Shown piece after piece: positions 1-64,000 of a DNA stretch of 64,000 nt. The stretch covers positions 62,001 through 126,000 of the forward strand of contig CAJQUW010016138.1 in assembly GCA_907163375.1 (NCBI GenBank). Direction: 5' to 3'. The stretch is from Prostheceraeus crozeri (taxonomy: Eukaryota > Platyhelminthes > Polycladida > Euryleptidae). Positions within the stretch are counted from its first letter, which is position 1. Each line of letters starts with the position of its first letter. The notes beneath the pieces were generated by a model. It was not told the origin of the DNA and made no database searches. It saw only the letters and a list, made by a program, of their open reading frames with translations. The position numbers and the translations under genes are program-made.

Positions 1-342
1 CCGAGAAATAATCTTCTGCAGATGTCGTCTATAAGACTCAGAAGCATCAGTAACATATTCTTGTCCATAGGAACGAAATTGTAAGTCAACACTTTCCGCT
101 TCTTCACCTTGTGTAAAATGAGTGTACTTCACATTTGCAATTAAGTGAGCCTTCATGAGACTGTCTTTGAAATAAGATATCAACTCCGTAAATATTTCTC
201 GTGTGTAGTCTAAACATGCTTCCAATTCTGTCTCCTCCCTTTGAAACTCAAGGATGTAATCTTGTATTAAGCCTCCGAAGCTCTCTTGATGAAAACGAAT
301 CGTGCAAGCATCATGTTTCAATGTATTGACTTCAGGTGTCAT
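1..342 (-). CDS. Small protein resembling the N-terminal domain of Polinton PolB (family member 3), partial
   Basis: The gene runs off the left edge: 114 codons from the ATG at 342 with no stop. It is the A copy of the intact 150-residue gene at 52634-53086, differing at few positions. The family pattern is visible: an early T-I-R-(L/F)-H strand, a QDYILEF segment, a middle helical stretch with SLMKAHLIANVKY, then a strand and a helix with RRHLQKIISR. The same pattern lies between the zinc fingers and the exonuclease domain of the polB genes in this window. Function unknown. It diverges from polB across a short TATA-containing spacer. Confidence 0.6.
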   Translation of the reverse strand, partial: MTPEVNTLKHDACTIRFHQESFGGLIQDYILEFQREETELEACLDYTREIFTELISYFKDSLMKAHLIANVKYTHFTQGEEAESVDLQFRSYGQEYVTDASESYRRHLQKIISR

Positions 343-408
343 GGTTAAGTCTCTAGTTTGTCTGTGATTGAACGAGAGGTCTCATCCATTCTCCGCTTAG
401 GAAAATCT

Positions 409-417
409 TTTAAAAGG
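409..417 (+). promoter_or_regulatory. TATA box of Polinton A polB
   Basis: TTTAAAAGG, followed about 40 bases later by a splice donor (AAG|GTGAGT near 459). The B copy has a better box (CTTATAAAAGG, 52487-52497) at the same place. It implies a short noncoding first exon, then an intron to an acceptor near 870 and the coding ATG at 921. The intron (about 459-870) holds no gene I can support. Confidence 0.55.
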
Positions 418-920
418 CAGTGCACCAGCTCTGCTCTTCACATTTATCTTTCACAAGGTGAGTGTCGGTGAGCTCCTGCTATCAGGTTGTTTTGACTTGC
501 TATCAAGTTGAATAGTCAATTGCTATCAAGAGATTCACTTCTGCTCATGAAACATATAATCACTGTAATACCTCCATTGCTCGAGCGTTCCTTCGGGACG
601 GCGGGTACTGCGGTAGAGGGATTGCGTTGCACGGGTTTTTCGTCGTTTGTTAGACCGAAACCTCTGAGCCGTTGCTCATGTTGGGCGTTCGACTTCATAC
701 TCAACGTGACGCTTTCTCTCGCCAGGTCAGAGTACTTCAGCCATTCGACAAAGATTAGTCTTTATGATATGGAGTAGAGTGAAATGTAATTCATTAGATG
801 TCACTTCAATGATTGTTCCCATGATAAACGTTGACTAGGCAAATGAAACGATTCTCATCTTTCCTTTTCAGTGATTGAAATCTACGATCGTACTACCGTG
901 TAATCTGTAATCGATCAAAA

Positions 921-3900
921 ATGGAATCCGAGAAAATTGAGAACTACCGCATTGCTGTCGAGATGGAAAAGGCCACCATCGAGCAATGTAAGTATTTGTA
1001 TCAAGTTTGACTCTATTACTAACATCATTAGGGTAGACATCCTCATTAAATTAAGAGTCCCTCCCTTATTTTGTTCGTGTTTAAACCGAATCCAAATTTT
1101 AGCTCTGTTTTTCTTTGCTGTCATTCTTTTTCAGTGCATGAATGTATTCGTAATGGGGAACCCGTCCCCCAAAGAGGAATCGGGGAAGCCTATGAGCGGC
1201 TTGGCAAGTGTAAGTATCTTTAACATTTCATGTTTAGACTGTTTCAGATCCTCTGCATCATCCTTGTCTCATTATCTAATCTCTCTTTTCTCTCTACAGA
1301 TATGGCAAAGATGAAGAAGTGGGAAGAAGCCGCGAGGCGAAGATTCGAAGCCGAATTTCCGGCCCTACCTGCGCACCTGTCTACCTCCGCCAAAGGTGCG
1401 ACCCCTCTCTCGGGCATCATCATCGCCCCACCTCCACCGCCTGCTCCGCTCCCTGCGCCAGTCCCTGCTCCTCGTCACCACGTCCCTCCGACACCGAAGC
1501 CCAGGACCCTTCCACCCTCGGCTCGCGTCCCTGTCCTACCTCCTCGCGTTCATCCTTGCTGCCGGAGTTACAGTCCTTAGATGGTAAGTAACCGTGATTG
1601 GGAAATAGGGGGTAAGACTTCAAACTTGAAATTATGATCACGTTACTAATCTCTTTTCCCTTTTTCTCAACAGATCTGGCTGCCTATCTCCTGGACGGCG
1701 ACGTTCCCTCCCGCCCCATCGTCATCCCAGCTTCGTCACCACCACCTGCAGCGGTCGATCTCCCTCTCCTCTCCATCAAGTCGGTGGAGAGGCTGTTGGA
1801 GGAACAGGAGTTAGGGATAGTGGGAGAGGAGATGCAATCGAGGAGGAAGGTGTCAGGGAGAGAGAAGGACCCATGGCTCGACAGCTCAGCTGTACTGACT
1901 GTAGGCAGGTCTTCGCGAGGCCATTCTGCCTTCGACGACACCGGCATTCTCGCTGCCCAAAAGTGAAAGGAGATCTCGAGAAGTCGCGCCGACTGATCCC
2001 TCAACGACCCAAGTGTGAAGGTTGTGGACGCACGTTCTACAACAACACCAACTTGCGAGTCCACATCGAAGGCGGTTCCTGTGGTAGTGTGAGGCAACCA
2101 CCAACGTCATCAGGTAGGAAGCATCCTTTATCGCACGTCGGCTTTTCCTGTTCTTCGTGTCAGAAGACCTTTCCTACAGAGTTTGTTCTCTCTTCGCACA
2201 CACTCTGTCACACTCATCCCACTGAGCTTTACACTGACAACAACGTCACTCTAAGGCTGAGCAAGTTTTCCCTTGAGAGGCTCGTTCGCGCCTATGAGTT
2301 AGAAAGCTCTGAAGCTGTACAAGATATTCATCCTTTCTTGATGAATAATATGGGCTTGATTCATCAAATGTTGGCGAGCTTAGATAGATTTTTACTCAAA
2401 GGCATGTTCTATCTCACTGCTCGTTTCAATAAGGTAGACAGTAGCACGGGAGAAGTAGAGTCCACTGTGACCATTAGGATAGCCTCCTGTGCTGCTGATC
2501 TGATAGGTGATGTAAACGAGTGGATAGAGAGACATGCGACCTATCTCGTCAGCAACTTAAATAAATTTAATGAAAGAGACAGCGGACTGGTTTTTGATGG
2601 GATAGAGAAGGTAGACATTAAAATAAATCTTTTAGAAAATTCGGAAGGGAGCGGTTGTTTCACCCTCCCCAAAGCACTGGCTGACAAAAAGGCTGTCATC
2701 AATGTAGAGTGTCAGTCCCAGTGTTTCAAGTATGGCGTCCTCTCCATTCTTCACTATAATGATATAGGTGTACATCATCAAAGAGTCACCAAGTATTGTA
2801 AATGGGAGGATGAACTTAAGTTTGACGGGTTAGATGTCAACACATTAGATTTTAAAGGCATCGCCCAATTTGAAAAACTCAATAACATTAAGATTGTCGT
2901 CCATCTCTGGGAAAAAGGTCTGAAGGCGTTAGGTATAATAATCGCCAAGGTAACTTCGACCGGGTTGTCAATCTCCTAGTCTATAGCGACAACCACCCAG
3001 AATGGCATTATTGTGGCATTCCTAAAATTTCAAAGCTATACCATCATCAAGCAACCTATAGCGATAATTTCTACCACTGTGATCGCTGCACACGGCGTTT
3101 CACATCTAAACCATATTTTGAATAGCATTACGAGTGGTGCTCTCGGGGCAAACTTCAAATGAAAGTCATGCCCAAAGATAATTTTTATAGGTATGAGGAA
3201 AATTGCAATTAGCTCAGTCCCATATGTACCATCTATGCGGACATTGAATGTTGCATTGAATAAGAAGATCTAAGTCATGAGCCAGCAGCCATTGCCTGTT
3301 CTGAAGTTTGGCATCCATATTATAGGAATCAAAATAAAATGCATGTGTGGCAAGGTGAGGAGTGCGTTGAAAACTTCCTCAACTTTTTACATAGGAAAGC
3401 CCGTTTTCATCAACGGCATGAAACGGAGCTGACTAGGAAACCCATGTGCTTCACAGAAGCCGATAAAATCAAATTTGATAGGACCACGGAATGTCCCCGC
3501 TGCTGTTCATCCTTTGATGATCAGCAACATAAGAAAGTGAGGGACCATTGCCATCTCAGTGGTAAATTTAGGTCTGCCTTATGCAGTAAATGTAATATGA
3601 ATCTTAGGCCCAAAAGGCGAACGCTCCCCGTCATCTTCCATAACTTTAAATGTTATGATACTCACATCATCATTGGCCATGGATTCGGTAAAATGAAATC
3701 CTGGTGATCCAAAGTGATTGCACAAAGTAAGGAAAAATTTTTGTGCATCACTGCCAAAGTACAAGTCGATAAGACGAAGGAGGGGAAGCCTGTCTTCTAT
3801 GACATAAAGTTTCTAGATAGTTTTCAATTTGTGTCTTCTTCCTTAGCCGCGTTGGCTAATAATTTAGAAACACTTCCCTTCACTCAACATTTAAAGAAAG

Positions 3901-5740
3901 ACTATCCAAACATAAGTGACAGTCTGATACGACGGAAAGGAGTGTTTCCTTATAGTTATTTTAGTTCAATGGACACATTGAAAGAAACATCCCTTCCGTC
4001 CATCGATAAATTTAAAAATGATTTGACGGGTGAGGACTGTTCGCTGGATGACTATAGGCATGCAGAGCAAGCATGGTTAGAATTTAGGTGGCGCACTTTT
4101 GGTGACTACATGCTTGCCTACTTAAAATTAGACGTCTATCTGTTGGCTGACGTGTTTGAGACTTTTAGGAATGTCACATTAGAACAGGACGCCTTAGACC
4201 CCGTCCATTTTGTTAGTCTGCCGGGTCTGTCCTATCAGCCAGCCTTCAAAGTGACGAAAGAGAGCATACATTTACTGCAAGATGCAGAAATGTATACGTT
4301 ATTTGAACGTGGTATTAGGGGAGGCTTAACATTTGTCAACAAACATGTTGTCAACAGCACCCAGGACATAAGATCGACCACGCATTTAATGTACATAGAC
4401 CAAAATAATTTGTATGGGAGTGCATTATCCAAGCCTTCGCCACACTCTGACTTCCAATGGGTAGAGCCCCATGACATTGAATACTTCTCCAATCCAGCAC
4501 ACATCATGGCACTGGGAGATGAGGCCGACATAGGTTATTTATTTGAAGTCGACATCAACTATCCAGAATGTATTAAGAATAGTACAGTTGATTTTCCTCT
4601 CGCACCCGAATCTGGCATAGTCAGTCCAGATATGTTCTCTCCCTTTATGGAAGAACACAAACAGCTATATGAGGAGGAAAATGACTTAAACTATTAACCC
4701 ACTAGGAAGTTGTTGCTTACCCAATTGAACAAGCAGCATTACATCGTACATTATTCCATCCTCAAATTCTATCTAGGTATGGGGATGCAACTTGACAAAG
4801 TCCATCGCGCTATCCAGTTTGAGCAGAAGCCCTTTCTAAAACCGTATATAGAATTTAATAGTAAGAAACGGGCTGAATCTAAGAATCCTTTCGAAAAGGA
4901 CTTATTTAAATTGAAGAATAATGCCCTCTTTGGTAAAACCATGGAGGATGTAAGAAAGCGCATGGACTATCGCATCGTGACTGATCCGGAAACGAGTATC
5001 AAGTTATGTCGCTCGCCGTTGTTTTGTCACCATGATGTCATTTCCGAAGACATTACAGGTTTTAAATTGTTAAAATCCAAAGTAGAACTTTGCAAGACCA
5101 TCTATGTCGGTCAAGCTGTCTTGGATCACTCCAAGTTAGAAATGTACAAGTTGTTTTACCACACCTTTAAAACTTGTCGATTGATCCAACATGTGGAATT
5201 AGTAGGAGGCGATACAGACAGCTTCTTCCTAGCTTTGACAACCACTAGCCAAGTCCAGCAGGAAGACATTCTAAAATATTTAGCACCCAAGTTTGATAGT
5301 TCCAACTATCCCACTGACCATCCGCTTTACTCTACCTCAAATAAAGCGAAGCTTGGCTGCTTCAAGGATGAGTGTGCCGGCAAACAGATAGAGGAGATGA
5401 TCTTGCTTCGCCCCAAGATGTACTCCATGAAGCTAAAATCCTTAGAGCTTTCTATTAAACGGGCGAAAGGCATCTCGAAGTCAATCGTTAGAAAAATGAC
5501 ACATAGGGACTATCAAGATGCCTTAATTCACTTAAAATTAAAAAAGTAGAAATGACCATTTTAAAATCACAGTCGCATCAAGTCAGAACAACGATGTTTA
5601 GGAAACGAGGTCTCTCAGCTTGGGAGGACATGCGATGCTGGATGAGTCCTAACCACTCATTACCGTACGGCCATCCAGACACTCATCTACCTCCACCCAA
5701 GAGACAGAAACTTTCTCCTCCTTCGTCCGGCGATGTCTGA
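921..5740 (+). pseudogene. polB: Protein-primed family B DNA polymerase (polB) of Polinton A, frameshifted
   Basis: Spliced gene. Exon 1 is 921-987, exon 2 1135-1209, exon 3 1300-1583 (proline-rich) and exon 4 starts at 1674; all junctions are GT-AG. Exon 4 encodes three C2H2-like fingers (near 1890, 2010 and 2150), then a conserved domain (about 2240-2640), an exonuclease domain and a palm. Visible motifs are the FHNFKCYD exo II region, YLKLDVYLLAD (exo III), DQNNLYG (palm A), NNALFGK (palm B), GGDTDSF (palm C) and PKMYS. Breaks: a frameshift near 1860, a lost G near 2935, several stops between 2979 and 3339, TGA at 3705-3707, an in-frame TAA near 4695 and an indel in an A-run near 5540. The role in an active element would be replication primed by a terminal protein. 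This copy cannot make a full enzyme as written. Confidence 0.9.
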
Positions 5741-6605
5741 TGATGAATGCTTCCTCTCTGTTGTGGTTGATGTTTTGCTTTTTCACTCCATGGCGTTTTC
5801 TATGGGGTGTTGTATGTGAATGCCTTGTAACATGCGTCCAACTCCTAATCAGCTCATATCATGACTTACATATCAACTGGTTTTTTCCTGACGTTGTTTT
5901 CTCCCTGTATATGAGTGACTTTGTTTTCTCCGGTGATGTGAGCCATAAAAACTTTGTTTTCTGCTACCATCAGTATTAACTATGTGTGACTGTGATGAAA
6001 TGTCTTTCATTCAATAACATATCATGTACAGACTGTCTGGCTTTTCTTTTGACATAAAGATGGGATTCTCACCCATTAGACAGAAGTAAAAGTTTTGATC
6101 AATTTGTAAGATGGGTAGGGTTAGAAATAAAGTTATAACTCTGTCGCTGTTGGTAGGATAGGTGAACTATAAATGAAGTCAGAATCACTTCAATGTTTGT
6201 AAAGTTAGAAAAAAAGTTGATGATTGCAAAGTTTGAATTAATGCTAGAATCATTTCAGAGTTTGCAAGATAGGTAAAGTATAAAATAAAGTCATAACCAT
6301 GTCAGAGTTTGCAAGTTATCATCCTCACCAACGAATGTAACATCATGACAATTTCTATGCTTAGGAAACATCAACCACTTTGCTGACTCATGTCTATAAA
6401 TAGATCTGACTCATGAAGTGGCGAAGCGCCAGTCAGTTAGATAAGAATCCAATCAGTCTTGTTTAACCTCTTCACCGACACGTGTGTGGGCGTTATTCGT
6501 CAGACAAAGCAATGGCGCCTCACGTCAGACAACGTGACATTTTCACCGACACGTGTGTGTGGACGATAGTTCATTACGATGACTTATTCAAAACACATCA
6601 TGTGA
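5741..6605. repeat. Convergent 3' region with degenerate AT-rich tandem repeats and paired CACGTG motifs
   Basis: This gap lies between the 3' ends of polB (plus) and the TBP-like gene (minus). From about 6090 to 6330 a roughly 60-base unit recurs, built on GTTTGCAAGATAGGTAAAG and TATAAAATAAAGT, and it supplies AATAAA signals. At 6470-6490 and 6540-6560 a TTCACCGACACGTGTGTG motif occurs twice. A TATA-like TCTATAAATAGATC lies near 6393-6406. The B counterpart is 46241-47306. No gene is seen here. Confidence 0.6.
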
Positions 6606-7139
6606 TTAACACGATTCTATTAACTCATAGAAATAACGTATTAGATATTTAACAATGTCAGCTACTTTACTGATATCACGCAAACCAGTCATGATGCAAT
6701 GTCCGTTGTGAAACACTGCAATATGTACAGGATGCCACTTCCGAATCAGAGCAGCAGGAAAGAGTTCAGTTTCATAAAATATACAATGATTACTGGTTTT
6801 AATGTTTGCTAGATTAACTAACATCTTCAATTGAACAGACACTACTATATTCTTCAATGTCAGGGGACTGAGGTGGAGATGAGGCATGAGTGTTCGCATT
6901 TTCTTGACGACTTCGTAACACATTGACTGCATCACGAAATGAGAAAGGTTTCCTAGGACTTGTATTTTGCCACAGCGAAAGATTTGAAGATTTCGACCGT
7001 TGCTCATGCGAATGACCAACATTTGTGGACGGCCGCGATGATAGACTGAATCGGGAAGATGGGTATGCAACTGTTCTAAATCGATGTTTCTTCTGAGATT
7101 CATTTCGCGCATGGCGTTGATGATGCGGATAGGGAGCAT
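6606..7139 (-). CDS. TATA-binding protein (TBP)-like protein, Polinton A
   Basis: 177 residues, intact. It has the two direct repeats of the TBP saddle. Repeat 1 contains GRPQMLVIRM, then LQIFRCGKIQVLG. Repeat 2 contains YETELFPAALIRKWHP, then HIAVFHNGHCIMTG. These match the TBP core at the RFAAVIMRI, ALIFSSGKMVCTG, YEPELFPGLIYRMIKP and LLIFVSGKVVLTG segments. Three of the four DNA-kinking phenylalanine positions are kept (LQIF, ELFP, AVF); the first is replaced. Eukaryotic TBP binds the TATA minor groove and nucleates transcription initiation; the same role for element promoters is inference. The PC4-like gene overlaps it upstream in another frame. Confidence 0.8.
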   Translation of the reverse strand: MLPIRIINAMREMNLRRNIDLEQLHTHLPDSVYHRGRPQMLVIRMSNGRNLQIFRCGKIQVLGNLSHFVMQSMCYEVVKKMRTLMPHLHLSPLTLKNIVVSVQLKMLVNLANIKTSNHCIFYETELFPAALIRKWHPVHIAVFHNGHCIMTGLRDISKVADIVKYLIRYFYELIESC

Positions 7140-7434
7140 GATTCACAAATGACATGAGGGTTGAGTGAACTTCCCTTTTATACTTTTCCCATGAGGGTTT
7201 TGGAATCACGATGTAGCAGTGATCATTATGTAGAATCATTTTTTGAATGCGAATAAATACAATGCCGTCTCCTACGTTGATGACACGGCAAGAGTTGGAT
7301 AGGATTGCGCGATGTAACCTTCGTAGTTGAAAGCGTTCTAGAGTTATCTGAAGTTGACGTTTCGTATCATGAAATGTAACACACTGACTTTTCCATGATA
7401 CATAGAGGCATGCTGATAATTTCCACATGATCAT
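6814..7434 (-). CDS. PC4/Sub1-like tandem-repeat protein with Ser-rich tail, overlapping the TBP-like gene
   Basis: About 206 residues, starting M-I-M-W-K-L. The first 100 residues show two related units: a strand, a V-x-F strand, then a hydrophobic helix after an I-T-L/I-S-L type turn (LQITLERFQLRRLHRAI; later VGDGIVFIRIQ followed by SWEKYKREVHSTLMSF). This matches the PC4 single-strand-DNA-binding coactivator layout (strands, then K-G-I-S-L-x-x-x-x-W helix). The last 105 residues are Ser/Arg-rich and overlap the TBP-like gene for about 325 bases in another frame. That frame is also open in B, so it may be real or may be a shadow of the TBP-like gene. An acceptor-like TTCTTTCTTAG precedes the ATG. 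Confidence 0.5.
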   Translation of the reverse strand: MIMWKLSACLYVSWKSQCVTFHDTKRQLQITLERFQLRRLHRAILSNSCRVINVGDGIVFIRIQKMILHNDHCYIVIPKPSWEKYKREVHSTLMSFVNHAPYPHHQRHARNESQKKHRFRTVAYPSSRFSLSSRPSTNVGHSHEQRSKSSNLSLWQNTSPRKPFSFRDAVNVLRSRQENANTHASSPPQSPDIEEYSSVCSIEDVS

Positions 7435-7900
7435 GATTGAAACCTGAGTGAAGACTGGTATGCCTAAGAAAGAAGGAGAGAGTCATGTTCATGTGTGGCA
7501 TGGTGAGTGTACATTTTCTTTCTTGATGCGGTGGCCCTTATAACCAGACCTACTTCCAATCACATGTGTTTCCCTTTTCATGTTTTCCCTGTCTTTGTTA
7601 CGTGACAAAGAGTTATCACACGTGAACGTTTGACTGCGTGGGTGGAAACCTTCCCTATTTATACACAAAGTTGTTCTAGTCCTCACAAAGACTTGAGTGA
7701 CACGCCCCTTTTCTCGAACAAAGACGCATTCATTTATCTAACAAGGAGCCTGATAGTAATGCAGAAAGCGCAATGACTCATGTTGTGACACGCCCCTTTT
7801 CTGGAACAAAGACGCATTAATTTATCTAACAAAGCGGAATGACTCATGTTGCTCTATACACCATTATAAAATACTCAGTGAAAAGAAATCTTTATTGCAT
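7435..7900. promoter_or_regulatory. Upstream region of the PC4/TBP-like genes in A, with a TATA box at 7537-7544
   Basis: On the minus strand TTATAAGG lies about 100 bases before the PC4-like ATG, with an acceptor-like pyrimidine tract and TAG between them. Compared with B (44352-45405), about 650 bases are missing in A just after the TATA box. Two direct repeats of ACACGCCCCTTTTCT lie near 7700 and 7789. No gene is seen. Confidence 0.45.
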
Positions 7901-8323
7901 CTACACAATGTGACGACCATAAAACAGAGTCTTAGATGTAAACACACTCAGTTGAATCATGATATGTTTGACAACGTACGCATTTCCTTCCATCGTCTCT
8001 TCTATTCTCTCCATAATTTTCTCCATATGACGACCATAAAATTGATCACTAAGAGTAATCCATTCTGTGCAATAGGATCCAAAACGAAGTGGATTTTGCA
8101 AAGCTTTCATATCTATATAAGCAACGAGTCTACCCTTTGCATCTTGAGGTTGTAAACTCTCCATCAATCTTTTGAAGAGTGAAAGACTTTCAGTTAGCCC
8201 TACTTTCATATCATTCATCTTCATTTTAAATGTAAGTTTCCAATCTTGTAAAAATCCATCGAATCCTTGTTGATCAAGTGTCAAATGACACATGTGGTTA
8301 CTTAAGGTACGATGCGCAATCAT
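7901..8323 (-). CDS. Small protein resembling the PolB N-terminal domain (family member 2), Polinton A
   Basis: About 140 residues from ATG 8323. The pattern follows the other members: HLTLDQQGFDGFLQDW at the start, a stretch ending GRLVAYIDM in the middle, a near-C-terminal helix with RHMEKIMERIEETMEG, and a last strand HIMIQLSVF. The same order is seen in member 1 (GRLVAEIEF, RHMAKIASRLDSF, HIHIQLNVL) and in the polB genes. AATAAA follows the stop (minus strand, near 7890). The B copy (43944-44351) has a short in-frame deletion in the first motif. Function unknown. Confidence 0.6.
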   Translation of the reverse strand: MIAHRTLSNHMCHLTLDQQGFDGFLQDWKLTFKMKMNDMKVGLTESLSLFKRLMESLQPQDAKGRLVAYIDMKALQNPLRFGSYCTEWITLSDQFYGRHMEKIMERIEETMEGNAYVVKHIMIQLSVFTSKTLFYGRHIV

Positions 8324-8493
8324 AAACGTTGTGACTATAGATTTCACATTGCTTCAATGACTTCCACTATGAATGAAACAGAAATATCAATCATGTTCCA
8401 CTGTAACTTTATTCAACAACAGACAAAATTAACAAGTACAGAATACACCTCATGAAAAGATCATCACTCATTCATAAGGAGTAAAAACATGTT

Positions 8494-9057
8494 TTACATA
8501 GACCCATGCTGTTTACAATAACATAGATACAGTTCATAAACGTCATAGAGACTACAATGCCAGCGTGAAGAGAGTTTTGCAATGTAGGTAGCTTTATTTC
8601 TAGTATTACAATGTGATGGTGGTCTGTAAAGGTGATGTCTCTCACCGAAACATACAGCCATATCAAAAATCATTTCATCTCTAAACTTCTTTTGATCACA
8701 ATGCATATGATAGTCTTGTCTTACACGATCTACCCAACATGGTAAATATAAATTATCAATGTGCAACTGAAGTGTTGTTGCTTCTCGTTCAGAATCATTT
8801 CCTAATATTTTAGCAATATGAAAACCTGACAGCCACCGTTTGAAATCACTTATCAAATACGTTTCATTTACAAATCCAATATGAATCAAAATAGAAGGAT
8901 CAAGTCCATGCACATGACGTCGTGACCATTCGTCTTTGTGTGGAGGACAGTAGGCAAATCTATGATATACACTAACAACAGTTTGATCGCTTTCCCTCAT
9001 TGCAATAGCACTCAACTCCTGCATTGGTGTCCCCTCACTGTCTATGAAGATGACAAC
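8494..9057 (-). CDS. DEDDh-type 3'-5' exonuclease-like protein, Polinton A (last exon)
   Basis: Open from a splice acceptor (TTGTAG|GTTGTC) at 9057; the first Met is at 9024, but the key motif lies before it: VVIFIDSEGTPMQELSAI, a D-x-E exo I signature of the RNase H-like exonuclease fold. Later come a GLDP...HIGF region, a D in the middle (KFRDEMIFDMAVCF) and HCSLYDVYELYLCY near the end, which fits the H-x4-D exo III motif. Because the catalytic D-x-E is upstream of the first Met, the N-terminus is probably supplied by an upstream exon I cannot place. Possible roles are proofreading or end-processing beside PolB; this is inference. Confidence 0.55.
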   Translation of the reverse strand, partial: VVIFIDSEGTPMQELSAIAMRESDQTVVSVYHRFAYCPPHKDEWSRRHVHGLDPSILIHIGFVNETYLISDFKRWLSGFHIAKILGNDSEREATTLQLHIDNLYLPCWVDRVRQDYHMHCDQKKFRDEMIFDMAVCFGERHHLYRPPSHCNTRNKATYIAKLSSRWHCSLYDVYELYLCYCKQHGSM

Positions 9058-9079
9058 CTACAATATCAAAAAGACTTAA

Positions 9080-9259
9080 TTACAAGATAATACATTGAGC
9101 AGGAACTTTACAAGGATGTCTGTCCTTTACATAACAAAAGATACATACAACATGATTACAATGTTTTATTTGAACATAACGCGCAAGACCGCGTTTTCCA
9201 CATTCACTACATACTAACTGATTACAATACTTAAGATTTCTCTTTGGTGGTAACACCAT
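9080..9259 (-). CDS. Short RING-like zinc protein, Polinton A
   Basis: 59 residues starting MVLPPKRNLK. It has C-x2-C, then C-x-H-x2-C-x2-C (LVCSECG ... KHCNHVVCIFC), then two more cysteines near the end. The spacing is that of a short RING finger, so a zinc-binding adaptor or ubiquitin-ligase role is possible. Its start overlaps the 3' end of the basic-tailed gene by 29 bases in another frame. The overlap is also seen in B (43008-43187) and, with a longer overlap, in C (35126-35326). Confidence 0.5.
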   Translation of the reverse strand: MVLPPKRNLKYCNQLVCSECGKRGLARYVQIKHCNHVVCIFCYVKDRHPCKVPAQCIIL

Positions 9260-9917
9260 CTTTCTTTGATGCGCGACGACGACGTTTAGGTTTCGTAGCA
9301 GGTTCTTGACACTCTTTGACACAAAAATCAATGACTTTCTCAATGTGATCAAGACCTGTTAACTCAGGTTGATGATGAATTTGAGCAATGCGCAAATTGA
9401 GAGAAATCAAATTACCGTCAGATTGATGAGGTCCCACATAAACAGCAGGCACCTCAATATGAAAGGAATAAAAGCCTGCACCTAGCGATGACGATTCTGT
9501 TTCAACTGACTTTTCAACTGTCACTCCTGAAGTGACTTTACAATACTTGCTTTGTAAAATATAGCAGCGAGTGCCGCGATACAATGGTTTATAATAAGAA
9601 GTTTTCTTTTCTGGCCACAACTTTAATAGTTCAGTAGGAATAAGAGCCTTTTGCCTCACAACGTCCTCTAAAATGTCAAGCTGCTGACGCAACCAATTAT
9701 CAATAGGGATACTCAGGTTTTGACCGCAACGATTTACTTGCGTATCCACTTTTGGTAAGTATACCGCCGGCGTTTGAAGATAGAGTCGAACATCGTTGTA
9801 GCGCACTTTTTGTTTGTAGGTAGGATAGCCGTGAATTACCTTTTCAATTTTCGGATTCCACAGCTCGAGATGTTGAGGATTCAGTGATGCAGCAGTTGGA
9901 GTAGGATTCATGGTCAT
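9231..9917 (-). CDS. Conserved Polinton protein with basic C-terminal tail, Polinton A
   Basis: 228 residues from ATG 9917 (an inner ATG lies at 9911). A splice acceptor (TTCGTTACAG) lies just upstream, so a noncoding exon is likely. Core features shared with the C homologue (35286-36051): KVRYNDVRLYLQT, a P-x-x-x-W-L-R-Q-Q-L-D-I-L-E helix, a YKPLYRGTRCYIL strand region, and a Lys/Arg-rich tail (KPKRRRRASKK) that may be a nuclear signal or bind nucleic acid. I do not recognise the family. A DNA-binding or ssDNA-binding replication factor would fit the tail and the neighbours, but is not shown. Confidence 0.55.
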   Translation of the reverse strand: MTMNPTPTAASLNPQHLELWNPKIEKVIHGYPTYKQKVRYNDVRLYLQTPAVYLPKVDTQVNRCGQNLSIPIDNWLRQQLDILEDVVRQKALIPTELLKLWPEKKTSYYKPLYRGTRCYILQSKYCKVTSGVTVEKSVETESSSLGAGFYSFHIEVPAVYVGPHQSDGNLISLNLRIAQIHHQPELTGLDHIEKVIDFCVKECQEPATKPKRRRRASKKDGVTTKEKS

Positions 9918-10037
9918 GGCAGTCTGTAACGAAAGAATACCACTAAGTACATTCATGATCATCAGAGAAAAGAAAATTGTTAGCTTAGCAGTGACATATG
10001 AGGTGGCCCTTAAGACCTTTTGGAGCGTTAACATGAT

Positions 10038-10205
10038 CTAAAGCTTATCACCAAAGTCTAAGTCTTCTTCATCGTCCAGTAAATTAAATGTCTTGGGCTT
10101 AGGACCCGAATTGAGTTTCAATTCTCTAAAAGACTTAAAGTTAAAGCGTCTAGGTGGTGGAGGCGGTGGTGGTGATGGTTCAACAAAATAAGCTTGTACA
10201 ATCAT
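10038..10205 (-). CDS. Small proline-rich protein with acidic tail, Polinton A
   Basis: 55 residues: MIVQAYF, a run of seven prolines, an RRFNFKSFRELKLN basic stretch and an acidic end (LLDDEEDLDFGDKL). The start follows a TATA box at 10281-10290 by about 80 bases, with a CCAAT-type motif (AGCCAATCAG) beyond it. The B copy is 42166-42342. Short linear peptides with an acidic tail often bind partners; the function is unknown. Conservation of the frame between A and B supports it as a gene. Confidence 0.5.
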   Translation of the reverse strand: MIVQAYFVEPSPPPPPPPRRFNFKSFRELKLNSGPKPKTFNLLDDEEDLDFGDKL

Positions 10206-10280
10206 CGGCCACTCACTCTCCTGCGTGTCTCTTCTAAAATGTTCAAGAGAATGAAATGAAGAGAAAATGGGGAGACGTCT

Positions 10281-10290
10281 GCTTTTATAG
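10281..10290 (-). promoter_or_regulatory. TATA box, minus strand (Pro-rich/acidic gene of A)
   Basis: CTATAAAAGC, identical in B at 41967-41976. A CCAAT-type motif lies about 30 bases upstream in both copies. Confidence 0.65.
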
Positions 10291-10427
10291 TTTCCTGCGA
10301 ACCACATTTGACACTATGTGAGCCAATCAGAGACCTCCGTTTCTCCCCTGACTAAGTTGCGGCAGGGAAAAAGGAGGCACGTGGACGACTGACTCATGAT
10401 TGCTTTACTTAAATATTGTAGTCAAAT

Positions 10428-10848
10428 CTAGTTTAGCACATTGAGTTGAATATGAATGTGTTTTATGCGACATAAGAGCAAGTTGGATCCATGCTCTTGA
10501 AATGAATCTAGTCGAGATGCAATTTTCGCCATGTGTCGCTGATAGAAATCTTTTGCATCATGTATCGTCTCTGCAGAATAGGATGCAAAATGAAACACTA
10601 CACGTTCAACTGCATGTTCATCAGTCACTTTCTCAAATTCAATCTCTGCAACTAATCGACCTCTCACATCTTTATTCATCAAACGGTCCATGAACTGTTG
10701 GAAAAGGAAGTAACCTTTAGCGATGGCAAATTCTAAGACTGCCTTTCATGATGAAATGAGATGATGTAGTCCCTAATCACACCACCAAGACTTTGTCGAT
10801 GAAACGTAGTGAACAAAATTCAATCGTAAACTCTACTGCATCTGTCAT
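10428..10848 (-). pseudogene. PolB N-terminal-domain-like gene (family member 1), Polinton A, frameshifted
   Basis: The A copy of 41407-41828. It has an ATG (10848), but a run of T is shortened near 10806 and one A is missing near 10745, so the first third is out of frame with the rest. The last 87 codons are clean and end HIHIQLNVLN, the family's last strand. Confidence 0.6.
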
Positions 10849-10879
10849 CTTTCTTCCTTTCACTGCGGAGACATAGCAT

Positions 10880-12051
10880 GAAAGACTTTCAGATGTAAAA
10901 TGGCACGCTGATTCCAAATCTGGTTTCTGTTTTCCCGTCCGACGCTTGGTTCACCCGCTAGAGCGATTTTCGTAAAAATTCTAACTCTGTCGTTTTTTCG
11001 CCAATGTCCAAAATTTTCAATGCGATCTCACATCTAAACGAAAGCAGATAGGAACAAGCCGTGTGTTTCACTGAATTTGTCTCACTCCCAGCTTTCAAAC
11101 GAGCTATTGCACGACTTTCTACGATCTCTAACACCAAAGTTGGAAGATCGCTGCCGAGAGGGGGGGGGTCAGAACTTTTTCTCTCCGATTGAGCTGGAAG
11201 GAAGTTCCTAGACCCAACATTGACCAAAACGTCCGAATTTGCACTCCGTTTTCCCATCGGAGGTCACCTTCATGCCGAAATTCGACTTTTCTCATCCCAA
11301 AACATCCAAAACCTGACTTTTCCAACTCTGACGTTTTCGTGCCATTTTTCTCTCTCAACACAGGAAAATAGGACCCAACTGAGCTTTCCACTGCATTTTT
11401 CTCATTCTTAGCTTTCAAATGAGCTATTGCACGACTTTCTACGATCTCTAACACCAAAGTTGGAAGTTTGACAAGAGGGGGGGGAGACGTCCTCGAAATT
11501 TTTCTCTCCGATTTCGCTGGAAACATCCTTCCTGACCCAAAATTTCACGTAGATTCCGAATCTGCCCTCCGTTTTCCCATCCCAGGACTCCTTCATGCCG
11601 AAAAACGACTTTTCTCATCCCAAAACTACCAACACCCACCCTTTTCCAACTCTGACGTTCTCAGAGATTCCACCCCTTGCTGCTCCTCCCTGCCTTCCTT
11701 CCCCTTCCAGCATTTCACGTAGATTCCGAATCTTAACTCCAATTTCACATCCGAACCCTCCTTCATGACGATTTCCAACTTTTATCATCCCAAAACCACC
11801 AACACCCGCCTTTTCTCACTCTAGCCTTCCCACATTCCTACCCTTCTCCCTTCCTACCCCTTGCCGGAAGACTCCTTCCTTCCAGAGGGGGGTGGTTGGG
11901 AACGGTTTCCTCCTCACGGACCCATTCCTCCCAGCACATCCTTGGCCACCTCCCTCACCTCTCTTCCTTCCTTCCAGAGGGGGGGGCTGAGTCAGAATGA
12001 TGACTCATCACTGCGCCGCACTGGACTTGATTGTGGGACGGGATAACTACT
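10880..12051. repeat. Right terminal repeat of Polinton A with subterminal repeats
   Basis: Built of degenerate units of roughly 250-300 bases. Each carries TTCATGCCGAAA..., CTCATCCCAAAAC, GAGCTATTGCACGACTTTCTACG and CCAAAGTTGGAAG, ending in a G-run (CAGAGGGGGGG). It matches both ends of Polinton B. The unit with GAGCTATTGCACGACTTTCTAC is also found at the inner edge of C's right terminal repeat (36190-36450). Apparent open frames inside it are repeat-derived. Confidence 0.75.
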
Positions 12052-12957
12052 TACAGGTTTACATACCAGAGATGAAACCTGGTCAGCGGTCAAAAGCATC
12101 ATTCGGTGACCAAGTGAATGACCCGTTTTTTTACTTAGCTGCTTTTATGCAGCCATAGAGCAAGCTTTCAGATAAATTGTGAATTCATAGTGAATCATCC
12201 GTTATACTACATAATTTTATGAAGTTGTAAATTTCCATTGTGATTGGAAATGCAACTAGTTGCAATTCAACGGTGAAAGACAAGCAAGGATTTAGTGCGT
12301 ATAAGCACTGAATGAAAAGGAGCCATGAGGCAGTGATGTAAATCTACCGATATTTTTATGAGAAAAATTGGTAATTTCTTAGAGTTATCGGGGTAATGAT
12401 TACCGGTAAACCTAATTTAAAGCAAAAATATTACAAATGAAACTCTTTTCTCTTAACAGGAATTTTGTGAGCATTTGATCGAGGCAAAAATTCGTGGTAT
12501 CAGCATTTGATATATATTATTACCCGGTGCCGCGCTAACGGTGTAGTTGCGAAAAATGAAAAGGAGGGGCAATTCGAAAGCACTGCCTCAAATTTTGGAA
12601 ATTTGAATTTTACATATAATTTATCTTTATACTTCAATAACTTCAACCCTACTCGAGCAATCTGATTTCATCATGCTGTACGTGTGCATGTACATGAAAG
12701 AATCACTGAGTCTAATTAACGTGTTCACAACTTGTTCAGCAAATGCCTTTAAAAGTGTTATGCTTAGAGACCAACTTCGACATTCACAAAACCACAACAT
12801 TGATCGTTTAACCTGCCAGAAATTGAAGGCAGACTGCCAGACATTCAAAAAAATTTCCGCTCGTAAAGATATTGTAATTTTGATTGCAAAAGACCATGTA
12901 CTCGTATGTTCAAAAATATAGTCACATCGTATGTTGCTTTAGATCCAATTTTGGTTT
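12052..12957. other. Flank between Polinton A and the LINE fragment
   Basis: AT-rich DNA with no gene I can support. A patch near 12345-12415 (ACCGATATT, TTACCGGTAAAC) resembles decayed DNA-transposon ends but is too short to assign. Confidence 0.4.
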
Positions 12958-13480
12958 AATTGGCAGTGGTGAAGACGTTCTTCAAGAAAAGGCCAACACA
13001 TCTAATCGCATACACGAGTGGCGTCAGGCAAACTCAAGTAGACGATTGGATGGTGCGTCGATGCGATCTGAGGCAAGTGACGGACGCCAAAGTGATTCCA
13101 TCAGCCCCACAGCACCTACTGTTGGTTATTGATCTGAAGCTACGCCTCAGACCAAAGCGACTGGCACGGACCGGTGCTGAGAAGATCAAACGGCGGAAAT
13201 TGCGAAAACATGCAGTCCAGATTGCCGACAAGTTACAAGATGCGAGGATGGTTGACACTGATAAACCGGTTGATGAAATGTGGAGTTTATTAGCGGATGA
13301 GGTCCGAAGAGCAGCGCCTGATGTCTTGGGGAACACGAAGCCTGGACGGAAGCGACTTGGTAAGGAAACGTAATGATGGAACGAGTCAGTACAAACTGCA
13401 GTGAGAGAAAATAAAAAGGCCTACTGTACAGGGTATGGAGACAGTGACGAGCGGCCGATGACTTGGAGCGGTATAAAGCA
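12958..13480 (+). pseudogene. RTE-type LINE fragment (endonuclease C-terminal part)
   Basis: An open stretch reads FFKKRPTHLIAYTSG, then TQVDDWMVRRCDL, KVIP and PQHLLLVIDLKL. This is the C-terminal half of an RTE-clade apurinic endonuclease domain (F-K-K-R-x-x-H-L-I-T-Y, Q-I-D-Y, Q-H-R-L-L-V). The Q-I-D-Y position is degenerate (QVDDW). Both ends are missing and no reverse transcriptase is seen; a stop lies at 13371-13373. Confidence 0.7.
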
Positions 13481-13789
13481 GCAATAGTAGGTGCGAAGAG
13501 AGTGGTAGCTTTTCATGACTTCAGCTTTTTCAGCCATTCTAGATATTGTAAGCTAGTTTGGGCCATTCCGAGCCGTACTGACGAGCCCTTGTAGGGTGAA
13601 ACGCAGCGTCTACGGCTGCCAAGGAATTGTTGTGCTTAAATTGTTCAAGTCTGGGGACATCTTTCTATTCAATGCCCAGGCGAACTGGCACTCTGCAATC
13701 TTTATGGTATAATAAAATGTGGAGGCTGTTATGAAGTGCATGTTTTATTTTGGAGAGTGAGACCCCTATTTGTCGTTTAGTTTATCTGT

Positions 13790-14510
13790 ACTAACTCAAG
13801 ATAGCGGGAGGCCATGATGATAGAAAGACTGAAGCACTCACTTTTCGTGCTCGCAAAATCTGCTCTCCTGAATATCTATACAGTGAGCTCTCCAATATTG
13901 AAAAAACTTTAATGTCTAACGGCTACCCTCCCTTTTTTTAACAGCCGTTATATGAAGTGTGCTCTTGAGAACATAATTCCTGTTTTTGGTCCTGAGAAAC
14001 AGCGTATTGTCATCAAAGTGCCATTTATAGGAGACAGTGGAGCCAGTTTTTTCTTCAGAGCCAATAGACGCATTTATTTTGTTTTTATAGCCGTTGAGCC
14101 GAAAGTAGTTTTCTCTGTGCGTAAAGTTCCCGTGGCCCCTCTGAAAGATCACCTTCCTGTTACTGCCCAATCTAACGTAATCTACTCTTTTGTGTATGTT
14201 TGCGGATGCAAATACATCGGCAGAACAAGTCGGCATCTTCAAGAAAGGGCAAACGAGCACTAGCTTAAATGGCTACGTTTAGGTAAGACTCGACCACGTG
14301 CCAAACATCCTCCGTCCAGCTCTATCACGCGTCATGTATTTGAGAAAAAGTGTAGACCTTCAGAAACGGCTTTTAGTGTCTTATTTCATGTGGGGCGCAG
14401 CAGTCTGTTACGTCTGCGTATTGCCGAGGCACTGTATATCAAACGCCTCCGGCCAAATTTGTGTGTTCAAAAAGAAAATGTTTTGTCTTTAGCTTTTCCT
14501 TGGTAATTGA
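13790..14510 (+). pseudogene. Penelope-like element 3' fragment with GIY-YIG endonuclease
   Basis: Decayed reading frames give a C-S-P-E-Y-L ... NGYP region, then SNVIYSFVYVCGCKYIGRTS and LQERANEH, the GIY-YIG nuclease core of Penelope/Neptune-type elements. After a stop near 14263 a shifted frame keeps RHVFEKKCRPS and EALYIKRLRPNLCVQKENV, the usual C-terminal end. The reverse transcriptase part is absent: a 5'-truncated dead copy. Confidence 0.7.
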
Positions 14511-15465
14511 CTTAAACTATTTTAGTTTTTAATGATTTCTTATCTTTGTTCAAACATATCAGCAATTAATCAATTATATAGTGTCAACAATTCAAATGCT
14601 TGCGTATCTATTTCACACCGGTTTGATGCCTGAAACAGAACCGGTCGAAAGGCCTCGCATGTACTTTTTGCGTTGTTTTTTGTTTTCAAAAAAGCTGAAG
14701 CCAAAACTTAATAACAGGATTCAGCTTGAATGTAAAAAATAGTAAAGGAAATATCAGAGTTGCAACCCCGACGAATGCAGTTTCTGCACGCCAGAGTGAA
14801 TAGCATGCCTCCCCCGTAACCGCCTAAAAATGCGTTTTGCAACACCTAAAATATTAGCTCCCTCCTACCGAAAAGTCGTTCCCGCGTGCCTGACATGCAA
14901 TAAAAATCTGAATTCAGTCAATCTACTTTAACTATTCCAAGACAAGTAGAGCATATTGGTCAATCTATTCATGATACGAAATATCAGTGAAATGAAAATA
15001 TAAGAGATTGCATATCAACTAATTCTTAGATAGAGCGATCTGCCATTACTAAGTTATTTCCATCAATTTCAGGGTCGTGAGAAAGAAAGTTGAAACATTG
15101 AAACATCATATTCAATCAATGATACTGATGGTCATCAATATTCATTAAATTAAACAGTTCGTGAAATGATAGTTGTAAGGTCATTCCACGTGGTCAGTAG
15201 CTGACTAACTCAGATATCTGAAGTAGTTTACAGAGATTCCAAATGTTTTGGACTTCACAGCTGCTCAAAGAAGTAAAATAGACTCAAAATTGTCGTGAAA
15301 AATGGACTTTAAAATTTGCACTTACAAATTCTTCGATTTTTGACAAAATTTGGTTGGTTCCATTACCCTTAAAGTCACAATGTGATCTAAGTGAATTTGG
15401 AAATCAATTTTTGAGCATATTGGAATAGAGGAACAATCCGATACTGATAACAACGTCTCGTTTGC
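14511..15465. other. Flank between the Penelope-like fragment and Polinton C
   Basis: No gene, RNA or repeat that I can support. It ends in GTTTGC (15460-15465), the left target duplication of Polinton C. Confidence 0.4.
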
Positions 15466-16555
15466 AGTAGTAAGTGTTTCTACACCTCTGGACCGCGCAA
15501 GATGGCCGCCGTCGACCTCTCCCCTCGTCAGCCTAGGCCGGCCGACGTGGTCCGACCCTGTCGACCTGGGACCCTGACCAAAGTTTGTTTCATCAGATTT
15601 CACCGACCCCCCTCGTCAGCCTAGGCCGGCCGACGTGGTCCGACCCTGTCGACCTGGGACCCTGACCAAAGTTTGTTTCATCAGATTTCACCGACCCCCC
15701 CTCGTCAGCCTAGGCCGGCCGACGTGGTCCGACCCTGTCGACCTGGGACCCTGACCAAAGTTTGTTTCATCAGATTTCACCGACCCCCCCTCGTCAGCCT
15801 AGGCCGGCCGACGTGGTCCGACCCTGTCGACTGGGACCCTGACCAAAGTTTGTTTCATCAGATTTCACCGACCCCCCCTCGTCAGCCTAGGCCGGCCGAC
15901 GTGGTCCGACCCTGTCGACTGGGACCCTGACCAAAGTTTGTTTCATCACATTTCGCGACTTTCATGTTTCGACCTCCCCCCTCGGGAGAGGTGGCTTGCC
16001 GTGGTCGGACTAGGTCGTGTTTTACATCACTGGAAAGCTGAGAGTGAGAGAAAGAGAATGGCGGTGGTCCCATCTCAATCGGTTCAGCCGTTCAAAAGTT
16101 AGAGCCATTTCAAGATTTCACGTCGGACCTCACCTGAAAAAATCCTAAGTGTCAGAGTGACTTTGTATGGGAAAAAAAATTTTCCAAAGTGTCGAATTTG
16201 GACCTGGGACCCTGACCAAAGTTTGTTTCATCAAATTTCACCGACCCCTCTTCGGCAGCGATCTTCTAATTTTGGTTCTAGTGGATGGATTTTGTCTTAT
16301 AGATGCTCATTTGAAAGAGGAGAAAAAACTGCCAAATAACATTTTTGTTGCGAGTCAATCGGATCAGCCGTTCAAAAGTTAGAGCTGTTACAAGATTTTA
16401 GGTCAGACCTCGGATTTGACGAAAAAATCCTAAGTGTCAGAGCCACTTAGCATGGACAAAATTTTGAAAATTTTTCCAAGGTGTCGAATTTCGACCTGGT
16501 ACCCTGACCAAAGTTTGTTTCATCAAATTTTACCGACCCCCCCCCGGGGGTATCA
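15466..16555 (+). repeat. Left terminal inverted repeat of Polinton C with an expanded tandem array
   Basis: The inverse of 36450-37557. From about 15527 to 15960 a roughly 88-base unit (CTCGTCAGCCTAGGCCGG ... GACCAAAGTTTGTTTCATCA ... CACCGACCCCCC) is repeated five times; the right end has only about two copies. Each unit ends in a C-run. Apparent open frames here are repeat-derived. Confidence 0.85.
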
Positions 16556-16837
16556 ATGAAAAGTGATAAAAAAGTTTTGGTAAGGGTCCCAAATTGAAAT
16601 TCGGAAGTTTAAAAATTTTCAAAATTTTCACCACACTGGAGCTCCCACACTTAGGAATTTTTTCACTTGTGGCATGTTACATGCACATGTGCTGACGGAC
16701 CAACTTCCCGTGGTCATATGAGAATGGTTCAGGTGTCATATTGTAAAGAATGATGAGACGAATCGTTTGCAACAAACCGCATGTCGCTACAATCAATACT
16801 TTCGGAGATAGAGCCATTTTAAGTTTTCTTCTGTGCA

Positions 16838-16845
16838 TATATAAA
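16838..16845 (+). promoter_or_regulatory. TATA box and 5' exon of the Polinton C coiled-coil gene
   Basis: TATATAAA, then a short leader and a good donor (GACGAG|GTAAGC at 16886). The acceptor TTATCTTACAG ends at 17730, six bases before the ATG at 17737, giving an 845-base 5' intron. Confidence 0.6.
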
Positions 16846-17129
16846 CCCCCGCAACGTAAGTCTGATCACTTCATCGAAAGACGAGGTAAGCGACGGTCGT
16901 CGCTCTGAGCTCCCGATATCGAGGTTTCACATGACTCTATCTTTTGAAGTATGCAAGCTATCTTCTTACTTCAAAGTTTGTGTGATAGAGTTTGATAGTG
17001 TCTTTACCACTGATAAAAAATTTTAAAAGTAGTATGAGTAGTATAATGCCGAATTTTTTAAAATTCTTGATTTTTAGTTTTTTCAAAGTTTTAACATGTA
17101 GTCTGAAGTTTTCAAGTATGCTGAGTTCA

Positions 17130-17700
17130 AATCTGCTATCAGATTTGAAATTTAACTAATTCTAAGGCAGCTTTGAGGGGTTAGATCCCAGCTACTGATC
17201 ACTACCTTTGGCTCGGCGTTGCTGTTACCACTTCGGGGCAGTGACAATGATGCTCAACGCTGCTGCTCTTACATCGGGGCAGTGACATCGATGTCTTAAG
17301 CTGTAAACAGCGGGTATCGGGGAAGATCTTACACTTCCCTAGTGATCAGTACAAGGCTTTCGGGTTGTTGACGGGGTCGAGTGCCACTCACTTCACTCAA
17401 ATCTATCATTCCTCACTAAGTGTTATGCTTTAGGCCGTATACTACATTCAAATCGGCTATCAGATTTTAAATTTGACTAAGTCCAAGGCAGCTTGGAGGG
17501 GTTAGATCCCAGCTACTGATCACTACCTTTGGCTGGGCGTTGCTGTTACCACTTCGGGGCAGTGACATCGATGTCTTAAGCTGTAAACAGCGGGTATCGG
17601 GGAAGATCTTACACTTCCCTGGGGTCGAGTGCCACTCACTTCACTCAAATCTATCATTCCTCACTAAGTGTTAGGCTTTAGGCCGTATACTACATGATTC
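17130..17700 (+). repeat. Two-copy direct repeat inside a 5' intron of Polinton C
   Basis: About 17131-17450 and 17440-17700 share long stretches: GGGGTTAGATCCCAGCTACTG, CACTTCGGGGCAGTGACA, CTGTAAACAGCGGGTATCGG and GTGCCACTCACTTCACTC. The second copy lacks an inner part containing CTCAACGCTGCTGCTC. The rest of 16886-17130 is AT-rich with no feature I can support. Confidence 0.7.
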
Positions 17701-17736
17701 AAAACTTATACAAATTTCATTATCTTACAGCTAATC

Positions 17737-18932
17737 ATGACAAGCGACAGGAATAGAAAATTCCATGTAAAAATGTGTGTGTGCGGTCGGGTCAACCGCC
17801 GATACGAAATCAAGAATCATATTAAGAAGGCAGGGACCGGCCACATGGTTATCCTGAGTAGGGTTGCCTGTGTGAAGTGCAGGGTGTTGTTGGTTGTTGG
17901 GCAGGAGGCCGAGTTCTATGCGAGGCATGGTGGGTGTACAGGAGGGTTGGTGAACGATTTGAGATTTGTGGAGGTGATGAATGCTGAGAAGGAGCGAATG
18001 TAGAGGAAAGAGAGAGAGGCCAACAAACCTGAGGCCGAGAATGTTGTTGAGAATGCTAGTGGGAATGCTGTGGAGAATGAGGTAGAGAATGCTGTGGCTG
18101 GTTTGAAGGCCGAGATGCGGCGGAAGAGAGTGCTTGAGAGTGATGATGAGGATGATGTGGATTTAGATGGGGAGCGTGTGAGGAAGCGTGTGAGGAAGTT
18201 GAGCTCTTCTTCCTCGGAGGTGTCCGACATCGTTGTTGAGGACCCCCCGCAGAGCTCATCTTCCCCAATAGTGAAGAGTGGTGGGTTACGTAAGCAGTCG
18301 GCGCGGTGGGATGAGGATATGGAGAAGAAGCATGTGTCGCAGCAAGCGGCACATACTTTGTTGCTTGATCGCTATGAAAGTTTGAAGAAGGTGAATGAAG
18401 AGTGTTGGACGAGTTGAGTGAGCTGAAAATAAAGGAGGTGCGATGTAAGGAGGTGGCGGATGAGAATATCCGTATGAGGCGTATTGTGAAAGAGTTGAAG
18501 GAGAAGTCGCAAGTGTTGGAAGACGAGAATGATGAGCGAGAGAAGAGGACGAGTGCGGCAGAGAGGAAAATGAGAGAGGCAGAGTCGAAGTATGAGGAGT
18601 TGATGAAGGAGATGATTGTATTGAGAGCGAGGAATGCTGAGTTGGAGAGGAGTGTGAGTAGGCAGGGTGATGAGAGAGAGTCGTTTGCGAAGTTGGAGCG
18701 CATGAGGAATGAATGGAATCGCTTGAACGAGGACAGAATGTTTGAATTTCACATCCCTATTCGGGATAACCATCTGGACGGTCGAGTCCTCGTCAACCAA
18801 AATCTGGACGAGAGCATCATTTGCTACAATGGGCATCCAAATAAAAAATGTCTACACGCCACACTCTGTATGCGCGGGCAACTCAATACATTTTCAGTGA
18901 GGAAGCCCGCGAGACTACCCAAGGATGGCTAA
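17737..18932 (+). pseudogene. Zinc-motif and coiled-coil protein of Polinton C, broken
   Basis: The first 88 codons (start MTSDRNRKFHVKMC) carry possible zinc ligands (C-x-C, C-x2-C) and a basic region. An in-frame TAG at 18001-18003 interrupts it; the same frame goes on with acidic and Ser-rich low-complexity sequence to 18417. A 1-base shift near 18405 leads into a long Glu/Lys coiled coil (18420-18720) and a C-terminal domain with SIICYNGHPNKKCLHATLC. That last domain is shared with B's copy (53526-54371: CCYEGEGVRCLHLSIKM). The TAG is a likely Q codon change. Function unknown; a structural or scaffold role is possible. Confidence 0.55.
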
Positions 18933-19770
18933 CTTGGTAAGTGAAAAGCAAATAAGATAGTATATCCTATTCTAATACATATCATTTTCATTGCAGATCT
19001 TTTCCCTGCCTTCACCGTCCCATCATTTCACTTCCGAGAACGAACCAACGGCTCTGATAAGGGCCACCAAGGGGCAAGACATGATAGAACCTCCACGCGG
19101 TTTGCCCTGGGCAGTCTTCAGACTGGCGAATACTATCATTAAGTTGAATCTGCTATCAGTCAACTTGAACGTTGCAAATGAAGTTCGGTGTAATACTTCC
19201 TTTCGACGGGCGTTCCCGTAAAGGGCGGCGGTGAAACCCGTAGCTATGTATACCGCAAGGGACATTCGGCAATGGTCAATCTTGTTTAACCTCTCTGCGT
19301 CATGTTTGCAAGTGGTTGCCTCTGTCTCAACGTAGTATGCATTCGCGCCAGGGCGACATTTAGCCAGCTGTCGAAGGTTGCCTTATAAACTTTCCATTCC
19401 ATACGTTATGAGAACCATGAGTTCTACCTGTCTCTATCAATGAGACGAATTGATGAATGGAATGAAATGGGAGGACACTCACGCGCCACACGCAACATAA
19501 CACACTTCTCTCTTCCGTAGTCTAACAAACTCTTTACACATGGATCGCAGTCGATTGCTATCCCAGAATCATGTAAGCTATCTTAATTTTAAATGTGACT
19601 AACACTATTTCATCTACCATTATCACCTATATGAAATGTTATAAGATTTGCAAGTTAAACTAAGTGTGCTACTATTTCCAAATGAAAAAGTATACATGGT
19701 TAAATCATCCACTTAAGCCCCATTCAAGTAAGTCAGTATGAAAGCAAAGATAATACGAAATAAAAACTTA
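18933..19770. other. Downstream part of the coiled-coil gene and spacer
   Basis: A donor (CTTG|GTAAGT near 18937) and an acceptor (TTTCATTGCAG near 18996) fit an intron like the one in B's copy. Beyond 19265 I see no gene. Confidence 0.4.
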
Positions 19771-20226
19771 TTATGGCATGTATTTCAAAAGGTCTTCATC
19801 TTCAATATCGTCCCAGAGTCTGACTTCACACAGATCACAAAAACAGTTCACTTGCTTCAATCGTTCTTCTACCGCGAGCCTCACTTTATCGATGTATTCC
19901 CACTACGCCATAGTTCGTGGCTGGGAGTTAGGGGTGTACCATTCCCATAATTGATGTAGGAATTTGGTGCTGCTGATCTCCATCACATCATCAGTATCGT
20001 ACTGCAGATACTTCCACCTCACGCCTGTTAAGTCGGGACACTCCTTCTCACATACACTCTCCTCTTCGTCGTCCGCTGGTAATGTCAACTTTCTAATGTT
20101 GTCGAGTCGGTACACCTTCTCTACCTTCCCCTTCGTTGGAGCGTTTGGTGCAACGGGCATCTTTGATGATGAGCATGGAGAAGAGAACTCCAATTTAGTG
20201 TTCGGTGTTTTTGGAGGGCTTGTCAT
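19771..20226 (-). pseudogene. Unrecognised Polinton C gene with one in-frame stop
   Basis: 107 codons from ATG 20226, then TAG at 19903-19905, then 43 clean codons in the same frame to TAA at 19771. The first part is Ser/Pro-rich with an acidic patch (PADDEEESVCEKE) and a WKYLQYDTDDVMEI segment. The second part has an FCDLCEV C-x2-C motif. The flanks of the TAG read as one protein of about 150 residues, so the stop looks recent (CAG to TAG is the simplest route). It diverges from polB. I do not recognise it, and nothing like it is seen in A or B. Confidence 0.45.
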
Positions 20227-20280
20227 GTTGACTGTGGATAATAACTTTGAAATTTTTCCTAATTCTTAAGTATAAACAAG

Positions 20281-20331
20281 CAACCAATCAGAATGAACAG
20301 CCAATGAATGATGACCATAAAAGGATATAAG
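20281..20331 (+). promoter_or_regulatory. CCAAT and TATA-like promoter of Polinton C polB
   Basis: CAACCAATCAG (20281) and GCCAATG (20300) precede CCATAAAAGGATATAAG (20315-20331), about 180 bases before the ATG at 20507. A TTTGAGGCGTACAAGTGAACTG-type motif is repeated downstream of it (about 20355-20450). Confidence 0.5.
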
Positions 20332-20506
20332 CAAAGTGACATTTCACTCTGTCTTTGAGACGTGTAAGTGAACTGTTGTCTAGTGAATTCTATTATTTGA
20401 GGCGTACAAGTGAACTGCTCTCTAGTGAATTCCAAATTTGAGGCGTATTATTTGAGTGAAGTCTCTATCTTGTTGAAGTATCAACCTTAAACATAATTTC
20501 CTTGAA

Positions 20507-23500
20507 ATGGTAAGTTGAAGATTTCCTCTCTCATCTCCCTCAAACGTGTGGCTAATAGCATCTTCCTCAATTTCAGGCATCTACTTCATCACCAAAGCCC
20601 TCCCTTCTCGAGGAAAGTTTAGAGCTGTTGAGTGAAGGTAGGTTGTAACAATACACTGAGACTTTGACAGAGATGATAGAATGATTTCTCTTTCAGGTGA
20701 TGTTAGTTCTAGCTCAGGACTCTCGCGACAAGGCAACGAGTGGGAATGTGCTGACTGCGGACATATTTTTACAAGGAAGCACAGTCTCCTTCGACACATC
20801 AAACAACGTGTGTGTCAACGCAAAGCGGCGTCAATCTCCGGAGGTGAAGTTGATTCTGACGATGACATCTCCTTTCCTTGTGATTTGTGCCCTCTTTCTT
20901 TCGATAGCCACTTTCAGCGATCTTCGCACAGACTTCAACACACGCATGCAAATGATCACTACACCAACGGTACCTCTACAATCTCCCTCATTAACGTTTC
21001 CCATAGTCATTTAGTACGCGACTACTGCATGGAGTCCAATACTCAAATAGTAGATTTTCCTGAGTGGCTCCTTCAAAATTCTAACATTATCGAAGCGCTC
21101 TTCAACAATTTAGACAATTTTAGAATGAAGGCGCTCATCTACCTCAAACTAAAATATATTAAAATAGATTTTCAAACGGGTCAAGTGACGGAGAGAATAC
21201 AGTTTCATGTTCCTTCCTCTCCCGCAACCGAAGTTGTAGACTGCGAGTCTTGGCTAAATTTCCATATTCAATGTTTAAAATCAAATGTAGATAAGTTCAA
21301 TCAGTGCGACAGCGCTCTCATTTGTGATGGCGTGGACTCAGCCATGTTCAAAATTTCCCTATTAGAAAGTCATGCAGCTCGAGGCACATTTAAACTACCA
21401 AAAACATTGTATAATAAGAAAGCTGTCATCAGTGTCGATTGTAAATCGCAGTGTTTCAAATATGCCGTCCTATCCATTCTCCACTATAATGATATCAACG
21501 CGCATCGAGATCGCACATATAGCTATAGACAGTGGGAGGATGTACTAGACTTTAAAGGTTGTTTTTGAAGGGGTTGAAGGGTGCCCGCTATAATTCACGT
21601 TCAACTTGTTATGAACGTGTAGTCAACCTCTTATTAGTAAAACAAGATGATAGCGAGGAATGGCACTACTGTGGTATTCCCAAAATCTGTCGCTTGTATA
21701 CACACTTGGGACACTCTAAAAGTGGTGAACATTTTGTATGCGACCGCTGCATCCGCTCCTTTTGGAGTAAACATAAATTTGAAACTCATTATGAATGGTG
21801 CAAGCGAGGTAAATTACAAATGGAACGCATGCCCAAAGATAAAATATTTTCACATAGGGATAATGGTGACGAATTAAGTCCCCTGCGTGTCATTTACGCA
21901 GACATCGAATGCTACATTGATGATATCATCCACAAGCCAGCAGCCATATCCTGCTATGAAGTATGGCATGACCACTTTAGGAATAGGCAAAAAAAAATGC
22001 ATACTTGGCAAGGTGAAGATTGCATTTCACAATTTCTAGACTTTCTCGATAAGGCTGCCAAATTTCAGCAATCATATGATTCCCAATTGCAGCATAAGTC
22101 ACTACATATGTCAGATGAAGACAAACAAAAATTTGAAAGTTGCACATCGTGCCCTAAATGTCCTAAAACGTTTGATGACGATAAAATGAAGAAAGTGCGT
22201 GATCATGATCACATCACTGGTAAATTTAGAAACGCACTCTGCTCCAAATGTAACTTTTCACTTAGGTTGAGACGTCGTGTACTACCCGTCATTTTTCATA
22301 ACTTTAAGGGCTATGACAGTCATATGCTCATAAAAGGAGGGTTGAGCCAGATGAAATCGTGGTAGTCTAATGTAATAGCGCAAACGAGAGAAAAATTCAT
22401 GGCAATGACAGCAAAAGTACCAGTAGATAAAACTAAAGAAAATAAGACAGTTTTCTTCGAAATAAAATTTTTAGATTCATTCCAATTCATGTCAGCGTCA
22501 CTAGCTTCCCTCGTTCGTAATCTCAAGTTTCTTCCCCATAGTAAAACTTTGAAGAAACACTATCCAAACTTAACGGATGAGATAATCACTCGCAAAGGAG
22601 TCTTTCCGTATGCGTATCTTAGCTCAATGTCTAAACTAAATGAAACAACCCTTCCTTACATTGACAAATTCCAAAACGATTTGACGGGTCAAGATTGTTC
22701 AGTAGAGGACTATGAACATGCTCAAGAGGAATGGATAAAATTTGATTGTAAAACGTTTGGCGATTATATGATCGCTTACTTAGAATTAGATGTCATTTTG
22801 CTGGCTGATGTCTTTCAGGAATTTCGACGAGTGGCATTAGAAGAAGACAAATTAGATCCTGTCCACTTTGTCAGTCTACCAGCCATGTCCTTTAAATCAG
22901 CCTTTAAAATGACTGGTGAGACCATTCATCTCTTACAAGACCCCAAGATGTATAACATATTTGAGCGTGGAATACGCGGTGGTCTCACATTTGTAAATAA
23001 ACATCATATAAAATCTGAAACAGTAGGTGATGATCATATCCACCTAAAGTACTATGACCAAAATAATTTATATGGCAGTTCACTGTCTAAACCACTACCT
23101 CATTCCGAGTTTAGTTGGTTAAAACAAGATGAGCTTGAGTATTACTCCAACCCTTCAAACATACTGAAGATTCCAGATGAAGGTGATTGGGGATATTATT
23201 TTGAAGTGGATTTGATTTATCCAAATAGTATCAGAAATAAAACTGCTGATTTCCCACTCGCACCTGAATCTGGTGAAGTGACTGAAGATATGTTTTCACC
23301 ATTCATGTCACAATTTCATGATAACTTAAGAGTGTGGACAGCCAAGGTATAAACCATGTCGCAAACTTTTACTCACCCAATATGATAAGAAAAATTATCT
23401 CGTGCACTTCTGCATACTAAAATTCTATTTGGAAATGGGCATGCTTCTAAAGTCAGTTCACCGCATCATCAAATTTAGTCAGAAAGCCTTCCTCAAACCT

Positions 23501-24412
23501 TACATAGATAGTAACAGTCAAAAACGTGCACTAGCCCAAAATAATTTTGAAAATGATTTTTATAAATATAAGAATAACAGTCTTTTCGGAAAGACGATGG
23601 AGGACGTTAGAAAACGTATGAGCTACAAACTGGTCATTGATGATCAAAAATATCACAAATTGACCTCATCACCTCTTTTCATTGATAGAGACATTATCGA
23701 TGAGGATCTTGTAGGTGCTAAAATGATAAAGTCAGAAGTTGAGTTGTGCAAACCCATCTATATTGGGCAAGCCGTTTTAGATTAATCCAAGCTTGAAATG
23801 TATCAACTCTTCTACAAAATATTAAAACCGTGCCCTTTTGTAAAAGAGGTTCGCTTGCTGGGTGGTGATACAGACAGTTATTACTCAGATACAGACAGAA
23901 TTACCACTCAAAAAGATTTAAATTTTAATGAAGTAGGTAAGTCATTAGAAAAATATTTCGACACATCTAACTACAATCCCGCTCATCCACTCTATTCCAT
24001 ACAGAATAAAGCCAAACTTGGTTGTTTTAAGGATGAAACAACAGGAAAGGAAATAGATGAAATGATTCTCCTCTGTCCTAAAATGTATTCCATGAAATTA
24101 AAAAAATGTGCAGATAGCATTAAGCGTGCTAAAGGTATATCAAAATCCATTGTTCACAAAATGAAACATCGGTCCTATGAGAAGGCCTATAAAAATAAAA
24201 CTATAACGTTTGTCAATATGACAATCTTAAAATCTCAAGTTCATACTGTGAAAACGCACACGTTCAAGAAACGAGCGCTTTCAGCATGGGCGGATAAGAG
24301 GTGTTGGATATGACATAACACATCTCTTCCACATGGACATCCTGACATAAACATACCTCCACCCAAAAGAATAAAACTAGCACTACCACATTCAGGAGAC
24401 GTCTTAGCATAA
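20507..24412 (+). pseudogene. polB: Protein-primed family B DNA polymerase (polB) of Polinton C, broken
   Basis: Exon 1 is only the ATG (20507-20509), exon 2 is 20577-20637 and exon 3 starts at 20697. Exon 3 encodes C2H2-like fingers (about 20735-20945), the conserved N-terminal domain (20970-21380), exo I (VIYADIECYID, near 21890), exo II (FHNFKGYDSHML), exo III (YLELDVILLADVF), palm A (DQNNLYGSSLS), palm B (NNSLFGK), palm C (GGDTDSY) and PKMYS. Breaks: a deletion of about 30 codons with a frame change near 21555, TAG at 22363-22365, a stop and frame change near 23350, TAA at 23783-23785 and TGA at 24311-24313. The motifs are intact, so the loss looks recent. An AATAAA follows near 24580. 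Confidence 0.9.
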
Positions 24413-24574
24413 TCAACTTTAACTCAGTATTTTGATGTTGCTTTTTGTAGATATACATGGTTGCTTTATGTGTTGCATGAGATTGTATTTCCTTGTGAAT
24501 AGTTCCCTACAGTCCCCTGTGTAAAGACTTCCCCGCTTGAAATGTAAAAAGCACATTTTTATCATGTATTTTTA

Positions 24575-24600
24575 TTTCAATAAAATTTTACAATGACTTC
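24575..24600. terminator. Shared polyadenylation region of convergent genes
   Basis: TTTTATTTCAATAAAATTTTA gives AATAAA on the plus strand (for polB) and TTTATT, that is AATAAA on the minus strand, for the gene ending at 24599. Confidence 0.6.
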
Positions 24601-26139
24601 ACTTTGCTTTCCGAAACACTAAAGTTATGAGGGATTTAGTATCTTTGACATGGATGCACTCATGTAGACCATTTGTAATTTTGATAGAAATAGAGGGTAT
24701 TGTTTGTTTGATAACAGGATGGTAGAAAATATGTTGAAACATCTTCTCGACTATTCCATATAAAGCATCCTTATCATGAATGAAATCACGTAAAATGTGT
24801 TCTTTTTCCTCGCCAACAGAAATAGGTAGAATCAAATCACTTTGAATGTAAAGGTGTTGGTCATTTTTATCAAGTGTCATTGGCGTTTCTATACCAATCG
24901 TATGCTCAGCAGTAAACATATTTTGTAGCATTGAAAAACCAGAGTCTTTTCAAATTTTTACTCAATTGACATTGAATGTCATCACCCAGTTTCAGAACAA
25001 CGCGTTGATTTTCAATTGAAAACGAAATGTGGTGTGTCTTTACATCATATTTACTTTTCATCACATGCTTCAACTTCTGTTGTAACTTACTTCATGAATG
25101 AAGCTTTCAACTGTATGATATAGACGCGGCATTATATTGATAGCAACTTTAGATTCTTGATAAGACTGGTAAATTTTCTTGATGCGATCACCATACATGT
25201 CCACCCACCATTCATCATTAACTGAATCAGCTTTAGTGTAATATTCATGAGAAGTATAAACCACACCGCTTCCAATAATAGGTGTATGATGTCTTACAAA
25301 ATGACGCAAGGTTGAAGAGAAATAAACTGTAAGTTTGTCATTATATTTCTGAATAACCAACTTATCTTTGTCCGCCATAATTTTCTCTCCATACTTCTTA
25401 CCCACAGTCTCATTCCATCGTTTTACTAACTCAATAAGTGATAAAGGTTGAACACCACGCTTTTTCAAAATGATGCGTTCTTCACATTCTACAACATCTT
25501 CATCAAATATTTTAAATTTATAATGAAATTTGTTGATTCGATTTGAATAAACTTTTTAACATTTGCAGTAGCAATTGACGTTAGATGTAGTCCATGGCCA
25601 AAACCGATATGTGGATAAAAATCATTATCCAACCTCAGTGTAAGACCTTTAGTAAAACAATGAAAGCGAAGGAACTGTCTCCCACTCCAGTGATAGATAG
25701 TAATTTCATAAACTTTCTGATCCTTATTCTTCATGATGGAAGTATTACTACTATTGAATGCCTTAATAATTTTCTCATCCCCAAATGGACCATAATAATC
25801 TGATTTTATCTGAATCCATTCATAGTTCCACTTTCCATCTGACGTTAAATTGTATGGGAACTGGAATGCATTATTCATTGTTATTCCATCATGGGTGCGA
25901 GGAGTTAATATCATTTCTTCCAAATCATTTACATTCTGAATATTGCTATCATAGCAAATGCTGGAAACACCTACTTCCCATTCACCTTCTAGATGTAGTG
26001 AGCGATTTAATTCTACTCGATAGTCTGATGGTTTATTATTAGGAAATTTATTCATAGAAGCGTTACTGGGTAAGTAAATTAGAACCGAATCTCTATTTTC
26101 ACTTTCCATACTAATCACATTGGAAAAATATATTAGCAT
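24599..26139 (-). pseudogene. Second copy of the probable structural protein, split by frameshifts
   Basis: Three pieces (25489-26139, 25070-25468, 24599-24931) plus an open stretch between the last two match successive parts of the intact gene at 26227-27546. The N-termini share a module: SNASMNKFPNN ... EGEWEVGV here, SNAATNRFGNN ... NGKWEVGV there. The middle pieces share the FVRHH/FLRHR and NIMPRLYHTVESFIHEV/VLMPRIITSVKLVIDYL regions. Frame changes lie near 25480, 25075 and 24935. It is a tandem duplicate, diverged in sequence, that has since decayed. The likely start is 26109 or 26139. Confidence 0.7.
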
Positions 26140-26226
26140 ACTTTTGCATTAACTCTTCATTCGGAAATGGAGTGTGATACTTGTCACAGCATCTTTATGA
26201 AAAGGAATCAACGCACCAGCATCGTC

Positions 26227-27546
26227 TTAAATTGCAATATCAATTTGTGGGATGTAGTTTGATTTCAGCTTTGTATAATGCACTTTCTTGAAAGTATGCT
26301 CAGATAAAATACTGCAGCTTTTTGGCTGGTATGGTATCATTGCTAGCAATGGAGCTTCAACATCTCCCACACGTACATCTTCACCAATATTGGAATATAT
26401 CTGAAAATAGTTAATACGACGCGATAGCGACATGTCTGCGCTAGCTTTGGTTACAGTACCACTTTTAAAGATATTTTGATCAAAACCCAAAATGTCCATT
26501 AGAGTTTTATCCATAATTAGTTCAATACCTTTTCCACTTATAGTGAGAGACAAAGCACCTTCTTTTTCAGAAAATGAAATATGTTGCTCATTAATCACTT
26601 CATTTAAATAATCTATAACCAATTTAACTGAAGTAATAATTCGAGGCATCAACACTATTGTTTCATGTAAGATGCCACCTAAAGGCTCTACACACTTTCT
26701 GTATAAAGATGCGGTCCTTTCTGTATCAAATTGATTTGACCTTTCACATGGTAAATGTTGCATATCAAAATTTCCATGAACAGCTGCAGAACGATGTCGT
26801 AAGAACTGATGAAAATCTTTTGAACAAACTAATACTAGATCATCATCATTTAATTTACTTATTGCAATATGATTAGATGATTTGATATAAGTCAATGTTG
26901 CCACTTGTTTACCATCAACTCGAAGGAGATAATTAAATTTCTTCAATAATGTTTCAGGAGTCATGTTTGTCTTTCTTGGCTTAATCACAATCTTCTTCAC
27001 CAACGTCTTCTCATTTTTTGGAATAAGATCTACATAATAAGCTTCCTCTCGATATATTAACTGTTTATGACCACTTGGGTGGTAATTAACGTTATAATTA
27101 TCATAGCTTGTTAAGGCGCTAGCGAGGTAACCTAAATCATTTCTTAAACTTGGACTTAAACCAACAATCCAATCTTTCTCAACTACATGATGTACATAAT
27201 TATGATCATCATTGTGCGGAGTAAATTGGACAATATGTTTACACGCTTTATTCAGGAAATCATAATCGAATTTGTGACGTGATAGAAGATCTTTCTTCGG
27301 CCATTGTGGAATGTATACTCGGCAGCCCTTTTCACATTGGTAAGCAGCTGTGCGTCTCATATTAATAATCATCACCTCATGATCAAAAGTATAGACATAG
27401 TTACTGTGAACAAGTTGAGTGACACCCACTTCCCACTTTCCATTTAACTGTTGTATATGATCAATGGGAGTAGAAAAGAGTGCGGCTCGATTATTACCAA
27501 ATCTATTTGTGGCCGCATTGCTAAGCAAAATATGATAAAGCGACAT
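26227..27546 (-). CDS. Probable minor capsid or other structural protein of Polinton C
   Basis: 439 residues, intact. It begins MSLYHILLSNAATNRFGNN and has an early GKWEVGVTQL motif. Proteins with this opening (short strand, S-N-A-x-x-x-x-F/Y-x-N-N, then W-E-V-G/A-L/V) recur in invertebrate Polintons, usually among the virion genes. I cannot say from sequence alone whether it is the penton-like minor capsid protein or a spike. A broken paralogue lies just downstream. The start is 35 bases from the divergent PC4-like gene start. Confidence 0.5.
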   Translation of the reverse strand: MSLYHILLSNAATNRFGNNRAALFSTPIDHIQQLNGKWEVGVTQLVHSNYVYTFDHEVMIINMRRTAAYQCEKGCRVYIPQWPKKDLLSRHKFDYDFLNKACKHIVQFTPHNDDHNYVHHVVEKDWIVGLSPSLRNDLGYLASALTSYDNYNVNYHPSGHKQLIYREEAYYVDLIPKNEKTLVKKIVIKPRKTNMTPETLLKKFNYLLRVDGKQVATLTYIKSSNHIAISKLNDDDLVLVCSKDFHQFLRHRSAAVHGNFDMQHLPCERSNQFDTERTASLYRKCVEPLGGILHETIVLMPRIITSVKLVIDYLNEVINEQHISFSEKEGALSLTISGKGIELIMDKTLMDILGFDQNIFKSGTVTKASADMSLSRRINYFQIYSNIGEDVRVGDVEAPLLAMIPYQPKSCSILSEHTFKKVHYTKLKSNYIPQIDIAI

Positions 27547-27581
27547 TTTTATATTGGTGATCTGCAGCTTTGCATAACATC

Positions 27582-27938
27582 ATGAAGACTTGGATTTTGG
27601 ACTCTCTACAATATATCAGAGTTGATCGTAATGGAAACGTGCATTTCAAAAATTCTCATGGTCATACATCAAGAGGTATTACATTAACATGGCGACAATT
27701 TGTCAACCTCAATGATATCATGAGGGATTTGGAATATTTTGAAACATTAAGATTCATATCCTTGGGTGATCAAGTTTGGCTTCAACGTTGCAACAATGAA
27801 ATTCAAATCTCCCATTCTCATTCCGCAAACTGTTTCTCATTTCGCAAATACAATTGGGAGAAGTATAGAAGATACATACATCGCTCCATCATGACATTTA
27901 TTCGTCGTGAGTTCATCACCCTACTATGCAAATCTTAA
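27582..27938 (+). CDS. PC4/Sub1-like tandem-repeat protein, Polinton C
   Basis: 118 residues. Unit 1: W-x-L-D-S-L-Q-Y-I-R-V-D, then GNVHFKNS, then RGITLTWRQFVNLNDIM. Unit 2: ISLGDQVWLQR, NEIQIS, then FSFRKYNWEKYRRYIHRS. The order L-G-x-x-x-Y-V-x-V, V-x-I/F, K/R-G-I-(S/T)-L-x-x-x-x-(W/F)-x-x-L is that of the PC4 fold, which binds single-stranded DNA and acts as a transcription coactivator. I infer two such units. It lies upstream of a decayed copy and the TBP-like gene, as the homologues do in A and B. The assignment rests on pattern, not on a search. Confidence 0.5.
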   Translation: MKTWILDSLQYIRVDRNGNVHFKNSHGHTSRGITLTWRQFVNLNDIMRDLEYFETLRFISLGDQVWLQRCNNEIQISHSHSANCFSFRKYNWEKYRRYIHRSIMTFIRREFITLLCKS

Positions 27939-27960
27939 TCAGACATGACCACCACGCACC

Positions 27961-28282
27961 ATGAGTTGGAAATTAGATTCCCTATAACGTATTGAAACGG
28001 ATCATGATCGAAACGTCTATTTCAAAGATTCAACTGGAAATGTGAGAAGAGAGTTTGCTTTATCTTATCGTCATTTTCAATCTCTACATCATATCATGAA
28101 GGATTTGAAATACTTCTATATGAAAAGACATTCACGTATTGGAAATCGCATCTGGTTGCGCGTCAACAAACGGCGAATTCAACTCTATCATTCCTAACTT
28201 CATACTAACTTCACATTTCATCAAGGTAGTTGGTAAAAGTATAAAAGGAAGGTACATCGCTCAATTTACTCATTTTTTCATC
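27961..28282 (+). pseudogene. Decayed second PC4-like gene, Polinton C
   Basis: It starts ATGAGTTGG and aligns with the gene just upstream: NVYFKDS, FALSYRHFQSLHHIMKDL, then IGNRIWLRV and RRIQLYHS. Three in-frame TAA codons interrupt it. The first stands where the intact copy has CAA (after D-S-L), a direct C-to-T example. The third stands after a Trp where homologues have Glu (W-E-K-Y). Its 3' part runs into the TBP-like gene in another frame, as the intact genes do in A and B, so this is probably the original partner of TBP and the upstream copy a duplicate. Confidence 0.6.
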
Positions 28283-28828
28283 ATGAAGCGTCATCGCTAC
28301 ACCATCGTCAACATTCTCCGTCGCTTCAGACTCTACACCAAAATCGATCTCACAACACTACACCAACACCTTCCAAACAGCAAGTATTACCCTGCTCGAC
28401 CTCAAATGTTAGTGGTGAAGATGAACAATTCACGGAATCTTCAACTCTTCCCAAATGGGACTGTACAGATTCTCGGCGCCCTTTCTCATTCATCGGCGCA
28501 GTCAATGCGCTTAGAGCTACAGAGACTACTACGTCGGATATGGAAGAGGGAGAGGTGTGTGATGTCGAATCTGACTGTGGACAATATGGTGATCTCTACT
28601 CAATTGAGTGAAAGTGTATCATTTTTGAAGATTCATACCAGCAGTTACAATTTGTGTTATGAACCCGAACTTTTTCCTGCAGCTCTCATTAGTTGTTGGT
28701 TACCTGTGCATGTTGCAATCTTTCATAATAGTAAAGTGATCATTACTGGACTAAAATCTCATGTACAAGCAAATGTGATCCTAGACTATCTCATCGAGTA
28801 TATACGTACCCAGCGGATTGTAAAATAA
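28283..28828 (+). CDS. TATA-binding protein (TBP)-like protein, Polinton C
   Basis: 181 residues from the ATG at 28283; an upstream in-frame extension exists but overlaps the decayed PC4-like gene. Two TBP repeats are clear. Repeat 1: VNILRRFRL, a YYPARPQMLVVKM strand, LQLFPNGTVQILGALS. Repeat 2: VDNMVISTQL, CYEPELFPAALISCWLP, HVAIFHNSKVIITG. The YEPELFP motif is identical to cellular TBP, and asparagines equal to the two central TATA-contacting ones are present (VNI, DNM). Three of four DNA-wedging Phe are kept. No N-terminal extension. A TATA-recognising initiation factor is the likely role. Confidence 0.85.
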   Translation: MKRHRYTIVNILRRFRLYTKIDLTTLHQHLPNSKYYPARPQMLVVKMNNSRNLQLFPNGTVQILGALSHSSAQSMRLELQRLLRRIWKRERCVMSNLTVDNMVISTQLSESVSFLKIHTSSYNLCYEPELFPAALISCWLPVHVAIFHNSKVIITGLKSHVQANVILDYLIEYIRTQRIVK

Positions 28829-28862
28829 AAAACAATTTTTCCAACATGATGTTTTTATTTCA
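28826..28862. terminator. Polyadenylation signals for the TBP-like and protease genes
   Basis: AAATAAAAAAC right after the TBP-like stop (plus strand), and TTTTTATTTC, that is AATAAA on the minus strand, at the protease end. Confidence 0.55.
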
Positions 28863-29316
28863 AATCATGATAGAACTTACAAATCATTTTTTCATTAGAG
28901 GATGGATTACATGAAAAGTTTTGAATAACAGATACAAATCGAGATACATGTAAACGTTTTAAGATGAAGTACAGTACAAAAGCACCACACGTTGATGAAA
29001 GTGGATGCTGTAGTATGCGTTCATTTCGCTGATATTGACGCGTATGTTTTCTCAACCACTCCTGTGTTGGTATATTTAGAGGTTGAGCAAGAGAGTCAAA
29101 TAGTTCACCACGTCGGTCTTCTCCAATAAAGATCGCTTTCCAATGCTCACCGCCTAAATTCTGCGAATGAGTGTTTAGCACAATAAAGATGGGATAGTGA
29201 TTTACTGCAGGTGGTAAGGTATTGAGCGAATAGACATTATCGAAAGCTTTCAACGTCGCTTCATCTGCATTACGCTGTACTTTAGTTTTAATACCGTCAG
29301 CAGTCAACCAACTCAT
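28855..29316 (-). CDS. Adenain-like cysteine protease (Ulp1/C48 fold)
   Basis: 153 residues, intact. The catalytic set is visible in order: His in GEHWKAIFIG, Asp in GELFDSL, Gln before the active site (ILQHPLSS) and Cys in STCGAFVLYFIL. This is the maturation protease of Polintons and adenoviruses, expected to cleave capsid and core precursors. Its ATG overlaps the capsid gene's stop by one base (TAATG). Confidence 0.85.
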   Translation of the reverse strand: MSWLTADGIKTKVQRNADEATLKAFDNVYSLNTLPPAVNHYPIFIVLNTHSQNLGGEHWKAIFIGEDRRGELFDSLAQPLNIPTQEWLRKHTRQYQRNERILQHPLSSTCGAFVLYFILKRLHVSRFVSVIQNFSCNPSSNEKMICKFYHDLK

Positions 29317-30593
29317 TAACGATTATACTGAAGAATCACGTCACGATACTTTGTAATTTCAATGTTTGAATCGAAGACTGCATAAATTAATACATTGATT
29401 GTCTCAGGTAGTGTTCTTTTGAACGTCAAATCCAAACGAATATTATGAGGCACGTTCGCTTGACGATAGGGTGCACTAATATCGCTGTCAGCAGTCAAAT
29501 CAAATGCATAAATAGTATATCCACTCTTAAACTCTTTCATAGTGAGTCCGTTGGTGTCATCCGTATTGTAAAAGCCAAAGACATCCATAAATTCAACATA
29601 ACTGCGCATAAATTTATCCGAAGCAAAATCTGGTTTGTAGGGTGGACCAGGATGACTCACACCATTTACACGTAAAGCAATTTCACTTAACTGATTGTGT
29701 TTAAAATTGAAAGGATTCTTCTTTATATTACCATTAAATGCATCATTTTCAACCATTGCCACCATGAGGAGCTTCGGTGCTTCCGATGGAAAGAGGCCAT
29801 CTTTCATGAAACTTTTTTGATCTTTCGGAATTGTAAAGGTGAGAAGCTTTGTATGCTGAACGGGGTAAATGGCATTTTGGCGGTTAAGACCTTCAGCATG
29901 TCCTCTAATGACACTTGGATTCGGTACTACTCGACGAATGTAAAGTGCAATATCTTCCACATGAATTCTAAAATTGTCAACTTTACCAAATGCATTCAGC
30001 GCAAATTCAGGCTTATTCAATGTCAGCTTGAGTCGCATGCTGGTATTACAGAGTAAAAACTTTGACTGTCTAAAGAAGTCTAAATTCAGCGGACCATATA
30101 GCTGACATACTTCACTATCTTTAATCATAGCAGATCGCTTTACAGAGCCACTGTTTGTTTCAGCATCAAATTTTCCTGCTTCATCTCTGTACCATCCCAT
30201 GGCTTCCATATGACTTTTTTGTGCTGCTGGATGAAACTGTGATACATGATTGAAATATGATTTATAGCGATAATCGCTTTGACCACCTTCCACCTGCTGC
30301 TCTCCAATCGTTAGAGAAACATCGCGAAGCAATGTAGTCAATGGTAAATTGTTCAGTCCAACTTTATGTGTATCGTCAATAGCAGTTCCATCTGCTTGCT
30401 GAATTCTAAACCTCAAATCAACCATCGCATAACTCAAATCTATGTAGTCATCACTACCACCAGGAATAACAAATTCAATGGGGCCAGCATTCTCAGCTGT
30501 TCGAGGATGATAATCTACAATACTTGAACTAAGAATATCTGTCTGTATGGCCTGTTGATCAAACAAACAAAAGCCGGAAGTTTTACACTCCAT
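29316..30593 (-). CDS. Capsid protein, probably the major (double jelly-roll) protein of Polinton C
   Basis: 425 residues, intact. The sequence resembles the protein family often annotated as F54H12.2-like in invertebrate Polintons: LSYAMVDLRFRIQ, then NNLPLTTLLRDVSLTIGEQQV, a Y-R-Y-K-S-Y-F-N segment, GWYRDEAG, LYGPLNLDFFRQSKFLL and LRLKLTLNKPEFAL. Length and position beside the protease fit the major capsid gene; a minor-capsid role cannot be excluded. It starts three bases after the basic core-like gene's final stop. Confidence 0.6.
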   Translation of the reverse strand: MECKTSGFCLFDQQAIQTDILSSSIVDYHPRTAENAGPIEFVIPGGSDDYIDLSYAMVDLRFRIQQADGTAIDDTHKVGLNNLPLTTLLRDVSLTIGEQQVEGGQSDYRYKSYFNHVSQFHPAAQKSHMEAMGWYRDEAGKFDAETNSGSVKRSAMIKDSEVCQLYGPLNLDFFRQSKFLLCNTSMRLKLTLNKPEFALNAFGKVDNFRIHVEDIALYIRRVVPNPSVIRGHAEGLNRQNAIYPVQHTKLLTFTIPKDQKSFMKDGLFPSEAPKLLMVAMVENDAFNGNIKKNPFNFKHNQLSEIALRVNGVSHPGPPYKPDFASDKFMRSYVEFMDVFGFYNTDDTNGLTMKEFKSGYTIYAFDLTADSDISAPYRQANVPHNIRLDLTFKRTLPETINVLIYAVFDSNIEITKYRDVILQYNR

Positions 30594-30595
30594 GA

Positions 30596-31051
30596 TTAGA
30601 AGTTATAGCAGCGTCGTCGTTTAGCGCCTGATGAATGATTAGAGCCTCTACGACGTTTGCGTGAATGCCTTTTGACTGAAGATCGCACCTTACCAGCTCC
30701 GCGATGTTTCCTTCATCCTTTATTCATTCGCTTAGGCGATTTCTTTCCTTGAGTAACACCATCAAAGGTCTGCTTCAATGTTTTTAAACCACGCTCCTTC
30801 CCACGATTCAACAAGCTGCTCTTAAAACTTCTACCTCTGGAAAGATCACTAGCAACATCACCAGCAAAGCCAACGGCATTACTTAAAACATTTCGTTTTA
30901 AAGATATACCGACATTGGATATGAGAGGTGCTACAACAGATTTCAGTGCACCAAGTATGCTACCTCCACGTTGGCGGCGAGCGCCGATGTAAATTTGTCC
31001 TCCACCACTTACATAGGAGGGTCGTGAATAAAATGAGGCAGTTGGATTCAT
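30596..31051 (-). pseudogene. Basic core-like virion protein with an in-frame TGA
   Basis: 112 codons from ATG 31051, with Gly-rich repeats (SYVSGGGQIYIG, RQRGGSILG) that look like adenain cleavage sites. It ends at TGA (30713-30715). The same frame then continues for 38 codons, very rich in Arg/Lys (RKHRGAGKV, RHSRKRRRG, AKRRRCYNF), to TAA at 30596. The layout resembles adenovirus pVI or pX-type precursors. The TGA is most simply a CGA (Arg) changed by C-to-T, but the shorter protein might also be the true product. Confidence 0.5.
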
Positions 31052-31092
31052 AGCTCAAACCCTAAACATTGTTAGTTGCAACTTTGCATGAA

Positions 31093-32181
31093 TCACTGTC
31101 GATCACTTAGATGAAAGATGTCGGCACGACGCATCCAAGAGTTCATACTTGAAGGATAACCAGCCCATTTAACAAGACACCATTCTTCACCTTGCCGTTT
31201 TTTACATCGAATGATTTTCTCTACCAAATATGTTTCACTTTCAGTGACTACCTCAATCTCATCGCGGTAAAAGCTACCCTCAACTTCTTCATTATTGTAA
31301 TCTTTCAACTTGTAGGTGGTGGGAGAGTCTTTTTGATCAATCCTTGATACTGTAAATACCTCCTCTGTCCAATTCGGAAGGTACCCTTTGGCAAAACCAC
31401 TTTTCACTTTTGAGATACGAACTTTATCGCCAATGTTCACATCACTTTTCACATGAGTGCGTTTACGCTGGAATGATTCGCGCACTTTATCTACATTGTC
31501 AGCATTTACATCTACTGGTCTGAGTCCAATAGAACGATGAACAGAGTGATTGCATGCATGGAGTGTATCTTGTAGAACCTTTGTCCAGTTTTGTGTCAAG
31601 TTGGCAGTAAAATGTCTCCACAAGCGATTTTTTAGTGTGCGATTAAAACGTTCAACGAGTGCAGCTTTATAAGCACTCTTTACACTAAACAACTCAATGT
31701 CATGCCTCTCAAATAATCTTCTCACATGTTGATTTTCAAACTCTTTTCCTTGATCACTCTGAATTCTTTTTGGAATGCGGCCTTCTCGAAAAATTGTTTG
31801 GAATGCTTTTGCTACTCGTTTACCTTCTTTAGTTTTTGAAGGTTGAGCCCACGCATAACGCGAGAAAATATCAATGACAGTTAAAATAAAATTATTTCCT
31901 GAGTTATGTTTTGAAATGGAGTCAACATCACACAAATCTGCTTGCCACTGTTCATCAATGTCATGAACAATATAATGGCGGGTGCGGTACTTCTTTTTCG
32001 CTTGTTTGTGGAGTGTATATGTAGCCTGACCCTTTAACCATCGTTTAACCTGTGATTGTGGAAGGCCACCTGCTTTTGATAATTTCTTGATAGATGCAAA
32101 TCCTGCTGGATGTTTTACATCATAGTAGATTGACTTCAAACGTTCAGTCGATGACGACTGACTCTTTTTCCTCCTTCTCAT
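31093..32181 (-). CDS. Retrovirus-like integrase with chromodomain, Polinton C
   Basis: About 362 residues from ATG 32181; an upstream in-frame stretch to 32307 overlaps the Cys-rich gene and is probably not used. N-terminal part: YYDVKHPAGFASIKKL ... VKRWLKGQATYTLHK. DDE core: D in QWQADLCDVD, D in RIQSDQGKEF, E in LVERFNRTLKNRLW. C-terminal chromodomain: YLVEKIIRC ... WCLVKWAGYPSSMNSW. It would join element ends to target DNA and make 6-bp duplications. It is the only integrase found in the three Polintons here. Confidence 0.9.
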   Translation of the reverse strand: MRRRKKSQSSSTERLKSIYYDVKHPAGFASIKKLSKAGGLPQSQVKRWLKGQATYTLHKQAKKKYRTRHYIVHDIDEQWQADLCDVDSISKHNSGNNFILTVIDIFSRYAWAQPSKTKEGKRVAKAFQTIFREGRIPKRIQSDQGKEFENQHVRRLFERHDIELFSVKSAYKAALVERFNRTLKNRLWRHFTANLTQNWTKVLQDTLHACNHSVHRSIGLRPVDVNADNVDKVRESFQRKRTHVKSDVNIGDKVRISKVKSGFAKGYLPNWTEEVFTVSRIDQKDSPTTYKLKDYNNEEVEGSFYRDEIEVVTESETYLVEKIIRCKKRQGEEWCLVKWAGYPSSMNSWMRRADIFHLSDRQ

Positions 32182-32359
32182 CTGTTTTCTTTCTTGCCTT
32201 TCTACATTTACAACAACTACAGCATTTAGCTTTAGCGGTTTTGCGATCATGTTCACATTGCTTAGGGGTCTCATTGTGAGAGCTGGCGCAGCAAGTGCAA
32301 GTGACAACTACACTCACCTCCGGTGGCTCATTACATGGCAAGCAACACATCTGCTTCAT
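32144..32359 (-). CDS. Possible small cysteine-rich protein overlapping the integrase start
   Basis: 71 residues with over a dozen cysteines (MCCLPC, TCTCC, KCCSCCKCRK) and a Lys/Glu-rich end. It starts just before integrase and overlaps it by 38 bases in another frame if integrase starts at 32181. The Cys spacing could bind zinc. No homologue is seen in A or B. It could be a chance frame, but the composition is unusual for one. Confidence 0.35.
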   Translation of the reverse strand: MKQMCCLPCNEPPEVSVVVTCTCCASSHNETPKQCEHDRKTAKAKCCSCCKCRKARKKTDEKEEKESVVID

Positions 32360-32360
32360 A

Positions 32361-33053
32361 TTAATAGTCTGAGAACATGTATTTCTGGGGAGGAGCTGTT
32401 TTACGTTTTCCTTTTACTAGTTTTAGTGGTGGCGTAGATCTACGTCGAGTTCTTCCTCTTGTTTGCTTAGTGAGTGTAGGAGGGGATGTAGCAGGTGACG
32501 TCTTAAACCAATTTGTTGGCATTTTCATCGTCTGAAGCATTGGAGCAGTAGCCACTGTTGAATCAAGTTCTTTCAATGTCTCATTATTCAAAGCAAATTT
32601 TGGCACAGTATCCTTTTTCAATAGTTTAAGAAAGTATGATCAACCAGGTGGAACATAGCCCTGACGGCGCTTTCTACGTGTCGCATACTGAATCAAGTCT
32701 TCATAACGTGAAGTATCAATCATTTTATTTTCATCTGTAATGATTTCTCCTCTATCATTTATATTGAGGTGGGGTTCAATACTGTTGAAAAGAGATATGG
32801 CATGTGCACGGGATGCTAAAGGTGTAGCAGTCGACACAGAGTCACGCATCTTATTCTTCAAATTTTTCAATTGTTCAACAGTTTACGATTGTAATAATAC
32901 AGCACGATGTGGATCTTTGATGTGAACATTTTGCTGATGATCTAATTCTTTCCTAAACATTTGATTTGCAAGAGGTTGCTTTACTTGTTGTATAGCAGTC
33001 AATTGTACATATTCATCCTGAGGAATAACAATCATGCGAGAATAAGAACTCAT
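32361..33053 (-). pseudogene. Conserved Polinton virion-region protein with two in-frame stops
   Basis: ATG 33053 overlaps the ATPase stop (ATGA). The frame runs MSSYSRMIVIPQDEYVQL ... PHRAVLLQS, then TAA (32883-32885), then TVEQLKNLKNKMRD ... YVPPG, then TGA (32640-32642), and on to 32361 with a Lys/Arg-rich C-terminus (RGRTRRRSTPP, KGKRKTAPP). No frame changes, only the two stops. Proteins opening with this M-I-V-I-P motif occur next to ATPase genes in invertebrate Polintons. Function unknown; a DNA-binding or scaffold role would suit the basic tail. Confidence 0.5.
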
Positions 33054-33667
33054 AGTTTGTAGATAATCATGGGAGTTTTCAAAATATCACTTCGAAATCT
33101 AAATTCTTCCGGACACTCTTGCGTAAAGTCAATGAATAAGTAACCGTGTGGTTTTTCAGTAGCTGCTTGAAGAATTTCAATTAAGGCTTTTGATCCTGTT
33201 GGTGCAACTTGTCGCGCTAAAATTTCAAATTGACTTTTATCTCGCGGATTCTTGAAAATGGCATAATAGTGTGTATTCAGGTTTCGTGTACGAGCTTCTT
33301 TTCCATCAGGAAACAAATTTTGTGTGATATAGATGATAAAGCATCTTTTATGATGTGCTGCGCGAGTGAACATATCTGTAACATCTTTTGAATTCTTACT
33401 TTCTTTTAATAGATCATCCAATACAACAACATCATTAGACTGAAGTTTATCCACTGGAATAATTCCTTCATGTCGAATAAAGTTGCGACTTTGTAATTCC
33501 TGAAACTGCGACGGTTGATAAATACCATAACACCAAATAACTCGATTGATAGGTTCCTTAAACAACTCCCTTCTTTTATCCAATAAATTCAGCGTGAAAA
33601 CAATTTTACCTGCATGAGATGGACCTGATACAGTCAGAACTTTATCGGATTGAAGTCTGAAATCCAT
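33050..33667 (-). CDS. FtsK/HerA-type genome packaging ATPase, Polinton C
   Basis: 205 residues from ATG 33667. The Walker A region reads VSGPSHAGKIVF, where the family normally has G-K-T/S: the hydroxyl residue is replaced by Ile (ATT; ACT would be one C-to-T away). Walker B: NDVVVLDDLL. A typical YITQNLFPDGKEARTRNLNTH segment follows, then FKNPRD. It should pump DNA into capsids; the T-to-I change probably impairs ATP hydrolysis. Confidence 0.85.
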   Translation of the reverse strand: MDFRLQSDKVLTVSGPSHAGKIVFTLNLLDKRRELFKEPINRVIWCYGIYQPSQFQELQSRNFIRHEGIIPVDKLQSNDVVVLDDLLKESKNSKDVTDMFTRAAHHKRCFIIYITQNLFPDGKEARTRNLNTHYYAIFKNPRDKSQFEILARQVAPTGSKALIEILQAATEKPHGYLFIDFTQECPEEFRFRSDILKTPMIIYKL

Positions 33668-33698
33668 TTTAATACTTTGCGATTCAACATTTGCATAA

Positions 33699-33986
33699 TT
33701 AACGCTTAGAGCCAAAGATACTTCCCAATACGTTGCCCACGGCAGGAGCTAGTATCGGTAGTAACGCTGAAAGGAAACCGCCCTTTTGTGTTAGAGTTTC
33801 TCTCTTTCTTTGAAGGGTGACTTTAGGATTAGAGATGAAACGCAATTTTGTAGCATATCGCTTAAGTAACTTTCGTTGTTTTGGTGCTAACTTCTTCGTC
33901 CTCAACTTTCTCACATGATAAATAATTTCACGAATGAATTTATCGTTAGCATGTCGTATAGCATTGTATCGCTGATTTGCTTTCAT
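33699..33986 (-). CDS. Small basic protein with hydrophobic Gly/Leu/Ala tail
   Basis: 95 residues. A Lys/Arg-rich first two thirds is followed by TQKGGFLSALLPILAPAVG and GSIFGSKR, a hydrophobic or amphipathic helix. Short proteins with a K-G-G-F-L motif of this kind lie beside ATPase genes in Polintons. A virion core or membrane-active (pVI-like) role is possible. It ends 32 bases before the ATPase ATG. Confidence 0.5.
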   Translation of the reverse strand: MKANQRYNAIRHANDKFIREIIYHVRKLRTKKLAPKQRKLLKRYATKLRFISNPKVTLQRKRETLTQKGGFLSALLPILAPAVGNVLGSIFGSKR

Positions 33987-34115
33987 TCGTTGAAGAGCTT
34001 AAATGGCTGAAGAAAACTTTGAAGACTTTTGACTTTTACGTTTCGTCATTTTACGTTTCGCCATTTTCCGTGTTAGTTATTGCTAAAACCTGTCTTTACC
34101 ACATTTGCATAGGTA

Positions 34116-34439
34116 CTAACTATTGCGGCATAAGTGACACTCGAAATGAGCAATATCACAGTGGTTACATTTGCAAAGTTGAATGCAATTACGCATGAAA
34201 CAGCGTTGACAAAAAGCATGCTTACATCTCTTGAAGATGCGCTTTTCATTTCCATCCTTTCGCTTACATGCATCACAACACATAGTTTCACCGTTACTGA
34301 TGTCTATAGCAAGTCTTTTTGAAGATATGAATTTGCTAGCCTTTTCTAAATAATAGACGCATGTACAGAAGGAATATACTTCGAGAGTGAGCAGGCATAG
34401 CTCGAAAACCAGTTGTGCTACAATCAAGTACCACTGCAT
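34116..34439 (-). CDS. RING-like zinc protein with N-terminal hydrophobic segment, Polinton C
   Basis: About 107 residues from ATG 34439. A hydrophobic stretch (YLIVAQLVFELCLLTL) may be a signal or membrane anchor. Then C-C-x2-C, C-x-H-x2-C-x2-C (RCKHAFCQRC) and C-x-C-x2-C ... C-x2-C, a RING-type pattern. The start lies two bases after the stop of the PolB-domain-like gene. A membrane-bound ubiquitin ligase acting on host proteins is one possibility; unproven. Confidence 0.5.
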   Translation of the reverse strand: MQWYLIVAQLVFELCLLTLEVYSFCTCVYYLEKASKFISSKRLAIDISNGETMCCDACKRKDGNEKRIFKRCKHAFCQRCFMRNCIQLCKCNHCDIAHFECHLCRNS

Positions 34440-34441
34440 TT

Positions 34442-34852
34442 TCAATTTTTCTTTATAGAAAGTTGAATGTGAATATCTGAAATCGCTTCAATCACTAGAC
34501 TGCTACCATGATGGTTAAATGCGTTAAGACGTTCAGCAATGTTTATCATATGTCTTTTAAAAAATTCTTCGGGGCGATCTACAACTTCCATTGAATAAGA
34601 AGCAAAATGGAAAGAGCGAGTTTCCACCTCTTCCTTTCCAAAATGACTAAACTTAATTTTCGCAACTAATCGCGCCATGACAATGCTATCAGCGAATGTA
34701 TTCATTAACTCTAGAAATAGAGTGCTAGCATCATCAACCACTGCTTCGATGTCGGTCTCATCTTTATGAAAATTTATCACATAATCTTGAACATCTCGTT
34801 TTAAACTTTGCCTATGAAAATGTAATGTTCCGCAGTCGTTTGAGAAAGACAT
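34442..34852 (-). CDS. Small protein resembling the PolB N-terminal domain, Polinton C
   Basis: 136 residues, intact. It matches family members in A and B: CGTLHFHRQSLKRDVQDYVINF (pattern T-L-x-F-H-R-Q-S-L), MARLVAKIKFSHF, SFHFASYSMEVV, FKRHMINIAERLNAF and HIQLSI. Member 1 in B reads LLFHRQSLRGVIRDYIISF, FHFASYSAETI, QRHMAKIASRLDSF and HIQLNVL at the same places. It sits directly before the RING-like gene. Confidence 0.6.
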   Translation of the reverse strand: MSFSNDCGTLHFHRQSLKRDVQDYVINFHKDETDIEAVVDDASTLFLELMNTFADSIVMARLVAKIKFSHFGKEEVETRSFHFASYSMEVVDRPEEFFKRHMINIAERLNAFNHHGSSLVIEAISDIHIQLSIKKN

Positions 34853-34900
34853 GATCGCCCTTTATCTAACCCATCTATTGCATGAAAACAACTCTTCTCA

Positions 34901-35090
34901 TAGTAACATTTATTGAATAACTGTAACAAGCATGCATTATAAATCAATGGTTTGAAACAGATAAAATAGACACAGCTGGTAACTATCATACAGCGAGCAA
35001 TGATAACCATACAGGACTTTGGCAGTGTTGAGGTAAGGAGGAAAGAAGCATTAAGTTTACCCTCACAATCCATAAAAATGATGATAGAAG
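34901..35090 (-). pseudogene. Possible remnant of the exonuclease-like gene, Polinton C
   Basis: After an acceptor-like TTTTAG the sequence reads IIFMDCEG, matching VVIFIDSEG at the start of the A and B exonuclease-like exons. The rest of the enzyme is not recognisable; a run of unrelated hydrophobic codons follows. Position (after the RING-like gene) agrees with A and B. Confidence 0.35.
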
Positions 35091-35125
35091 CCTAAAACGG
35101 ACATTTACACATCTAAGGAAACGTT

Positions 35126-35326
35126 CTATAACATATCACAAAATGAAGAATTACATCGATGCTTTTCACGAAAAAATACACAAATGATATGATGGCAACG
35201 AAGAAGTAAAATGTATCTAATAAGACCACGTCTACGACACTCAAAGCAGATAAGCGAATTGTCATAGGGTAGAGTTAGGAAAGGACTAGTAATTCTCCTT
35301 CTTTGATTTGCGTTTTGAGGCAGCAT
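35126..35326 (-). CDS. Short RING-like zinc protein, Polinton C
   Basis: 66 residues from ATG 35326. Homologous to the A and B proteins: SLICFECRRRGLIRYI, then RCHHIICVFF. The second C-x2-C pair has become C-V-F-F, so one zinc ligand is lost or shifted. Its start overlaps the basic-tailed gene upstream. Confidence 0.45.
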   Translation of the reverse strand: MLPQNANQRRRITSPFLTLPYDNSLICFECRRRGLIRYILLLRCHHIICVFFREKHRCNSSFCDML

Positions 35327-36051
35327 TCTTCTCCGACTTGCGCTTCGTACCACTGCTGTTAAAGATTTGATCAATTATGTCATCTACGTTGGGTTGTTTT
35401 GGAATATATAGGATGGATTCCATATGCATGGAGAGAGAGGCTATTTTATTATCCTTGTGCCGACCATAATCTAGCCCATTCACTTTGAAAAGGATATCCC
35501 AAGTACCTTCTCCGAGCTCGTCGCATGTGATGGATGTTGAATGATCTCCCTCTTTCTTATAGTAAGTACACCAATGTGATACCGGTAGGCAAATTTGATT
35601 ACCATCCCAAATCTTTCTATAGGGAGTATCCTTGTCATCTCTAGCCTTCCACTCTTGAGCAAGAGGAGTAGGAATGTCCATATTTAATGTCACGTACTCC
35701 TCAATAATATCAAGTTGGCGGCGAATGTACGGACTCACGGGGATCAGTATGTAGTCCCCATACTGATTGCGCATTATCTTGACATCCGTGGAAGGGAGCA
35801 TTCCCGTTTGCAGTACTACGCTATGATCGTCATAACGCAAGACTTGTTTAAATTTACGCTGTAGCGGTGTAGGATTATGTACCTTGGTTGTTTCTTCCAC
35901 TGGCCTCAGTTGTAGATGATCTGATTGTAGCGAACCCTGTAACGTCTGACCGCCATTTTGTCCTACTAGTGCAGCAGATGCCTGAAAATGAAAAAGATTG
36001 TATTAAGTTTACGTTCAAGGGAGGAGAGGGAGGGAAGTAGCGACTTACCAT
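35286..36051 (-). CDS. Conserved Polinton protein with basic C-terminal tail, Polinton C (ATG-only first exon)
   Basis: Exon 1 is the ATG alone (36049-36051, then GTAAGT); exon 2 is 35286-35981 after TTTTCATTTTCAG. The joined frame is 232 residues. It aligns with the A gene 9231-9917: HNPTPLQRKFKQVLRYDD, PVSPYIRRQLDIIEEYV, YRKIWDGNQICLPVS, and a Lys/Arg/Ser tail (KRKSEKNAASKRKSKK). Function unknown; nuclear and nucleic-acid-binding by composition. Confidence 0.6.
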
Positions 36052-36143
36052 TTTAGTTGGATAATAGAATAGAGAGAGAGAGAAAATGTGCGTCCGTCAC
36101 TCGTGCGATTTAACTATGGAATGATTCTCACCGTGGAAGGCTC

Positions 36144-36157
36144 GCTATTTATATAGA
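36144..36157 (-). promoter_or_regulatory. TATA box of the basic-tailed gene, Polinton C
   Basis: TCTATATAAATAGC on the minus strand, about 95 bases before the ATG exon; two ATCCAATGAG-type CCAAT motifs lie beyond it. Confidence 0.65.
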
Positions 36158-36189
36158 AATGCTTGATTCTCATTGGATGATGATCCTCA

Positions 36190-37557
36190 TTGGACAATAA
36201 CATCAAGCTGATTCCAAATCTGGCCTCCGTTTACCAATCCGAGCCTTCGTTCGCCCGCTGGAGCTGTTTCTTGGGAAATTCTAACTCTGTCGTTTTTCGC
36301 CAATCTCCCAAATCTTAAATGGCGTCTCACATCCAAACGAAGACAGATATGAACAAGCCGTTTCTTTCAGTGAATTTGTCTCACTCTTAGCTTTCAAACG
36401 AGCTATTGCACGACTTTCTACAATCTCTAGAACCACAGTTGGAAGATCGCTGCCGAGGGGGGGGGTCGGTAAAATTTGATGAAACAAACTTTGGTCAGGG
36501 TCCCAGGTCGAAATTCGACACTTTGGAAAAATTTTCAAAATTTTGTCCATACTAAGTGGCTCTGACACTTAGGATTTTTTCGTCAAATCCGAGGTCTGAC
36601 CTAAAATCTTGTAACAGCTCTAACTTTTGAACGGCTGATCCGATTGACTCACAACAAAAATGTCATTTGGCAGTTTTTTCTCCTCTTTCAAATGAGTATC
36701 TATAAGACAAAATCCATCCACTAGAACCAAAATTAGAAGATCGCTGCCGAGGGGGGGTCGGTGAAATTTGATGAAACAAACTTTGGTCAGGGTCCCAGGT
36801 CGAAATTCGACACTTTGGAAAAATTTTTTTCCCATACAAAGTCACTCTGACACTTAGGATTTTTTCAGGTGAGGTCCGACGTGAAATCTTGAAATGGCTC
36901 TAACTTTTGAACGGCTGAACCGATTGAGATGGGACCACCGCCATTCTCTTTCTCTCACTCTCAGCTTTCCAGTGATGTAAAACACGACCTAGTCCGACCA
37001 CGGCAAGCCACCTCTCCCGAGGGGGGAGGTCGAAACATGAAAGTCGCGAAATGTGATGAAACAAACTTTGGTCAGGGTCCCAGTCGACAGGGTCGGACCA
37101 CGTCGGCCGGCCTAGGCTGACGAGGGGGGGTCGGTGAAATCTGATGAAACAAACTTTGGTCAGGGTCCCAGGTCGAAATTCGACACTTTGGAAAATTTTT
37201 TTTCCCATACAAAGTCACTCTGACACTTAGGATTTTTTCAGGTGAGGTCCGACGTGAAATCTTGAAATGGCTCTAACTTTTGAACGGCTGAACCGATTGA
37301 GATGGGACCACCGCCATTCTCTTTCTCTCACTCTCAGCTTTCCAGTGATGTAAAACACGACCTAGTCCGACCACGGCAAGCCACCTCTCCCGAGGGGGGA
37401 GGTCGAAACATGAAAGTCGCGAAATGTGATGAAACAAACTTTGGTCAGGGTCCCAGGTCGACAGGGTCGGACCACGTCGGCCGGCCTAGGCTGACGAGGG
37501 GGGGAGGTCGACGGCGGCCATCTTGCGCGGTCCAGAGGTGTAGAAACACTTACTACT
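36190..37557 (-). repeat. Right terminal inverted repeat of Polinton C
   Basis: The inverse of 15466-16555 over its outer 1.1 kb. It contains two copies of a roughly 370-base block (near 36830-37200 and 37195-37560), each with ACTTTGGTCAGGGTCCCAGG and GAACGGCTGAACCGATTGAG. The inner edge (36190-36450) matches the subterminal repeat of Polintons A and B. Confidence 0.8.
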
Positions 37558-39883
37558 TTTTGCGATGAGATCAATTTGAAATTTGAGCTCCAAAATTGTT
37601 TTCAAAATAACAGAGTTTTTGACCACTTTAAGGGCTTTCCACTGATGTGTCACTTTTCATTCAACCAAATTCTGTGTGCAATAAATTTTATGTACAGTTG
37701 TAAATTTCTTATCAACTTTCATGTGCTCTGTAAGAGAGACACAGTATAGTGCAGAGCACATAGTACAATATTTACTTATGATTTATTAAACAGTATGATA
37801 TTTTGCCAGATGAACTTGATCCAATAATCAAGAAATTCATAGATTATCTCATTAATGCGATTAAAATTCATCACATGTTTGATAATGTGGGTCAATTAAA
37901 CAGATAAAGACCATGTCCATTACAGAATTTTGCTGAACAGAAAGTAGCGCTTCTGCGGTGTCCCTTGAAGAAAATGGCCAAAAAACAAAAAAATCATTAA
38001 AAATCAAATTTCAAATTGATCTAATTGCAATTAGTCACAGATATCAATATCTCTGTAACACGGTTGCTCTTCTACATCATAGAAAAGTTCTCTTTGCAAT
38101 TAGGTTGGCAGGAATGGCAATTATGTTTGTCAACATAAATTTGGAATTACGTTAAAATCAAAGCAGCAAAAATAAGTAAAATTTCACGATTTTCATCGGA
38201 CTTCATCTTTGGAACCTAAACTCCTTCAGACAGACATTGATCACCAACCCTTGAAGTTTCAGGCAAATCTGAGATGGTCAGTCGCTGACCTTTCTTGAAA
38301 ATCTTCATATCTGTGGTCTTTTGAATAGACTCTAGTAAAGAACAAACCTATGTAGAAAAAATGCAGAAAGTGAATATGCATGTATGTAAATCTTGAGTTC
38401 AAACTGAAAGCAAACACGCATAGGGCATAATGAAAAGGAAGAAGATGAAGGCATCATTGGTGCTATAAACGTTATTGCTACAAACACTTTGAATAGAAAG
38501 GAAATTCCATGACCTACAGAAATGTTGAAAAAAATCACGCAATGTGATCTTCATTGAAACCATCGATTGAAACCCATGGCCGATGTATATTTAATTATCT
38601 AATGCACAAGAATTTATGAATGCAAGCAGTCTAAATACTCCATTCGATACAGATATCGGCAAATCAAAGCATGAAATAACTATTAATAAAACTAATTGTC
38701 TACATTTAATTCAAGTCTAAGAAAATAATGAAGAAGGACAAATTCGTTCTGGTCAAAAAAATACCACACAAATCTGGGCAAAAAAGTAACGCGGCGGTGG
38801 TCACTATGGGTGTACTGTAATTCATGAACGTACTTGTAGCAACTTTTAAACTTAAGATGATTTTCTCATTAAGTAAAACCCTTGATTTTTTAATATTCAG
38901 CATGAATTTTGAATTTTTGAGAGGGAAAGGCAGGGAATCGATCGAGTAATGGTGGAGTTGGGAGCGGTATGGGGCCTAAGCCGGTCGTTTCTGAGGGCAC
39001 CATTTCTCGACTTGCTCGACAACTCTTTCCCCAATGGTCGTTTAGTTCATCCCAAATACAATTCTGTGCAAGCACAATCCAATGAATGAACCAGACAAAG
39101 GGCGATGAGACGTCGGTACTTGCTCTTTGGGTCCGTTGGACATCAGTGCGCACATCACGGACATTTGTTTCAGCTATCAAGAGACAGCGGCAAGTCTTGC
39201 TGTCAAAATCTACATGTACATGTAAATGAATAACTTCTGCCTTTTCAGTGTCAAGATGTCGCATTGTAGAGAGAAAGTTTGATTATTCCCAACACCTAGC
39301 AACTAACACGTAACCCAGCATCTAATTTTACCATCAGCAAAAAGCTGTTGTTCACAACAGAAATAAAAGTTAAACGTCGGATTTCTATCGTTTCACTATT
39401 GATTATTTATCAATAATCTACGCCATATTATTGTTTTCCATGTTCTAGTCCTCTATCATTACAGAGTGTCACATTTCTATGCTTGATAAATGTATAGCAA
39501 CAAGAAGTGATGATGGAATGAATGAGACTTGGTCACATGACCGAAGGGTCATCAAATGGATTCTTTAATATGATAGTGAATATTTGTGATCTGTTCTTGA
39601 ACACCACATTTTTCAAACGCATGAACTAAACGCATGAACGCATTCAAACGCATGAACTGGTGACGTTCTTTGTGATCCTTTGCAATAAAACACTTCGATT
39701 TCTAATGTGAGTCTATCAATCTTCGTATATGTCATATACATAGAATGCAATCGTGAAAATCTGAGTGTTAAGTAAATACATTTTACTATCAAATAGCATA
39801 GAAGTTTTTTCATACTCATTTGAAACTTCCTGAAGTTGTCTTTCATTAATCTTATGTAGTGCTGTTCGATATTATTTTGCATA
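37558..39883. other. Flank between Polinton C and the nested elements
   Basis: AT-rich, mostly without readable genes. Frames at 37958-38155 and 38890-39264 show no domain I recognise. It starts with TTTTGC, the right target duplication of C. Confidence 0.4.
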
Positions 39884-40527
39884 CACTGTTCAAAAAAAGT
39901 CCTCGTACAACATCTTTTACTCTTTTTCTAAAGCGATTTTTATAGGTTCTAGCAGTTTGACGTATCTCTTTGCTACACTTGTAGCAAATACCCGAACCTT
40001 TCTCTCGGTCACTCGAATTTTCAAAGATGTCTTCTTCCCTGCCTGGTGGGTCCTACCTAACAAATACGGGTACTCTTTTTCTAAGCTCGCTCCTGACTAG
40101 ATATCTTACAGCATCAAAAATTAAAAATATTGCTGCGATAGATAACGATCTGCTTTATCTGATGGTGCAGAAACAGTAGAGAAAGATGAAGAAATGAGGT
40201 CAGCAGAGTTATTAGAAAATCGGTTACCGCAAAACGGGGTAACTTGAAACAGTTATTTTAGTATTTGTTGAAAAAAATATTAGATGTGATTCACCCAGAA
40301 TCAAGAGACTACTCATGACGTGCATGTTATGCAATATTAACAAAATAGACTATTCACCATTTAAAAACATTTGCAAATGAAAACGAAGGCTGAGCTTAAA
40401 CAAAAGATAATTTTTTGATAATAGGGGGTAACTTGAAACACTACTATTCTTCAATGAAATAACACTGATTATGGAATGAAAACACACGGAAAGAGTAAGG
40501 TTAACTTGAAAAATCACTTACGGCACT

Positions 40528-41370
40528 AGTAGTGATCCCCTGACAAAATCAAGTGCAAAATGTGCGACGATGAGTCATCCCCCTCTGGAAGGCAGGAAGG
40601 AGTTGGCCAAGGATGTGTTGGGAGGAATGGGTCCGAGAGGAGGAAACCGTTCCCTACCCCCCCCCCTCTGGAAGGAAGGAAGGAAGGAGGAGTTCTCCTG
40701 TGAGGCAAGGGTAGGAATCTAGGAACGCCAGAGTTAGAAAAGGTGGGTTTTGGTCGTTTTGGGATGAGAAAGGTCATATTTCGGCATGAAGGAGATCTCG
40801 GATGGGAAAACGGAGGGCAGATTCGGATTCTACGTGAAACTTTGGGTTAGGAAGGAAGGAAGGAGGAGTTCTCCTGTGAGGCAAGGATTGGAATCTCTGA
40901 AAACCGGCAGAGTTAGAAAATGTGGGTTTTGGTCGTTTTGGGATGAGAAAGTCCGTTTTTCGGCATGAAGGAGTGCTCGGATGGGAAAACGGAGGGCAAA
41001 TTCGGATTCTGCGTGAAATTTTGGGTTAGGAAGGTTGTTTCCAGCTCAATCGGAGAGAAAAAATTTTTGGAACGTCCCCCCCTCCCTCTCTGGACGAGAC
41101 TTCCAACTTTGGTTCTAGAGATCGTAGAGAGTCGTGCAATAGCTCATTGGAAAGCCAAGAGTGAGAAAAATGCAGTGGAAGAAACGGCGTGTCTCTACAT
41201 TCGTCATTTGTTTGTCGAGGTGTGAGAGTGACTTTAACATTTTTGCCCATCACCGAAAAGACGACAGAGTTAGAATTTTTATGAAAATGGCTCTAGCGGG
41301 TGAACGAAACCTCGGACGGAAAAACGGAGACCATATTTGCAATCAGCGTGGCATTTTACACCTGAATGTC
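40528..41370 (+). repeat. Left terminal repeat of Polinton B
   Basis: The inverse of 54710-55698. Two to three degenerate subterminal units with TTTTCGGCATGAAGGAG, GGATGGGAAAACGGAGGGC and CCAACTTTGGTTCTAGAG, plus GGAAGG microrepeats and a nine-C run near 40660. Confidence 0.8.
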
Positions 41371-41406
41371 ATTGATGCTATGTCTCCGAAGTGAAAGGAA
41401 GAAAGT

Positions 41407-41828
41407 TGACAGAACCAGTAGAGTTTAAGAATGAATTTTGTTCACTACTTTTTCATCGACAAAGTCTTCGTGGTGTGATTAGGGACTACATCATCTCATT
41501 TCATCATGAAAAGGCAGTCTTAGAATTTGCCATCACTAAAGGTTACTTCGTTTACCAACAGCTCATGGACAGTCTGATGAATAAAGATGTGAAAGGTCGA
41601 TTAGTTGCAGAGATTGAATTTGAGAAAGTGACTGATGAACATGCAGTTGAACGTGTAGTGTTTCATTTTGCATCCTATTCTGCAGAGACGATACATGATG
41701 AAAAAGATTTCTATCAGCGACACATGGCGAAAATTGCATCTCGACTAGATTCATTTCAAGAGCATAGATCCAACTTGCTCTTATGTCGCATAAAACACAT
41801 TCATATTCAACTCAATGTGCTAAAATAG
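41407..41828 (+). pseudogene. PolB N-terminal-domain-like gene (family member 1), Polinton B, start codon lost
   Basis: The frame is intact for about 140 codons, but the ATG seen in A (10848) is TTG here (41407). Motifs: LLFHRQSLRGVIRDYIISF, GRLVAEIEF, FHFASYSAETI, RHMAKIASRLDSF and HIHIQLNVL. It may still be translated from a non-ATG or spliced start, so it is only provisionally called broken. Confidence 0.55.
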
Positions 41829-41966
41829 ATTTGACTACAATATTTAGGAAAAGCAATCATGAGTCAGTCGTCCGCGTGCCTCCTTTTTCCCTGCGGCAAC
41901 TTAGTCAGGGGAGAAACGGAGGTCTCTGATTGGCTCTCAGAGTGTCAAATGTGGATTTGCAGGAGA

Positions 41967-41976
41967 CTATAAAAGC
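41967..41976 (+). promoter_or_regulatory. TATA box, Polinton B (Pro-rich/acidic gene)
   Basis: CTATAAAAGC with a TGATTGGCT CCAAT-type motif upstream near 41928; the same arrangement as at 10281-10290. About 100 bases not in A lie between this box and the gene (42015-42120). Confidence 0.65.
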
Positions 41977-42165
41977 AGACGTCTCCCCATTTTCTCTTCA
42001 TTTCATTCTCTTAACTTGGAAAGCATGTGTGACTTGCTCAAGCCATTCTCCGTCTCAATTTTGTCTGATTCAATCCTGTTTGCAAATTTACAAGTGAGTG
42101 TCATGACTGTGTGGCCTAAACCTTACCAGCATTTTAGAAGAGAGACGCAGTAGAGTGTGTGGCCG

Positions 42166-42342
42166 ATGATTGTACAAGCTTATTTTATTGAACCATCACC
42201 ACCACCGCCGCCTCCACCACTTAGACGCTTTACCTTTAAGTCTTTTAGGGAATTGAAACTTAATTCGGGTCCTAAGCCCAAGACATTTAATTTACTGGAC
42301 GATGACGATGACGAAGACATAGACTTTGGTGACAAGCTTTAA
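42166..42342 (+). CDS. Small proline-rich protein with acidic tail, Polinton B
   Basis: 58 residues starting MIVQAYFIEP, with a proline run, LRRFTFKSFRELKLN and a longer acidic stretch than A (LLDDDDDEDIDFGDKL). The frame is preserved despite insertions, which supports coding. Confidence 0.5.
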   Translation: MIVQAYFIEPSPPPPPPPLRRFTFKSFRELKLNSGPKPKTFNLLDDDDDEDIDFGDKL

Positions 42343-42355
42343 ATCATGTGAACGC

Positions 42356-43036
42356 CTGAATCCTACTCCAACTGCTGCATCACTGAATCCTCAACATCTC
42401 GAGCTGTGGAATCCGAAAATTGAAAAGGTAATTCACGGCTATCCTACCTACAGACAAAAAGTGCGCTACAACGATGTTCGACTCTATCTTCAAACGCCGG
42501 CGGTATACTTACCAAAAGTGGATACGCAAGTAAATCGTTGCGGTCAAAACCTGAGTATCCCTATTGATAATTGGTTGCGTCAGCAGCTTGACATTTTAGA
42601 GGACGTTGTGAGACAAAAGGCTCTTATTCCTACTGAACTATTAAAGTTGTGGCCAGAAAAGAAAACTTCTTATTATAAACCATTGTATCGCGGCACTCGC
42701 TGCTATATTTTACAAAGCAAGTATTGTAAAGTCACTTCAGGAGTGACAGTTGAAAAGTCAGTTGAAACAGAATCGTCATCGCTAGGTGCAGGCTTTTATT
42801 CCTTTCATATTGAGGTGCCTGCTGTTTATGTGGGACCTCATCAATCTGACGGTAATTTGATTTCTCTCAATTTGCGCATTGCTCAAATTCATCATCAACC
42901 TGAGTTAACAGGTCTTGATCACATTGAGAAAGTCATTGATTTTTGTGTCAAAGAGTGTCAAGAACCTGCTACCAAACCTAAACGTCGTCGTCGCGCATCA
43001 AAGAAAGATGGTGTTACCACCAAAGAGAAATCTTAA
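42356..43036 (+). pseudogene. Conserved protein with basic C-terminal tail, Polinton B, start lost
   Basis: Nearly identical to A's gene 9231-9917 from the second residue on (LNPTPTAASLNPQ), but about 110 bases holding the acceptor and the ATG codons are deleted and CTG (42356) stands at the start position. The frame is otherwise intact to the stop. Confidence 0.6.
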
Positions 43037-43187
43037 GTATTGTAATCAGTTAGTATGTAGTGAATGTGGAAAACGCGGTCTTGCGCGTTATGTTCAAATA
43101 AAACATTGTAATCATGTTGTATGTATCTTTTGTTATGTAAAGGACAGACATCCTTGTAAAGTTCCTGCTCAATGTATTATCTTGTAA
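43008..43187 (+). CDS. Short RING-like zinc protein, Polinton B
   Basis: 59 residues, the twin of 9080-9259: LVCSECGKRGLARYV, KHCNHVVCIFCYVKD. It overlaps the preceding gene by 29 bases in another frame. Confidence 0.5.
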   Translation: MVLPPKRNLKYCNQLVCSECGKRGLARYVQIKHCNHVVCIFCYVKDRHPCKVPAQCIIL

Positions 43188-43209
43188 TTAAGTCTTTTTG
43201 ATATTGTAG

Positions 43210-43773
43210 GTTGTCATCTTCATAGACAGTGAGGGGACACCAATGCAGGAGTTGAGTGCTATTGCAATGAGGGAAAGCGATCAAACTGTTGTTAGTGTAT
43301 ATCATAGATTTGCCTACTGTCCTCCACACAAAGACGAATGGTCACGACGTCATGTGCATGGACTTGATCCTTCTATTTTGATTCATATTGGATTTGTAAA
43401 TGAAACGTATTTGATAAGTGATTTCAAACGGTGGCTGTCAGGTTTTCATATTGCTAAAATATTGGGAAATGATTCTGAACGAGAAGCAGCAACACTTCAG
43501 TTGCACATTGATAATTTATATTTACCATGTTGGCTAGATCGTGTAAGACAAGACTATCATATGCATTGTGATCAAAAGAAGTTTAGAGATGAAATGATTT
43601 TTGACATTGCTGTATGTTTCGGTGAGAGACATCACCTTTACAGACCACCATCCCATTGTAATACTAGAAATAAAGCTACCTACATTGCAAAACTCTCTTC
43701 ACGCTGGCATTGTAGTCTCTATGATGTTTATGAACTGTATCTATATTATTGTCAACAGCAAGGGTATATGTAA
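43210..43773 (+). CDS. DEDDh-type exonuclease-like protein, Polinton B (last exon)
   Basis: Opens at an acceptor (ATTGTAG|GTTGTC). FIDSEGTPMQELSAI supplies D-x-E, HCSLYDVYELYLYY the H-x4-D. Only a few residues differ from A over 187 codons, and the frame is clean in both copies. An AATAAA lies near 43854. Confidence 0.55.
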   Translation, partial: VVIFIDSEGTPMQELSAIAMRESDQTVVSVYHRFAYCPPHKDEWSRRHVHGLDPSILIHIGFVNETYLISDFKRWLSGFHIAKILGNDSEREAATLQLHIDNLYLPCWLDRVRQDYHMHCDQKKFRDEMIFDIAVCFGERHHLYRPPSHCNTRNKATYIAKLSSRWHCSLYDVYELYLYYCQQQGYM

Positions 43774-43943
43774 AACATGTTTTTACACCTTGTGAATGAG
43801 TGATGATCTTTTCATGAAGTGTATTCTGTACTTGTGAATTTTGACTGATGTTGAATAAACTTACAATGAAACATGATTGGTATTTCAGTTTTATTCATAG
43901 TGGAAGTCATTGAAGCAATGTGAAATCTATAGTCACAACGTTT

Positions 43944-44351
43944 ATGATTGCGCATCGTACCTTAAGTAACCACATGTGTCATTTGACACTTGATCAACAT
44001 GGACAAGATTGGAAACTTACATTTAGAATGAAGATGAATGATATGAATGTAGGGCTAACTGAAAGTCTTCCTGTCTTCAAAAGATTGATAGAGAGTTTAC
44101 AACCTCAAGATGTGAAAGGTAGACTCGTTGCTTATATAGAGTTGAAAGATTTGCAAAAACCACTTCGTTTTGGATCTCATTGCACAGAATGGATTACTCT
44201 TAGTGATCAATTTCATGGTCGACATATAGAGAAAATTATGAAGAGAATAGTAGAGACGATGGAAGGAAATGCGTACGTTGTTAAACATATCATGATTCAA
44301 CTGAGTGTGTTTACATGCACGACTTTGTTTGATGGTCGTCATGTTGTGTAG
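43944..44351 (+). CDS. Small protein resembling the PolB N-terminal domain (family member 2), Polinton B
   Basis: 135 residues. As A's 7901-8323, with an in-frame loss of five residues in the first motif (HLTLDQHGQDWKLTF). Later motifs are kept (GRLVAYIEL, RHIEKIMKRIVETMEG, HIMIQLSVF). An AATAAA follows at 44357. Confidence 0.55.
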   Translation: MIAHRTLSNHMCHLTLDQHGQDWKLTFRMKMNDMNVGLTESLPVFKRLIESLQPQDVKGRLVAYIELKDLQKPLRFGSHCTEWITLSDQFHGRHIEKIMKRIVETMEGNAYVVKHIMIQLSVFTCTTLFDGRHVV

Positions 44352-45405
44352 ATGCAATAAAGATTTCTTTTTACTGAGCATTTTGTAATGGCGTACTATG
44401 CTGTTTGTTTGTGCATTACTATCGGGCTCTTTGTTAGATAAATGAATGCGTCTTTGTTCGCTAGAAGGGACGTGTCACTAAAGTCTTTGTGAGGACTAGA
44501 ACAACTTTGTATATAGATAGGGAAGGTTTCCACCCACGCAGTCAAAAGTTCACTTGTGATAACTCTTTCTCACGTAACAAAGACAGGGAAAACATGAAAA
44601 AGGAAACGCATGTGATTGGAGCTAGGTCTGCTTATAAAACGGACGACTGAGCTCATGGCAGTCATTTCCGTCCTTGCGCTAACCATGCAGTTGCTCGAAG
44701 CCATCAACTCCTCTGCTCTCGCACTACCCTTTCTTTAGCATCGGGTAAAAATGCTTTCAATCAAAAAATAACTCATCATAGAGAAGTCGTGACCACAAAA
44801 ACTCCAAGTCATCGGATGGATTATCTAAAGGTCATGTCAACAAAGTATGGACTGGCCGTGTGTGTACCGTTAGACTATTGGACACGGTTACAATTCAATA
44901 CTCTTGAAACATTCCTGAAAGAAAATCTCACCATTCCCAAAAAAATTGTTTGACACAATGGGAGGCGGCCACAAGTTCCCATCATGGAAAGAAGATACAT
45001 GTATGTTTGTATGTTCATATGGATAGACACTGTCTCATCATCCATGAAAAGGAGGGCAGCGAATTCGACTTACTCAATTGCAAACCTCTCCCCATTTTGG
45101 TAAAAAGGATTCTACTCCTTTGAAATCAAAATTCAAACCATCTACATGGGTCCGCGCAGGGACGGAAGGATGTTTACGTTGAATCGCTATCTTCTCTCCA
45201 TAACCTTTAAAAATGATGTCCATGTTGATGATGATCAACTACAGTTACACTCTCCACACACTGAGAACGCACCATCGGTCTTTATGAGACCAAGACCTAA
45301 CGGCCACCGTATCAAGAAAGAAAATGTGCACTCACCATGCCACACATGAACATGACTCTCTCTCCTTCTTTCTTAGGCATACCCTCCTTCACTCAGGTTT
45401 CAATC
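44352..45405 (+). promoter_or_regulatory. Upstream region of the PC4/TBP-like genes in B, with a TATA box and a decayed frame not in A
   Basis: A TATA box (CTTATAAAAC) is at 44631-44640. About 650 bases between it and the PC4-like gene have no match in A. They hold broken frames, one with RMDYLKVMSTKYGLAVCVPL and, in another frame, GKKIHVCLYVHMDRHCLIIH. They could be a lost extra PC4-like copy, but I am unsure. An acceptor-like TTCTTTCTTAG lies at 45366-45376. Confidence 0.4.
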
Positions 45406-46041
45406 ATGATCATCTGGAAATTATCAGCATGCCTCTACGTATCATGGAAAAGTCAGTGTGTTACATTTCATGATATGAAACGTCAACTTCAGATAACTCT
45501 AGAACGCTTTCAACTACGAAGGTTACATCGCGCAATCCTATCCAACTCTTGCCGCGTCATTAACGTAGGGGAAGGCATTGTATTTATTCGCATTCAAGAG
45601 ATGATTCTACATAATGATCACTGCTACATCGTGATTCCAAAACCCTCATGGGAAAAGTATGAAAGGGAAGTTCACTCAACCCTCATGTCTTTTGTTAATC
45701 ATGCTCCCCATCCGCATCATCAACATCATGCGCGAAATGAATCTCAGAAGAGACATCGATTTAGAACAGTCGCATACCCATCTTCCCGATTCAGTCTATC
45801 ATCGCGGCCGTCCACAAATGTTGGTCATTCGCATGAGCAACGGTCGAAATCTTCAAATCTTTCGCTGTGGCAAAATACAAGTCCTAGGAAACCTTTCTCA
45901 CTCTGTGATGCAGTCCATGTGTTACGAAGTCGTCAAGGAAATGCGAACACTCATACTTCATCTACGTCTCAGCCCCCTGACATTGAAGAATGTAGAGGTG
46001 TCTGTTCAATTGAAGATGTTTGTAAATCTAGCAAACATTAA
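45406..46041 (+). CDS. PC4/Sub1-like tandem-repeat protein with Ser-rich tail, Polinton B
   Basis: 211 residues (start M-I-I-W-K-L). Same two-unit layout as in A: VTFHDMKRQLQITLERFQL, then VGEGIVFIRIQ and SWEKYEREVHSTLMSF. The Ser-rich tail overlaps the TBP-like gene for about 335 bases in another frame. Confidence 0.5.
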   Translation: MIIWKLSACLYVSWKSQCVTFHDMKRQLQITLERFQLRRLHRAILSNSCRVINVGEGIVFIRIQEMILHNDHCYIVIPKPSWEKYEREVHSTLMSFVNHAPHPHHQHHARNESQKRHRFRTVAYPSSRFSLSSRPSTNVGHSHEQRSKSSNLSLWQNTSPRKPFSLCDAVHVLRSRQGNANTHTSSTSQPPDIEECRGVCSIEDVCKSSKH

Positions 46042-46240
46042 AACCAGTAATCATTGTATATCTTATGAAACTGAACTCTTTCCTGCTGCCCTGATTCGGA
46101 AGTGGCATCCTGTACATATTGCAGTGTTTCACAACGGGCATTGTATCATGACTGGTTTACCCCATATCAGTAAAGTATCTGACATTGTTAAATCTTTAAT
46201 GCTTTATCTGTATGAGTCACAGTTAATAGAATCGTGTTAA
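45707..46240 (+). CDS. TATA-binding protein (TBP)-like protein, Polinton B
   Basis: 177 residues, intact. GRPQMLVIRM and LQIFRCGKIQVLGNLS in repeat 1; LKNVEVSVQL, YETELFPAALIRKWHP and HIAVFHNGHCIMTG in repeat 2. Like A's copy, it keeps three of the four DNA-wedging Phe. Differences from A are scattered and no frame is broken, unlike polB of the same element, which suggests the gene kept function longer. Confidence 0.8.
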   Translation, partial: PIRIINIMREMNLRRDIDLEQSHTHLPDSVYHRGRPQMLVIRMSNGRNLQIFRCGKIQVLGNLSHSVMQSMCYEVVKEMRTLILHLRLSPLTLKNVEVSVQLKMFVNLANIKTSNHCISYETELFPAALIRKWHPVHIAVFHNGHCIMTGLPHISKVSDIVKSLMLYLYESQLIESC

Positions 46241-47306
46241 TCACATGATGTGTTTTGAATGAGTCATCGCAATGAACTATCACCCACACACACGTGTCGG
46301 TGAAAAGGTCAAGCTGTCTGACGTGAGGCGCCATCGATGTTGAATGACACGCCCACACACGTGTCGGTGAAAAGGTTGAACAAGACTGATTAGATTCTTA
46401 TCTAACTGACTGGTGCTTTACCACTTCATGAGTCAGAGCTATTTATAGACATGAGTCAGCAAAGTGGTTGATGTTTCCTAAGCCGAAGAAATGTTCATGA
46501 TGTCACATTCGTTGGAAACTTGAGGATGTTAGCTTACAAACTCTGACACGGTTATGACTTTATTTTATACTTCACCTATCTTGCAAATAGTGAAATGCTT
46601 GACACTTTATTTTATACTTTACCTATGAATTGCTAAAGTCCATCATCTATGGGGATGGGGTTACCTGAGGTTGGATTTAGGGATTTAAGGATTTAGGGTC
46701 TTATGTAACACAAGTGAATGTTAACAATTTCTGTATAGTACATTTATTAACTTAACCATTTGTGAATGACTTTATTCCTAACATTACAAGCAACTACTTT
46801 ATTTCTAACTTTACAAACAGTGAGATGATTGTAACTTTATTTTATACTTCTCCTATCTTACAAACATTGAAATGCTTGTCACTTTATTTTATACTTTACC
46901 TATCTTGCAATCTCTGAAATGATTCTAACATTAATTCAAACTTCACAATCATCAACTTTATTTCTAACCCTACCCATCTTATAAAATGATCAAAACTTTT
47001 ACTTCTGTCTATTGAGTGAGAATCCCATCTTTATGTCAAAAGAAAAACGAGACAGTCTGTACATGATATGTTATTAAATGAAAGACATTTCATCACAGTC
47101 ACACATAGTTAATACTATACACGGAGAAAACAAAGTCACTCATGCGCAGGGAGAAAACAATGTCAGCAAAAGCACTGGACACTCCATCGATGATATATTG
47201 TGATCAGGAGTTGGACGCATGTTACAAGTCACTCACTTACAACTTCCCATAGAAAACGTATGGAGAGAAAAACAAATCATCAACCACAACAGAGAGGAAT
47301 CATACA
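46241..47306. repeat. Convergent 3' region of B with AT-rich tandem repeats and paired CACGTG motifs
   Basis: ACACACGTGTCGGTGAAAAGG occurs twice (about 46287 and 46353). From 46540 to 46990 a roughly 60-base unit with ACTTTATTTTATACTT and CACCTATCTTGCAAAC recurs about six times, more than in A. No gene is seen. Confidence 0.6.
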
Positions 47307-50300
47307 TCATACATCGTCGGACGGAGGAAGAGAAAGTTTCTGTTTCTTTGGTGGAGGTAGATTTGTGTCTGGATGGCTATACGGTAATGAGTGGTGAGGA
47401 CACATCCAGCATCGCTTGTCTTCCCAACCACAGAGCGCCCGTTTCCTAAACGTTGTTGTCGTGACTTCGTGTACCTTTGATTTTAAAATCGCCATATTGA
47501 CTGAACTTATTTTAGTTGAATTTATAGCATCTCGAAAGCATCTATGTGTCATTTTTCTAACGATGGACTTCGAGATGCCTTTCGCCCGTTTCTTGGAAGG
47601 CTCTGATGATTTGAACTTCATAGAGTACATCTTGGGGCAAAGCAAGATCATCTCTTCTATACTATTGCCGGTGCATTCATCTTTGAAGCAACCGAGCTTT
47701 GCTTTATTTAAGATTGAGTAAAGCGGATGCTCTGTGGGATAGTTAGAGCTATAAAACCGTGGCTTAGCTGGTGCAGAGCATCTTCCTTGCTGACTCCTTT
47801 CCTAGTGGTGAGTGCGAGGAAAAAGCTGTCAGTATCCCCGCCTACCAATTCTGCATGATGGATGAGTGGGCATGATTCTAGCTACCTCAGGATCAGTCAC
47901 CAAATTATAATTGATGCGTTTTCTTACATCATCTATCGTTTTTCCAAAGAGGGAATTGTTCTTAAATTTGAAGAAATCCTTTTCAAAGGGTTTCTTGGAG
48001 GCAGCGCGTTTCTGGCTATTAAAATCTATGTAAGGCTTCAAAAAGGCCTTTTGATGAAATTGAACACCTCTATGCACTTTTTGTAACTGCATGCCCATCC
48101 TTAAACAAAATTTGAGAATTTTGTAATGAACAATGTAATGTTCTTTATCATACTGGGAGAGCAGCAGCTTTCTAGCAGGATGATATTTCATTTAATTTTC
48201 TCCTTCATACTTAGATTTTAGTTGCTCCATGAAGGGAGAATACATATCTTCAGTCACTATATCAGACTCCGGAGCAAGAGGAAAGTCTGATGTCTTATTC
48301 TTAGTGCAGTCTGGATAGGTGAGGTCGACTTCAAACAAATAACCTATGTCGGCTTCATCTTCCAGTCCTAAAATGTGCTGCGGGTTGGAAAAGTGTTAAA
48401 CCTCATGGGATTCAAGCCAAGCAAAGTGGGATTGTGGCAAAGGTTTGGACAGTGCACTTCTATATAAATTATTTTGGTCGATGTACATCAGGTGGGTGTC
48501 AAATTCACCATCGACTGTTTCATTGACAACATGCTCGTTGACAAACGTCAATCCACCTCGGATCCCGCGTTCAAACATGGTGTACATTTCGGGATCGTCC
48601 AACAAATGTATTTTTTCCCTAGTCATTTTAAAAGCTGACTGGTAGGACAACCCCGGTAAACTAATGTAATGGACGGGGTTCAACGCGTCCTGCTCCAGTG
48701 TAACTTTCCTAAAAGCCTCAAAGACATCGGCTAAGAGCAAAACATCTAATTTTAAGTAGGCAAGCATATAGTCACTAAACGAGTGACAACCTAATTCTTG
48801 CCATGCCTGCTGTGCATGCCTATAGTCATCAGGCGAACAGTCCTCACCCGTCAAATCCTTCTTAAATTTATCGATGGACGGAAGGGATGTTTCTTTCAAT
48901 GTGTCCATTGAACTAAAATAACTATAAGGAAACACCCCTTTCCGTCGCATGAGACTGTCACTAATAGTAGGATAGTCTTTCTTTAAATTTTGTGTGAGGG
49001 GAAGTGAGTCTAAATTATTAGCCAAATTGGCTAAGGAAGAAGAGATAAACTGGAAACTGTCCACAAACCTAACATCTTAAAAGACAGGTTTCCCCTCCTT
49101 CGTCTTGTCAACGTGGACTTTGGCCGACAGAGACATGAAATTTTCCTTACTTTGCGCTATGACGTTCATCGACCATGACTTCATATGTCCTAGACCATGG
49201 CGAAGAAGAATATGCGCATCATAACATTTAAAGTTGTGAATGATGACGGGGGGCGTTCGCGGTTTGAGCCTAAGTGAGAAATTGCACTTACTGCACAAGG
49301 CAGACCTAAATTTGCCACTGAGATGGCAATGGTCCCTCACTTTCTTATGCTGCTTCTCATCAAAGGATGAACAGCAGCGGGGACATTCTGTGATCCTATC
49401 AAATTTTGATTTATCGTCTTCCGTGAAACAAATGGGTTTCCTAGTGAGCTCCGTTTCATAGCGTTGATGAAAACGGGCTTTTTTATCTAAAAAATTCTAG
49501 AAATTCTAAGATGCAGTCTTCACCTTGCCACACATGCATTTTATTTTGGTTCCTATAGTAAGAATGCCAAACTTCATAACAGGCAATGGCTGCAGGTTGA
49601 TGAGTCTGATCTTCACTATCAATATAGCATTCAATGTCTGCATAAATGACACAAATGTGACTCAGCTCATCGCCTTTTTCTTCGTACCTATAAAATTTAT
49701 CTTTGGTCATCACTTCTATTTGAAGCTTACCCCGAGAGCACCACTCGTAATGCTGTTCAAAAATGGTTTTGACCTAAAGCGCCGTGTGCAGCGATCACAG
49801 TAATAATACTTGTTATCACAACTTTGTTGGTGGCGATACAACTTTGAAATTTTAGGAATGCCACAATAATGCCATTCTGGGTGGTTGTCGCTATAGACTA
49901 GGAGAAGATTGACAACCCGGTCGAAGTTACTTTGGCGGTTGTTATACCTAACGCCCTTCAGACCTTTTCCCAGAGATGGACGACTATCTTAATTTCATTC
50001 AATTTTTCAAATTGGGCGATGTCTTTAAAGTCTAATGTGTTCATATCTAGCCCGTAAAACTTAAGCTCATCCTCCCATTCACGATATCTAGTGATTTGTT
50101 CACGATTTATACCTATATCATTATAGTGAAGTATGGAGAGGAAGGCGCACTTGAAACACTGGGACTGACACTCTACATTGATGACAACCTTTTTGTCAGC
50201 CAGTGCTTTGGGGAGGGTGAAACAACCGCTCCCTTGCAAATTTTCTAAGAGATTGATTTTGATGTCTACTTTCTCGATCCCATCAAAGACCAGTCCACTG

Positions 50301-51987
50301 TCCCTTTCCAGGAACTTTTCCAGGTTGTTGGCAAGATAGGTCGCATGTCTCTCTATCCACTCGTTTACATCACCTATGAGATCAGCAGCACAGGAGGCTA
50401 TCCTAATGGTCACAGTGGACTCTACTTCTCCCGTGCTACTGTCTACCTTATTGAAACGAGCAGTGAGATAGAACATGCCTTTGAGTAAAAATCTATCTAA
50501 ACTCGCCAACATTTGATGTATTAAGCCCATATTATTCATCAAGAAAGGATGAATATCTTGCACAACTTCAGAGCTTTCTAACTCATAGTCGCGAACGAGC
50601 CTCTCAAGGCAGAACTTGCTCAGCCTTAGAGTGACGTTGTTGTCTGTGTAAAGCTCAGTGGAATGTGTGTGACAGAGTGTGTGCGAAGAGAGAACAAACT
50701 CTGTGGGGAAGGTCTTTCGACACGAAGAACAGGAAAAGCCGACGGGTGGTGAGGGATGCTTCCTATCTGTTGTTGTCGGTGGTTGTCTCACACTGCCAGA
50801 GGAACCGCCTTCGATGTGGACTCGCAAGTTGGTGCTGTTGTAAAACGTGCGTCCACAACCTTCACACTTGGATCGTTGAGGGATCGGTCGGCGCTTTCCT
50901 CCTCTCCAGGCATTGCCAGCGGTGTGACGTCTCAAACTGTAGGCTTTGGCGAAGACCCTGTCACACCGCTGGCATCGAAAGTCCTCCTTCTCCACTTCGA
51001 CTTCAATCCCCCTCTCGTCTCCCACTATCTCCAACTCCATTTCCTGCTCCTCCAGCAATCTCTCCACCGACTGAACGGAGAGGAGAGGGAGTTCGGCCGC
51101 TGCTGCAGGTGGTGGTGGCGATGCTGGGATGATGATGGGGCGGGAGGGAACGTCACCGTCCAGGAGGTAGGCAGCCAGATCTGTTGAGAAAAAAGAGAAA
51201 AGAGATTAGTAACATGATCATAATTTCAAGTTTGAAGTCTTATCCCCTTTTCCCAATCGCGGATACTTACTATCTAAGGAATTGATCTCCGGCAACACCG
51301 ATGGTCGGAGAGGAGGCAGGAGTGGGACACGAGCCGAGGGTGGAAGGGTCCTGGGCTTCGGTGTTGGAGGGACGTAGTGACGGGGAGCAGGGACTGGTGC
51401 AGGGAGCGGAGCAGGCGGTGGAGGTGGGCCGATGACGGTGCTCGAGAAAGGAGTCGGACCTTGATCGGAGGTAGATGGGCGGGAAGGAATGGCCGGAAAT
51501 TCATCGTGGTATTTCCACCTCGCGGCTTCTTCCCACTTCTTCATCTTCGCCAAGTCTGTAGAGAGGAAAGAGAGATTAGATTAGAGGTTGCGGAGACAAT
51601 AATGATAGAGAGCAAGCTATACGGATACAGAAGTGCTAAAACATGACATTCCAGCTCTCAGTTCTCATAGGTGAGGGTACTTACACTTGCCAAGCCGCTC
51701 ATGGGCTTCCCCGATTGCTCCTTGAGGGGCGGGTTCCCCATTACAAATACATTCATGCACTGAAAAAGAATTGCAGCAAAGATAAGCAGAGCTAAAATTT
51801 GGATTCGGTTTAAACATGAATAAAAGAGGGGAGGTGACAGGTCTTGATTTACGTGTAAATGGGATGTGCACCCTATTGATGTTAGTAATAGAGTGAGTCA
51901 ACCTTGATACAAATACTTACATTGCTCGATGGTGGCCTTCTCCATCTCAGCAGCAATGCGGTAATTGTCAACTTTATTGAATTCCAT
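47307..51987 (-). pseudogene. polB: Protein-primed family B DNA polymerase (polB) of Polinton B, broken
   Basis: Exon 1 is 51921-51987, exon 2 51685-51759, exon 3 51271-51555 (proline-rich, PPPPPAPLPAPVPAP) and exon 4 from 51180; the junctions equal those in A. Exon 4 has three C2H2-like fingers, the conserved N-terminal domain, exo I (VIYADIECYID), exo III (YLKLDVLLLADVF), DQNNLYR, NNSLFGK and PKMYS. Breaks: a lost A near 49965, frame changes between 49713 and 49340 and again near 48390-48190, and a deletion of about 90 codons just before the GGDTDS motif (near 47850), which is out of frame. Confidence 0.9.
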
Positions 51988-52486
51988 GGCGGATAGTTGA
52001 TAATAGATACTGAATAGAAAGACTTCAATCACTGAAAAGGAAAGATGAGAATCGTTTCATTTGCCTAGTCAACGTTTATCATGGGAACAATCATTGAAGT
52101 GACATCTAATGAATTACATTTCACTCTACTCCATATCATAAAGACTAATCTTTGTCGAATGGCTGAAGTACTCTGACCTGGCGAGAGAAAACATCACGTT
52201 GAGTGTGAAGTCGAACGCCCAACATGAGCAACGGCTCAGAGGTTTCGGTCTAACAAACGACGAACAACCCGTGCAACGCAATCCCTCTACGGCATTACCC
52301 GCCGTCCCGAAGGAACGCTCGAGTAAAGGAGATATTACTGCCATGATATGTTTTGTGAGCAGAAGTGAATCTCATGATGGCAAGAGACTATTCAACTTGA
52401 TAGCAAGTCAAAACAACCTGATAGCGGGAGCTGACCGACACTCACCTTGTGAAAGATAAATGTGAAGAGCAGAGCTAATACACTGC

Positions 52487-52497
52487 CTTTTATAAGA
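52487..52497 (-). promoter_or_regulatory. TATA box of Polinton B polB
   Basis: CTTATAAAAGG on the minus strand, about 500 bases before the coding ATG at 51987. A donor (CACAAG|GTGAGT, near 52445) and the acceptor CTTTTCAG (near 52033) mark a 5' intron with no gene I can support. The divergent gene at 52634 lies close behind. Confidence 0.65.
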
Positions 52498-52633
52498 TTT
52501 TCCTAAGCGGTGAATGGATGAGACCTCTCTTCCAATCACAGACGAACTAGAGTTCCCGATGTGCGAACACACATTTGTAACGCGTTATTGAAATCGTCTT
52601 AGGCAAACATGATGTTTAGCAATAGGCTCAACC

Positions 52634-53086
52634 ATGGCACCTGAAGTCAATACATTGAAACATGATGATTGCACGATTCGTCTTCATCAAGAGAGCTTCG
52701 GAGGCTTAATACAAGATTACATCCTTGAATTTCAAAGGGAGGAGACAGAATTGGAAGCATGTTTAGACTACACACGAGAAATATTTACGGAGTTGATATC
52801 TTATTTCAAAGACAGTCTCATGAAGGCTCACTTAATTGCAAATGTGAAGTACACTCATTTTACACAAGGTGAAGAAGCGGAAAGTGTTGACTTACAATTT
52901 CGTTCCTATGGACAAGAATATGTTACTGATGCTTCTGAGTCTTATAGACGACATCTGCAGAAGATTATTTCTCGGATGGACAGCTTTCATGATTACGCCA
53001 ATCATTTGCCTCTGAATAAAATAAACCATATTGTCATTGCTATTAGTAAAGTGGGTTTCAATGATGTTAAATCAAAGACCAAATAA
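52634..53086 (+). CDS. Small protein resembling the PolB N-terminal domain (family member 3), Polinton B
   Basis: 150 residues, intact. CTIRLHQESFGGLIQDYILEF, SLMKAHLIANVKYTHF, VDLQFRSYGQEYV, RRHLQKIISRMDSF and HIVIAI match the family order seen in polB (TLRLSKFSLERLVR ... LLKGMFYLTARFNKV ... VTIRIAS ... NLNKFNERDSG ... VDIKINLLE). AATAAA follows the stop. Confidence 0.65.
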   Translation: MAPEVNTLKHDDCTIRLHQESFGGLIQDYILEFQREETELEACLDYTREIFTELISYFKDSLMKAHLIANVKYTHFTQGEEAESVDLQFRSYGQEYVTDASESYRRHLQKIISRMDSFHDYANHLPLNKINHIVIAISKVGFNDVKSKTK

Positions 53087-53525
53087 AGTATTTTTTCATG
53101 ACGACTTTTTGCTAGCTATACTTTAGAGGTAACGAGTCTCTACTGATACTATGTAGTTGATTTCTGTAAACGGTGGACTTGTTACCCTTTGTGGTAGTAT
53201 TATTTATCAATGGTTTATCATGTTGAGTTCAATCTTCGACATAAGTATATTTGGAACATCACATCTCTTCCTATGTTTTTTCTGCTGATTTTAGTAACTT
53301 ACGTTTTCTTCAATACTTGTATAGCAATCGACTGCGATGCAGTAAAGTAACTTATGCGTTCAGAGCTTGTTCACTACCGAAGAGAGAAGTCTGGTGTGTT
53401 GCATGTGGTGCAAGGGTGGCCTCCCATTTCATTCCATTTCATCATTTATTCTTCCCCTCTGCATTCCATATCCGAAGATATGTGGCGGGCTTGGGACCGC
53501 TTTAGCTGCATTAGAAGGTAGCCCT
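53087..53525. other. Spacer between convergent genes of Polinton B
   Basis: No gene I can support; the frame at 53251-53505 has no homologue in A or C. Confidence 0.35.
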
Positions 53526-54371
53526 TAAGAGGGCTCATGGGGCGTTCTCCGTCCACCGACACTACTACTGTCACTTCCTCGACTACTGCAAGAACTCTGA
53601 AAAGAAAAGACAGTGAATGAGAGACGATTTAGAGTAGATGACTTTAGAGGGACTTACTCGGCTTTTTCTTTACAACTTTTCGTACGACAAAGTCTTCCAA
53701 ATCGCCATTCATTTTAATAGATAAATGAAGACATCTCACACCTTCGCCTTCATAACAACACTGATTCGAATTCGGATCGTCCGTAAAGGTCGGCACATCA
53801 CAAATGTTGTTTTTTTAAAGAGGGGAAGGTGGACCTAATACACTCTCTTCCTCTTCACTCTTCTCTCAACCTCTCGCAACTTTTCCACTTCACTCCCCAA
53901 CTGTCTGTTAATCACCTTCGTCTCTTCCACTTCCTTCACCACACCTCGCATCCGCTCTACTTCATTCTTCTCACACATCAACTCCGACACTAAGCGTTTA
54001 ACTGCCTTCATTTGCTTCATTATTCCACTCCTTTCCTTCAACCACTCCTGCTCCTTCACTCACATCTCCTCCAACTCTTCTCTAATCACCTTCATACCCT
54101 CAACCTTAGCTTTCAGCTCTTCATTCTCCTTCAAAACTTTTCTATTCACACTCTCCATACCCATCATACGATCCTTCAACCTCACAAACGCCTCTGTATC
54201 ATGCGCCTCTTTCCTAGGCGATGATGTAGCTACAGGCTCACCCACCTCACCATCCAACTCGTCAGACAACTCACTCCCAAACAATGAGACCATCAACTTC
54301 CTAGTCTCATCACTCGCCCGCTCAATCACTCCTTCTACCTCAACTTCCTCTTCACTCACCACTAGAAGCAA
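53526..54371 (-). pseudogene. Coiled-coil protein of Polinton B, broken
   Basis: Glu/Lys-rich coiled coil (54371-53835) with an in-frame TGA at 54060-54062, then TAG and a frame change near 53835. A Cys-containing domain follows (CCYEGEGVRCLHLSIKM), then donor GTAAGT (53652-53657), an acceptor, and a last exon 53526-53596 rich in Ser. It is the homologue of 17737-18932 in C. No ATG or zinc-like N-terminus is found here. The gap 54372-54709 holds nothing else I recognise. Confidence 0.5.
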
Positions 54372-54709
54372 AGTTACAAGCCTTTAAAGTTTTGGAGTCT
54401 TTTATGGCCTGGAGACTAAGGTCATCTCCTGGCTAACCTTTAAGTCTGACGCCTTAGCTGATATCAGCAATGAAATTTTCTAAGTCGGAAATTTGGAAAT
54501 TTGGAATGTCCGATGCTATCATCGGAGCTTCAGAGAGACGACCTACCTTCGACAATCGCTCTCGTCTTAATGAAATGTCTCATTCGGTTCCCAGCTTATG
54601 TAGTTTGTGGCGATCAGCTGATGACGTAATCTCCATCATCCAAACCTTTAAACACTTCTATCTCCGCTTCTAGTGCTCCGATTCACTTAAAACTCACCCT
54701 CCAGATGCA

Positions 54710-55698
54710 GAGTTGCACGCTGATTTCAAATATGGTCTCCGTTTTCCCGTCCGAGGTTTCGTTCACCCGCTAGAGCCATTTTCATAAAGATTCTAACTCC
54801 GTCGTTTTTTCGGTGATGGGCAAAAATCTTAAAGTCACTCTCACACCTCAACAAACGAATGACGAATGTAGAGACACGCCGTTTCTTCCACTGCATTTTT
54901 CTCACTCTTAGCTTTCAAATGAGCTATTGCACGACTCTCTACGATCTCTAGAACAAAAGTTGGAAGTCTCGTCCAGAGAGGGAGGGGGGACGTTCCAAAA
55001 CTTTTTTCTCTCCGATGGAGCTGCAAACAACCTTCCTAACCCAAAATTTCACGTAGAATCCGAATTTGCCCTCCATTTGCCCATCCGAGCACTCCTTCAT
55101 GCCGAAAAACGGACTTTCTCATCCCAAAACGTCCAAAACCCACCTTTTTCTAACTCTGCCGGTTTTCAGAGATTCCTGCCATTTTCCTCTCTAAACCCAG
55201 AAAAACCTGGACATTGGATGCTTTCCACTGCATTTTTCTCACTCTTAGCTTTCCAATGAGCTATTGCACGACTTTCTACCATCTCTAGAGCCAAAGTTGG
55301 AAGTCTCGTCCAGAGGGGGGAGGGGGGGGGACGTCCCAAAAATTTTTTCTCTCTGATTCCGCTGGAAACAACCTTCCTAACCCAAAGTTTCACGTAGAAT
55401 CCGAATCTGCCCTCCGTTTTCCCATCCGAGATCTCCTTCATGCCGAAATACGACCTTTCTCATCCCAAAACGACCAAAACCCACCTTTTCTAACTCTGGC
55501 GTTCCTAGATTCCTACCCTTGCCTCACAGGAGAACTCCTCCTTCCTTCCTTCCTTCCAGAGGGGGGGGGTAGGGAACGGTTTCCTCCTCTCGGACCCATT
55601 CCTCCCAACACATCCTTGGCCAACTCTTTCCTGCCTTCCAGAGGGGGATGACTCATCGTTGCACATTTTGCACTTGCTTTTGTCAGGGGATCTCTACT
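54710..55698 (-). repeat. Right terminal repeat of Polinton B
   Basis: The inverse of the left repeat. Two full subterminal units (near 54880-55010 and 55220-55380), each with GAGCTATTGCACGACT, CAAAGTTGGAAGTCTCGTCC and a G-run. Confidence 0.8.
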
Positions 55699-56609
55699 GG
55701 AACTCTTCACATTGAAAATGAATATCTCTTGACCTCTTGTTACACTTGCCACACATCCAATTATGGCACCGAGTACACTGCAGCCAATCAGGCCCGGTAT
55801 AGGTCTCATAATCACAATGGCAGGAGAAGCAGTAATTTTCTTCGTCGCTGTCCTCGTCGGATTCATCGTCCTCACTAACTACAACTCGGCATCTTCCTCG
55901 ACTGCCAGTAGATTGGGATGGTCCAGCAGATGCGCACATTCCTGAGGGTCCAGCAACTTCAGTCTCAGAGGCCAAATCTAGGCCGGGGAGAATCTTCGGC
56001 ATCCTTTTCTTCTTTTTTTGGTTGTCTCCTTGACCTCTGTTCTTCTTTAGCAAATCGACGGGAACATTGTCCAACTTCCTCCCAATCTCACCTCTTGCCA
56101 AATCTGCTCCTCCGTGAAGACGCTTCAATGGCTCGGCTGCGTTCAAAGGATGGAGGCCCGTGCAGCGGAAACCGGAGATCAAGTTGCTAGCAACATTTTT
56201 GAGCTTCATCTTGTGCCATAATTCCATCGATTCCAGGAAAGTTGTTCTTGAAACGGGAGACACTGCGATGATTCGAATCCAAGTAAGACTTGATGAGAAG
56301 GCGAAAGTCACTCTTGGAGAACCCATAACCCCATGCGGTCACCTGCTGCACTGTACTCGCTATGGTCTCTTCCTCGGCTTCGGTGAGAACAGGAGGAGCA
56401 CCAGGTTTCTTGTCATGCAAACCCCGTGATTTGCGACTCAGTGTCGCGAGACTGATGCCATATTTTGCACTTGCTTTTCTGAGAGATGTACCTTCACCCA
56501 CTTCTTTCAAAACAGCCTCTAAATCATTCGCGTCGTACGTTTGATAGAGTCTCTTGTTGTTGCCTTTCACGTATTCACGGGGCATGATAACCAAAATGTC
56601 GTCTGACAA
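55699..56609 (-). pseudogene. pogo-family transposase lacking its catalytic core
   Basis: N-terminal part (56187-56609): a psq-type helix-turn-helix (LRKASAKYGISLATLSRKSRG) and a CENPB-like half (KKPGAPPVLTEAEEETIA, GYGFSKSDFRLLIKSYLD, RFKNNFPG). C-terminal part (down to 55699): WHKMKLKNVASNLISGFRCTGLHPLN, a basic/acidic linker and a Cys-rich end (CFSCHCDY ... CTRCHNWMCGKC). The DDE domain normally between them is missing, and the junction changes frame. The last codons are cut by Polinton B; the TAG stop comes from its AGTAG terminus. Confidence 0.8.
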
Positions 56610-56905
56610 CGGTGCGGTGCGATCGATGACTGAACTACCGGTAGCTGTGGTTGAGCGTCACTCAAGACAGAGAGAGAGAGACAGAAACTGCGTGAGCGCG
56701 CGTGCGTCCGTATGTTATCAGGTGAACGTTCTAATACAATCTTAGTGCAATACACCTCTGAATATAATCGATATCTGTTGATTAATCGAAGTGTTTCAAG
56801 TTACCCCGTTTTACGGTACTTTTTGGGATTTTCAAGTTTGCAAACTTCAAATTCGCAAATTTGCAAATTTGGCATTTTTAAGGCTATGTAACAACTTTGC
56901 ACATC

Positions 56906-57034
56906 CAAGGAGGTCTAGATATCTATAATTGTACAGGAGGCAGAATGACGGTTTCTGTGGGAGAGCTTCGAAGGCCTGTTACAGAAAGCGTCATTCTGCC
57001 TCCTGTACAATTATAGATATCTAGATCTCCTTGG
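56906..57034. mobile_element. 129-base hairpin element inside the Tc1/mariner-like repeat
   Basis: Arms CAAGGAGGTCTAGATATC ... TCATTCTGCC pair over about 50 bases around a short loop. Flanked by CACATC on both sides (56900-56905, 57035-57040). The other repeat of the host element has the empty site (AACATCTAAAACC near 58865, inverse). Confidence 0.75.
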
Positions 57035-57205
57035 CACATCTAAAACCATCGATCGATATCATTGTATTTGCATGTAAACATGGAAGCTGCTGACAATGCA
57101 CACTGTGTCTACCATTGATGTCAATAGATATACTAGCAATGTCACTATAAAGAAATCTATGGCTACTCTGAGCGGCGTTAGATCTTAAATTGCCTTTTCG
57201 AGTGA

Positions 57206-57790
57206 ATGGCTAATATGGCTAGCATGTCGAGAGAAGGTTTGAATTACCATGTCATCGATATGTGGGAAGCCTGCATGAAACCGGCAACTGTTGCCGAAAG
57301 ACTTTATGTTCCTCGATCCAATATTAACTCCTGGATCAAAATATTTAGCAGCGTGGACACCTTTTTGCGATTTTACAAAATGTCTGAACACCCACGAAAG
57401 ACGTTTTCGAGGAATGATCGCCATCTTTTGAGTCTTTCTAAAGTCAAATCGATTTTTTTACATGAAGACAGCTTCATTTAGATTGGAATGAAGCAGTGAT
57501 GTCTCAGACACTTCGCAATCGTTTGTATTTTGCTGTCATCTGTTCCTACCGACCCAAGATCTTCCAACCTCTCTCTCCTTGTCACCGCGTAAGATCGAAT
57601 TCATTTTCGAGATCCACAATGGTCAAGAATCGCATTTACTGATGATTCAAAATTCTTGCTGAAACCTGCTGATGTGCGTGTCTGGAGGATACCGAACTGT
57701 CGCTATGATAAAGAGAGCATCATTTAGTTTCATAAGATGCATCTGTTCATGTTTGGAGTGCAATCTGCCACAGTGTGAGGTCACCATGGA
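57206..57790 (+). pseudogene. Decayed Tc1/mariner-like transposase
   Basis: An N-terminal helix-turn-helix-like stretch (VIDMWEACMKPATVAERLYV) and, 400 bases on, QWSRIAFTDDSKFLL ... VRVWRIPNCRY, matching the first catalytic Asp region of the family (F-T-D-E-S-x-F, R-V-W-R). Stops and frame changes separate them. Confidence 0.55.
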
Positions 57791-58111
57791 GTAAGTATAT
57801 AATAATTAGATTGTCGACTCAAAAATGTATCTGTATACAGTGGAAATTTTTATATAAAAAGCTTTATTATTTACGGAGATAATGTTCCTGCGGTCCAAAA
57901 ATTATTTGAGCAGTTTTTAAAAGGCTAAATTTTTTCATGTTGATATGCTACCGAGATGTGACCACTTCAGAAGCAGAATGAAACAAGTTGGATATCTAAA
58001 GGAATAAATATTTGCTAACAAGCATCTTCATTAAGCGGAAATTCAGCTGATCAAGGAAGTTCATGAACTGCAAGTCTCGGTAAGTCTTCTAGGAAAAGTT
58101 GAGATCTTATT

Positions 58112-58599
58112 CGGCCGTATCAAGTTACTGGCCTTTCGACGATAGGCCAACCTTTCCTTTCGGAAAGGTACATTTCTTTTCACGAAACTGCACTTTCATC
58201 GATACCTTCCTTTCATTAGCAGAAGGTTTCCTTTCATGACAATACAAAACTAAAGGTCGGTTCAAACCGGCCTTTAAAGCATATTTTATTGTGTTCACAG
58301 CACAACACAAGCTTAATTGTTACGGGCACTTGTTCTGTTTTGTTTCTGTAATTTATGCCAAGGATGATGGAGCGACTAAGACGCCTACGAATGATTGAAG
58401 CTGAACGATCTCGAAAACCTTACCGCGTATTAGCTGACAGGACGAACCCGTTGAGTAGGTACCGTCGAAATGAGTTCTTAAAACGTTAGTGAACATGAAA
58501 GGAAGGAAACTTGATACCAAAATGAAAGGAGAGCCTAACGAAAGTTACCTTTCGCTTGAAAGGTAACTTTCATGAAAGGCCAGTAACTTGATACGGCCG
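58112..58599. mobile_element. Non-autonomous inverted-repeat element, Harbinger-like
   Basis: The termini CGGCCGTATCAAGTTACTGG and their inverse (58570-58599) bound about 488 bases flanked by ATT. Inside, a 43-residue frame (58359-58488) with RVLADRTNPLSRYRRNEFLKR resembles the start of Harbinger/PIF transposases (D-R-x-N-P-L-x-x-Y-x-x-x-E-F). GAAAGG-rich short inverted repeats fill the arms. Confidence 0.5.
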
Positions 58600-58689
58600 A
58601 TTGTGCTTTCTTGGCTGAAATTTCAAGTTTTTAATTCAATTTACATCGATATGATTTTATGATTCACTAAATTCATGTTTTATTTCTTG

Positions 58690-59297
58690 AGTCAATAGAA
58701 AAGGCAATTTAAGATCTAACGCCGCTCAGAGTAGCCATAGATTTCTTTATAGTGACATTTCTAGTATATCTATTGACATCAATGGTAGACACAGTGTCAT
58801 AGCGCATTGTCAGTAGCTTCCATGTTTACATGCAAATACAATGATATCGATCGATGGTTTTAGATGTTCAAAGTTGATACATAGCCTTAACAATGCCAAA
58901 TTTGGAAATTTGCTAATTTAAAGTTTGCAAACTTGAAAATCCCAAAAAGTAAATGATTTTCTAATAACTCTGCTGACCTCATTTCTTCATCTTTCTTTAC
59001 TGTTTCTGCATCATCAGATAAAGCAGATCGTTATCTATCGCAGCAATATTTTTAATTTTTGATGCTGTAAGATATCTAGTCAGGAGCGAGCTTAGAAAAA
59101 GAGTACCCGTATTTGTTAGGTAGGACCCACCAGGCAGGGAAGAAGACATCTTTGAAAATTTGAGTGACCGAGAGAAAGGTTCGGGCATTTGCTACAAGTG
59201 TAGCAAAGAGAAACGTCAAACTGCTAGAACCTATAAAAAATCGCTTTAGAAAAAGAGTAAAAGATTTTGTACGAGGACTTTTTTTGAGCAGTTGTTG
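58690..59297 (-). repeat. Right terminal inverted repeat of the Tc1/mariner-like element
   Basis: An uninterrupted copy of the repeat. It preserves the empty sites of both the pogo element (58950-58951) and the hairpin element (near 58865). Confidence 0.8.
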
Positions 59298-61639
59298 TAT
59301 AATGGATTTATCAATGGCACAGTGTGCATTGTAGGATAGCTACGTTGCAAGTTATATGTTGTATAAGGAAATCATAGATCATCACTGTACTGCTAGATAA
59401 CTACGTTACATATCATTCAAGTTTAATTCTATTGCCATGACTTCATGATAGCATGATTTAGTGTTATCGAGATAGTGGTTGATTAGTAATCGGACTGTTG
59501 TTGTCTATAGATTTGTCCCTGCTTGTATATTGCAATTTGGTAAATATACTTGGTGCAATACGTTACGATGACGAGTTCTACTAATACCACGACAGTGTAT
59601 GCTGGAGCGGTTACTTTGGAAAGACACATTTCGTATTTCATCACACACTGCACAATGTAATCAATAAGCTCCTTGCACTCAAATATGATTTGTCTATACA
59701 TAATGCTCAGCACGTATTTAGCTTATAGGTCATCATTGAAGTGATTTATAATGCAGCATTACAGGTTTTCCCGGACAAATTCATTTCTACGTCATCCAAC
59801 TTCAAGATACAGCATGCAGCTTCAATCAACGTCAAGCTACTTCAAAGAAGCGTCACAGATTTCTATGTTAGATCAAACAAGTTCAAGATACGCCACAAAA
59901 CTTCGTGATAGCGCTCGCATGTTCGTGAAAAGCAAAGCAGGTTCAATTGTTAATCAATCATTAATCATCAATCATTAAGTTGCGGTTGAGAGAGAAGCTG
60001 CGCGAGGCAGCAACAGTGCGAAGGATTGCAGATGTTCCAACTCACACCTCTGTTTCAGAGCACCGCATTTCTGTTCTACAAGGCATTGTGGAAGAAATCC
60101 TACAAGACCAAACAATTTCTGGTGTGAAGGTAGCACGCATGCAGAATCACATTATTACTTACTTGGACAGGTGCCTAAATTGTCGCGACATTGTTGTTTG
60201 ATTATGAAAATAGTGCTCCTTTTCTGACTCTGTGTTCTGAATGCGAATTTCATGGGTTTTCATTGTACGAATTTAGTGGGTTTTCATTGATATCTTATAT
60301 TTCTATACATAAATCTAAACACCTTACCCTTTGAAATTGGAAATGAAAGGGGCTTCCGTTCCTAAATCATAAATATTATTTCTGCACATGAATCTGCATA
60401 CCCTATTTTTGAAATTGGTTGCACTATCTTGAACTTGAATACTTTAACACGAACCTGCTTTCATTAAAATTGAAGCTTAAGTGACGTATAATTGAAATAG
60501 GTTCAACTATCTATGGTCTTTGAAATTGCTTGACGTATCTTGAACTTGTATGCATTATGAGTGAACTAGCTCGGGAAAACCTGTATATATCATGGATTTT
60601 TATGGCAGTAATATCAGACATAGACGAGGCTGCGTTGGCAGCCGAGACTGTCTGATATTTCTGCCCGCAAAATCCATGATATAATGCTATTGTATGTAAC
60701 TCTTGAGAAGTCCATGAATATTGCAATTCTTGATCGCTGTTAGTCACAGATAATGGTAGGATGAGGAAATCTTTGATTGACTTTTATTGAAGTCTATGGA
60801 AGTTTGCTCTCTGAATAGATTTTAATTCATGAAAAGTTTGAAAGTCTATGAATACTTGCAAATGTGAGTAGATTTGAAATTCAGATTTCTATCTAAAAAT
60901 GATTTGAAATATCCATTTACCAATTCATTCATTAATGGATTCTCAAGCTGGAGTGACGGACGACGGTTCATGGCTATATGGTGCGGTGAGTTTCTATGTA
61001 AAATTGGCGGGCCGTAGAGCTGTGCGCGGTTAATGTTTTCCTTTAACCGGTTAAAATCGGTTAAATAAAAATTTTAACCGGTTAACCGATATCGGATAAA
61101 CATCTTATTGACTGTCTTAAAGCTTTTTTACTGGTATGTTTTTGCAATATACAAACAAAAGGCAATCGTCTCAACTATATATTGACAATCTTAAAGCCTT
61201 CTACTGGATGTTAATGCAAGATACAAACAATAGGCAATTGTGTACCCTAAATATGCGTCCTTTACTTATATCATATTGAGCAACTCCGATTGTGCATTAG
61301 TAATAAATTACTATACAAAGACATCTACTTTAGTTTACAGAAAACGAGAGTAAATTTCTGAAGAAGCTTGTGACTCTTCTATAAAAGGTACATGTTGAAA
61401 TATACAGAAGTCAAGAGTCCAGTTCGAAGTTCACTTTTCTATTGAAACACATATTCAAATGTTTACAATCCATGATAACATATATATTTAGTACAGATAA
61501 ACATCACAACTCGCCCTTTCTTTCGAAAAGAGTCCAATCACTAATGGAGAAGACAGCAAAGAGGCTGAAAAGGCGAACACTCATAAATCAATCACTTAGT
61601 GAGAATCACACCATCACTATACACAGCGATGTCACTCGA
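59298..61639. other. Spacer with small inverted-repeat elements
   Basis: TACAGGTTTTCCCG (59760-59773) and its inverse (60572-60585) bound an 826-base element with no coding capacity I can see. A near-perfect hairpin (about 60589-60685, arms around CAGACATAGACGAGGCTGC) adjoins its end. At 61030-61090 AACCGGTTAA-type inverted motifs occur. I see no gene. Confidence 0.45.
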
Positions 61640-62226
61640 TTAATGAGACTCACTATCACTGTCGACATTAATGTCACTCGAGGTCATCTCAAAGTCTCGG
61701 AAGCGCGACGGCGCCCTGCGGCTCCTCTGTGGTCTTGGATTTCTTCTCTCCTGATTTCGCGTTTCACCAGTCCTTCCTGTCTCTGGTCGGTCTTCACTTC
61801 TTGCACCTTCCTCGTTCACTCGATCCCATCTCCTTTCGACGGTCGGCGATAGTCGTTCACTATCGAGTATGATCCGTTCTTCCGCCTCCTCCGTTTTAGT
61901 TTCGGACATCATACGATTCTTGACGGGCAAAGGTGATAACCTAGCAGTCGATTCATTCTTAATCCTACCCCCTTCCTTAACCATGACTGTATGTCTATCA
62001 ACTTGGCTAACAACTTCAGCCGTAGTTCCTGGTGCCTCAAGTTTCTTGACTACTGGAGATTTGACAAGTACTTCTGAGCCGGGAGGGAATTGCCTATTTT
62101 CATAACGTCTATATGCATCTGCTCTATGCCTACGCTTAGCAATGTTCTGGGCGGCAGAACCGAAGGGTTGCGGAGAAAGGTATCGGTCGCTAAGGGGTGG
62201 GAGTGAGAGGTCCTTGACTCTAAAGG
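61640..62226 (-). pseudogene. C-terminal tail of the gypsy integrase, out of frame
   Basis: After the pol stop at 62227 the reading shifts by one base at a T6 run (minus strand) and continues through an LSPPLSDRYL-like stretch, an FPPGSEVLVKSPVVKKL region typical of gypsy integrase C-termini and an Arg/Glu/Ser-rich end to TGA near 61640. A 1-base indel, real or from sequencing, explains the break. Confidence 0.65.
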
Positions 62227-64000
62227 CTAAAAAAGCTCGCTAGGTGTGTACCCTGTTGTTGCATGTATGTCATTTCTTATTGCCATTAAGGCGGTCGGCA
62301 AAACATGTCTCCAGCTACTGTTTTCCAATCTTTGTTCGAGTAACAAACATTTAAGCTTCTTCTGTAGCGTCCCGTTAAACCTTTCGCATAAACCGTTTGA
62401 GCTAAGCCTGTAAGTATTCGTAAATAATTTCTTAACTCCGAAATTGCGTAAATAGTTCAAAAATTCCTTGCTTCTGTATTGTGTGCCATTATCAGACAGG
62501 ATAGCGTCAGGAAACCCATACCGTGAAAAGAAATCCCGAAATTTATCAATAAGCGTTCGTGCAGACATATCCCTCACTGGGTAGGCCTCAGGAAACCTAG
62601 AAAAAGCGTCCATGATTACCAAAATATATTGATAACCTCCATCTGATGGAAGCGGTCCAATGTAATCTGTTGCAATCATCTGAAGAGGGGCATCTAAAAG
62701 GTATGGTTTCAGCTGCGCGTTCACGAACTTAGGTTTAATCATTGAACATATTCTACAATGTTGGACAAAGTGTCGCACGTCTTGCCGGAGGTTTGGCCAA
62801 AAATATGTGCTCGTCGCCTTCTGTATCATGTTCTCTATCCCCTGGTGTCCATAATGCAGTGCTGTCAAGAGTTGAGTTCGTTTCCGGGGAGGAATTAGGA
62901 GTTTGTCTTTCACGTAAATAATTCCATTCTTGATTGATAAATCATTCTTACAACACCAAAGTTCCTGGTACACTCCATTTGGTTGGCGACTGTCATTTCT
63001 ATCAATTGCTTCGAAAAGAATCTTGAATTCTGGGTCATCTTTCTGGGCCCTTCTGAAAACATCAACCTCGACCGAAACTTCTCCATCTTCATTTACCTCG
63101 GCAATCGAATAAACTCGTGATAACGCATCCGCTACAACATTTTCTTTCCCTGGGATGTATTTAACATCATAGTCAAACTCAGAAACCAACACTCTCCATC
63201 TATGAACTTTGGAACTGACGCTATCTGCTTGTAAAAGGTATTTCAAGGGTTGGTGATCTGTCAACACCGTGAATCTTTTCCCAACCAGGAAAGATCTCAG
63301 CCTCTGCATGGCCCATACAATCGCGAACGTCTCCTTATCGATAGTACTCCAACGTGTCTCTGTCTCGGTGAGCTTCTTCGATGCGAATGAAACTGGCTGT
63401 CCCGCTTTGGTCATGAGGCAAGCCCCTACACAATCATTTGATGCATCTGTGCTCAACACTAATTCCTCTTCAGACCTCGGGAGGACCAAACCGCCATCAG
63501 ACAATTGATCTTTGAGCTTATTAAATGCTAGTAACGTCGCATCTGTCCATGTGATTTCTTTTCCTGATGCCAAATAGTGCAAATCTTTAGAAATTGAGGC
63601 AAAGTCTCGGACGTAATTTCGGAAATAATTGCACATTACCAGGAAACGCTGTAACTCTTTCGGAGTTTTCGGCGTTGGGAACTGCTTTATGGTTGTCGTC
63701 CTCTCTGGATCGGGGGTAATTTTCCCGTCACTGATCTTATGGCCTAGGTATGATACACTGCTTTTATGGAAAGAGCATTTCTGCATGTTCAAGCTTAAAT
63801 TGCTATCTTGAATTCTTCGTAAAACGTCGGATAATGCCTTATCGTGATCTGCTTTATTCTTGGCGTGAATGAGGATATCATCAACATATACTGGCACACC
63901 TGTTATATCGTGGAAGAGTTCATGCATTACACGCGTGCAGTAACTTACGGCATTTTTGAGCCCAAACGGTAGTCTCCGAAACTGGTATAAATTGCCGACC
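62227..64000 (-). CDS. pol: Ty3/gypsy retrotransposon pol (reverse transcriptase C-terminus, RNase H, integrase), partial
   Basis: Open to the window's right edge; the frame continues past the first in-window Met (63927) with YQFRRLPFGLKNAV. Domains in order: reverse transcriptase YVDD (VPVYVDDILIH), RNase H (LVLSTDASNDCVGACL, RWSTIDKETFAIVWA, TDHQPLKYLL, NVVADALSR), the integrase HHCC finger (H-Y-G-H-Q-G, C-R-I-C) and a DDE core (ATDYIGPLP, DAILSDNGTQY, GLCERFNGTLQ). The usual S-N-G-x-x-E motif is varied to SSNGLCER. The upstream part and the long terminal repeats are not in view. Confidence 0.9.
   Translation of the reverse strand, partial: VGNLYQFRRLPFGLKNAVSYCTRVMHELFHDITGVPVYVDDILIHAKNKADHDKALSDVLRRIQDSNLSLNMQKCSFHKSSVSYLGHKISDGKITPDPERTTTIKQFPTPKTPKELQRFLVMCNYFRNYVRDFASISKDLHYLASGKEITWTDATLLAFNKLKDQLSDGGLVLPRSEEELVLSTDASNDCVGACLMTKAGQPVSFASKKLTETETRWSTIDKETFAIVWAMQRLRSFLVGKRFTVLTDHQPLKYLLQADSVSSKVHRWRVLVSEFDYDVKYIPGKENVVADALSRVYSIAEVNEDGEVSVEVDVFRRAQKDDPEFKILFEAIDRNDSRQPNGVYQELWCCKNDLSIKNGIIYVKDKLLIPPRKRTQLLTALHYGHQGIENMIQKATSTYFWPNLRQDVRHFVQHCRICSMIKPKFVNAQLKPYLLDAPLQMIATDYIGPLPSDGGYQYILVIMDAFSRFPEAYPVRDMSARTLIDKFRDFFSRYGFPDAILSDNGTQYRSKEFLNYLRNFGVKKLFTNTYRLSSNGLCERFNGTLQKKLKCLLLEQRLENSSWRHVLPTALMAIRNDIHATTGYTPSELF

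Follow-up and report, generated by a model that had tools for sequence, protein, structure and literature searches.

Elements in the window

The window, a 64,000-nucleotide stretch of the Prostheceraeus crozeri genome, contains three elements, A, B and C, each with a gene that we assign to the TATA-binding protein (TBP) family (Table 1). Element C, the central one, is a Polinton. The main pieces of its inverted arms are 98–99% complementary, and the 6-mers that flank it, GTTTGC and TTTTGC, are alike at five of six positions. It carries the polB, retroviral-type integrase and capsid genes that define a Polinton, with polB being broken and the capsid match lying below the cut-off. Because its polB is broken, this copy of the element is at least partly dead. 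In the first polB frame, where an adintovirus PolB would carry an OTU-like domain at its N terminus, Pfam detects C2H2 fingers and no OTU domain, as far as the broken polB can be read. No RNA polymerase or TFIIB domain is present in the 13 larger frames of element C given to Pfam.

Elements A and B are inverted copies, with high identity, of one family that is distinct from that of C. Element B, which is complete from end to end, and the portion of A within the window both contain polB and TBP, but searches for capsid, protease, ATPase and integrase gave no match to the proteins of C at E 1e-3 (best 0.058), and a capsid profile found nothing on either element. A and B differ from Polinton/Maverick elements in lacking detectable capsid and integrase genes, and are called Polinton-related here, not full Polintons.

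Further features were observed in the window. In element B, TBP and polB point towards each other, and the stretch between them holds repeats with TTTATTTTATACTT (46534-46950). A family of small proteins occurs in several copies per element (41391-41828, 43920-44351, 52634-53086, 34442-34852 and the first polB frame, 20681-21568), and the stretch 52673-53047 from this family weakly matches a part of the N-terminal polB frame (E 2e-4). A long open frame of a retrotransposon, with reverse transcriptase, RNase H and integrase domains, is located at 62227-63927 on the reverse strand.

Table 1. Positions of the elements, their TBP genes and associated features within the window.
Feature	Position	Strand	Remarks
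Element A	1..12100	.	Left end outside window, right edge approximate; inverted copy of B family
TBP of element A (P0002)	6606..7139	-	177 codons, 177 aa; Pfam TBP 77.5 bits
Element C, a Polinton	15466..37557	.	Ends AGTAGT...ACTACT; arms in pieces, ~15466-16545 and 36457-37557
Element C polB	20681..24313	+	Split over five open frames; DNA_pol_B_2 E 2e-12 on 22399-23352
Element C 439-aa protein	26227..27546	-	No fold assigned; capsid-side gene by position
o122, small gene upstream of TBP	27582..27938	+	Low-confidence fold
Second, broken o122 copy	~27964-28299	+	Directly precedes TBP in element C
TATAAAAGG, candidate TATA box	28240..28248	+	43 nt before TBP ATG; within 3' part of o122-like copy
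TBP of element C (P0001)	28283..28828	+	Open frame of 181 codons and stop, 181 aa; Pfam TBP 74.1 bits
Element C protease candidate	28855..29316	-	Pfam Peptidase_C48 at E 0.0022, under the cut-off
Element C major capsid protein (MCP) candidate	29316..30593	-	DJR-like E 0.029, below cut-off; 259 homologues
Element C integrase	31093..32307	-	rve E 1.4e-10, Chromo (chromodomain) E 1.3e-6
Element C packaging ATPase candidate	33050..33715	-	Walker-like motifs by eye; without relevant Pfam match
Element B	40525..55700	.	Inverted ends (left begins AGTAGTGATC, right is CTACT), limits approximate; carries polB and TBP
TBP of element B (in P0003)	45701..46240	+	Start by homology to A; Pfam TBP 71.3 bits
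Open +2 frame over TBP in C, A and B	28283-28608; 7139-6817; 45701-46038	+; -; +	Approximate

A TATA-binding protein gene in each element

A preliminary description of this DNA had reported TBP frames in all three elements. Those of C and A are confirmed as open frames. In element B the frame holds and its start does not: the start proposed at 45707 is no start codon, and the ATG homologous to that of A lies at 45701, with a further in-frame ATG upstream, at 45659, as an alternative start. None of the TBP frames read contains an intron. As also described, the TBP frame of element C is open while polB of the same element is broken, the latter being split over five open frames.

A profile search and a structure prediction had been proposed as checks, and both point to TBP. 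Pfam TBP (PF00352) matches each of the three proteins in two stretches, in line with the two TBP-type repeats noted before, and scores them at 71.3–77.5 bits (Table 1) against a curated cut-off of 22.9, which excludes a chance resemblance. Sequence matches in the PDB further back this identity. AlphaFold gives a confident model with a two-lobed saddle fold, and the structure match to this model is the TBP saddle. By profile, sequence and predicted fold, the gene product is a TBP.

In cellular TBP, the wedging phenylalanines and the central asparagines serve the binding and bending of TATA DNA. Three of the four wedges (Phe116, Phe190 and Phe207 in yeast numbering) are kept in A, B and C, as had been observed, and position 99 is Pro. 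The central Asn of both repeats, previously attributed to C only, is found in all three proteins. The YEPELFP motif is exact in C, as first seen, and reads YETELFP in A and B.

The gene also belongs to the elements by its position. In C it lies inside the inverted ends among capsid-type genes, between the capsid block and the 439-aa gene, and its neighbors recur at 17 of 24 other places in the genome. The placement of TBP between capsid and polB blocks, as originally proposed, applies to the C type and not to A and B, where there is no capsid match.

Copies in the genome and relatives elsewhere

In the host assembly (2.05 Gb), where a TBP-profile search scored 150 of 10,984 candidates, we find at least 150 matches. 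Two cellular genes account for four of these, as exons of an ordinary TBP with introns and of a gene resembling TRF2/TBPL1. The true copy number is higher, because the three TBPs of the window are absent from those 150. In the TRF2/TBPL1-like exon G000:C3829:151570-151938 (L002), Trp, His and Tyr replace wedge phenylalanines.

Of the remaining 146 places, we read 24 with 3–7 kb of surrounding sequence; they were picked for spread of frame length and for score and do not form a census; since they were chosen through TBP, its presence there is no evidence in itself. At 17 of the 24, the protease and MCP candidates are on one side of TBP and the 439-aa gene is on the other. At one of the 17 (L015), the block of the 439-aa gene is inverted and further away, and another gene of this block adjoins TBP. 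These capsid-type places fall into three lineages, in which the identity of TBP to that of C is 82–97%, 42–43% and 40%. At the remaining 7 of the 24, polB is on one side of TBP, with no capsid gene in the stretch read. TBP recurs as a gene in this group of Polintons.

Outside this genome, 57 relatives (of 87 candidates) were found with one sequence and 400 (of 1779 candidates; best 120 listed) with an alignment. Among the matches listed (57 and the best 120 of 400 for TBP, the best 120 of 259 for the capsid protein), five TBP and five capsid homologues have longest contigs of equal size (7106, 9996, 10272, 5387 and 5810), which hints at TBP and capsid genes on common contigs in other samples. 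Scans of viral contigs with TBP, the capsid protein and their alignments, and of genome contigs with the capsid alignment, gave no confirmed homologous locus. PHROGs returned nothing for the TBP of C and one family of unknown function for that of A (E 0.0012).

Conservation of the predicted DNA-facing and TFIIB-facing surfaces

We compared 135 rows, comprising the three TBPs of the window, the 57 relatives found with one sequence and 75 more from the best 120 of 400, with residues numbered as in yeast TBP by offset from PDB chains. Positions 186, 188 and 189 are taken as the contacts to TFIIB, and positions for TFIIA contact were assigned likewise. Asn159, Phe116, Phe207, Pro191 and Glu188 are kept in all 135 rows, and Phe190, Val161 and Thr215 in 134, the exception for Val161 being element B. 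Glu186 is present in 133 rows, Leu189 in 127, and Asn69 in all 115 rows that have the position (20 gaps).

Other positions carry a different residue. Ala101 is replaced by Met, Val122 by Gln, Ile194 by Leu, Val203 by His and Leu205 by Ala, Thr or Ser in 135 of 135 rows, Leu114 by Gln in 131 and Thr124 by Leu in 118. Among rows with the respective position, Val71 is mostly Met (98/124) and Phe99 is Pro in 129/132, leaving three of the four wedges that mark a TBP. Positions 194, 203 and 205 are presumably those of the classic yeast altered-specificity mutant.

A helix-2 subset, taken as the presumed TFIIA/NC2 side, shows less conservation than the average column (96 of 20,000 random sets as low; 15 of 20,000 after thinning). 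The three TFIIB columns have a top-residue fraction of 0.975, reached by 126 of 20,000 random sets (thinned: 186 of 20,000). For the 16 DNA-contact columns, taken from Table 1 of PMC12529657, the mean top-residue fraction is 0.952 against 0.604 for all columns. None of 20,000 random sets was as high, and these columns remain at the top after thinning to 30 sequences of less than 60% identity. The alignment thus shows the predicted DNA-facing and TFIIB-facing positions to be the most conserved of the TBP.

A conserved DNA face is expected in any TBP; the telling point of the alignment is that its residues in the N-terminal lobe are constant yet non-cellular. The TBP of element C equals the human TBP chain at two of eight DNA contacts in the N-terminal lobe and at six of eight in the C-terminal lobe. 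The earlier view that the gene is kept in the elements stands, but mere retention does not describe it, as the DNA-reading surface has been replaced and is nearly fixed. The TFIIB glutamates carry the numbers E184 and E188 in PMC12529657.

Selection and origin

The genome copies were selected by a high TBP-profile score, which favors intact, conserved ones. For these, the 13 copies of the C type, of which 11 lack stops and one is L026, give TBP a mean dN/dS of 0.32. The value is 0.28 when the remaining 12 are compared with L026, and 0.39 among six A/B copies (four without stops). These values show purifying selection on the TBP copies. The corresponding C-type means are 0.23 for the protease, 0.24 for a 216-aa gene, 0.30 for the integrase, 0.38 for o122, 0.40 for MCP and 0.44 for the 439-aa gene. 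Against L026, TBP is less constrained than the protease (0.28 vs 0.16), and the 439-aa gene reaches 0.33. TBP is therefore constrained like its neighbors, not more.

A tree was built from 37 of the 135 rows together with five cellular TBPs and no other viral TBP. In it, a 100/100 branch separates the family, metagenomic relatives included, from the five cellular proteins. This branch is drawn at 3.64 + 2.45 changes per column; that of two archaeal rows in the same tree measures 1.46. Judged from these sequences, TBP was captured long ago or its gene is fast-evolving. The A/B TBP nests among relatives that include P0011, whose longest contig has the same size as that of a capsid homologue. Such nesting fits a loss of the capsid block in A and B.

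Upstream sequence and an overlapping frame

Across 27 places, made up of 24 genomic ones and the three of the window, a canonical TATAAA stands no more than 50 nt upstream of the TBP start codon in 24; L014, L015 and element B are without it. Early transcription of the gene by host TBP would agree with this, a weak indication because the same bases encode part of the upstream frame and most of the places are close copies. The one clear TATA box, of canonical type, stands before TBP itself. The conservation of TATAAAAGG is not independent, since it also codes for a part of the o122-like frame. Inspection by eye and a simple pattern revealed no motif common to the element genes, either within 110 nt ahead of 21 start positions in element C or within 90 nt ahead of nine genes at as many as seven loci.

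As a promoter motif, ATGCAAAG, which precedes some genes, is not enriched (3 found vs 3.4 expected). For o122, suspected by eye to be a PC4-like coactivator, Pfam and the PDB gave nothing convincing, and the structure predicted with three sequences as input is of low quality (pLDDT 40.4).

In three lineages, the +2 frame is open over the first 303–336 nt of TBP and continues the upstream o122-like frame, the upstream part of which is broken in element C. When synonymous TBP codons were reshuffled, a +2 frame as open arose in 0–2 of 1000 trials for 10 of the 11 copies tested, which are related to one another. In the eleventh, L023, 51 nt are open in this frame, read from a wrong start codon. 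The synonymous rate in the overlap relative to the rest is 0.75 in 11 ungapped C-type copies, which is not significant (701 of 5000 permutations as low). From their reading frames, TBP and the o122-like frame look like an overprinted gene pair.

A probable promoter-recognition factor

To our knowledge, transcription of Polintons has been little studied. We consider it probable that the Polinton-borne TBP is the element's own promoter-recognition factor, the reading that best suits a constant non-cellular DNA face, a kept TFIIB loop and 13 frames free of TFIIB and polymerase domains. The protein would enter the minor groove with its three Phe wedges, with the C-terminal lobe reading one half-site much like cellular TBP (six of eight contacts) and the N-terminal lobe reading the other half-site differently (two of eight). 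The kept YEPELFP loop may hand the promoter to host TFIIB, and host RNA polymerase II would then transcribe the element genes. Since even elements in which no capsid gene was detected retain TBP, its role is probably in the expression of early or replication genes, and not only of late capsid genes.

A more specific proposal, possible although somewhat doubtful, is that of a fixed promoter code of the elements' own. The N-terminal lobe would read another half-site while the other face plugs into host TFIIB, free of control of the TFIIA/NC2 type; capsid-bearing and capsid-less elements would employ the same kind of factor, its gene being overprinted by a neighboring frame.

A variant of the promoter-factor explanation, whose confidence overlaps with it, sees an extra TBP of ordinary specificity for canonical TATA boxes. 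The TATAAA close to the TBP start at 24 of the 27 places and the largely unchanged contacts of the C-terminal lobe agree with it, but it is unlikely, as Pro99, Met101, Gln114, Gln122, Leu124, His203 and Ala205 prevail at DNA-facing positions and the conservation of TATAAAAGG, doubling as o122-like coding sequence, is not independent. The protein could instead be aimed at the host as a decoy that occupies host TFIIB or promoters and dampens the transcription of the host or of rival elements. Conserved TFIIB-facing residues next to a varying helix subset on the presumed TFIIA/NC2 side would suit such a role, and a TFIIB-binding TBP that reads other DNA could titrate TFIIB. However, the 16 DNA contacts are nearly fixed, many at new residues that a pure decoy would not need, and the three wedges and both central asparagines are kept, making the decoy quite unlikely.

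The TBP fold might also mark or bend the origin or the terminal repeats for protein-primed replication and have no part in transcription. The proximity of TBP to polB, and the retention of polB, TBP and small genes in A and B without detectable capsid genes, speak for this role; it would leave the kept TFIIB loop (Glu186 in 133/135 rows, Glu188 in 135/135) unexplained, and we regard it as improbable. Hardly credible, finally, is the idea that an exon of host TBP or TRF2 was captured recently and incidentally and is functionless in the element. The genome does contain a TBP and a TRF2/TBPL1-like gene of the host, but their identities to the element TBP are only 23% and 21%, the frames read are without intron, and the 100/100 branch sets the family apart from five cellular TBPs. 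A dN/dS of about 0.3 and the same neighbors in several lineages, unless the lineages are artefacts, also argue against it.

As a promoter-recognition factor, a TBP recurrent in elements of 15–22 kb would give Polintons a named transcription factor and a testable promoter code. The changed DNA-reading surface, combined with the usual residues for docking to the host, suggests that Polintons may follow their own promoter code, and the element TBP would represent a natural case of altered specificity in a TBP whose contact residues for TFIIB are retained.

Comparison with known systems

We know of no description of TBP as a recognized Polinton gene. As far as the open-access literature was searched by terms, TBP in Polintons is unreported. 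TATA and TBP are absent from the main text of the Polinton and adintovirus papers looked up (including PMC8097293 and PMC11071296), and no TBP is found in PMC12220804. Element C has AGTAGT ends, polB, a chromodomain integrase and capsid-type genes in common with Polintons/Mavericks and adintoviruses. PMC8097293 reports the AGTAGT end motif for vertebrate Mavericks, and PMC11071296 defines the adintovirus integrase by a C-terminal chromodomain, which is also present in element C (Table 1).

The TBP of element C is 21–28% identical to five cellular TBPs. Element TBPs differ from these in Pro for Phe99, in Gln114 and Gln122, Leu124, His203 and Ala, Thr or Ser at 205, and in being intronless, mobile and almost without an N-terminal extension. 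The TBP-related paralogues of the TRF2/TBPL1 type keep Glu186 and Glu188, as does the element TBP; the host TRF2-like gene has lost the Phe at 116, 190 and 207 that the element family keeps.

Among viruses, a TBP gene occurs in 59% of mirusvirus genomes according to PMC10132985, and a Cymbomonas TBP belongs to mirusviruses or mirusvirus-like elements. TBP genes are also known in Megavirus and in viruses of Yellowstone Lake and of Chrysochromulina parva. In Megavirus they are accompanied by genes for RNA polymerase and TFIIB, and in three of the Yellowstone Lake viruses by one for TFIIB. TBPs of mirusviruses and large viruses are among the BFVD fold matches to the element TBP model, with TM scores of 0.4–0.7. 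Mirusviruses and large DNA viruses have large genomes; the elements described here, which are much smaller than the large viruses with a reported TBP, extend the range of the gene to their size.

The best-known analogue is ORF24 of KSHV which, with its homologues, is a virus-encoded TBP-like protein that acts with host RNA polymerase II (PMC12529657). According to the same source, ORF24 has polar for hydrophobic residues at 114 and 122, as in the element TBP, keeps all four Phe, lacks the glutamates that contact TFIIB and includes large domains in addition to the TBP-like part. The element TBP, which is recognized by sequence, has kept these glutamates (133 and 135 of 135 rows), has lost one Phe and comprises little beyond the TBP core. 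By analogy, the two proteins would represent opposite compromises with respect to the TFIIB glutamates.
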